Shown: positions 1 through 35,762 of the stretch, piece after piece
Layout: each line of letters opens with the position of its first letter
Position numbering within the stretch: the first letter of the stretch is position 1
From: a virus
Reading direction: 5' to 3' (one strand)
IMG/VR virus record: IMGVR_UViG_3300033153_002147
Location: 1-35,762 of that record
DNA length: 35,762 nucleotides
Translations under genes and position numbers: made by a program
The notes under the pieces: model-generated
What the model was told of the DNA's origin: nothing
What the model saw: the letters and a program-made list of their open reading frames with translations, nothing else
Database searches by the model: none

Positions 1-114
1 GAGTTGTGCAGTCACTCTTTGAGTATATTTATCTTCGATATCCTCAAGAACGGGAGCCCATTTTTCTAAAACACTGTTAGTGGCTCCTGGCTCAATAATC
101 TCATTATCAATCAT
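1..114 (-). CDS. 23: Major capsid protein, N-terminal 38 codons (T4 gp23-like), partial
   Basis: Only the first 38 codons lie in the window; the gene continues past base 1. The ATG is at 114-112, with AAAGGA a short distance upstream, and the frame is open to the edge. The peptide begins MIDNEIIEPG and contains LEKWAPVLEDIED, which resembles the start of T4 gp23 (an LLNKWKPLLEG-type segment). Position is the stronger evidence: it follows the gp21 protease and gp22 scaffold genes, as gp23 does in T4-like phages. In that family the N-terminal arm is removed by the prohead protease during head maturation, so this segment is probably part of the cleaved arm. The assignment rests on context plus a short similarity. 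Confidence 0.72.
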   Translation of the reverse strand, partial: MIDNEIIEPGATNSVLEKWAPVLEDIEDKYTQRVTAQL

Positions 115-126
115 AGGAGAATTCCT

Positions 127-759
127 TTAATTATTTGAGTTTGGCATGTAAGCCATAACTTCATCAGTTAAGAACGGGTTCCCAGACATAAGTTGGGGGG
201 TAATGTTCTCTACGGGCGCATCCACATTCTCAGTAATAACAATAGCTTTCTCGGTGGATTCGAAATCACTACTAACCTCTTCCTCCAAAGTCACTATGGA
301 CTCTTGAAGGTATTCTTTTTCTTCTATCATAAGAGACATTTTCTCTTCTAAATTAGAGATAACTCTTCCTAAACGAGTGTTATCTCTGATAGTCTCAGAA
401 AGCTCTCTAGCAAGGAGATCATTATCATCCTGAACTTTATCAACATCTTCGTTAATCTGCTCAGTGACATGGTTTAAATCATCTCTATCAACCTCAAAGG
501 CAAGGACGGTCTTAATATCCTTAAGGGCTTGAGCGTCACGATAAATCTCATGCGACTCAGAAAGCTCATCAAGAGCAGCCTCTTGGATAGTATCCATTTG
601 GTGACGAAGGAATGCATGAACTTTATTCGTAAGAACATCCATCTCATCATCAATCCTTTCGGAAATAACATCTTGCATGACCTTTGCAATCTCAGAAATA
701 AGCTCCTCGCTCATTCCTTCAGGCAGTAGGTCTGCGATACTTTTAACATTGTCTGACAT
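127..759 (-). CDS. 22: Prohead core scaffolding protein (T4 gp22-like)
   Basis: Probable internal scaffold of the prohead, around which the capsid shell assembles and which is later degraded by the gp21 protease. The 210-residue product is acidic and almost wholly helical, with a long heptad-rich stretch (about residues 75-165) typical of a coiled coil. It lies between the protease and capsid genes, the T4 order. An upstream ATG at 792 would add 11 residues and overlap the protease gene, but the ATG at 759 has a strong AGGAGA site seven bases upstream, so I chose 759. Two matches to the T4 protease consensus (I/L)-x-E|(A/G) are visible: LPE|G ending at E14 and IQE|A ending at E60. Sequence similarity to T4 gp22 itself is weak; the call rests on position, composition and length. 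Confidence 0.75.
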   Translation of the reverse strand: MSDNVKSIADLLPEGMSEELISEIAKVMQDVISERIDDEMDVLTNKVHAFLRHQMDTIQEAALDELSESHEIYRDAQALKDIKTVLAFEVDRDDLNHVTEQINEDVDKVQDDNDLLARELSETIRDNTRLGRVISNLEEKMSLMIEEKEYLQESIVTLEEEVSSDFESTEKAIVITENVDAPVENITPQLMSGNPFLTDEVMAYMPNSNN

Positions 760-766
760 AATTAGG

Positions 767-772
767 TCTCCT
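767..772 (-). promoter_or_regulatory. Ribosome binding site fixing the scaffold start
   Basis: Reads AGGAGA on the minus strand, seven bases before the ATG at 759. The alternative in-frame ATG at 792 has no comparable site, so this decides the start of the scaffold gene. Confidence 0.75.
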
Positions 773-778
773 ATCTGT

Positions 779-1609
779 TTATATGTATACACCCCATATT
801 ACTAGAGGCTTATTCTCTGGAAGATTCTTACCTGTTTTTCTCTTATACTCTTCTCGTTCTTTCTTTAGCCAAGATTTGGGCATATCAGTCTGACCAAATT
901 CCGTTCTAGGCTGTAGTTTCCCTCTATGAGGTCTGCTAGTGTGGGGCTTTTTAACCTCAGTTAACTTATCTCTCATAATCGTAGAAAGAGAACTCTCATT
1001 TAAGTCTTTTTTTTTACCACTAAGCTCCTCCTTAAGAAGAGTAGTAAAGTTCTTAACCTTTTGAGCGTCTGGGTAAACCCTGTCAATGATCTCTTGGATC
1101 TGAGTAGACTCAGTAAGACCGGGGTAAGCACCTCTAGTTGAAGGATCGGCCACTATATCCCAAGTAATTAATCTAAAGTCTTCGTTAACATACTTCTTAC
1201 CATCCATCTCCTCAGTTACCGTACCCATTCCACGGGAGGAGATTCCAATTTTCACACCACCATCAATAAGAGCCTTAGCCACTTTACCAGAAGGTGTGTC
1301 TAATATTTCAGCTTCACCAATAACCTCGTTACCTTTCATACTAAGACCAGTAATAAGATGAGATACATTAGAGAGCCTAACTGAATCATGTTGTGGGTGA
1401 TCAAGCTCTCCCATCAACCTTCTTTCATTCATGGCAGTAGCAAGTTTAGTAACTTCCCTTTCTAAGAGGGGCCTTTTATAAATTCTTTTGTTATTATTTT
1501 CCTCGTCTGCTCTTTGAAAACATCCTCGTATTTTCATAGGACCAGTGCCTTTCCCCTCGTTTATAACTTGCAGGTTCTCAATAATAAATACATCTTCTAA
1601 TAATCTCAT
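779..1609 (-). CDS. 21: Prohead maturation protease (T4 gp21-like)
   Basis: Serine protease of the T4 gp21 type (herpesvirus-assemblin-like fold) that cleaves scaffold, core and capsid proteins inside the prohead. The 276-residue product has the family landmarks: MGELDHP with His71, GISSRGMG with Ser124/Ser125, and WDIVADPSTRGAYPG at about 150-164. His71 and one of the two serines should be the catalytic pair; this is inferred from the family. The C-terminal 80 residues are basic and low in complexity and look dispensable for catalysis. Possible self-cleavage sites fitting (I/L)xE|(A/G) are INE|G at residue 18 and IGE|A at residue 99. The ATG overlaps the preceding stop as ATGA and has GAGGAC upstream. 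Scaffold and capsid genes follow directly. Confidence 0.93.
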   Translation of the reverse strand: MRLLEDVFIIENLQVINEGKGTGPMKIRGCFQRADEENNNKRIYKRPLLEREVTKLATAMNERRLMGELDHPQHDSVRLSNVSHLITGLSMKGNEVIGEAEILDTPSGKVAKALIDGGVKIGISSRGMGTVTEEMDGKKYVNEDFRLITWDIVADPSTRGAYPGLTESTQIQEIIDRVYPDAQKVKNFTTLLKEELSGKKKDLNESSLSTIMRDKLTEVKKPHTSRPHRGKLQPRTEFGQTDMPKSWLKKEREEYKRKTGKNLPENKPLVIWGVYI

Positions 1610-2070
1610 TTTTGTCCTCTTCCTGTATGCGTTTTCTTTTGATATTTTTTACCCTGACGGGCTTCTCTTCTAGCTTTGGGGGATAGCTTCTCCGCTTTCT
1701 TACCCGTATATTTATACCCTACTCTAGATGCGTGATCTTTAACGGATCCCCAATCAGCACTAGGAGTAGCACTTCCTGGAGTAAATCCCTTTGCTATTCT
1801 TCCACTTACTTGTGATTGTGAATCCGTACCACCATGAGTTCTTTTGGAGATAACATAAAGTCTTCTGGATCCTTGAGTAGAAAAGATGTGTCCTGGGCCA
1901 TGAGCCTTTAATGCTTTCTTTATCGTACCGTACACTTTAACTCTAGATTTAATAGCCAAATCACCACTCGTCCCCTTAGTTTTGTAGCCCCCTCTTCCAG
2001 AGGGATAGCGGCTACTTTTCTTTTCATTTATAGGTTCGTTTAATAATTTTAGAGCGTTTATTGCGTCCAC
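1606..2070 (-). CDS. Small basic protein of the prohead core block, function unknown
   Basis: A 154-residue protein very rich in Lys, Arg, Gly and Ser; the last 40 residues are almost a string of basic residues. Residues 45-75 (VKVYGTIKKALKAHGPGHIF and the following RRLYVISKRTHGG) look like a small folded domain; the rest is probably disordered. The start is GTG at 2070, with AGGGA about eight bases upstream; no ATG is available nearby. This start lies 47 bases inside the end of the preceding gene, an unusually long overlap here. The stop overlaps the protease start as ATGA, so the two are probably co-translated. By position it matches the small core genes (67/68) before gene 21 in T4. A role as a DNA-binding or core protein packed in the head is inference only. 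Confidence 0.6.
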   Translation of the reverse strand: MDAINALKLLNEPINEKKSSRYPSGRGGYKTKGTSGDLAIKSRVKVYGTIKKALKAHGPGHIFSTQGSRRLYVISKRTHGGTDSQSQVSGRIAKGFTPGSATPSADWGSVKDHASRVGYKYTGKKAEKLSPKARREARQGKKYQKKTHTGRGQK

Positions 2071-2476
2071 GATATTTCCCTGTTACATTCTTAGTAGAAT
2101 AGCCAGTACCTATAGACTGAGTAGTGGTCATTCCCATCCCAGCCATTTCGGAAACGAGTGAAGAGAGTTTGTTGATAGTTTCAACTAACTCCTCTTTAAG
2201 ACTTACAATTTTTTCTTGAAGAAGTTCTTGCTCTGTAAGTACAGAATTTGGATCTTCTTGTTTAGTAGATGTATTAGATAATCCAAAAGATTCTTGGAGA
2301 ACTTTATCTACCATAGAGTTAGATATTTTCACTTCAGATATATCCATATCCGATACAGGCAATTCTTTAGGACGAGCAACCTCAGTAGATTGCACCTTCT
2401 TAGAAATCTTACCCGAGTCCATAAGAGACATAGCAAAGTCCCCAATGCCCAGACCTGTCTCATCTAATCTCCCCAT
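2024..2476 (-). CDS. Probable prohead core protein, function unknown
   Basis: A 150-residue protein I cannot name. The N-terminal third is polar with a DFAMSLMDSGKIS segment. A predicted helix or coiled coil spans about 80-115 (the ELLQEKIVSLKEELVETI region), followed by a Gly/Thr-rich stretch. The end is strongly basic (GRNKRSKIIKRTYK). It starts one base inside the preceding stop (TAATG), suggesting coupling, and overlaps the start of the next gene by 47 bases. The T4 equivalent of this position is occupied by gp67/gp68, small core proteins that set head shape. A basic tail on a helical body would fit a core component, but there is no recognisable motif to prove it. Confidence 0.55.
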   Translation of the reverse strand: MGRLDETGLGIGDFAMSLMDSGKISKKVQSTEVARPKELPVSDMDISEVKISNSMVDKVLQESFGLSNTSTKQEDPNSVLTEQELLQEKIVSLKEELVETINKLSSLVSEMAGMGMTTTQSIGTGYSTKNVTGKYRGRNKRSKIIKRTYK

Positions 2477-2838
2477 TACTCGTCGTCTTCGTCAACAGCC
2501 TCGACAATCAGACCAGCTTCAGAAAGAACACCAAGAATTTCATCAGCGTTCTCAATAATGAAAGACTCTTCAACCTGCTCAGAAATGAGACCAGATTCTG
2601 ATAAAACTTCCATCATGTTAAGAGCATGCTCTTGAAGGGCTTCATCAGTAAGCTCGTTATCACCGAAATCAGTCTCACAAAGAGGACAGCAGTTGATCTC
2701 ACCCTCTTCTTCCGTAATCTCTTCAGGAGTTTCAACTTCCTCCTTAGATTTAGATTTTTCATCCACACGAATGCCAAGCTTTTCCCAGCCGTTAGACTCA
2801 AGAAGTTGGCTCACAAAATCATTACTTACTTTATCCAT
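2476..2838 (-). CDS. Small acidic protein, probable prohead core component (gp67-like by position)
   Basis: A 120-residue, highly acidic protein, the first gene of the head block. I place the start at the ATG at 2838 because GGAGA lies eight bases upstream; a longer reading from TTG at 2853 would put that site inside the gene. Residues 33-47 are almost all Glu/Asp/Thr. A compact CCPLC motif lies at 50-54, too few cysteines for a full zinc ribbon. The C-terminal part holds an imperfect repeat: VLSESGLISEQVEE (78-91) and VLSEAGLIVEAVDE (104-117). The second copy contains two matches to the gp21 cleavage consensus, LSE|A and IVE|A. T4 gp67 is also small, acidic and cleaved by gp21, so a core role is a reasonable inference. 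Confidence 0.6.
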   Translation of the reverse strand: MDKVSNDFVSQLLESNGWEKLGIRVDEKSKSKEEVETPEEITEEEGEINCCPLCETDFGDNELTDEALQEHALNMMEVLSESGLISEQVEESFIIENADEILGVLSEAGLIVEAVDEDDE

Positions 2839-2846
2839 TGTTTTAT

Positions 2847-2851
2847 TCTCC
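2847..2851 (-). promoter_or_regulatory. Ribosome binding site fixing the start of the acidic core protein
   Basis: Reads GGAGA on the minus strand, eight bases before the ATG at 2838. It overlaps the first codons of the longer TTG reading at 2853, which makes that longer start unlikely. Confidence 0.7.
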
Positions 2852-2874
2852 AAAAATGGGTTTAGGCATTTCTG

Positions 2875-2900
2875 CCCTATTGTATCTATTGTATATAGGG
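2875..2900 (-). promoter_or_regulatory. Repeat-containing gap between tail and head blocks, possible control region
   Basis: The 86-base gap at 2839-2924 is the longest non-coding stretch in the window. It holds a perfect 9-base tandem repeat (plus strand CTATTGTAT at 2877-2885 and 2886-2894). This is overlapped by the inverted repeat CCCTAT/ATAGGG (2875-2880 and 2895-2900). On the minus strand the repeat gives two TACAAT boxes that could serve as -10 elements for the head genes, though no convincing -35 box is seen. A run of eight T lies at 2913-2920 on the plus strand. Just downstream on the minus strand is a short GGCA-GAAA-TGCC hairpin, too weak to call a terminator. Whether this is a promoter, an RNA processing site or an operator cannot be settled by eye. 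Confidence 0.35.
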
Positions 2901-2924
2901 AAACATAGGCTCTTTTTTTTAAAT

Positions 2925-3902
2925 TTAGTTTGCCCGTGGGAAGTAATCATCGGGGGGTATTGGTATATTTATAAGTTTTACATGAGATAGTGCATTACCA
3001 GACTCATTAGCAATATAAAATGGATACCCACCATAGCCAGTAGGAATAGTACCAATTACGTCGCCCATATCATCATAAACAGGTGTATAAAAATCCCACC
3101 AAGTACTTCCTGTACCATTTCCTTTTATTACTCCTGTATTTTCAACATCTGACAACTCTCCAAAGGAAGGAAATCCATAAGCAGTTAATCCAACAAACGA
3201 AGAATTAACCTCATAGTTTGGGAATTGGTCTGAGACAGAAGATAAAGGAATAGGAGATTTTCTAGTGGCTAAATCTAAATCAGGAACTTTAAACTGATCT
3301 TCATCGGTTACATCCTCAAACTCTAGGGTAGGAACAATAGTTGAACCCCACTGTGTAAAGTCAGAAGTTTTTAAATTGTGAAATGCTTTTCCCTCTGCGT
3401 CAGAAGTTCTAACATAAAAAATACCATCTCCTATAGAGGTGAACTGGAAGAACTCTAGGACTGGGTAGAACCAATATTTGGGTGCAGCAGGAGAGTCTTT
3501 AGGGGCTTGTACGGTAGCCCCCTCAATCCTAATCTTGGCAACAAAATCAGCCCATACATCTGGAGAGGCAGTAATAGTTTCTGCTCCACACCCTCTAGAA
3601 TCATTAAATCTATGTATGGGTAACCCCGCTACAAAAACTGTATCCGACCCTGTGGTAGGTCCTGGGATGCCTGGGTGTATACCAGTGGGAGACTCTCCTA
3701 AAGGGTGCGTGTCATCCCCTTTTTTACTTGGGTCATTCTCCTTCCACAAACCGCACGGACCAGCAGTACCGTTCCCAGTCCCGTCTGTTATAGCAACGGC
3801 ACTCATATTTACTGTAACAGTACTATTAATACCCACCCCCTCTATAGCTATAGGGGCTCCGTTATGATCGCAAGTGTCTCCTTCTCTTGCTACTTGTGGC
3901 AT
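2925..3902 (-). CDS. PAAR-domain tail spike tip protein with long C-terminal extension
   Basis: PAAR proteins form a sharp, metal-bound cone that caps the membrane-piercing spike of contractile tails (T4 gp5.4) and type VI secretion systems. The first 115 residues fit: an N-terminal MPQVAREGDTCDHNGAP, then VNMSAVAITDGTG, then TVFVAGLPIHRFNDSRGCG. Cys11, His13, His97 and Cys105 are candidates for metal binding. The domain is longer than usual because of a Gly/Pro/His-rich insert at about 50-85. Residues 130-325 form an extension of unknown fold. It is the last gene of the tail block, one base after the cysteine-rich gene and far from the spike gene at 28114-29175. The extension might mediate attachment or carry an effector-like function; nothing recognisable supports either. 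Confidence 0.8.
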   Translation of the reverse strand: MPQVAREGDTCDHNGAPIAIEGVGINSTVTVNMSAVAITDGTGNGTAGPCGLWKENDPSKKGDDTHPLGESPTGIHPGIPGPTTGSDTVFVAGLPIHRFNDSRGCGAETITASPDVWADFVAKIRIEGATVQAPKDSPAAPKYWFYPVLEFFQFTSIGDGIFYVRTSDAEGKAFHNLKTSDFTQWGSTIVPTLEFEDVTDEDQFKVPDLDLATRKSPIPLSSVSDQFPNYEVNSSFVGLTAYGFPSFGELSDVENTGVIKGNGTGSTWWDFYTPVYDDMGDVIGTIPTGYGGYPFYIANESGNALSHVKLINIPIPPDDYFPRAN

Positions 3903-3903
3903 T

Positions 3904-6900
3904 TTACTCTAAAGGCTCCACAGGAATAGGGGTGTGACCTTCTTTAACTGGCAAGAAGGTTAAAGTTTTATCTATCTTGCCAGTATTTCCCAACCAAGTG
4001 TTGGATCTATACTCTTTAATCTTAGGGTAGTGTGCATTAACAGTATCCTCAGAGGAGGGTTTACCACTACTTAAAAGAGATTTAAATCTTTTGAAATTAG
4101 AACACTCTTTATGTAGATACTTCATTTGTGGGATACCCATCCTGTCATAAATCTCATACCACGGAATAGTATCACTAGATGGAAGCTGGTAATCATCTTT
4201 TAGCTCCTTAGCCAATTTATATACTTGTCTCTCTCCCCAAGCTACTCTTTCTGCTGGCTGCTCCCCAGAACGGTACAGGTGTTGATCACTTAAATTTTTA
4301 GTATACATGGAGTATTGTATACCCCGTAAATTTTCTACAGAAGGATTAATCCCTCTAGCTGGGTAGGCTAATTCTTCTTTTAAGAAAGTTGGGTGCCATG
4401 TATCCGACCTACCAGGGTTAGGATTTATTACTACCTGTAATTCTCTCACCCCGTAACTTGTAGATTTTGAAATATTATGTGTTACAACATTAGAAGTTAT
4501 ATTGGATGTATAGAATACCACTGTTTGTGGGGCTCTCCTAGCAATGATAGGAATATTAGGATTAATACGAGTACTTGTATCCTCAGTAAAGAGATCTAAT
4601 ACAAAATCTTTAAAGGTAATTTCTACCTGCCCATCATTATCAAAGTAACTTGGTAGAGGATCGTCCTGATCTAAATATATTTCTAAACACGGGAAAGCAG
4701 CACCAGAACCCTCAGTATTAACTTGAGAATTTCTAGCCTCTGTGCTAGTTAAATACTTATAAGTAGCTTGTGTTTTAGCAATAAGCTCATTATCCCTAGG
4801 TAAATCTTGTATAGTTCCTGGTTGTAATGCAAACATATACACATCTTTTCTAGGTGTAGTTAACCCGTATCTCTCGTCTACCCTAAGCTCTTGATCTGTT
4901 GTGACTTTTATATTAAAATCATAAACATCTCCCAACAAATACATAACTTTCTGTAACACTTCTAAACTTAGTATACCAGCCTGATTAATCAAGCTTTGCA
5001 CAGGTATTTCTACAAACCCACCATTGCTTAAAGTTATTCGTTGGAAGTCACCACTACCTAAAGTTAATGATCCACTACCATCTACTACTATAGTATCATC
5101 TATAGCGTAATATAGTGTAGTTGTGGCTCCTGTAGCAGTAGTAATAGGAAGTCCCTTTTTAAGATCCGTTGCTAAAGTTTTCCAAGTTTTCATCCTCTCT
5201 GCCACTCTAGTAATATCATAAGCATCAGGTGCCAAGGGCCATACTTTAGACATGGCAAGATCTATAGCTTCTGCCTCATTTCCTATTGTATTTAAATTTT
5301 GAATATGAGTATATTTTCTAGTCTCTTTATACTCCTCCGTCTTTTGAAAGTGTATTATCCTATCTAAAATAGCATGAAGTTGAGATGCATCAAAATACTC
5401 TAACCTATTAGAGACTATTAAATTTCTAATAGTACTAAGGAACATTCTCTTTAGATTTTTTCCTGTGGCTGCTCTAGCTAAATTTAATTTTAGGATAAGA
5501 TCATCATGAATGCTTTTCTCTAAATTAGCATTACTTAAATCGGTAAAAGGTCTATCACTAAAATTAATTCTTTTTCTAATTATATCATCGGTAGCTGTAA
5601 TTCCTACATGAATAATATCTTTAAACAAGTCTGCCCTATAATTTCCTCTATTAACCCCCACAAAAGTTGTAGGGTTTTTAGATTTAATATTACTAACATT
5701 CTTCTCGTAAATTGGGTTAATGCCACCATTCAAACCATAAATTCTCTCCCACACTGAAGATCCCCCATTTGTTGAATTCCCTGGACAATTTGTTGTTAGG
5801 TTACAATCTTTATCTGCCTCGGCTGATGGACACTCACAAGAATCATCAACTGAAGAGCATGTTGGATCATCATAAAGCCCATCACCATCACCTGTATGTG
5901 GTTCACATTTATGAGTTCTATAAGTACAATCACAGAACCCATTTTCATTTGGAGTACCATCAAGATCACATTTTGCCTCTACTTCACCTTCAGTGCAGTC
6001 CCAGGTGGGGTCAGGGTCATAACAGTTATTTGTTGGATCGGATTTACAAGCCAACTTCTGAGCAGCTTCGTCCCCTTTGTAGGTGCATGTCCCACAGGCT
6101 TTTACAACATCGCCACAACTACCTCCAGGAACGGAAGCATCGCACTCCATACACGACTCCTTACAATTGAGATTACAGTTATCCTCATCTAGCTCCGATC
6201 CAGGATGACATACCCAGTCACTAATTTTGCCATCCCAAGTAGCTTTCCCAGATACAAAGCAACATTTTCCGTCTGAACCCCAACTTGGGGAACCACACAT
6301 ATAACAATCAGGTGGTTCCCCACCAGGGGGAGGTGTAGTTGGACCACCCCCATCACCACCCGGTTTTTTCGGTGGGGTGTCTTCCCAAGTCCAACCTTTA
6401 CACGCAGGGGGGTCGTCAGCTTTGCATGCAGCATTATCCATGTAATAACCCTTGCAAGCACCATCCCACTCACATCCACCCCCACCTAAAGTATTATTTT
6501 TCCCACCACAATCCTTATAAGCATCCACATCAGTAAATTGAGTATCTTGTTTAGTACAAGGATCGTCAGTAAGATTATTGCCATCCCCTATACAGATAAA
6601 TCCTTTACAATCTACAGGCTTATAATCACAACAACCATTACATAGAGAGGTATCATTATTACATGCTTGACAACCCTTATCCCCCAGATCATCCCTACAA
6701 TCTGCTTGCGGGTTTTCACAATCAAGAGCCTCGGAATGCTCCCCATCACAAGAACCTCCAGCAGCCTGATCTGCAATAACATCATCTAAATTTTGTGGCT
6801 CATTACAAAACTTCCAAGTTAATGTACCATTACATGTTTCGTCATCGTCATCATCATCATTCGGATTTCCATCCCCGCTCCCACCAGGAGGACCATCACC

Positions 6901-6951
6901 TACAGGTAGATCTCCAGGATCTTGTAGCCAGCAAGTTAGAAAATTTGCCAT
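3904..6951 (-). CDS. Cysteine-rich virion structural protein, unknown function
   Basis: A 1015-residue protein in two very different halves. Residues 7-392 contain 43 cysteines in irregular pairs (CC, CxC, CxxC, CDCT) among Asp, Asn, Gly and Thr. There is a six-Asp run near residue 32 and a Gly/Pro linker at about 193-214. Acidic loops such as DGDGDG could bind calcium. From about residue 400 the composition becomes ordinary and only two cysteines remain (in AAFPCLEIYL and HKECSNF). This half mixes helical (430-570) and beta-rich (610-850) stretches and ends with a tyrosine-rich region. No named family is recognised. It sits between a fibre-like gene and the PAAR gene, so a baseplate-associated or adhesin role is inferred. 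No signal peptide is seen, so disulfides would form only after lysis or assembly. Confidence 0.75.
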   Translation of the reverse strand: MANFLTCWLQDPGDLPVGDGPPGGSGDGNPNDDDDDDETCNGTLTWKFCNEPQNLDDVIADQAAGGSCDGEHSEALDCENPQADCRDDLGDKGCQACNNDTSLCNGCCDYKPVDCKGFICIGDGNNLTDDPCTKQDTQFTDVDAYKDCGGKNNTLGGGGCEWDGACKGYYMDNAACKADDPPACKGWTWEDTPPKKPGGDGGGPTTPPPGGEPPDCYMCGSPSWGSDGKCCFVSGKATWDGKISDWVCHPGSELDEDNCNLNCKESCMECDASVPGGSCGDVVKACGTCTYKGDEAAQKLACKSDPTNNCYDPDPTWDCTEGEVEAKCDLDGTPNENGFCDCTYRTHKCEPHTGDGDGLYDDPTCSSVDDSCECPSAEADKDCNLTTNCPGNSTNGGSSVWERIYGLNGGINPIYEKNVSNIKSKNPTTFVGVNRGNYRADLFKDIIHVGITATDDIIRKRINFSDRPFTDLSNANLEKSIHDDLILKLNLARAATGKNLKRMFLSTIRNLIVSNRLEYFDASQLHAILDRIIHFQKTEEYKETRKYTHIQNLNTIGNEAEAIDLAMSKVWPLAPDAYDITRVAERMKTWKTLATDLKKGLPITTATGATTTLYYAIDDTIVVDGSGSLTLGSGDFQRITLSNGGFVEIPVQSLINQAGILSLEVLQKVMYLLGDVYDFNIKVTTDQELRVDERYGLTTPRKDVYMFALQPGTIQDLPRDNELIAKTQATYKYLTSTEARNSQVNTEGSGAAFPCLEIYLDQDDPLPSYFDNDGQVEITFKDFVLDLFTEDTSTRINPNIPIIARRAPQTVVFYTSNITSNVVTHNISKSTSYGVRELQVVINPNPGRSDTWHPTFLKEELAYPARGINPSVENLRGIQYSMYTKNLSDQHLYRSGEQPAERVAWGERQVYKLAKELKDDYQLPSSDTIPWYEIYDRMGIPQMKYLHKECSNFKRFKSLLSSGKPSSEDTVNAHYPKIKEYRSNTWLGNTGKIDKTLTFLPVKEGHTPIPVEPLE

Positions 6952-6964
6952 AACTTAATTAGGG

Positions 6965-9424
6965 TTAAGATGTTAATGTAATAAAATTATTGGTTCCTGC
7001 ATCAATTTTCATATTAGCAACAACAGGCTCAGGATATCCTATAATCTCAAATTTAACTGTGGGGTATGTACACCACTGACCTCTAAACATAGGAGCCGTA
7101 GCTGTGGATGCCCAGGTAACAGTTTTGTTAGCATTACCTTGTGGTAACATCCCATTCTCACTAGTTACAAATACTTTACTATAACGCTCGGTTGTTCTAT
7201 GAGACTTATCAAAAGAAACGGCTTGTCCTACGGGAAGCGGCGAACCAGATTGTTTGGCTCCAGGTCCCATATCAAATGCGTGGGTAAAATTAAGAGGGTC
7301 TCCCATATTCCAGACACAACAAATAATAAAATGGTCTATATGTTTTTCCACATATAAACCATGTGGATTCATCCATTGTGTGTGTTGATGCTGAGATGCA
7401 GTATGCCACCAATCCGCTTGCGCCTGGGAATCTGCTAGAGCGCAGTTAACGAGATTTAATCGTACATCATAATCTATCATCCACTCAGGTCGAGAACCAG
7501 GAGTAAAATCAATTCTTTTTCTTACCATAAGTGCTTGGTAACCATTAATCCTAGCATTAGCCGTGCTGTTGGCCGCTTCCCAACTAATATTCCAAGTAGG
7601 AAATTTTACATGAGATCCATAAAGAGCATCAAATGCAGTATCTTGACTTAATGGGTAAGTTGGTTCCAAAGCATCATTATAATACATATGAAATTTATCA
7701 TTTCTATGATTCGCACCATCATTAGACCAATCAGGGGTATCCCAATCTGGTTGTTGGGGTATTGTTCCTACCAAAGATTCTGGGTAATATCCCTGAGACT
7801 TTAGATAATCAGAAATACCTTTTGGGTATAAATCAGTAAGCTGGGTTCCCCCAGCCGTAGCCACATCAGCATCAGCAGCCAATCTAGCCAGTACACCTTC
7901 TACTCCGAACTTTATTCCACCAAAAATAAAACCACTTCCCACAGGTCTTGGGTATTGAGGTATCTCTGGTGGATTCTCATCTATATAATCTCTCACCTTC
8001 TCAGCAGTATCAGCTAATTGATATTTAGTAACAACTGGGTTGGCTAAAGATGCTGGTGGGTTAGCTGCTGCCAACCCTGCTCTCTCATTATAAGTAAGTT
8101 CTGCTGTACGGAAGAAAGGTCTTATATCTATAATATCTGTAGTACTTATGGTGGGAGTTCCAAATGTAGAGATAACATAAGCTATAGGAAGAACCGACTG
8201 CCCAATCATTTGAAGACTAGTTTTGGCTACCCCATCCGTTATATATGGAGCAGCATTTAACAAATCATCAGGGCTGGGGAAATTACCAAAAACACCCCCC
8301 ATACCATTTTGAGTTTGGTTTAAGTCTGATATAACAGAGGCTGTCTGCATATTTCCTTGAGTATCAAAATTACCAGACGGATCAAAATAATTAGTAGCAA
8401 TATCTATTCCATCCATATAAGTCTGACCTGTAAAGAAAGTATCGTCTATAGTTTGGTCTGCGAAAGATCCTTTTCCATTAAGAGATATTACCCCTGCCCC
8501 TTTAACTAATCCTAATGTAGGTTGATTTATTATAGTTGCACCAGTACTCTCTGGTCTAAGTATGGCAGTAGATGACGCATCAATAGGATGAGTATATATA
8601 AACAATAAATCTATTCTAACTGCTGGTACATAGTTAGTACTATTTTGATAGTCCTCAGAATCAAACATGGGAACATTTATAGTTAATTGAGTTGGCACAT
8701 TAACAATAGCTGTTCTAAATGGGGCACCATAAACTCTAGTGAATTCAACTGATAACTGCTGTAACCCTACATGAGAAGCAGTATCTGCTCCAAAATTTCT
8801 AACAGTTGTACCTTGTTTCCACAAAGCTAATTTTACTTTCTGAAGATCTAAAATTCCTTCCGAACTCTTATCATTCTGTTTAAAACTAGTATACTTATAG
8901 GTCCAATCTAAATTATACAGATTTGCTGGTGCTGTAACATTATGCTGAACAAAATCGTATAAACCATTATCTTGTAGAATATTAGTTACTATAGATCCCG
9001 CCAAAGATCTTAGAGTATTGGTAGGTGTAGTAATTTCAATTTCATTAACCATCCTGCCTGTTGCTGCTGCGGCTGTCTTTATAGCCATAGTAGATATACC
9101 CGTACCATAAGCATCATTAACTCTAGCGGTAAATCTACCTGGGGAAACAGTTACAGCCCTATCAGAACCTGTAGCAGATGGCTTTAGTTCTGCAATATCT
9201 GATCTGGAAACAGTAGCTAATTCCGTAGCCCCTACAGACACCTGATCTTTTAACCACAATAAGTTTTCTTGTAGTTGTTGGATAGGAACATTATCCACTT
9301 CCCAATAGTAAGGATCATTAGCTTTAAAAAGTCTAACGGGGTCAGTAAACTGGTGAGAACTAGGTCGATAAGTTATCTTACCTCCTCCCTGTCCTCCAGC
9401 GTAAAAGTCGTCATTATGTGTCAT
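6965..9424 (-). CDS. Virion structural protein, probable tail fibre or baseplate appendage
   Basis: An 819-residue protein. Its N-terminus holds KANDPYYWEVDNVPIQQLQE (residues 34-53). This is related to the N-terminus of the next upstream gene, which suggests both dock on the same baseplate site. The middle is rich in Thr, Asn, Ala and Val with alternating beta patterns. The C-terminal third (about 530-819) is rich in Trp, His and aromatic residues (for example WWHTASQHQHTQW), as in sugar- or receptor-binding tips. No catalytic motif is visible. Its ATG overlaps the upstream stop as TAATG. I class it as fibre-like from context and composition; the receptor-binding role of the C-terminus is inference. 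Confidence 0.65.
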   Translation of the reverse strand: MTHNDDFYAGGQGGGKITYRPSSHQFTDPVRLFKANDPYYWEVDNVPIQQLQENLLWLKDQVSVGATELATVSRSDIAELKPSATGSDRAVTVSPGRFTARVNDAYGTGISTMAIKTAAAATGRMVNEIEITTPTNTLRSLAGSIVTNILQDNGLYDFVQHNVTAPANLYNLDWTYKYTSFKQNDKSSEGILDLQKVKLALWKQGTTVRNFGADTASHVGLQQLSVEFTRVYGAPFRTAIVNVPTQLTINVPMFDSEDYQNSTNYVPAVRIDLLFIYTHPIDASSTAILRPESTGATIINQPTLGLVKGAGVISLNGKGSFADQTIDDTFFTGQTYMDGIDIATNYFDPSGNFDTQGNMQTASVISDLNQTQNGMGGVFGNFPSPDDLLNAAPYITDGVAKTSLQMIGQSVLPIAYVISTFGTPTISTTDIIDIRPFFRTAELTYNERAGLAAANPPASLANPVVTKYQLADTAEKVRDYIDENPPEIPQYPRPVGSGFIFGGIKFGVEGVLARLAADADVATAGGTQLTDLYPKGISDYLKSQGYYPESLVGTIPQQPDWDTPDWSNDGANHRNDKFHMYYNDALEPTYPLSQDTAFDALYGSHVKFPTWNISWEAANSTANARINGYQALMVRKRIDFTPGSRPEWMIDYDVRLNLVNCALADSQAQADWWHTASQHQHTQWMNPHGLYVEKHIDHFIICCVWNMGDPLNFTHAFDMGPGAKQSGSPLPVGQAVSFDKSHRTTERYSKVFVTSENGMLPQGNANKTVTWASTATAPMFRGQWCTYPTVKFEIIGYPEPVVANMKIDAGTNNFITLTS

Positions 9425-12400
9425 TACATTTCCCTCTCAACATCAAAGATATTAGTAGATGTGAAGCCCATTCCAAATGAACTTGTATCCCCAACGAAAG
9501 ATTCTCCATGTTGGGATGTAGAAGCTTTGTATATACTTACTAATCTCCTTCTACCACTGTAATTAGTATTACAATGTTTGGCATTACTAAAGGTGTTAGA
9601 AAAAGATTCATCTAAAAGTACCTGTGCATTACTATTATTTGGAAGCATAGCATGGGATCTATACCCCCCAACCAGCGAGAACCCAGTTTGCCCCGCTCCG
9701 CTCAATCCTATATGAGCAGAATCAGGCCAGTAATACCCACTTGTTGTACAAGTAGCGGGTGGCGTATGATCATCTATAGTATCATTTATAATATTAAGTA
9801 AATTTGGAAACACAGAGCTTAATGATTCCACCGCAGATACACTTCCTGACAGTGCGTATCCTTGCGCCAGATGTTGATAAGGTCTGGTATCATAACTACC
9901 CGCTCCAGCGTAACTTAATACTTTAGCCTCTGGATTAGTGGGGAAATACAATCTAAACGGACCCCTATTCTCATAGGAACTTGGGCCGTAAGTATCTACA
10001 TCCCCAGTTCTAGCTATTGAAATAGTTTTTTGCTCTACTCCCCTGTCAGCAGAATATGCAGATGACACAGCCACTCCACTCCCGTAATGATCAAGCACAG
10101 ATAATGTTCCTGTGTCTGGAGTACCAGAGAATGCTGCATACCCTACAGCACTAGAATCATTCATAAGATCTGGTTCTATTATACTACTCGCATAAAAAGA
10201 TCTGGGTCCTGTGTACCCTATCAAAGATGGATAAGATCCGCTAACCGTAGCGTAGGAAGCATTCAGTCTTGAAGTGTCCTGAACATTCCATATTTGCAAA
10301 TCATTACATCCAGCTATACTAGCTGAAGGATCAAAGAAAGATCCGTCTGCATTGTATTGCCCTGTTGGGAAGTGAACATTCCTAACAAAAATTTCACTGT
10401 CGCCAGTAGCTCTTACACACACACCTCCCCTTGTAGCTCCTGCCCTGAACTCTGAAGCTGTGTCTGCTGTACTATAGGCATTACTATATAGAACTCTATT
10501 ACATGACAATGAAACATCATATGCGTAAGCCTCGGGCCATACAACAGGAATATAATGATTATTGAAATCAGTTCCAGGTGACGCACCTCCTAAAGTTCCT
10601 ATAGCTAAATTAACATCCATAGGATTAGGATAAAATTGTAAGGCTCCTGCCTGACACAAGGAAGATAGTACACCAGAAGCGGTGAATCCGTGTGGGTTAT
10701 AATCACTAGAAGAAGTAGTAGAATCAGGCCAGAAATTTCTGAAGAATCCTAAATCCTCAAATCTTATTTGGGAGTTATTAGAAGCTATTACACATGCTCT
10801 AGTAGAGTGAATATCCAAAGAGGTATTTACAGAAAGCTCCATTCTGCCCCACCCAGACCCGTCAAGACTGCTATCATCTTCTCCAAGAACGGGACAAGCT
10901 TTTATAACTGAATTGTTATCAGCCAATATGCCTATACCATACTGAGAAATTCCTGTAGGACCCGTTATGTAAATAGTAGAATTATTGGTAGCTGCTAAAG
11001 CACTAGTTTTTGGCTGTGTGCCAAACCCAGGGGCACCTATAATATTAGTTACCCCCGTCTTAGATCCCACACCAGGATCATCAACATTTTCCCCATATCC
11101 AATCAACTTACAAACCCCACCATCATTAACTTGAATAGCGTTCCCTTTTGTGAAAGCTGTATTAATTGTACCCCCAACAGTACGAATCAGGGAGGCTGGC
11201 ATAACCGCTCTGGAATTATTAATAGAGATTGAAGGGATAGGACTTAAATTAGTGATATCATTATACCCAAAAGTAAGGTTGTATTCAAGCAAGCTATAAG
11301 CATCTGCTAAAGCTCCTACACCAATCTGGTAACTAGATAGATCCACAGGATAGTCTGGTCCATAGTAAGATCCCTCCTTAAGCCACAAGTGTCTTCTGTT
11401 CTTATTAAACATCCCTAATCTAGAAAAAGGAAGGTAATCACTACTATTGTAAATAGTAGAATTAGTACTACGAATAACTCTCTCAAAATCTGTATTTAAT
11501 ATAAACCTAGAGTTACTAAAATCAAGGCCTTCTTCTGCGGCATTTTCAATCATGAATCTACCTGTACGAATTTCAGATCCTTTCGCTTTTATATTTACTT
11601 CATTATTATAAATATCAGTGAGACCTTTGATATCGTACTCTGATGAATCAGCATATAATCCATAGTTATTGTACCCAATAGTTAAAGGAGTTAGATCTTT
11701 CATCGTTCCAACGATAACAGTTGCTGTCCCAGTTAGGTTTAGATTAGCTAATTCTCCTCCGTATAACTTAGAGTTGGTTAAATGTATTCCATAAGTGTGG
11801 AACCAAGACCCTAGACATGCTGCTGTTCCTATAGCATAATTAGGATCAGTTTTGTACTCTACTTCACTATTACTAATTTTGAATCCGTAGGTATCATTAA
11901 GTCCTCTAGTAGCTATTTCATAGTTACGCACAGCAAGATTTCTTCTTCTTAATTTTACTTTCGAATTATTTATCTCGTACCCTGCCATTGTGCATCTCAT
12001 TGCACCACAATCTTCAATAGATACATTGTTACTGTTGTAAACACCAATACCAACAGAGGTTTCATAAGCCGTAGTATCAGTATCATAACCATCAACTATA
12101 AATCCACGAACATAGATAGGCCCATCACTATTTTCTACCCTAATACGAGAAAGTTTATTAGCGGTTAAAACTCCATTAATAATTTGTTCTGCATTTTTAG
12201 GCTGCTGTCTTATTAAAACACCATCAATAGGACTTATAGTAGATACATCTAAAGTATCTATCGTTGAATCTAACTGCCCTGTAACTCCAGCCCCAGGAAA
12301 CTGATCCCCCACAATAGGACTTATATAAATATTATACAATGATTGGAATGGGGTAGTTTCTCCTACACCAGCATACGCATAAGTAGACTTAGATGGAGTA

Positions 12401-13074
12401 ACTCCACCAGTCCTACATTGACCAGTCGGGAAACCTAAAAATCTTGTAAACCCTGTAGGTACGGGGGCACCCCCACTTACGGGGAATATATCAGCGGTAT
12501 TAGCAGAAAATGCTACTGCACTAGAATTATAAAAATAGTTTATGGCTCCTGTAGCGGAAACTGTATCAGGTGTAAAGTTTACAGTATCAGCGTTAGTAGA
12601 CTCATATGTTGTCGCAGAACAAGGGTCAGTTCCAGACATATCAGACCATTCGGCTAATGGAGCAAATGCTCTATTAATAATTTCTAACGCTCCGTCCTCT
12701 TCACATTTAATATTGTTAAGATCTAGGGGGCCAATGTCCCCAGACACAGCTACCTCTATCAAAGTAGGCATTCTAATAATCTCTGGGAGAGATTCTATAG
12801 CCGCTGAAACAGAAGTGAAAACATTTGAGCTAGTGGCTAGTTGATTTGGGATAGTAGAAGATACTAGAAGTGCCATTCCAGGAACAGCAGATAAAGGATA
12901 CCCAAACTTCTCCCACAAGTAGTAGGTTCGTTCCTCTAGGTCATATAAAGGTAGGTTATCCTGCTCCCAATTATAAAAGGAAGAGGTATCATGCTTGGTT
13001 ACAAAGGGGTTCCAATAATTAAATATAGTCACTCCCCCAGAAAGTGTGTATAAGTCGTTTGAATTAAAAGCCAT
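9424..13074 (-). CDS. Tail fibre/appendage protein with right-handed beta-helix
   Basis: A 1216-residue protein. The N-terminus carries FYNWEQDNLPLYDLEE (33-48), matching the dock-like motif of the 819-residue neighbour. From about residue 310 to 900 the sequence cycles through short turns of the type N-[NS]-S-x-[IV/L]: NNSKVKLR, SNSEVEYK, TNSKLYGG, DSSEYDIKG, NNSTIYITG, SNNSQIRFE. Each turn ends a hydrophobic strand, the signature of a parallel beta-helix (pectate-lyase-like) as found in phage tailspikes and fibres. Such proteins bind or degrade surface polysaccharide, but I see no clear catalytic acid cluster, so no enzyme activity is claimed. The C-terminal 300 residues are Ser/Gly/Tyr-rich and may form the trimer tip. 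It is coupled by TAATG overlaps at both ends. Confidence 0.75.
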   Translation of the reverse strand: MAFNSNDLYTLSGGVTIFNYWNPFVTKHDTSSFYNWEQDNLPLYDLEERTYYLWEKFGYPLSAVPGMALLVSSTIPNQLATSSNVFTSVSAAIESLPEIIRMPTLIEVAVSGDIGPLDLNNIKCEEDGALEIINRAFAPLAEWSDMSGTDPCSATTYESTNADTVNFTPDTVSATGAINYFYNSSAVAFSANTADIFPVSGGAPVPTGFTRFLGFPTGQCRTGGVTPSKSTYAYAGVGETTPFQSLYNIYISPIVGDQFPGAGVTGQLDSTIDTLDVSTISPIDGVLIRQQPKNAEQIINGVLTANKLSRIRVENSDGPIYVRGFIVDGYDTDTTAYETSVGIGVYNSNNVSIEDCGAMRCTMAGYEINNSKVKLRRRNLAVRNYEIATRGLNDTYGFKISNSEVEYKTDPNYAIGTAACLGSWFHTYGIHLTNSKLYGGELANLNLTGTATVIVGTMKDLTPLTIGYNNYGLYADSSEYDIKGLTDIYNNEVNIKAKGSEIRTGRFMIENAAEEGLDFSNSRFILNTDFERVIRSTNSTIYNSSDYLPFSRLGMFNKNRRHLWLKEGSYYGPDYPVDLSSYQIGVGALADAYSLLEYNLTFGYNDITNLSPIPSISINNSRAVMPASLIRTVGGTINTAFTKGNAIQVNDGGVCKLIGYGENVDDPGVGSKTGVTNIIGAPGFGTQPKTSALAATNNSTIYITGPTGISQYGIGILADNNSVIKACPVLGEDDSSLDGSGWGRMELSVNTSLDIHSTRACVIASNNSQIRFEDLGFFRNFWPDSTTSSSDYNPHGFTASGVLSSLCQAGALQFYPNPMDVNLAIGTLGGASPGTDFNNHYIPVVWPEAYAYDVSLSCNRVLYSNAYSTADTASEFRAGATRGGVCVRATGDSEIFVRNVHFPTGQYNADGSFFDPSASIAGCNDLQIWNVQDTSRLNASYATVSGSYPSLIGYTGPRSFYASSIIEPDLMNDSSAVGYAAFSGTPDTGTLSVLDHYGSGVAVSSAYSADRGVEQKTISIARTGDVDTYGPSSYENRGPFRLYFPTNPEAKVLSYAGAGSYDTRPYQHLAQGYALSGSVSAVESLSSVFPNLLNIINDTIDDHTPPATCTTSGYYWPDSAHIGLSGAGQTGFSLVGGYRSHAMLPNNSNAQVLLDESFSNTFSNAKHCNTNYSGRRRLVSIYKASTSQHGESFVGDTSSFGMGFTSTNIFDVEREM

Positions 13075-13658
13075 TAGAACTGCAATGTCCAGCGAAAGAT
13101 GAGACTAAAATCACTAGTCTTAGTTATTTGTGTGAAGGGTCTATATGCTACTAAAATAGGGTTGGGGGCTGGTTCCGTACCCCTAGGATTTCTCATATAT
13201 AATCCTACTTCATTTACATACTTACCGTTAAGAGTATTTCTATCCAGAACTAGAGTATACCTTACAGAAGTATTTGTCACTTTATTTATATTACTAAACA
13301 TAATTCTAGCAAAAGGACTTAGTGCTGCGCCTATTACCCCATTTAAAATAGGATAATAGGGGTCTATAATAAGTCCTGTGTTTGAACCCCATTCCGACTC
13401 TGCTGTATTGGGACTCTGTAATTGGTATGTAGATACCCCATAATCAGAATAATCCCCACCCGACCCAACTAAAAAGTGTCTAATTTGATAATCTACTATT
13501 GATGAGGCTCCCGAAGCTGCAAATAGATGTGAAAATCCTACCCCCATACCTGAAGTAATTACATTATGATCATCAAAATACAACTCTTCCACCCCATCCT
13601 CATATCTCTTGAAGATTTGCAAATGACCTACAGGGCTCATCGGTTTTGTATTACTCAT
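13074..13658 (-). CDS. Small appendage protein, minimal member of a three-gene paralogous family
   Basis: A 194-residue protein that looks like the shortest version of its two upstream neighbours. Its N-terminus (VGHLQIFKRYEDGVEELYF, then HNVITSGMG) matches the N-terminal cap of the 616- and 993-residue proteins. Its C-terminus (VNEVGLYMRNPRG, VAYRPFTQITKTSDFSLIF, ending WTLQF) matches the C-terminal cap of the 616-residue protein. No large insert separates the two caps. No enzyme motif is seen; the protein is beta-rich and without coiled coil. It may be a baseplate adaptor or a short fibre collar. AGAGG lies about 12 bases before the ATG, and 36 non-coding bases precede the gene, one of the few gaps in the block. 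Confidence 0.65.
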   Translation of the reverse strand: MSNTKPMSPVGHLQIFKRYEDGVEELYFDDHNVITSGMGVGFSHLFAASGASSIVDYQIRHFLVGSGGDYSDYGVSTYQLQSPNTAESEWGSNTGLIIDPYYPILNGVIGAALSPFARIMFSNINKVTNTSVRYTLVLDRNTLNGKYVNEVGLYMRNPRGTEPAPNPILVAYRPFTQITKTSDFSLIFRWTLQF

Positions 13659-13694
13659 TATATTATTTATACCTCTACCTTAATTATATCACAT

Positions 13695-15545
13695 TTACTG
13701 AGACGATGTACATCCATCTGAGGGGTCTACTTGCTCTGTGTATGGAACAGATGTATCTAGTATAGAAAACTCCCAATCAATTATATACGAAAATTCAGAT
13801 GTTTTTGTAAAAGGGCACGAAATTACTTTGTAAGCTGCTAAAAATGGAGTATCCTTTCCCCTGTCCCCATTAGGATTTTTAAGAAATAAACCAACCTCGT
13901 TTATAGTTTGAGAATTTGCCAAATTCTCATCCACCTCTAATCTAACATTTACTGTATCATCAAATAATTGTGTAGAATTATAAGACGGTATGCCCACAAA
14001 GTCTTGTGGATAATTTAAATAATAAGACTGCTCTCCATGTACTGTCTGGTTGGGTCCAGCAGAAGGTCCGTATTCCCACTGAGAACATCCCACATATGCT
14101 TGTGCCCTAGGTATAGTTTCTGGCATAAAGTGACCAGAAGGAGTTCCGTCAGTTTGTAGAACTAAATTCGAAGCAACATCAACTACTGCAACACTAGACA
14201 TAATAGGGACCAAATAGGGCACTGCTCCTTGCCCTATCAATTCTGTTCCATTTGCATAAGATTTATAAAAATTTATCATCTTATCTGAGGCACTAACCCA
14301 CGAGACTGATACTCTGTAAAAATTACCACTAGGACCAAACCCAACATTAGAGGTGTCTAGATAATCTGCCCCAGGACCAGAACTGGTGGCGTACCCAGTT
14401 AAGTGATCCGCATAAGTATATACAGGTCCATATCTATTATGGATATTACCTGATACTACACCATATTCTGATTCGGATTCCATTCCGTAAATATCACTAA
14501 ACTTAGTAGCTGCATTCCCCTTTTGTAATTCCTGCATTTGCCAACCAGAAGAAACACCTAAGATTGAGGGAGTATAAGTAGCATCAGGATTCTCATAATC
14601 ATATCTATAAAGAAAATCAGTCCTATTGTGACCCGCATAAGTAGATATCAGATTTGAGGCATATCTATTAAATATTTGTATTTTCCCTGTAAGTGGGGTG
14701 CAAGATACCGAACTATCTACTCCTGAAACATAATGAATACCAGCTACATAAGATGACCAAGTTTGGGTAGTCTTTAGTTTACTGAAATTCGTCATCAAGG
14801 AACCTTTTAAATTAGTAGTGGTATCCCCGTTATACTTATATGAAAAATTAGCCCTAATACAGGAAAAGGGGAAAGATGCGTCACCATTATCATTTATCAA
14901 ATACCTATCGGGAGTATAGGAAAATCTCCAGGAAGGAACTTTAAAATCAGGACCAGACACAGTGTAGTCAGAATAGCTAGACATAGGGGGAATTGAAATA
15001 TTAGAAGTTTCTGCGCTCCATAGGTCAGCGCACCCCACTACCCATGTGCTACTTGCGGTGGGAAAATAGTTAGCATCAGACCTACTCCCCTTTATCCCAG
15101 CGGGTTGTATAACAAAAGTATTAGTGTACTCATTCTTAGTGTTCCTAATGTCTGGGGGCTCTACAAAATTATCTACTACTTTAGTAGTCCCCAAACCAGA
15201 GGGGTATATAGAACCTAAAACATAAGTATTTTGTGGGGTAACTGCCCACTTACTATCTCTCCCATATTGTGAAATAGTTAGAGGATTTTTTAGAGTCCAA
15301 AAATAAGATTTAAAGGATGAGGAGGTAAGATCTCCTGATATATCATAAGTGCTTAAGTCATACTTTTGATTACCTAATTGATAATAACTAAACTTATAAT
15401 CATCTGTGTCTTGAGATCCACCGCCAGTAAGAACATTCACTATTGCATGCTTTACCCCTTCTGTTACTTGATTTTCCTCCTCAAGTATAACCTCTTCTTT
15501 ACCAGAAAGCTTATTTATTTGTTTTATTTTAAACTTACCTATCAT
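13695..15545 (-). CDS. Appendage/fibre protein, paralogue with large central insert
   Basis: A 616-residue protein of the same family as the 194-residue neighbour. The N-terminal cap is MIGKFKIKQINKLSGKEEVI, with ENQVTEGVKHAIVNVLTGG just after. The C-terminal cap starts with INEVGLFLKNPNG near residue 548 and continues AAYKVISCPFTKTSEFSYII to an IDWEFSIL end. Between them lie roughly 480 residues rich in Ser, Tyr, Gly and Asn with beta character and no recognised domain. I chose the ATG at 15545, which overlaps the upstream stop as ATGA and has GGTGA upstream; a longer reading from TTG at 15563 adds six residues but lacks a binding site. The likely role is a baseplate-attached fibre or receptor-binding protein; this is inferred from position and composition. 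Confidence 0.65.
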   Translation of the reverse strand: MIGKFKIKQINKLSGKEEVILEEENQVTEGVKHAIVNVLTGGGSQDTDDYKFSYYQLGNQKYDLSTYDISGDLTSSSFKSYFWTLKNPLTISQYGRDSKWAVTPQNTYVLGSIYPSGLGTTKVVDNFVEPPDIRNTKNEYTNTFVIQPAGIKGSRSDANYFPTASSTWVVGCADLWSAETSNISIPPMSSYSDYTVSGPDFKVPSWRFSYTPDRYLINDNGDASFPFSCIRANFSYKYNGDTTTNLKGSLMTNFSKLKTTQTWSSYVAGIHYVSGVDSSVSCTPLTGKIQIFNRYASNLISTYAGHNRTDFLYRYDYENPDATYTPSILGVSSGWQMQELQKGNAATKFSDIYGMESESEYGVVSGNIHNRYGPVYTYADHLTGYATSSGPGADYLDTSNVGFGPSGNFYRVSVSWVSASDKMINFYKSYANGTELIGQGAVPYLVPIMSSVAVVDVASNLVLQTDGTPSGHFMPETIPRAQAYVGCSQWEYGPSAGPNQTVHGEQSYYLNYPQDFVGIPSYNSTQLFDDTVNVRLEVDENLANSQTINEVGLFLKNPNGDRGKDTPFLAAYKVISCPFTKTSEFSYIIDWEFSILDTSVPYTEQVDPSDGCTSSQ

Positions 15546-18523
15546 AGAAATTTCACCGTCCAATACATATCTAAATTCAGATAAGTGCCAAATACTCCTG
15601 CTGAAGTGCCTAGTCCTTCATTTTTAACTATACTATCTGTTAACACTTTTTTACTATAGAGTTTATATCTGGCGAAGGGGTATCCTGGATGATCTGAGGT
15701 GGTTCCAGTGTAGTCACTTACTCGCGCACCTTCGTATGTCATATTAAGAGGCGGGTAATTTGTTATGTATGTGGGACGATTCGTTTGAAGTGCAGCCTTT
15801 CTAATTTCCTTAAGGTCATACCCCCACAAGCCTATTACATCTACCCCACCAAAAAGATTTAGTAAAATAGAGTCACTACCCATACCACTCGCATGAGTAA
15901 AATCAAAACCCGCAGTACCAGTCATGTTAAGCAATCTCATATGGTAAGTAATTTCTCCCGTGGAAGAGAAGTTGGGTAATAGTTCACTAAACAGGGCTGG
16001 TCTTACCCATCCTGTTTGTGAAGTGGGCCAATTATCTGAAGTATCCGTGGAGTCCCCTGCCCCTGCTGGGGTTGCTTTATTAACAATTGGAATAAACCCA
16101 TCCCTGTCAGGACTACACTGATTATACCCATAATTACTAAGAAGCCCCCTAAGCCCTATCGCAGTACTGGACACAGGGTTAGACATGCCCTCCTCAGTAT
16201 ATGCGGATACATAATGAGCCCAATTAGTAACATATATGGGCTCATCATCCTCTCTCTGTATGTCCGTACTATTAACTCCTGAGGGAACCATACCACCTTG
16301 AGAAATATAAGTTCCAGTATAGGTTAGATGTCTCCCAAATACAGGACTATATCCAGAGGTATAAGTCCAAGAATCATCATAAGAGCTAACATATAAAGTA
16401 TCCCACAATGATTGGCAAGCAGAGTTCTGACCCTTAGTTATGTTAACCCCAAAGGCTTCTTCCACAGGAGTAATGGCTCCTGGTGTTAGTTCTCTGTCCT
16501 CAGGATTGGCAACAGGAATAAGTTCATTTTTGTGTGGTATATACGCTGATACTCCTGCTGACAAGGTTCCATCATAATAACCACTTAAGGTAGATCCCCC
16601 CGTCCCGCTAACCACATAATAATTTATAGCTACTTTAAGTGGGTCATCTGGATCTTGACCATAAGGAGGAGTAGCATTAAGTCTAGAGAACCTAAGTAAA
16701 TTATCTCGTTCATTACTTAAACCACAACTCCCGTCTGGGGAACAAGGAACTTCTACATAGTTTGTAGGGTGAGTACCTAATTCAAGTTGTGGTCTATTAA
16801 TAAATATAGACCCGTAAGAGGAGGTAGTTAATATACTTAAATCATAAGCAGCATCAACTAAAGAGTCACCATTCTGCCCAACAAAAGGATAGATGTAAAC
16901 CCTAGTACTGTCTATACTTCCTACTCCTGATAAATATTTTCCATAGACAAATGCCCTATACCACCCACCACCAAGAGATTTAATTCCACCCAAGGATGAA
17001 GCTCCTACTCCTTCATCATATACTGAAGGAAGTCCACTATTATCCCATTGCAAGAAAAGTCTATTAATATCTCCATTACAACTTACCGCTAATTGGGAAT
17101 AACTTAAATATTGCCCTGCGGAAGTGGAGGATACTTGTACTAATGGATTATCTATATTAAATTTAACATCCGTAGAGAATATAAAATCGGTTGCACTAAA
17201 GTATGGAGCATCAAAAGCACTAGCAGCACCCCCCTCGTAAGAAATTTCTTGCCCTAAATAACTACTAGAAGCCTGTGCTGATAAAGCATGACCACTAGTA
17301 CCAAATTCTGATCCCTGTATATAATTAGAACTTAATACAACTGAAGAGAAATTCCACGCAGGGTGCTGCCTCACTCCAGATTTAGCAGGAGTTTCATCTA
17401 TTATATCAGAGTCTGATCCCCAAGCGTCAAGCGTACCCGCCGAGTTAACTGCAATCCCAGACCTAAATCCAGCAGCTACCTTAGTAAATCCTGTTCCAGA
17501 TACTGGATCCCCTATATATACAAGATTTCCCCACGAAACCAAAGCCCCAGTAGAACCAATTGCCACAGACCAATCAGCCCCTCCTGCTATATCTGTATAT
17601 CCCGTTGTTTGAGGTCCAGAAGCTATTAGACAGCTTGCACCAGTATAAGTTGCACACCATTCGGCCCCCCACGAACTAACCGATCCAGCAGAATCAAGCG
17701 CAAGAGCATGATTATTACCAGCCGCTATCTTAGTAAATCCAGTTCCTACAGGAACATTTTTAATATCTGTGTATGGATTACCCCAATGAACGCAAGATCC
17801 AGCAGAATCAATAGCAAAAGATGAGAACCTTGATACTGCTATGTCTGTAAACCCAGTTCCTGTTGGGGTATCGTAAACCTCCCCATAAGTATCAAGTCCC
17901 CATACGGAAATAGACCCATCAGAGGCGAGGGCAAGAGCATGGTTATGTCCTACAGCAACTTTAGTAAACCCTGTTCCTGTTGGGGTATTATATACGAGGG
18001 CCAGAACAGGTGATCCCCATGCGGAAAGAGATCCATCAGAATCTATAGCAACGGCAAAAAATGTGCCAACATCAATATCAATAAACCCTGTTCCACTGGG
18101 GGCGTCACTTAATAAGTTATGATCGTTCACTCCCCAAGGCACTACTGACCCGTCAGTAGTAATCCCCACAGCCACCCTAGTAGAATATAAAGCAGCAGCC
18201 ACATCAGAATAGAACTCTCCTGTAAACCACTTCGGAGGTTCTCCAACTTCTGAGTTAATTAAAAAGTTATTAGTACTGTATGCATGTTGATTAGTAGTAA
18301 ATTGATCCTTTGCTTTAGACATTGAAAAAGCATTTACTATATAGTTCTTAGATATTAAATATCCAGATGCATGAGTCGGTACTATAGAAGCTATAGACGA
18401 AGGAGTAGTAAGCATGTCTACAATATTTTCAGAAAACCCAACCGTGGTTGTATTCTCTCCCTGGTAAAGGAGGTCCCTTTTACCAGTCTCTGTAGTTCCA
18501 TAAATCTCTACAACACCTTTCAT
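15542..18523 (-). CDS. Appendage/fibre protein with RCC1-type propeller and lectin-like domain
   Basis: A 993-residue multidomain protein. Residues 1-45 form the N-terminal cap shared with the two downstream genes (MKGVVEIYGTTETGKRDLLY, then a GENTTTVGF turn). Residues 117-382 hold seven repeats of about 37 residues, each with an AxDSDGSxxxWG core and most with a GTGFTKVA-type end: an RCC1/BLIP-II-like seven-bladed beta-propeller. Residues 385-595 resemble carbohydrate-binding jelly-roll modules of phage fibres, ending with GGGWYRAFVYG and the typical RPQLELGTHPTNYVEVP close. Residues 600-880 are unassigned. The C-terminus (VDVIGLWGYD near 892, final YWTVKFL) resembles the C-terminal cap of its paralogues. 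A receptor-binding role is likely. The start ATG overlaps the upstream stop as TAATG. Confidence 0.75.
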   Translation of the reverse strand: MKGVVEIYGTTETGKRDLLYQGENTTTVGFSENIVDMLTTPSSIASIVPTHASGYLISKNYIVNAFSMSKAKDQFTTNQHAYSTNNFLINSEVGEPPKWFTGEFYSDVAAALYSTRVAVGITTDGSVVPWGVNDHNLLSDAPSGTGFIDIDVGTFFAVAIDSDGSLSAWGSPVLALVYNTPTGTGFTKVAVGHNHALALASDGSISVWGLDTYGEVYDTPTGTGFTDIAVSRFSSFAIDSAGSCVHWGNPYTDIKNVPVGTGFTKIAAGNNHALALDSAGSVSSWGAEWCATYTGASCLIASGPQTTGYTDIAGGADWSVAIGSTGALVSWGNLVYIGDPVSGTGFTKVAAGFRSGIAVNSAGTLDAWGSDSDIIDETPAKSGVRQHPAWNFSSVVLSSNYIQGSEFGTSGHALSAQASSSYLGQEISYEGGAASAFDAPYFSATDFIFSTDVKFNIDNPLVQVSSTSAGQYLSYSQLAVSCNGDINRLFLQWDNSGLPSVYDEGVGASSLGGIKSLGGGWYRAFVYGKYLSGVGSIDSTRVYIYPFVGQNGDSLVDAAYDLSILTTSSYGSIFINRPQLELGTHPTNYVEVPCSPDGSCGLSNERDNLLRFSRLNATPPYGQDPDDPLKVAINYYVVSGTGGSTLSGYYDGTLSAGVSAYIPHKNELIPVANPEDRELTPGAITPVEEAFGVNITKGQNSACQSLWDTLYVSSYDDSWTYTSGYSPVFGRHLTYTGTYISQGGMVPSGVNSTDIQREDDEPIYVTNWAHYVSAYTEEGMSNPVSSTAIGLRGLLSNYGYNQCSPDRDGFIPIVNKATPAGAGDSTDTSDNWPTSQTGWVRPALFSELLPNFSSTGEITYHMRLLNMTGTAGFDFTHASGMGSDSILLNLFGGVDVIGLWGYDLKEIRKAALQTNRPTYITNYPPLNMTYEGARVSDYTGTTSDHPGYPFARYKLYSKKVLTDSIVKNEGLGTSAGVFGTYLNLDMYWTVKFL
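17378..18175 (-). repeat. Seven tandem RCC1-like repeats within the appendage gene
   Basis: Seven in-frame repeats encode one propeller blade each. Their W-G cores lie at residues 130, 169, 208, 247, 285, 331 and 368 of the protein. The fifth repeat carries a short insert with two cysteines (EWCATYTGASC). Some repeats are still alike at DNA level: the plus-strand segments near 17853-17880 and 17964-17988 share a long stretch around GTTCCTGTTGGGGTAT. This points to recent duplication or conversion of blades. Confidence 0.8.
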
Positions 18524-21500
18524 TAGTTCTCTACCCTTACTTTTGAATACTGTCTAGCTGACTCTTCGAACAATACAGATCCGTTCCCCCACATAGGAGC
18601 ATCACGATAATTCAATCTACTACCACCCTCTGGTCCATATTCCGCAGCACTAATTGCTTTGTCTCTAGAGGCAGACTCCGCTTGTAACCTCTTAAATTCT
18701 CTCAACATAATTAAAACTTCTTCTGGATCTAAAGGAACATCCAATAGTTCATTAATTTGTATATGAGAACCTAAAGTCTTTCCTACTATAGTTATAGACT
18801 TTATAGTGGAGTCTTTAGTTAATATTTCTGGTTGACCATCTGTACCAATAGTAAATAATCCATCATATAAGGTAGACTTAATTTGATAAGTAGCTAAAAG
18901 CTCGTCTTTAATCCAGAGACCCTTGGAGGTTAATGTAAGTTGAGAATAAAGTTTACCTACATTTAAAGATTCGTCAGCGTGAACTGTAACCTTATCTCCT
19001 CCTGCTGTAACTATATCTCCTTCTGGACCCGCTGATAACTGTGTTCCTTCTGGTATAGCTACTCCTAAGCTATCGTAATATACGAAGTAAGTAGTAGGTA
19101 TGGTCTCACTTAATTTATAGGTATTATAATGAATAGGATGTTTTACCGAAGTTCTGCTGTACTGACGCTCATCTATAACTGAAATATTATCAAAAATAGA
19201 GTATTTATCTGGGTTAGAATTAGTATTTAAAAATACCTCCACAATATAATTTTGAGAATTTCTGTGTACTTGATTATGTGATTGATAATAGGGTAACGAA
19301 AGTTTTATTTTGGGGTTATTAGTATTAAATGTAAAGGATCTAGATGTAAAATCTGATTTTTGTAGTATTTTTATAATATCTTTATTGTTACTCTCAACAA
19401 AACACTCATCCGTAGATACTGCCTCATGTAAAGTAGAATAATCCAAGTAATGAGATAAGGAATTTTTAACTAAATTAACTGCACCTTTAGACTGGAGTAT
19501 ATTAGCATCTAACATATTCCATTCCCCGTTGGGCATAAAATTCCAAAATACTTTATTCCCTACCGAGTCAGATTCCACATCTGTATGAATCCAGACACCA
19601 AAAGATCCTCCACCTAAAGTCTTACTATTTAAATTACCCACGGCAGCATTTAAACTAAATGTATAGTCCCTATCTGGTAAGATAAAGTTTTCAAATTCTC
19701 CATAATCTTTAAGGTTAAATCTCATCCTGGGGAAATGCCCTAGAGAATCTATTACAACTATAGGATTATCTATATTATAATTATCTCTAGTTGTGGCACT
19801 GTTAGATGCATCTAAGTTGTAAACTGAGAATTTTGTAGATCCACTAGACAAATCTACTAGCTCTACGCCAGATAAAACATAAGGATTACGAACTTCATTT
19901 CCTTCCACAGGCATATCATCTACACTAGTAATTGTAATATTACCCAGAGAGGATAATTGAGGTATCGTATAAGAACTAACCTCCGAAATTCCTGTGGATA
20001 TTAATTTTGGATCTACAGAGACGGCAGAGCCATCTACAGTAAAATAACCATTTAAGAAAAGAGGTCCGTATGTATGTGACAATATATTAGCCCCACCATC
20101 TTTATAAGTCTCTAATAAACCATTTCCTATACCTGTATTAGTAAAATAACTGATATAGTCTTTAAATAATTTATGCATACCGTCTATGGATCCTATACTA
20201 AAAATTCTTTTTCCCAATATAGAATTATAATAAGTATCCAGAGAAACAGTATTAGAATTCCATAAAGAATTTATTACCGACTGCACTGGGTTTATAAATG
20301 ATGAAGTATCTATTAAGAATTTATTTACTTCATAAATTCGTTCAGCCTCTTTAGTATATTTTTTATCTAAAAGTTTATGGAGGAATAGAGTAAATTCTGG
20401 TGGTCTATCTCTTCTAATATAATCATCACAGGAACTTTTAACTAATTGTGTACTTCCTCTACAATCAAATGTAGAGGATACAGGAATACCAGAATAAGTA
20501 AAGAGAGAATCTAGTCCATAACATGGGCTCCATACGGCATCGTCGTAGGGCCAACTACTTACTTCATATAAATCTTTAAAATTAAATACGGGGGTAAACC
20601 TATACTGATCAATATTAAACCCTAGGGGATAATAATCAGTATCACTACCCTCGGAACTTACATTAAAGTAAGAGGGCATATTAAACCCTGTTCTACTATA
20701 CCATCCACCCTTTTCAAGATTATTTGAAAAATTTCTCCTACGCATAGTTGTTCTGAATACATTAGAGGATGTGGGTGCGGCAGATAATGATGACCCGTCT
20801 AACTGTGCAAAATCAATAGGAGAATCTACAAAGGACCTTTTAAAGACTGGAAGGTAGGTGTGGTCGTTAGCTCCTCTAGACGAGTGTGTGGGGGTTGGGT
20901 AATCTCCGCCCACAGCCCCAGGGATGCTGGCTATGTCCATCCCAGCCGAAGCGGAGCCTCCCTGGAAGCCTGACACAGCCCTGTCCTGCATCCAATATCT
21001 CACACTGGGGCAATTGTACCCTGTTATCCTACTGTAATCCGTATCTACTAAATCTACATGGGGCCTAGGCATAGACTTTGCTGGGGAAAACTCGTCTACT
21101 ATAGATAAAGATTTAAAAAATTCTTCTGAACTGTATATAGAAGTATTAAAAAACTCAGAGGAGAAAGGCCCAGAGGACACATTCACATTAAATGTAGAGG
21201 ACTTACCACTCCACAACGAGAGGTAATCAAACTTATCTACTTCTAATGATTGTGTAATATCTGATTCATTTGGAGCAATATTTATAGAACTAGTAAAGAA
21301 TAAAAACGCATTACTGAACATATCAGTATCAGTATTACTAATAGTATGTGAGGTTACATACTGATTGAATTTACGAGCATTTGGTCTAGACACCCCCAAA
21401 CATATTAATTCATCTTCTAAAAACTTTAATAAGTTAGTAGTCACATCACAAGATTTATAAAATTTTATTTCTTCCCATGGAGGTATGGGGAACGATCTGT

Positions 21501-22944
21501 CCCTATACTCAAATACAAATTCAGGATTTTCTAAATCAAATTTAAAATTACGAACATAAAATAAATCATTATATTTTTGTACTGCTCTCAAAAGAATATA
21601 GTCTATAACTACCCTGATATTTAAATCCATATCGGAATAACTATATTCCCCGCTAGTGTATAGTAAAGCTTGTGTAGGGGTCCATGAGGTAAACGAACTA
21701 AATAATGTGCTATCTGTATTAAGAAGATAATACATTAAATATGGGATGTACGATTCGTAAAGTTCCGCTATAGCAGAGGTCTCCATGGATGTTCCTGGAA
21801 GAACCGTAGTTATTGCATTATAAAGACCCTCCTTAGTTCCTTTCTGCTTATACAATATGACGGCATACGAAAGCTGTCTTCTCCATCCTTTAGTATTTGA
21901 TCCCCTTAATCTCCACCCTATTAGTTCAGCTACATACTTTAATAGGTGGGCAGGACATCTTTCTAATGAGTAAAGGTATTTAAGTCTTTCAGCTTCATTA
22001 TTAGTGTCGTACATAGAGTACGATACCCCCTCTATAAACTTACTCAACGGTCCTTTGCGCTCTAAAGTATCTAAAACGAAACCATTATCTATATAATCAA
22101 TAAAAGCATCTTCTACATAACTATCCTTTTCATTGAATGTTAGGTCCGGATATATAATATCAACTAAGGTGGTAAGCCTATCTAATCCCTGTGTTCCACT
22201 AGTATATTCTGCTGTGCCAGAGTAGTAAGTAGGAGATAGAAGCCCTTGCGATACGGAAGATAGAGTAGCCCAGTTCCTCCATATATAATCAGCTAATCCT
22301 TTTACTCCTGTATTAACTGAAAAGTTAGTACCTGACATATACATATCGGTTAGTGCGCTTGCAACAAACCCAGAAGGAGCTACATTATCCGCAGAAGTGT
22401 TTAGGAAGTATGCCCACCCTAATTTATTAATTAGATAATTATGAGTTCCAGAAGGTGTAGTAGAAAAAGAGCTTAATGTTGTCTCCGCTAAAGACGAGGA
22501 ATTTAAAGAAACTTTTGGTAAAAATTTCTCTTTAAAAAATGATAGAAGTTTATTATATGGAGTACCAGAAAACCCACCACCACAATCTCCACTAGAACAA
22601 TTGAACGAAGCACAGGACTGCCCCGCTACCTCCCCAGTACATAAGCCTAGTTTATGAAGAACATTAGTTTCAAAATCTATTAAATTTAGTTGTTCTGTAG
22701 TATCATTAGTATTAACAAACCATCTAGATAAACCAGATACTGTATTAATAGAAGAAAATTCTCCCACAGCAGATATATTGAGTAGAGAAGGCTGATTTAT
22801 ACAAAAGTTTATATGGGTATTAATAATATCATCAATTTGTGATACTCCCATACCACTAGTCTCTACCTCAGTTTCAAAGTATAGTGACGGTATAAGGTAA
22901 TCTAAAGCATCCTTATAATTTCTTTTGTAGTACTTTTGGGACAT
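18523..22944 (-). CDS. Giant baseplate wedge protein with tail-protein-I-like domain (gp7-like)
   Basis: The largest product in the window, 1473 residues. Residues about 310-385 contain the P2 gpI/tail-protein-I signature: ERCPAHLLKYVAELIGWRLR, then WRRQLSYAVILYKQKGTKEG and LYNAITTVLPG. In contractile systems this domain sits in the protein that clamps the gp6-type dimer in each wedge (T4 gp7). The gene directly follows the gp6-like gene, the conserved order. The rest, over 1000 residues, is beta-rich and Ser/Tyr/Asp-rich and may form the arm that carries the fibres. A four-cysteine cluster lies at 102-121 (C102, C111, C116, C121). T4 gp7 is about 1032 residues, so this is a larger version. 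The gene is linked by TAATG at both ends. Confidence 0.75.
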   Translation of the reverse strand: MSQKYYKRNYKDALDYLIPSLYFETEVETSGMGVSQIDDIINTHINFCINQPSLLNISAVGEFSSINTVSGLSRWFVNTNDTTEQLNLIDFETNVLHKLGLCTGEVAGQSCASFNCSSGDCGGGFSGTPYNKLLSFFKEKFLPKVSLNSSSLAETTLSSFSTTPSGTHNYLINKLGWAYFLNTSADNVAPSGFVASALTDMYMSGTNFSVNTGVKGLADYIWRNWATLSSVSQGLLSPTYYSGTAEYTSGTQGLDRLTTLVDIIYPDLTFNEKDSYVEDAFIDYIDNGFVLDTLERKGPLSKFIEGVSYSMYDTNNEAERLKYLYSLERCPAHLLKYVAELIGWRLRGSNTKGWRRQLSYAVILYKQKGTKEGLYNAITTVLPGTSMETSAIAELYESYIPYLMYYLLNTDSTLFSSFTSWTPTQALLYTSGEYSYSDMDLNIRVVIDYILLRAVQKYNDLFYVRNFKFDLENPEFVFEYRDRSFPIPPWEEIKFYKSCDVTTNLLKFLEDELICLGVSRPNARKFNQYVTSHTISNTDTDMFSNAFLFFTSSINIAPNESDITQSLEVDKFDYLSLWSGKSSTFNVNVSSGPFSSEFFNTSIYSSEEFFKSLSIVDEFSPAKSMPRPHVDLVDTDYSRITGYNCPSVRYWMQDRAVSGFQGGSASAGMDIASIPGAVGGDYPTPTHSSRGANDHTYLPVFKRSFVDSPIDFAQLDGSSLSAAPTSSNVFRTTMRRRNFSNNLEKGGWYSRTGFNMPSYFNVSSEGSDTDYYPLGFNIDQYRFTPVFNFKDLYEVSSWPYDDAVWSPCYGLDSLFTYSGIPVSSTFDCRGSTQLVKSSCDDYIRRDRPPEFTLFLHKLLDKKYTKEAERIYEVNKFLIDTSSFINPVQSVINSLWNSNTVSLDTYYNSILGKRIFSIGSIDGMHKLFKDYISYFTNTGIGNGLLETYKDGGANILSHTYGPLFLNGYFTVDGSAVSVDPKLISTGISEVSSYTIPQLSSLGNITITSVDDMPVEGNEVRNPYVLSGVELVDLSSGSTKFSVYNLDASNSATTRDNYNIDNPIVVIDSLGHFPRMRFNLKDYGEFENFILPDRDYTFSLNAAVGNLNSKTLGGGSFGVWIHTDVESDSVGNKVFWNFMPNGEWNMLDANILQSKGAVNLVKNSLSHYLDYSTLHEAVSTDECFVESNNKDIIKILQKSDFTSRSFTFNTNNPKIKLSLPYYQSHNQVHRNSQNYIVEVFLNTNSNPDKYSIFDNISVIDERQYSRTSVKHPIHYNTYKLSETIPTTYFVYYDSLGVAIPEGTQLSAGPEGDIVTAGGDKVTVHADESLNVGKLYSQLTLTSKGLWIKDELLATYQIKSTLYDGLFTIGTDGQPEILTKDSTIKSITIVGKTLGSHIQINELLDVPLDPEEVLIMLREFKRLQAESASRDKAISAAEYGPEGGSRLNYRDAPMWGNGSVLFEESARQYSKVRVEN

Positions 22945-24560
22945 TAAACTAAAGCTATATTTACCGAAACATTATTTAATTGAATAATTTCATTAAACTC
23001 AACATGGACATTAGAAGACATGTTATCAATAGAAGAGAATCTTACATCATCTGTTTCAAAAATTTCTCTATTTAAATCTGAAAGAATTAAAGGATCTCCA
23101 AAATCCCAATTGTCAGCTAAAAAATAACTCTGTATTCTATTTGCTACCCTATTAGATACTGTTGTTCCCAACCCTTCAAACTTCTTGTCTACAGTAATCG
23201 TAACTATTAGATCCAGAGTTCTTATTAGACCATCTACCAATACAATATCATCTGTTATCATTTTTTTACTCCCTAAATCTGATAATAAAGCATTTTTAAA
23301 TGATAAAGAAGCTTTTTGAAATTGGGTAGAACTAGCTTTCTCTAATAGGTATAAATCTATGATATTAGCAGAAGAGAATGCTTCTCTAGTAACAGCTACA
23401 GCCTTACCAGTAGTCCCAAGAGGGGAGGTAAATCTATTGGCATAAGCTCTATAATCGTCTAAAGATACTACTCTATCTTGAGTTTTGAAGAATAAGGGGC
23501 CGTATTTTTTGGCATGGTCTTTAGTCTCTGCGTCTGCCCCCCCAGTGGCTAAAGAATTTTGAACCACTCGTATACCAGTTCCAGTAACAGCATTGTACAT
23601 TCCCGTTCCTACAGTATTTAAAAAGTTATTAGGAATATTGCCTCTGGTTCCCCCACCTACTCTATAGGTTATGGTATACGAAGCTAATGACGGTGGTGAT
23701 ACCCCATTACTCCCATCCCCAAATAAAATGTTTGCAGTATAATCATCAGTGTACACTACTTCAAAAATTTTATCGTCTGTGGAAGAGGCTTGGTATAAAT
23801 TATTTACTTGTCTATATGCACCATTAGCTTGAGGAGTTTCTGTAGAAGTTACATAAACCTGCACACTATTTTGTACTACTGGGCTTTCCTCTAAAACTAC
23901 AGATTTAAAAGTATTTATACTCGTAAAAGTTCCACTTTGTACAGCAAAAGCACCTTCTAGTAAAACACCTTCAGCATAGTTCCCTGAAGAGAAGCTTGCC
24001 ACAGAAGAAGTAAATGAAATGGTTCCATTACTATTTACAGCATCTATCATACCAGTGCTTTGTCTATACAATGTAAATGTAAGAGGTTCTCCATCCTCAG
24101 GAGAAGTTACCGTGAATACTCTTTCAGAGGGCTGTAATGTTAATGTGTTGTCGATTTCAGTAACCCCATCAACAGAAATATCAACTGTGGCTTGGGAAGA
24201 AGTGGGACCATTCAAAGAAATTCCAACAAGCTTAAACAGCTTTCTTACGCTATCTATATCCTTAGCGGTAGTTATAAAGTTTTCATTAGCTAACATATCT
24301 GATTTTAATGACATTACTGCTCCCATATAAGAAACAAGCTCTATAAGCATTAGCCCCAAATCAGACTCTACAAAGTTATTATACTCTAAAGGGTAAACTG
24401 CGCGTATATAGTTCATTAAAGATTCTCTCAAAGTAGCAAAATCCGTAGATCCGTAATCAATATAAGTATCTTTTAAGGAATCTGGTATTTGTGCTAATCT
24501 TTGAAAGTCAGAAGCTACTGTAGTGAATGGTACTGCTCTACTAGAATACGGGTTGCTCAT
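22944..24560 (-). CDS. 6: Baseplate wedge protein, gp6/J-like
   Basis: Core wedge subunit; in T4 two copies of gp6 per wedge form the iris ring that opens when the sheath contracts. The 538-residue product has the family layout. A helical N-terminus (LESDLGLMLIELVSYMGAVM-like, residues 64-83) is followed by a beta-rich middle. The baseplate J-like core has LFGDGSNGVSPP (279-290) and TYRVGGGTRGN (298-308), then GGADAETKDHAKKYGP and QDRVVSLDDY (361-370). The length is slightly below T4 gp6 (660). The ATG overlaps the gp25 stop as ATGA, and AAAGG is present upstream. The gp25-gp6-gp7 order is that of contractile injection systems generally. Confidence 0.9.
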   Translation of the reverse strand: MSNPYSSRAVPFTTVASDFQRLAQIPDSLKDTYIDYGSTDFATLRESLMNYIRAVYPLEYNNFVESDLGLMLIELVSYMGAVMSLKSDMLANENFITTAKDIDSVRKLFKLVGISLNGPTSSQATVDISVDGVTEIDNTLTLQPSERVFTVTSPEDGEPLTFTLYRQSTGMIDAVNSNGTISFTSSVASFSSGNYAEGVLLEGAFAVQSGTFTSINTFKSVVLEESPVVQNSVQVYVTSTETPQANGAYRQVNNLYQASSTDDKIFEVVYTDDYTANILFGDGSNGVSPPSLASYTITYRVGGGTRGNIPNNFLNTVGTGMYNAVTGTGIRVVQNSLATGGADAETKDHAKKYGPLFFKTQDRVVSLDDYRAYANRFTSPLGTTGKAVAVTREAFSSANIIDLYLLEKASSTQFQKASLSFKNALLSDLGSKKMITDDIVLVDGLIRTLDLIVTITVDKKFEGLGTTVSNRVANRIQSYFLADNWDFGDPLILSDLNREIFETDDVRFSSIDNMSSNVHVEFNEIIQLNNVSVNIALV

Positions 24561-25000
24561 AATTTTACCTTTATATTTATAATATCTGTTGATTTAACTG
24601 GGGACACCGATACCTGAACCTCTATCCCAGGCATCCCAAAACCATGTAAGTTATCGCTTTGAAAAAATCTAATACGATTAACTTTAATATTTGGAGCATA
24701 TCTAGTTAAACCACTTTTAATTTCACTAGCCAGTATCCCCGCTAAAACATTAGTAAAAGGCTCAAATACAAAATTCATTAAGGTTGTACCAAAATCAGGT
24801 AACATAAGTCGTTCCCCTTTTTTAGTTAAAATAAATTGAGTTATCTGATCTTTAATTAATGAATAACCAGTAGACTGACTAAAATAAGGAATAGAGGAAG
24901 ATCTGCTAGAGGGCCATTGTAAACCTATAGTCTTAGACTTAGGACCAGATATGATACCCTCTTTAACTATATTAGTAGCTACTTTTCCATATAATACCAT
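24557..25000 (-). CDS. 25: Baseplate wedge protein gp25 (gpW/gp25 family)
   Basis: Short wedge core protein that links the wedge to the first sheath ring. The 147-residue length matches the family, and the hallmark segment is present at 58-80: LTKKGERLMLPDFGTTLMNF followed by VFEP. The C-terminus (GIEVQVSVSPVKSTDIINI) is the expected final beta sheet. The family is sometimes labelled lysozyme-like, but no catalytic residues are evident and no enzyme role is claimed. The stop overlaps the gp6 start as ATGA, so wedge subunits are likely made in balanced amounts. Confidence 0.92.
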   Translation of the reverse strand: MVLYGKVATNIVKEGIISGPKSKTIGLQWPSSRSSSIPYFSQSTGYSLIKDQITQFILTKKGERLMLPDFGTTLMNFVFEPFTNVLAGILASEIKSGLTRYAPNIKVNRIRFFQSDNLHGFGMPGIEVQVSVSPVKSTDIINIKVKL

Positions 25001-25009
25001 AATTTTAAA

Positions 25010-28000
25010 TCATAAAGTGTAGTAAGTTAAATCAATATTCTCAAAAAATAGTTTTTGGGCTTCATAATTTTTAGTAAGCTCTGTTGTATTTAGGGCTGTG
25101 TTATATATTTTTAAATTTCCTAAGTACCCATTATAAGAACTAATCACACCAGCACCAGTATCTAAAAATCCACCAGAAGATGTGGCTAAATCTACAGGTC
25201 TTCCATCTGTCCACCCTCCTCCCACAACCCAAGGAGTAAATTGAGGGTATGTATTTGGACCATTATTAAATACTGAAATTCCAGTTTCCTGTGTAACATT
25301 AGTTTCTGAGTAGTAAAAACTACTAGTACTTACTGATTTGGGAAGCATAAAGGAGGGGAGTTGTGGTGCCGAATGTGGAGTAACATCGAATACATCAGAT
25401 AAAGCAGATTCTTTAAATAAAACACCGTTTATATAAAACTTAAGAGCATCGTTAGGCGGGTCGAATACGATCTGTAGGTTTACAAACTTAGACTTTATAT
25501 CCGAAAACGATGTAGACCCAACTATTTTATCTGTGGAGACCACAAATTTAAGTATATCGGTAGAGTTTACTCTACACCCAGCAGGGCGAACAAATCCAAC
25601 TGATGAAGTATTATAAGATTGAGTAGGTGCTATAAAGAACACAGAAGATCCAGTTCCAGCCTGATAATTTCCGTTAAAAGGAGCTATACTTAGTGTAGAA
25701 CTTAAAGCGTACCCAGCCCTAAAAGAATCGTCCCCAGAAACATAAATAACACAACAAGCATCATTAGAAGAAAGGGGATATTTATCTCCTCCCGAATTAA
25801 GCGTGAACTCTACAGACTTAGCTACCCCATCAATATTTTTAGACTTCCAAGTTCCGCTGGCTTGAAAGGATGCCTCTGGAAGAGGGTTATTTGGGAGAGA
25901 GGATATTATCCAGTCCCCAGAGTCACCATTGGAATCAGCTACTCCAGACACAACAGAAGAAACTGAAGTGACATAACCACCATAATTCTCTCTAGGATTA
26001 AGGTCCGTACTACCAGGGTTAACTATGCCATTTTCATAATACATTCTAGGATCTCTACTAAATCCCATTAGCATTCCTCTTACATTAATAGAACCCCTAT
26101 CTACAACTATAGAGGATTGATCTAAATTTTGATTATCCCCCCCTGTATTTTCGCACCCCAATAATACCCTATAGTAGTGCATATCACACCACTTACCTCC
26201 TGCACTACTCAACTCAAGTCCAAATGCGCTAGTATCATAAGGGTGAGATAGAAAAGTTTCCCCACTTGGAGGACCCTCTTGTTGCGATAATCCTGGGATA
26301 TAGGTCCAAAGATCAATAGTGGCACCCTGATTGGAATATAGTAGGTTCTGATAAGAACTAGTATCAGGTAATTTAATGTAATTACCTGCCCCCCGTATAC
26401 TAAAGGGGTAAGTGGACCAAGTTTCCCCAAAAAATTCATAACCAGCAGACTTTTTATATACTTGTGGAATTCCTGCTAGATAGGGTATACCCAAACCTTT
26501 TTGGAATAAGAGAGGTAAATTAGTTGATACAGTTTGGGCTCTGTCATAAGTCCCTTCCGCAATACAATTTAAAGTTTTAAAATCAAGAGAACTGGGAGAC
26601 TGTATATTAACATCTGCAAAATTATATATTGCCTTTAATCCATGAGTAACTATATTAGTGGTTAAGGAGAGTTGCGGCGAGACATCCTCTAGTGATTCCC
26701 CATCTATATTACTCCCAACTCCTATAGGAGCCACCTCTAAAGGAGTTAATACTACTTTATCACTAATTCCTTGAGAATGTACATATGTAGGAGCTATAGG
26801 CAACACTATACCACTAATTTCTCCATGATCAAAGGATAAATTTCTTTGTTTTTGCACTTCAACATCTAGATTTATTGAACTAAGGAAAGAGAAATCATTA
26901 ATTGGCACCTGTCCAGGGGAAAAATATGTTTCCGATCCAAACAAATCAGGAGCCTTTACAGCAACTTCAATTTGTTTCTTTCTTTTGTTTATTTTTTTAT
27001 TAAATGCTGCATTTTGTGATTTTATTTGTTGGGTATAGTTTATATGCAACGCTGAATCGGGGCCATACCCTAAAGTTTGTAGCTCAACTATATTTTTAGT
27101 TAAATTACTAATAGTTTGGTTTCGTTGAGTCTCTAAAACTTGTAAATAGTGGTCATCTGCATAGTAAGTCTCTAAAGCAGTAGTATTATCTATTTTTTTG
27201 ATATCAAATAATGTATCTACATAAGCATCTAAATCTTTTAAAGAGTATGCTGTCCCTCTTCCACCTAAATTAGGGGAATGATCAAGCCTCCATCTATCTT
27301 TAGCGGGTATAAAAGTTAAATCCTCTACAGTTGGTACGGGAGAGCCATCTGCGTATGTTCTGGTTTGAGAATCATAGTAGATTCCATCTACTGATAAAAG
27401 ATACTGCCCAGTCTTAGCCTTGGGAGGACCAAAAGTAAGTCTAAATATTGGAGAAAGATCTACTAAATCAGTATTTACTGGTGCTAGTATGGGTATAAGG
27501 GAGGGATCTTCTGCTCTTTCGCCCATAATAGTCGATATATCCCCTAATACTTTATTAGCTTTATCCACATACTCTTGAGCAGCAGTTATCTGAGCCTTTA
27601 AAACTAAAAACTCTCCTTTAGTTCTAGTAAGAGCCCCCTCACCTGATCCAGAATCTTCCCCTTTCTGTTCTGCCTCCAGCATATCCTGCCAATCCTGCCA
27701 ACACGCCTCATATGCCTCTATCTGATCAGCTACATCCTCATACGCTTGGTATAAAGCCATTCCTCCACCAGCTATAGCTCCGAAGAAGTTTCCCATAGTA
27801 CTCAAAAAATTATCTGCTTGACCATCTACCCCAGCCTGGGATGAGTTCCCCAATAAACTTAGGTGACCAGTTGTGCTATCATACTCTAAGATACCTAAAG
27901 CATCATGTATCTCTTCAAACCAACCCGCTATGCAGTCTTGGGCTGCATCTCTACCTTCCCCGATACCTTTTGCTATACCACCAAGTATATCTCCAGGAAG

Positions 28001-28111
28001 AATGGATAGGATATCTTTGGTCAAATCAACCATACAATCAGGAAAACCAAAACTCAGCTTAATTGCTTCCCCTAACGGGTCATTTAACATATTGGGATTG
28101 AATTTACTCAT
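25010..28111 (-). CDS. Large virion protein with C-terminal LamG/ConA-like lectin domain
   Basis: A 1033-residue protein lying between the spike and gp25 genes, where T4 has no counterpart. The N-terminal 200 residues are helical, with glycine-rich hydrophobic patches (ILPGDILGGIAKGIGEG; FFGAIAGGGMALYQAYEDVA) and a coiled-coil stretch at about 165-195. The middle is mixed, with a Lys-rich helix near 350-385. From about 570 to the end is a concanavalin-like jelly roll: GAGNYIKLPD, ATIDLWTYIPG, LKFYINGVLFKES, then GYLGNLKIYNTALNTTELTK. Such domains bind glycans or serve as structural decoration. The position suggests a hub- or wedge-attached component that meets the cell surface. I do not recognise the full-length family. 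Confidence 0.7.
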   Translation of the reverse strand: MSKFNPNMLNDPLGEAIKLSFGFPDCMVDLTKDILSILPGDILGGIAKGIGEGRDAAQDCIAGWFEEIHDALGILEYDSTTGHLSLLGNSSQAGVDGQADNFLSTMGNFFGAIAGGGMALYQAYEDVADQIEAYEACWQDWQDMLEAEQKGEDSGSGEGALTRTKGEFLVLKAQITAAQEYVDKANKVLGDISTIMGERAEDPSLIPILAPVNTDLVDLSPIFRLTFGPPKAKTGQYLLSVDGIYYDSQTRTYADGSPVPTVEDLTFIPAKDRWRLDHSPNLGGRGTAYSLKDLDAYVDTLFDIKKIDNTTALETYYADDHYLQVLETQRNQTISNLTKNIVELQTLGYGPDSALHINYTQQIKSQNAAFNKKINKRKKQIEVAVKAPDLFGSETYFSPGQVPINDFSFLSSINLDVEVQKQRNLSFDHGEISGIVLPIAPTYVHSQGISDKVVLTPLEVAPIGVGSNIDGESLEDVSPQLSLTTNIVTHGLKAIYNFADVNIQSPSSLDFKTLNCIAEGTYDRAQTVSTNLPLLFQKGLGIPYLAGIPQVYKKSAGYEFFGETWSTYPFSIRGAGNYIKLPDTSSYQNLLYSNQGATIDLWTYIPGLSQQEGPPSGETFLSHPYDTSAFGLELSSAGGKWCDMHYYRVLLGCENTGGDNQNLDQSSIVVDRGSINVRGMLMGFSRDPRMYYENGIVNPGSTDLNPRENYGGYVTSVSSVVSGVADSNGDSGDWIISSLPNNPLPEASFQASGTWKSKNIDGVAKSVEFTLNSGGDKYPLSSNDACCVIYVSGDDSFRAGYALSSTLSIAPFNGNYQAGTGSSVFFIAPTQSYNTSSVGFVRPAGCRVNSTDILKFVVSTDKIVGSTSFSDIKSKFVNLQIVFDPPNDALKFYINGVLFKESALSDVFDVTPHSAPQLPSFMLPKSVSTSSFYYSETNVTQETGISVFNNGPNTYPQFTPWVVGGGWTDGRPVDLATSSGGFLDTGAGVISSYNGYLGNLKIYNTALNTTELTKNYEAQKLFFENIDLTYYTL

Positions 28112-28113
28112 AG

Positions 28114-29175
28114 TTACGACACAGAATCTTCTGCTAATTCCTTATTATCTTTAGTGGGGGAAGTTTTTCCAGGCCACGGATCAAATCCTGGGTTCAGATG
28201 TATAGATTTACCTGTACCAGCCTGTATATTTATATTACCACCAGCTTTTACATTAAAATCTCCACCACAGTTAACATCTACTTGACCATCAGTAAACACC
28301 TCTACTCCCCCAGACCCAGCTTTTATAGAAACTAAACCATTAGCATTAGTAGCATCTATAAATATACGCCTCCCCGTAGCCTTACTATTAACTCGTAAAG
28401 TTATATCATTCTCATAACTTTCTACATTAATAGATCCTACATCATTATCTGAGGGTATACCTGCCTGATTAAAGTTTTTAATAGCTTGATTAATAATATT
28501 AAACACTCTGCCAGCAGATCCGACTTTAAGTGTAATTTTTCCATTAGTAGTGTACTCAGTTATGTTACCAAATGTCGATAATCTAATGCTTCTAGGTCCA
28601 TATTTAGATTTAGTTCTTTTAGAGGTAACTAATAATCCATCCCCTGACCTATTTTTAAAAACACTAATGCCAGTAGACGAGTTGAACAAAGCTCTTTGCT
28701 TGGTTTTACTTTCTATTTTAGCGAACAGGGATCTATCTACTGCATTGTGGCTATCGCTTAATACTAATTTGTTCCCTAAGGGAGAAATAATCCCATACTT
28801 TTGGGGAGTCCTAGAATGTGAAAAAGAATTAACTGAATCCTCTGTACTTACTAATGATCCTATCTGACTGTCGGTAAGGGTGGGAAATATATTAGACTTT
28901 AAAGTAGGGAGGGCTCCCTGAATCCCTGGTATAGAATCAAAATACCAGTATCCACTATCATCTATTTTTTTTATTAAAACCTGAGTCCAGAGAGTAGGAC
29001 TTCCAAATAATCCTGCGAAGGTTCCATGCTCTATAGAAGTAGGGTGAGACCCCATAGGGGTAGTCATAACTACGGGGACCTGTAGATTAGTTTTATAAAG
29101 TAACGCTTGGAATATACCTCTTTTAGATAAGGTATTTGTATCAACTACAGTGGCTAATTTTATTTCATAATTCAT
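28114..29175 (-). CDS. Baseplate central spike protein (gp5/VgrG-like, no lysozyme domain)
   Basis: A 353-residue protein likely to form the trimeric needle below the hub. The first about 130 residues look like an OB-fold region (LLYKTNLQVPVVMTTPMGSH, GSPTLWTQVLIKKID). Residues about 238-335 form a repetitive beta prism: DITLRVNS, RIFIDATN, LVSIKAGSGGVEVFTDGQVD, DFNVKAGGNINIQAG, SIHLNPG. This pattern matches the C-terminal beta-helix of T4 gp5 and VgrG. T4 gp5 carries a lysozyme domain between these parts; none is seen here, so cell-wall cleavage must come from elsewhere. The ATG overlaps the hub stop as ATGA. A PAAR tip protein at 2925-3902 probably caps this spike. Confidence 0.8.
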   Translation of the reverse strand: MNYEIKLATVVDTNTLSKRGIFQALLYKTNLQVPVVMTTPMGSHPTSIEHGTFAGLFGSPTLWTQVLIKKIDDSGYWYFDSIPGIQGALPTLKSNIFPTLTDSQIGSLVSTEDSVNSFSHSRTPQKYGIISPLGNKLVLSDSHNAVDRSLFAKIESKTKQRALFNSSTGISVFKNRSGDGLLVTSKRTKSKYGPRSIRLSTFGNITEYTTNGKITLKVGSAGRVFNIINQAIKNFNQAGIPSDNDVGSINVESYENDITLRVNSKATGRRIFIDATNANGLVSIKAGSGGVEVFTDGQVDVNCGGDFNVKAGGNINIQAGTGKSIHLNPGFDPWPGKTSPTKDNKELAEDSVS

Positions 29176-31280
29176 GATAATACTATTTTATTCAAGTAGA
29201 ATGTACTAGTAGCTTGTGTATTGGTTATGGAATGCTTAAATCCCATCATAAGATATCTACCACTATTAAAACTATTATAGAGTTTATCTATTAAATGATC
29301 ATAGGTAGAAGGATTTCTTCTAACTCGTACTAGTACTGGGTGACCGATCATTAAAGGACTAGAGTAATTAAAATAAGGAAGAGTATTGGCTGTGGCAAAA
29401 ATAGTTCCTTTTGCTACATACTCGTAATACCAATACATATAAGTTAATAACCCCGCAAACTTGGTATCAGTAGCTAAAAATAAATTACCGAAAGCAGAGG
29501 GGTCTAAAGTTTCTAAATTAGTATACAGTTCTTTAGCTTGTTCTTTGTAATCATAAAACACATCTTCTGAAAATGGGTTGTCTGTACTAGGACCACCATA
29601 TTTTTCTACAGACTTCTTAAGGAAAGAGGATATAAATTCCAGATACTCCTCCACAGTTCCAGAGTCAGCAGCAGATTTATAAAATATATTATCTCTAAAA
29701 AATTCAATAGAGGGTTGTTTGGAGTTTACAGCAAAAGATAATATATTTTTAGATGTTTCCAAAATTAATACATGTCTTTGTGATGCAGGTATAACTCCCC
29801 AAGTAGGGTCTTTGGGATCTCCCACTAAACCAAAATCATCCGTGTACTTTTGGAACGCTGGTCCTGTTCCTGTATGCCCAAATATATCTAATATAGAAGT
29901 AATATCTCCCCCTATAACTACAGAGTTACCTGCCCAAGAAGGATCTATTATACCATTATCTATCATAGCTTGTAATGTAGGTTGATCATTCAAAGCATAC
30001 ACTACAGGTTGTAAATCTAATGCCTGTACTCCTGTAGAAGCAAACACATCCTTATTCTCTAGATTAACATTCAACCCCCCATTAGAGCGTAAAGCATTAA
30101 ATAACTTTATAAATACCGTAGCGAAAGATTGCCTTCCCGTCCTATAATCTATAGACAAGTTCATAACTAGATTAACAGTTAAAAGAGGGAGGGGTGGTGG
30201 TGGAGGGGGTACAAATATAGTTGTTGCTGCGGCTATATCAGGAGGACTGGTGATTAACTCAAATATAGATGGGTTATTCCAATACCCAGGTGCTGTTGGA
30301 GATGGGACTGGTGGAGTTGGTGGTGATGTTGGTGGGGGTGGGTCTGGTGGTAATACAGGTGCCATTATAGTAGGACTTACTTCTGTAGTTAATGTTATTG
30401 ATGGAAGTTGTAGTAATGTGGTTAAAGCGTTTATCTTTTCAGATTCAAAAGAATTTAGCACTACATTTCCATCAAAATCAGTATGTATTTGTATATCTGT
30501 AGAATTATCTACATTTATATTAAAATTGTTAAAATCATCTACTACATGAGTTAATGTATTTAAATCTGAAGTCCCAAAAACAAAAGTGTTGGGAGATATA
30601 GCGGATTTTTCAGTTAATTCTTGAGTAAGGTACTGCTTAATAATTTCAGGTGGAATTTTTATCAGGGCTGGAAGTCCATATTCCTTAGAAGCAGCTTTTG
30701 TATATAACTTTAGCAAAGACTCCACTAATTCATCAGTACTATTAAAATTTATAGCCCCATTAGTATGCACAGTTCCTATAATTTCTCCGAAATCCATTTT
30801 GGTAGGTTTAACAGCCGCAGATCCTGGTATTGGGGGCGCACCACCAGCAGCCATAAACAACGATGGGGTGAAATATAAAGTAGTTATCTCTAATGCGTCT
30901 GCTAAAATCTCATAATCAGTGTTATATAGATAATGGTAGGAAGGACCGTGCCAATTAGCTCTGTCAGGTCCTACCCCATAAGAGATAAGAAATAAATCTT
31001 GCTTAGTGGCAAATTTAGATAGCGATACAAGATGATTAATATTTAATGAGAATATATCTTGTAAGGTCACTCCACCTGAGTCAGCAAATTTAATAGTTAT
31101 GTTCTGGTCGGGTCCTACCCCTGCTCCTAACGAATGCTCCATAGAGATTAATGTACCATCGTTAGTACCTAACAATAACCCATCCTTCAATTCTCCAGAC
31201 TCAAAAAAAGCGTCTATATGTTCTGCTTTTTTTGAGATAAGTACATTTACAGTTTCTATATTATCGTCTGAAAAAATCAT
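29172..31280 (-). CDS. Baseplate hub protein (gp27-like) with a proline-rich insert
   Basis: A 702-residue protein, probably the hub trimer that joins tube and spike. The supporting end motif is GRYLMMGFKHSITNTQATST followed by FYLNKIVLS, the close seen in gp27/gpD-type hubs. The order LysM protein-hub-spike also fits. Residues about 306-363 are an extreme proline stretch (PPDPPPPTSPPTPPVPSPTA, and later FVPPPPPPLPLL) that must be an extended linker. This divides the protein into an N-terminal half (1-300) and a C-terminal half (370-702). T4 gp27 has 391 residues, so an extra domain has been added. The start lies 20 bases inside the preceding gene. Confidence 0.68.
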   Translation of the reverse strand: MIFSDDNIETVNVLISKKAEHIDAFFESGELKDGLLLGTNDGTLISMEHSLGAGVGPDQNITIKFADSGGVTLQDIFSLNINHLVSLSKFATKQDLFLISYGVGPDRANWHGPSYHYLYNTDYEILADALEITTLYFTPSLFMAAGGAPPIPGSAAVKPTKMDFGEIIGTVHTNGAINFNSTDELVESLLKLYTKAASKEYGLPALIKIPPEIIKQYLTQELTEKSAISPNTFVFGTSDLNTLTHVVDDFNNFNINVDNSTDIQIHTDFDGNVVLNSFESEKINALTTLLQLPSITLTTEVSPTIMAPVLPPDPPPPTSPPTPPVPSPTAPGYWNNPSIFELITSPPDIAAATTIFVPPPPPPLPLLTVNLVMNLSIDYRTGRQSFATVFIKLFNALRSNGGLNVNLENKDVFASTGVQALDLQPVVYALNDQPTLQAMIDNGIIDPSWAGNSVVIGGDITSILDIFGHTGTGPAFQKYTDDFGLVGDPKDPTWGVIPASQRHVLILETSKNILSFAVNSKQPSIEFFRDNIFYKSAADSGTVEEYLEFISSFLKKSVEKYGGPSTDNPFSEDVFYDYKEQAKELYTNLETLDPSAFGNLFLATDTKFAGLLTYMYWYYEYVAKGTIFATANTLPYFNYSSPLMIGHPVLVRVRRNPSTYDHLIDKLYNSFNSGRYLMMGFKHSITNTQATSTFYLNKIVLS

Positions 31281-31572
31281 TTAGTTGAGGAATTAGAATA
31301 GTATCAGAAGGGTTAAGCCTTTCTAACGGGTCATTTATATTATTATATAATAAAAAATACCACCAATAAGAAGAAGAGTTATAAAAAATATCTGATATAG
31401 AATCTGGTCTATGGGCAATGTACTGCTTTACCTTACCTAGTGAATGGGCTCCACGGCTAATTGTACTTTCCATATTGTCCATAAAGGTAGTATTTATGGA
31501 GGTAGTAATCTCTTTACCCTTGTGGGTAATAATATTAACTCCAAAATCATATCTAGAAGAATATTTAAGCAT
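31261..31572 (-). CDS. 53: Baseplate wedge protein gp53-like, LysM-type fold
   Basis: A 103-residue protein with a LysM-like C-terminal half: YIAHRPDSISDIFYNSSSYW, then NNINDPLERLNPSDTILIPQ. In T4, gp53 carries a LysM-like fold and helps join wedges around the hub; here the protein is about half that size, close to a bare domain. LysM domains in phage baseplates act as structural connectors rather than peptidoglycan binders. The start forms a TAATG overlap with the preceding gene and lacks a strong ribosome binding site, so its translation probably depends on coupling. The neighbouring hub gene overlaps its end by 20 bases. Confidence 0.78.
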   Translation of the reverse strand: MLKYSSRYDFGVNIITHKGKEITTSINTTFMDNMESTISRGAHSLGKVKQYIAHRPDSISDIFYNSSSYWWYFLLYNNINDPLERLNPSDTILIPQLNDFFRR

Positions 31573-32582
31573 TATGTATTAATTTTTGATTTCCAAGTGG
31601 TGAAGTTACCAGGATCCATCGTAAGACCTGGGCTCTGCTCTGTTCCTACTAATACTTCCCATCCAATTAAATCATTGGCTTGGACAGCAAATGCATTTCC
31701 ACGAAGGTTTCTAGCCTCTTCTAAACTCATAGTAACCTCTAATACCCTAGGCAATAGCGTCTGTTTATCGTACCCCGCCTTACCATTTACATTTATGGTA
31801 TATCCTTTGCATACACAAGGAACATCTCTATATAAAATTCCCCAATCCAATCTTACTAATGGTGGACCATATTGTGGGTCTATATTGTTGTTAATAACAG
31901 TAGATCTAATAGACGCTACCAAAGAAGCTACGCTGTTAATCACACTTCTGCGCCACTGAGTACCATCACTGTCTGGTCTAAGCATCTTACTGTCAATAGC
32001 TAGAAACTTTTTCAGATTACTAGCAGGTTCATTATTTGCCGCAAGCAAATCTTCATACAATAGATCAATTTCTTCTGCTATTCCTTTGAAGTGCTTTTGT
32101 TTGTCTTTAATATCTTTTATTTCTGATCTACCTTCAAATATCTCCTGCTGTCCACCCGTACTTTGAAGGGTATCAGGGTCAGCGAACGGGTCCTCGCTCC
32201 CTAATCCTTCTATGTTTTGTATAGTAGATATATCTTCCTCTAAAATCTCTTTCCTTTTTTGAAGTTTTGTAGGAGGTGTGGACCATAAATTTGAATACTG
32301 TTTAACTAGGCTAGTAATATGAGGTAAATTTAACTTAAATGATAAATTAAACTTCCTAGAGTCGGCTCCCAAATACCCAAACAAGTTAGATGATCTCCCT
32401 ACAGGAGCATAGTTCATATACCTAGGGTTTTGTGATTCAATTATAGTTGGATTTTCAAAAAAAGGTATAACTCTAGCTACAGGAACAGAGTCTCCTGTAA
32501 AATAATGTAAGGTTAGTTTACCTAACCAATCCTCATTCCCTAAAAGAGAATCTACTCTAACTACTCTATTATTATGTGTCAT
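31572..32582 (-). CDS. Probable tail tube initiator / baseplate-tube junction protein (gp48/gp54-like)
   Basis: A 336-residue protein. Two conserved-looking segments flank a charged helical middle. The N-terminal one is FFENPTIIESQNPRYMNYAP, followed by VGRSSNLFGYLGADSRK and FNLSFKLNLPHI (41-89). The C-terminal one holds PPLVRLDWGILYRDVPCVCK and LLPRVLEVTMSLEEARN (about 238-292). The insert at about 95-195 is Glu/Lys-rich and helical. The C-terminal pattern (strand, loop, then a final strand with Met-Ser-Leu-Glu-Glu) fits the tube-type beta-barrel fold of proteins that start the inner tube. The position between the tape measure candidate and the gp53/hub genes agrees with T4, where genes 29, 48 and 54 are adjacent. 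The assignment is by context and general fold; which of gp48 or gp54 it matches is unclear. Confidence 0.58.
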   Translation of the reverse strand: MTHNNRVVRVDSLLGNEDWLGKLTLHYFTGDSVPVARVIPFFENPTIIESQNPRYMNYAPVGRSSNLFGYLGADSRKFNLSFKLNLPHITSLVKQYSNLWSTPPTKLQKRKEILEEDISTIQNIEGLGSEDPFADPDTLQSTGGQQEIFEGRSEIKDIKDKQKHFKGIAEEIDLLYEDLLAANNEPASNLKKFLAIDSKMLRPDSDGTQWRRSVINSVASLVASIRSTVINNNIDPQYGPPLVRLDWGILYRDVPCVCKGYTINVNGKAGYDKQTLLPRVLEVTMSLEEARNLRGNAFAVQANDLIGWEVLVGTEQSPGLTMDPGNFTTWKSKINT

Positions 32583-32599
32583 ATAAATCTCCTATCTCA

Positions 32600-34165
32600 C
32601 TAATCATCGTCTTCTGGATACCAGTGTCTACCACCAGGATACATACTTCTGCGGGGCCAATCCCCATAAATTCCCCTCATAGGGGAATTTATGTTATCCA
32701 TTAACTGCGCTCTAGTCTGCAATCTCATCTCACTACTCATAGCCTCACCTATATTTGCTCCTGTAATGTGTTCAACGATACCAACTACTACTTCACCAAA
32801 CTGGTTGAGACGATTAATAACAGTACCAAATGATCCGACTAAAGCAGCAGCTACAGGTTCTACTGTCTGTGATATAGCTTCTTGTAGGGCTTTAGAAACA
32901 GGATCTAACTCTTTCAAACTTTCTTGAAACATTCTTTGTCCAGTAACGACAAGACCATCAGCCACAGTCAGCATCTGGGCTTCATACGCATGTACCCTAA
33001 GTGCGCCTGGTTCAGCAGGAAAAGCAGAAGAGAATATTTGAAGAAATTTCTGGTCATCTCTAACCTGCTGCACCGCTCTATCAGCATCAGTAGCTGCCAT
33101 AGCTTGATTGGCTTCCATCAGTCCCTCAAACACTTGTTTCATGAAGGGAACATCAAGCTGTTTGGCTCTGGCTAATTTATCGTCAGAAATTATATCGGCT
33201 GCATCTTTTCTATGTTGAGCAAAAATATCACTAGCCTCCATCCACTTATTTATAATAACTATTCGATCTTCTTGTTGTTGGACTGGATCCACGCTAAACG
33301 CTGCACTAAATTCTCCAGCAAGTCGTTCTGATATGGCTGCGAACTCGTCTGCGCCCTTTACGAATTGTCTATACGCAATATCATCTCCCTCAGGAAATAA
33401 AGCAAGTTTAAGTTGATCCATGAAACCAGCTTTTTTAGTTGGATCAACATCCACTAAGGTCACTTCCAACATCTGTCTCATATCATTAGCTAATTTTGGT
33501 TCTTGTAGTAAAGTGATTCCAAAGTAATCATTCATCCTCTTAAGCATGTTAGCTTGGTGCTGGGCATTTTGAATAGAATAAAATCCTATATCAGTTAAGT
33601 GCTGCAATGACTCCTTAGCGTCTTTTCTAGTAAATCCCATACCCACTAAATCTTTAGTAAAGTTCAGAAGCATCTGTCCCTGCGCTCCTTGTTTATCTAA
33701 AATAGTTATCTGGTTTCGTAATCTCTTATCGGAGTCTTTATCTAAAGAGATACCCACTTGAAGTGCATTATTCATTGTGACTACATTTTCTAAAACTCCT
33801 CCTATTTGCATTCCTAAATTTTTTGCATCCTCCCCCTCCGATCTTGATTCCTCAAGTAATAACGCTATTTGAGCCCTAGTATTTCTGCCATCTGATAGAG
33901 TGGTATATTCTAAGTTATCCACTGACTGCACCATATTAGCCGCCATCTGCAAAATTTTAGCAGCTTTATCTGCCATAGCTTCGAAGGGTATTGTAAATCC
34001 TGTGGTTACCATGTTAACGAGCATAGATTTATCATCCGAAGCTCCCCCCCCTGGACCAACAGCTTCTCTTTGCATCTGCTGAGTCTGCTGAAGAGTCAGA
34101 ATGGTAGTCATAGTCTGATTAAGGACTTCTAGTTCTTCATGTAAATCATGTATTGTTGCTGCCAT
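32600..34165 (-). CDS. Probable tail tape measure protein (gp29-like by position)
   Basis: A 521-residue, nearly all-helical protein rich in Ala, Gln, Leu, Met and Asp. It starts with a helical MAATIHDLHEELEVLNQTMT followed by a Gln-rich stretch. A more hydrophobic helix pair lies near 425-470 (VAAALVGSFGTVI, VVVGIVEHITGANIG). The end is Pro/Arg/Tyr-rich and acidic. No enzyme motif is visible. T4 gp29, the tape measure and hub protein, has 590 residues and lies beside the tube initiator genes, so length and place fit. At about 1.5 angstroms per residue this would set a tail near 78 nm. A different helical hub protein remains possible. GGAG does not precede its start; it is coupled to the previous gene through TAATG. 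Confidence 0.55.
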   Translation of the reverse strand: MAATIHDLHEELEVLNQTMTTILTLQQTQQMQREAVGPGGGASDDKSMLVNMVTTGFTIPFEAMADKAAKILQMAANMVQSVDNLEYTTLSDGRNTRAQIALLLEESRSEGEDAKNLGMQIGGVLENVVTMNNALQVGISLDKDSDKRLRNQITILDKQGAQGQMLLNFTKDLVGMGFTRKDAKESLQHLTDIGFYSIQNAQHQANMLKRMNDYFGITLLQEPKLANDMRQMLEVTLVDVDPTKKAGFMDQLKLALFPEGDDIAYRQFVKGADEFAAISERLAGEFSAAFSVDPVQQQEDRIVIINKWMEASDIFAQHRKDAADIISDDKLARAKQLDVPFMKQVFEGLMEANQAMAATDADRAVQQVRDDQKFLQIFSSAFPAEPGALRVHAYEAQMLTVADGLVVTGQRMFQESLKELDPVSKALQEAISQTVEPVAAALVGSFGTVINRLNQFGEVVVGIVEHITGANIGEAMSSEMRLQTRAQLMDNINSPMRGIYGDWPRRSMYPGGRHWYPEDDD

Positions 34166-34755
34166 TAGGTTACATCCTCTTTTCTGAAACTAAATTCATA
34201 AGTGTTCCACATATTATTTATTATATAAGTTCTATAATTCTCTCTTCCCACTATCGTCATAAATGATTCCCTAGTTTTATCTTCTTTACTTTTCTTTACC
34301 TCTTTATCCTCGTCATCTTCAGTCTTTGTTCCTTCTGTTGAATCTGCCTTTTTCTCCTCCCTAACCTTAAGTCCTTTTTCCTCATCCTGATCTACTGAAG
34401 TATATTTTAGTTGAGTCTCTCTATATGCTTCAATAAGTATGCTGGCAGTCTCATGCCATATATTATTTAGCTTAACCGCAGAAACATACTTTTTTGATAC
34501 TTTCTTTTGGCTAGTAAAGTTATATATACCATTTAGACTTCTATGGTTTCCTATGACCATACCCATATGTTCCCCAACCCCAAATCTTTCCGAACGATAA
34601 TTAAAAAATAGTACATCTCCTGCTAGTATAGCAGCCGAAGACATCATGGACTTTTGGACCCGAGACCTTGGTTGATCATCAGAGCCAACCAAATTAAGGT
34701 CTGAGCCTACCTCTCCTACAAATTTTTCAAATTTTTTCGAAAAAGTATTTGACAT
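34165..34755 (-). CDS. Unknown protein, first gene of the structural operon
   Basis: A 196-residue protein I cannot name. Residues 44-72 (LAGDVLFFNYRSERFGVGEH, then MGMVIGNHR) recall the GD-hydrophobic-F-F and H-hydrophobic-G strands of NlpC/P60 or SH3-like barrels. However, there is no cysteine anywhere in the protein, so an NlpC peptidase is ruled out. A highly charged linker (about 118-168, alternating Lys/Glu/Asp) separates this from a short C-terminal helix-strand segment (NYRTYIINNMWNTYEF). T4 places small hub assembly factors (gp26, gp28, gp51) near the hub genes, so a non-virion chaperone role is possible but unproven. AGGA lies about ten bases before its ATG. Confidence 0.6.
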   Translation of the reverse strand: MSNTFSKKFEKFVGEVGSDLNLVGSDDQPRSRVQKSMMSSAAILAGDVLFFNYRSERFGVGEHMGMVIGNHRSLNGIYNFTSQKKVSKKYVSAVKLNNIWHETASILIEAYRETQLKYTSVDQDEEKGLKVREEKKADSTEGTKTEDDEDKEVKKSKEDKTRESFMTIVGRENYRTYIINNMWNTYEFSFRKEDVT

Positions 34756-34797
34756 GTGAGGGGTCCTACGCTAGAATAGATTAAAATAAAGGTAAAT
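34756..34797. promoter_or_regulatory. Divergent intergenic region between structural and DNA-metabolism genes
   Basis: These 42 bases separate genes read in opposite directions, so leftward and rightward promoters must lie here or just inside the flanking genes. TAGAAT at 34772-34777 (plus) and TATTCT on the minus strand are possible -10 boxes. No -35 partner is convincing. AAAGG at 34788-34792 is the ribosome binding site of the plus-strand gene. Confidence 0.4.
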
Positions 34798-35106
34798 ATG
34801 GTATACACTACTAATACAGAAGATATTAATCAATTATTGTTTGAATTTACAGAATTACTAGACTTTACATTAAGTAATGAGTTTATTAATAGATGGAAAG
34901 ATAAATATAGTACTAAGTTCCTTAAGCTCTTTCAAACTAGATTAATTAAATGTCTTTCTGATAGACGATGTTTAAAGTTATCTACTTTATATACCTTCCT
35001 AACCTCTAAATGTAACTATTCTAGAGAACAAGTACTTAATTTCCTAGAGTCTATAGATATAGAGGCGTATAGCCCAGTAATTACTGGTTTTATGGAGGAT
35101 CTTTAA
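34798..35106 (+). CDS. Small unknown helical protein
   Basis: A 102-residue protein starting with ATG and preceded by AAAGG at a normal distance. It looks all-helical, with a basic middle (INRWKDKYSTKFLKLFQTRL, then CLSDRRCLKLS) and an acidic end. No domain is recognised. Its stop overlaps the start of the nuclease gene by one base (TAATG), so the two are probably co-translated and may act together in DNA metabolism; a nuclease partner or regulator is a guess. It is the first gene on the plus strand after the divergent junction. Confidence 0.6.
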   Translation: MVYTTNTEDINQLLFEFTELLDFTLSNEFINRWKDKYSTKFLKLFQTRLIKCLSDRRCLKLSTLYTFLTSKCNYSREQVLNFLESIDIEAYSPVITGFMEDL

Positions 35107-35762
35107 TGTTCTGTAATCAGATAAGTAATACCAAAAGAGACCTATGGAGACAATGTAGACTGAAGTATCGTTATCGCTATGTAGACTACCTAGAGGAGAC
35201 AGATCCAGGAAATAAGGATGCTCTCCAGTTTGGGTCATATATACACCAGATCTTTGAGGAAGGAGTAGAATGCACTACTTTGGAGCAATTACAGGAAGTT
35301 GCCCAGAATCTTCGTAAAACCTATAAATTTGGTAAAGTCTACGAACCTAAGATAATTACCTGTTTAAGAAATTTCCTTCGTTTAAATGCCTCTTTCCCAG
35401 AAAAGGGGCAGGTTGAGCTATCTTACAAGCAAGACCTAGGTTGTGTTGAGCAAGTGGGGTTTGTGGACAGGATCATTAAAGGCAAGGAAGGAGGCTTATT
35501 GGTCATAGATTACAAGACTGGCAAGCGTGAGAAGAGTAAGTTTGAGCTATTTGATGATTCCCAAGGTATGAGCTATGTATACGCAGCCCACAAAACATAT
35601 GACATTCCTGTTGATAAGATCACCTTTGCTCACTACTATCCCCTTACAGACAACATGGTTACTGTCAAGTACACCCCTGCTTCCCTTATCAAACATAACA
35701 AGCGTATTGTAGAAGATGCTTGGAATATAAAGAAAGCAAAGAAAGTTGATTTAAAAGCCTCC
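35106..35762 (+). CDS. PD-(D/E)XK nuclease, RecB/Cas4-like, 3' truncated by window edge
   Basis: The frame is open from the ATG at 35106 to the last base, giving 219 residues; the gene continues beyond. The motifs of the RecB/Cas4 nuclease family are in order: an N-terminal WRQCRLKYRYRYV with Cys17, FGSYIHQIFE with His47, GFVDRI with Asp121, LLVIDYKTGK with Asp135 and Lys137, and SQGMSYVYA with Gln153 and Tyr157. Asp121, Asp135 and Lys137 should form the metal-dependent active site. Cys17 stands where related enzymes place the first ligand of an iron-sulfur cluster; the remaining cysteines would be near the C-terminus, out of view. The probable role is an exonuclease in phage recombination, replication or host DNA breakdown; the sequence does not choose between these. 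Confidence 0.88.
   Translation, partial: MFCNQISNTKRDLWRQCRLKYRYRYVDYLEETDPGNKDALQFGSYIHQIFEEGVECTTLEQLQEVAQNLRKTYKFGKVYEPKIITCLRNFLRLNASFPEKGQVELSYKQDLGCVEQVGFVDRIIKGKEGGLLVIDYKTGKREKSKFELFDDSQGMSYVYAAHKTYDIPVDKITFAHYYPLTDNMVTVKYTPASLIKHNKRIVEDAWNIKKAKKVDLKAS

Follow-up and report, generated by a model that had tools for sequence, protein, structure and literature searches.

The window analysed here is the whole of a 35,762-nucleotide IMG/VR virus fragment (IMGVR_UViG_3300033153_002147), in which a gene encoding an unusually cysteine-rich protein lies on the minus strand (Table 1). Reading along the gene order, an RCC1-repeat gene is followed by genes for proteins of 622 aa and 194 aa, the beta-helix-like 1216-aa protein, the 819-aa protein and, last of the series, the cysteine-rich protein, after which comes the PAAR gene; the cysteine-rich gene thus sits in a tail-adhesin block between the baseplate wedge genes and the PAAR gene. 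The gp21-like protease shows about 36% identity to Synechococcus myoviruses, and the relatives of the gp6-like protein are distant (about 22-26% identity among the matches listed, which come from a 595-kb uncultured phage and marine cyanophages among others). A relative contig, G002, goes on with head-tail adaptor, tail sheath, tail tube and head protease genes. Together, the gp25/gp6-like, PAAR and gp21-like genes and the sheath and tube genes of G002 indicate a T4-like contractile-tailed phage. RCC1 repeats are an uncommon domain for a phage tail gene. The same N-terminal motif recurs in the adjacent 1216-aa and 819-aa tail proteins (FYNWEQDNLPLYDLEER / YYWEVDNVPIQQLQE) and may be an attachment segment that they have in common.

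Table 1. Features of the tail locus and of the cysteine-rich gene, in window coordinates.
Feature	Position	Strand	Description
T4 gp21-like head maturation protease	779..1609	minus	phrog_207 E 1.4e-52
PAAR-repeat spike-tip-like protein, downstream neighbour	2925..3902	minus	phrog_281 E 1.5e-7; Pfam PAAR E 0.003
Cysteine-rich gene, whole, ATG start	3904-6951	minus	1015 aa, 45 Cys
Conserved C-terminal region, aa 397-1015	3907..5763	minus	two Cys; matches no known family
Hypervariable cysteine-rich module, aa 38-396	5764..6840	minus	42 Cys (even)
Alignable first part of module, aa 38-182	6406..6840	minus	14 invariant Cys across five relatives
Conserved N-terminal peptide, aa 1-37	6841..6951	minus	MANF[LI]TCWL[QK]DPGDLP.GDGPPGG..., Pro/Gly/Asp-rich, isolated Cys7
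819-aa tail-region protein, upstream neighbour	6965..9424	minus	synteny conserved in L002, L006, L007, L020
1216-aa beta-helix-like protein, upstream	9424..13074	minus	Pfam Beta_helix E 0.0016, below curated cut-off
993-aa tail-region protein with RCC1 repeats	15542-18523	minus	Pfam RCC1_2 E 2.5e-24
T4 gp6-like and gp25-like baseplate wedge genes	22944..25000	minus	phrog_219 E 8.8e-34, phrog_261 E 9.4e-13

Exploring the encoded protein, we found 43 cysteines in the first 400 residues and two, C755 and C950, in the remaining 615, confirming the counts given in a first-pass annotation for a cysteine-rich module of about 390 residues; all 43 (aa 7 to 389) fall within positions 5776-6933, which encode aa 7-392. 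The Asp/Asn/Gly-rich setting described there was borne out as well (59 Asp, 53 Gly and 26 Asn in aa 1-400). The claim of many CC, CxC and CxxC pairs did not survive comparison with random placement, as the module carries two CC (4.8 expected), two CxC (4.3) and five CxxC (3.8), i.e. CC and CxC are rarer than chance and CxxC is about at chance. Of the four modules tested, three (window, L002 and L007) had their cysteines spaced more evenly than random placement would give. Cysteine makes up 11-13% of the module and 0-2.4% of the other 21 minus-strand genes scanned in the window, indicating that cysteine richness is a property of the module and ruling out a phage-wide trait. A tandem repeat array was also rejected as a description of the module, given that a clear internal repeat was present only in L020 (CWKC..., twice, E 7e-7), that the repeat in the window was marginal (E 0.009) and that no nucleotide tandem array was found in the gene. 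The possibility that a frameshift or another artefact had created the cysteine-rich frame, which the annotation had raised, was ruled out by the long homologous open frames of the complete relatives (1015-1223 aa), by in-frame substitutions in the cysteine-rich part and by dN/dS values below 1 in most comparisons (0.2-0.5 in the first part of the module). The frame is genuine, coding and under constraint.

Relatives of the module protein were found only in a few IMG/VR contigs. Two are complete, L002 (1223 aa, 67 Cys) and L020 (1142 aa, 64 Cys), of which the latter has a near-identical copy in L021; L007 and L003 are N- and C-terminal parts from one metagenome that meet within one codon, L006 comprises the N-terminal part only and L022 is partial. 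Nothing credible came from 50,697 phage records searched by tblastn with the window protein and two relatives, from two scans of GTDB genome contigs or from PDB searches with four queries or profiles, and a profile of the first part of the module had no PDB match at E 5. Pfam, NCBIfam and PHROGs gave no credible match to the module, and no profile of an EGF, zinc-finger or other catalogued cysteine-rich family matched it, in agreement with the earlier remark that it belongs to no repeat family that can be named. No description of such a module was found in the open literature that we searched. A second cysteine-rich protein, of about 400 aa with 24 Cys and adjoining a Laminin_G_3 protein, is encoded by a relative of the window phage (L027, 3210-4409, minus strand, contig 3300037634_002466); it has no match in Pfam or PHROGs.

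Comparison of the relatives divides the protein into two conserved ends and a variable module whose cysteines are conserved. The N-terminal peptide is 84-100% identical among relatives and the C-terminal region, of about 620 aa, is 63-64% identical (99.8% between L002 and L003), whereas the module between them is 26-59% identical and varies in length from about 360 to 565 aa. In the first part of the module, 14 cysteines are invariant across five relatives, and the only other invariant positions are G42, T45, P52, G117 and D179. When cysteine was given no weight in the alignment (neutral scoring), L002 and L006 retained 14 of 14 cysteines over aa 41-176 at 55% identity of the other residues, and L002 and L007 retained 24 of 26 aligned cysteines over aa 191-420 against 57% of the other residues; with BLOSUM62 the latter comparison gave 27 of 28, identity of the other residues being 57-58% across the two scorings. 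For the most divergent pairs, neutral scoring aligned 5-7 cysteines where about 1.5 are expected by chance, and all 14 align in the most distant pairs only with cysteine weighted, making the full set less certain there. The cysteines of the module are therefore kept while the rest diverges. Poor conservation of the cysteines among homologues, which the annotation had set out as grounds for dismissing the module, was not what we observed, as the cysteines are its best conserved residues.

The most informative point, absent from the earlier annotation, is that the module is an exchangeable hypervariable cassette. Contigs G001 and G004, carrying L002 and L007, respectively, share 99.44% identity along a 16.4-kb stretch of tail genes that reaches to about codon 50 of the cysteine-rich gene; inside the module, alignment is lost for about 0.4 kb and then resumes at 79% for 1 kb, and near identity is regained between G001 and G002 (99.2% over 5.6 kb). 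Over about 22 kb of tail and head genes, the two contig sets are thus 99.2-99.4% identical and differ radically only in the module; the comparison represents one assembled contig pair, the second set being split into two contigs whose junction falls inside the module and lacks one codon. The swapped stretch, aa 38-180, is 35% identical with its cysteines kept, and shows a dN of 0.79 and saturated dS, whereas no gene elsewhere exceeds 0.024 in dS or 0.011 in dN. This jump in synonymous divergence points to an imported allele and not to fast point mutation, and we conclude that one allele took the place of another in phages that are otherwise nearly identical, with no change to either end of the gene. 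Known tail host-range cassettes behave in this way, their middle being exchanged between near-identical phages. The divergent L007 allele is 33% identical to L002 and 26-30% identical to each of L020, the window and L006; none of these three is closer, which indicates that the donor is unsampled. Between G001 and G003 dS is mostly 0.5-1.0 throughout, and at such comparable dS the module changes faster, its dN of 0.33 lying above the 0.06-0.18 of all other genes. The variable locus is not the module in every case. L020 and L022 (contigs 3300037634_002466 and 3300025131_000256) are identical but for one base over aa 1-282 of the cysteine module and about 99.8% identical elsewhere, and it is the middle of their beta-helix gene that has been replaced instead, with about 60-94% identity per 500 bp over L020 4000-6900, confined to the mid-gene part of the homologue of 9424-13074. 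At least two tail regions of these phages thus behave as exchangeable cassettes, the module being one of them. Separately, contig ends of two independent assemblies (L007 13018 / L003 1; L006 11950) lie within the cysteine-rich module, as would be expected if several alleles coexist in a sample.

The pattern in which cysteines are gained and lost bears on their chemistry. Leaving out Cys7, the three complete modules hold 42, 64 and 62 cysteines, all even numbers, the split L007/L003 module (56 + 9 Cys; the contig junction lacks one codon) standing outside this set. L007 C46 and C65 are both found in L007 and L020 and are both absent from the window, L002 and L006; likewise, a two-cysteine excess formed by a CxxC near 94-97 plus C107 is found in the window and L020 and is absent from L002, L006 and L007, the exact column of one partner depending on alignment settings. 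This apparent pairwise gain and loss, resting on these two cases, is what disulfides predict, and the scarcity of CC and CxC points the same way. The cysteines of the module likely form disulfides; given that the cytoplasm is reducing, oxidation would likely follow lysis. The annotation had also offered a metal-bound module. Such a module, with zinc or iron-sulfur clusters or metallothionein-like, would fold in the reducing cytoplasm, where thiolate-metal sites are favored over disulfides, and cysteines and acidic residues are indeed plentiful. Metal sites, however, would predict ligand groups, enrichment of CxC, CC or CxxC, or histidine, and none of these was seen: the pair counts given above show no enrichment, the 400 aa of the cysteine-rich part contain only 4 His, and the cysteine counts are even and appear to change in twos, not fours. 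Pfam zinc or cluster domains were absent even at E 10 in the relatives and at E 1 in the window protein. We consider a metal-binding module improbable. The annotation's other reading, of an adhesin hardened by disulfides after release, is supported as a prediction.

Structure prediction did not add to this. AlphaFold returned a pLDDT of 29 for the full protein (5 sequences) and of 31 for the C-terminal region (4 sequences), both unusable; neither run showed a binding fold, and the first and last thirds of the C-terminal region are helix-rich in the low-confidence AF2 prediction (pLDDT 31).

The closest parallels are the receptor-binding cassettes of tailed-phage fibres and tailspikes, which share with the present gene conserved ends, a divergent exchangeable middle, a place in a tail-adhesin block and swapping in a near-identical background. 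Known fibre and tailspike cassettes are mostly cysteine-poor trimeric beta folds that carry their variable part C-terminally, whereas the present module is N-terminal, about 360-565 aa long and framed by cysteines. The targets of diversity-generating retroelements in phage tail proteins likewise present a variable binding surface on a constant frame. Variation in length and synonymous sites at saturation set the module family apart from them; both are expected of allele import and argue against such a retroelement. No reverse transcriptase was found among the scanned window proteins, the genomes being fragments. Agrobacterium phage Milano has a contractile tail with extensive disulfides and cysteine-rich structural proteins (PMC10811340), and in the window phage, too, the module belongs to a tail-region protein of a contractile-tailed phage. 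In Milano, however, cysteine amounts to 2.1% across conserved sheath, baseplate and fibre proteins, while in the window phage a single hypervariable module reaches 11-13% amid otherwise cysteine-poor structural proteins. In two methanogen/methanotroph viruses, tail spikes were among the proteins richest in cysteine (PMC9723712). Among phage records, the best-covering gp6 match is in the 595-kb uncultured phage LR756511.1, which also carries a cysteine-rich open frame in its tail region (L008 13327-15348, minus strand; 674 aa, 31 Cys); this frame is unrelated in sequence to the module and includes a run of near-identical [PT]SFDC[IV]SFC-type repeats, regular in the manner of PSFDCISFC; a homologue of the C-terminal region was looked for in that genome and not found.

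Taken together, we propose with moderate confidence that the gene product belongs to the tail or baseplate of a T4-like contractile phage and presents a disulfide-framed variable host-contact module. The annotation had described the module as fused to a phage structural protein; it is joined to a protein of a phage tail locus, and its genomic position suggests a place in the virion. The module would be displayed between the conserved N-terminal peptide and the conserved C-terminal region, and its cysteines would pair into disulfides, probably after lysis, so as to hold short hydrophilic loops. These loops may bind a variable host surface structure, in which case allelic exchange of the module would change host range. 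The module would then work like known exchangeable tail adhesin tips on a framework that is unusual for phage tails and matches no known family. More tentatively, and somewhat short of an even chance in our judgment, it may represent a new class of recognition module, in which a disulfide framework of 42-64 cysteines, oxidized only after release, tolerates near-total loop replacement and length changes and is exchanged as alleles.

Other roles for a disulfide-rich part were weighed against host contact. The module might be a virion-stabilizing cover or spacer with no receptor role, varying because only its cysteine framework matters; cysteines conserved with little else, Asp/Gly-rich hydrophilic loops suited to a spacer and the disulfide network that stabilizes the tail of Milano and blocks contraction (PMC10811340) would all agree with such armour. 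Relaxed constraint alone, however, would not give saturated dS in a 99.4%-identical background, which needs allele import and suggests selection for novelty, and it is hard to see why an inert spacer should be the sole part swapped in near-identical phages, leaving this possibility rather unlikely. The need for the baseplate and sheath disulfides of Milano to be reduced before contraction (PMC10811340), and the position of the gene next to PAAR in a baseplate locus, could also suggest a redox-sensing latch that disulfides keep shut and that reduction at the cell surface would open, thereby gating baseplate triggering. We regard this as very unlikely, as a latch needs few conserved, often inter-chain cysteines and not 42-64 in a part of changing length, and the cysteine-poor neighbours offer few partners. 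The adjacent PAAR gene is compatible with a tail-delivered effector, whose N-terminal part would be injected with the tip and fold in the oxidizing periplasm, an environment that suits disulfide-rich folds; yet the module matches no family of toxins or enzymes and is attached, with no recognized cleavage site, to a large conserved region, and its variability in a near-identical phage background fits recognition better, so that we give an effector hardly any credence.

If the host-contact reading is true, a disulfide-framed variable module takes the place of the usual cysteine-poor beta-fibre tip in some uncultured contractile-tailed phages. It would bear on how a protein with more than 40 cysteines can be produced under the reducing conditions of the cytoplasm and mature once the cell has lysed, would provide a natural scaffold tolerant of loop replacement, and would supply a marker by which to follow host-range alleles in phages seen only in metagenomes.

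Follow-up and report, generated by a model that had tools for sequence, protein, structure and literature searches.

The sequence analysed here, hereafter the window, is the whole of a 35,762-base virus record, from a marine phage with a contractile tail, in which three neighbouring genes probably encode paralogous beads of a baseplate arm, that is, connectors between the BW3 protein and the tail fibre network with the fold of T4 gp8 and A511 gp105. These proteins are referred to in transcription order as B (993 aa; 15542–18523), M (616 aa; 13695–15545) and S (194 aa; 13074–13658); all three are encoded on the minus strand and lie where an earlier note on this DNA had placed them. The 616 residues of M are counted from an ATG, and the longest open reading frame at this location (622 aa) begins with a TTG at 15563. 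Each bead would consist of one small beta-sandwich domain, with the terminal “caps” of the earlier note corresponding to its N- and C-terminal halves. The loop between the halves, as well as the C-terminus, would tolerate very large insertions, and the cargo could evolve without change to the contacts holding the arm together. By analogy with phages A511 and Milano, the beads may form dimers through which an extended BW3 segment runs. For adsorption, such an arm would present to the cell surface the inserted domains that bind or modify glycans, and the bare S bead together with the product of the next gene would couple the arm to the fibre.

The idea of a plug-in scaffold at a fixed baseplate site, put forward in the earlier note, finds support in gene order and in the match to the gp105/gp8 fold. 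Upstream of the beads, on the same strand, are genes for a gp25-like baseplate wedge protein (24557–25000; PF04965, E 1.3e-9), a gp6-like baseplate wedge protein (22944–24560; phrog_219, E 8.8e-34), and the 1473-aa BW3 (18523–22944), which occupies the position of T4 gp7, A511 gp104 and P2 gpI and is the putative “string” of the arm, as indicated by a weak Tail_P2_I match and gene order. Downstream, also on the minus strand, is a 1216-aa fibre-like protein (9424–13074; gene order and a weak beta-helix match) that follows the beads in relatives as well. Relatives were collected by scanning viral contigs, resulting in 208 sequences (including the window) and 109 clusters after merging of sequences that shared 150 identical bases; no prophages carrying them were found in bacterial genomes. 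The gene order is gp25-gp6-BW3-[beads]-fibre in the window and BW3-B-(M)-S-fibre in the relatives. A511 has a matching order (236-348-1309-173-1151 aa, by size and position gp102 (gp25-like), gp103 (gp6-like), BW3 gp104, gp105 and gp106), with a single 173-aa bead where the window has three. Two further phages, each with a single undecorated bead, have this order as well: Pseudomonas phage Aura (vB_PpuM-Aura, laboratory host P. putida KT2440; 127-494-398-198-1346 aa) and Morganella phage Mecenats66. The bead genes are therefore directly downstream of BW3 and upstream of fibre genes in the window, the relatives, A511, Aura and Mecenats66. The corresponding order in T4 is 6-7-8. BW3 length showed no relation to the number of beads (medians of 1465 aa in two-bead and 1473 aa in three-bead phages), and for this reason a rule of one thread segment per paralog is not claimed.

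Additional features were observed in the remainder of the window. The proteins encoded at 6965–9424 and 9424–13074 start alike (PYYWEVDNVPIQQLQENLLWLK and SSFYNWEQDNLPLYDLEERTYYLWEK), and one relative (L007) carries a tandem pair of the first type; these proteins are possibly a second paralogous anchor series. BLAST of one against the other gave no match at E 0.01. The gene at 779–1609 encodes a prohead protease S77 (E 2e-23), and that at 25010–28111, upstream of gp25, a 1033-aa protein in which a concanavalin-like domain was weakly matched; together they may represent a T4-like virion set with an extra, possibly sugar-binding part.

The earlier note had proposed that all three proteins share an N-terminal and a C-terminal cap. 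Within the window, BLAST matched S to M at both ends (C-terminal, 38% identity over 79 aa, E 2e-11; N-terminal, 24% over 67 aa, E 7e-4) and did not match B to either. Profiles of ∼100 relatives compared using hhalign related the N-halves of all three proteins (S-M 5e-24, S-B 5e-10, M-B 5e-14). For the C-halves the S-M value was 2e-32, with much weaker values for B (S-B 1.2e-3 over 73 collinear columns; M-B 2.5e-4); this agrees with the earlier note, which had itself named the C-terminal match of the 993-aa protein as the weakest part. Control comparisons of N-half against C-half profiles gave a best E of 0.012, and 40 column-shuffled versions of the B C-half always scored below the real one (maxima of 19.0 vs 22.6 and 16.1 vs 26.3). 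Detection of the B C-half depended on profile depth, as three minimal B proteins gave no match, 17 members gave a P of 0.02–0.03, and 110 members resolved it. On these sequence comparisons we consider, with moderate confidence, the C-half of B to be homologous to those of S and M. The NP-x-G and KTS[DE]FS motifs that had been suggested as common to the C-terminal caps are absent from B; what remains is GLW..D / YKLYSKK / YWTVKF with the order of strands unchanged (E857-864, E896-902, E953-960 and E983-991 in the B model; E131-138, E147-155, E168-179 and E184-193 in the S model).

The boundaries of the halves follow from these comparisons. In S, the N-half comprises residues 1–84 (13407–13658) and the C-half residues 114–194 (13077–13319; NEVGLYMRNPRG...KTSDFS...W; phrog_5417, E 1e-6), separated by a loop at residues 85–113 (13320–13406) that is equivalent to the plug-in site and holds no insert. 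In M, the N-half (residues 1–73; 15327–15545) and C-half (residues 505–599; 13749–14033) flank an insert of about 431 aa (14034–15326). The N-half of B spans residues 1–83 (18275–18523) and its C-half, with the degenerate motif, residues 849–993 (15545–15979). The spacers between halves are thus ∼29 aa in S, ∼430 aa in M and ∼765 aa in B; earlier figures of 480 and 850 for the latter two were slightly high, and the picture of large inserts holds.

An AF2 model of S, based on 16 orthologs, is a single mostly-beta domain (pLDDT 79, pTM 0.78). Both ends of S fold as this one domain, and the B model repeats the strand order of its C-terminal part; the caps thus overlap structurally and form a shared scaffold, in which they are the two halves of one domain and not separate end pieces. 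The top matches of the S model among solved structures were A511 gp105, the phi812 arm segment, T4 gp8, a Klebsiella phage KP1 baseplate protein, phiKZ gp139 and an HFTV1 tail chain, with VIA Z of 6.6–8.6 for these connector-type matches (118–151 aligned) and 4.4 for the first unrelated chain. A Z of ∼7 falls in a grey zone, and this is where A511 gp105 (7.1), the phi812 arm (7.1) and T4 gp8 (6.6) are found; Foldseek matched A511 gp105 with an E of about 4e-3 (prob 0.99). Comparison of a gp105-family profile with the bead profile placed EIGLF and QVGVF in register (hhalign E 0.025; score 21.5 vs a shuffle maximum of 20.9). Since this similarity is not significant, the link to gp105 rests on fold and gene order, and the fold of M and B is assigned through the homology of their halves to S. 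The bead profile matched no PDB chain by sequence, and neither S nor M had a tblastn match in named phages; isolate relatives were detected only when distant members served as queries. Using profiles, the single beads of Aura and GR11A, along with a weaker huge-phage candidate (L212), matched S at E 8e-17 (hhalign).

In a viral structure library, the best fold match of the S model was B2CRN3, an uncharacterised protein of a Betalipothrixvirus (an archaeal filamentous virus; E 1.7e-9, 21% identity), with further matches in AFV1, SIFV and haloarchaeal tailed viruses. If true, it would be surprising for viruses that lack a caudoviral tail to possess a gp8-like core.

Decoration of the beads varied widely among relatives. 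The 99 B beads measured 290–1173 aa; 30 exceeded 430 aa (decorated) and 69 were undecorated. Essentially one site is used, as decorations begin at the end of the N-half and the minimal protein then continues: the N-segments mostly stop at positions 79–109 of a 352-position minimal profile (with overrun in a few alignments), and the three longest proteins have an extra second site near position 235. A single-linkage family, the jelly-roll cassette, accounts for all non-Kelch decorations (28/30 proteins), and the other two proteins carry Kelch propellers in its place (PF24681, E 2e-35 and 4e-29). M beads were present in 33 clusters and ranged from 195 to 1517 aa (195–271 aa in bare forms); an insert of >250 aa was found in 11, a C-terminal extension in 16, and both in one. 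The extensions matched sulfatase (PF00884, E 2e-27) and, weakly, alpha/beta hydrolases (esterase-like). In two marine phages (L142/L143) the sulfatase match lies at residues 895–1273 of the middle bead, and a homologous stretch occurs in a different ORF of another relative (L150:2-1378). A tree built from 96 S beads implies at least 8–9 changes in the decoration of B and at least 10 in the state of M; the tree was a quick one with many open forks, making these minimum counts approximate.

These counts bear out the earlier expectation that inserts are less conserved than caps and turn over. The ∼430-aa insert of M, confined to the clade of the window, is stable there (11/11 clusters, 30–62% identity). 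This stability, together with the lack of a Pfam, PHROG or PDB match or any recognised ligand-binding fold in the M insert, would fit beads whose inserts are structural, influencing the length, stiffness or packing of the arm around the hub and binding no receptor. We consider this unlikely, however, since decorations change faster than the core and since interaction with surface glycans is typical of CBM-like jelly roll, Kelch, RCC1, sulfatase and esterase-like domains. From these cargo types we infer receptor binding by the inserts, and, taken together with the example of phage Vp4, they make contact with surface polysaccharides during adsorption somewhat more probable than its absence.

The shared domain could also be viewed as a generic fibre anchor of the P2 gpH / PF12571 “tail-collar” type, with the genes encoding separate fibres or spikes on the wedge and not one arm. 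P2 gpH likewise sits after a gpI-like protein, one viral fold match of S is a “Tail fiber protein” (A0A868BZR7), and the EiGLF-type motif presumably resembles PF12571. This identity was our first idea and was dropped, as PF12571 was unmatched at E 1 by the window proteins and by seven diverse cores. Moreover, the solved structures that matched S are connector proteins and not fibres, and S itself (186–240 aa) was bare in 98/98 clusters, with 23–50 aa between its halves, and is followed by its own separate fibre gene. We regard the fibre-anchor interpretation as improbable and retain that of arm beads.

The largest bead of the window, B, appears to contain one insertion within another. Its plug-in is a CBM-like jelly roll (residues about 82–93 and 389–594; 16742–18280) split by an RCC1 propeller (residues about 94–388; 17360–18244), and between the plug-in and the C-half is a constant middle (residues 595–848; 15980–16741), of which a stretch of at least 140 aa recurs in every B bead compared. 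The RCC1 propeller reported earlier was recovered with PF13540 (E 2.5e-24; 84.8 bits vs a Pfam cutoff of 22); it matches RCC1/UVR8/HERC chains and has 7 WG-type blades as counted by eye. The “lectin-like” domain of the earlier note is, in the structure prediction, this CBM-like jelly roll, with VIA Z of 14.6 to Pa193, 12.3 to E217 and 10.3 to CBM16 (about 10 for CBM16/22); by sequence alone the E was 0.02–0.04. Because the CBM match covers residues 82–594, i.e. both flanks of the propeller, the propeller is placed within the first CBM loop, and the CBM in turn is nested in the bead core. Model confidence was uneven (mean pLDDT 53; 75–92 over much of the CBM; <40 in the propeller, which had no aligned homologs), and the RCC1 assignment therefore rests on the Pfam match. 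Foldseek matches of the 993-aa model (e.g. picornavirus jelly rolls) were mostly at chance level and were disregarded; gp8-like chains do not appear among its listed structure matches because the CBM fills them.

The other B proteins of the clade are 590–752 aa long and lack residues about 93–388, and the RCC1 insert was found in no relative and on one contig only. Elsewhere, three other phages had matches to it at only 26–29%, and the genes concerned carry the annotation regulator of chromosome condensation or BNR repeat. The flanks of the insert (18200–18260 and 17340–17375) read GEPPKWFTGEF and RQHPAWNFSSV, perhaps a junction duplicated upon insertion. An assembly chimera, for which the single contig and the absence of a relative of the insert in viral contigs could be cited, is very improbable given a reading frame intact over 993 codons at both junctions, an apparently complete propeller placed at a CBM loop and an insert GC that is modestly higher (0.40–0.45 vs 0.36–0.44 elsewhere in the two larger genes), and the general case for turnover is independent of this insert.

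A further connection was found between M and BW3. The 640 C-terminal residues of M in four relatives (L029-L032; residues 591–1230 in L029, 13732–15651) are homologous to the BW3 C-termini of L007 (residues 1487–2154; 4567–6570) and L019/L020 (residues 1503–2115), with E values of 3e-128 and 5e-115, and the M proteins of L007 and L019/L020 lack this module. No PDB match better than chance was obtained for it. The presence of one module on M or on BW3 in different phages fits membership of both proteins in one assembly. Tentatively, the arm may be a heterotypic string, with a separate paralog (B, M or S) for each bead position. The bare S would be constant and couple arm to fibre, B and M would be cargo positions with a fixed docking loop, and surface tools would be swapped by insertion or by movement to BW3, leaving the assembly interfaces untouched.

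If correct, this interpretation provides a name and a structural frame for a large unannotated baseplate family of marine phages (PHROG 5417, “unknown function”). It also describes a route for changing the parts that contact the surface, whereby whole domains, and even domains within domains, are plugged into one loop of a conserved connector. Host-range evolution is usually sought at fibre tips; here it would be located on the arm connector, at a site that is thereby testable, with the bare paralog S as a natural built-in control.

Several components of this arrangement have counterparts in known systems. A511 gp105 and T4 gp8 are described as dimeric “BW3 - tail fibre network” (BW3TFN) connectors, and in A511 three gp105 dimers per arm are described as beads on an extended stretch of BW3 (PMC10811340, PMC9863714). 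S resembles A511 gp105, the Herelleviridae BW3TFN and the phi812 arm segment in fold (Z about 7), in gene position between BW3 and fibre, and in size (194 vs 173 aa for gp105); however, A511 has one bead gene, and the three paralogs of the window have no significant sequence similarity to gp105. T4 gp8, a baseplate wedge connector that contacts gp6, gp7 and gp10 (PMC3004832), also matches S in fold (Z 6.6), yet is a single dimeric protein of 334 aa with no known receptor-binding cargo. Milano phage encodes two gp8/gp105-fold paralogs, the garland proteins gp125 and gp127, which are about 30% identical and form a string of dimers (PMC10811340). They share with the window the presence of paralogous proteins of this fold in one phage, but form a distal garland round spikes and fibres, are encoded away from the wedge genes and are undecorated. 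The closest case of decoration is Gp119 of Bacillus phage Vp4 (831 aa), a gp105 homolog with two CBMs (268–425 and 685–799) missing in the Deep-Blue and A511 homologs and proposed to bind host glycans (PMC11406892). It is a single gene with no bare paralog beside it, and a propeller or nested insertion is not reported in that study. A literature search, with most subscription journals outside its reach, found no case of bare and decorated paralogs standing in tandem where gp105 lies, of a jelly roll and a propeller that interchange at one docking loop, of a nested propeller or of module transfer to BW3. Connectors of the gp105 type with decorations were already known, and so, separately, were gp8-fold paralogs within one phage, whereas the tandem of bare and decorated paralogs, the nested insertion and the movement of modules appear to be new.
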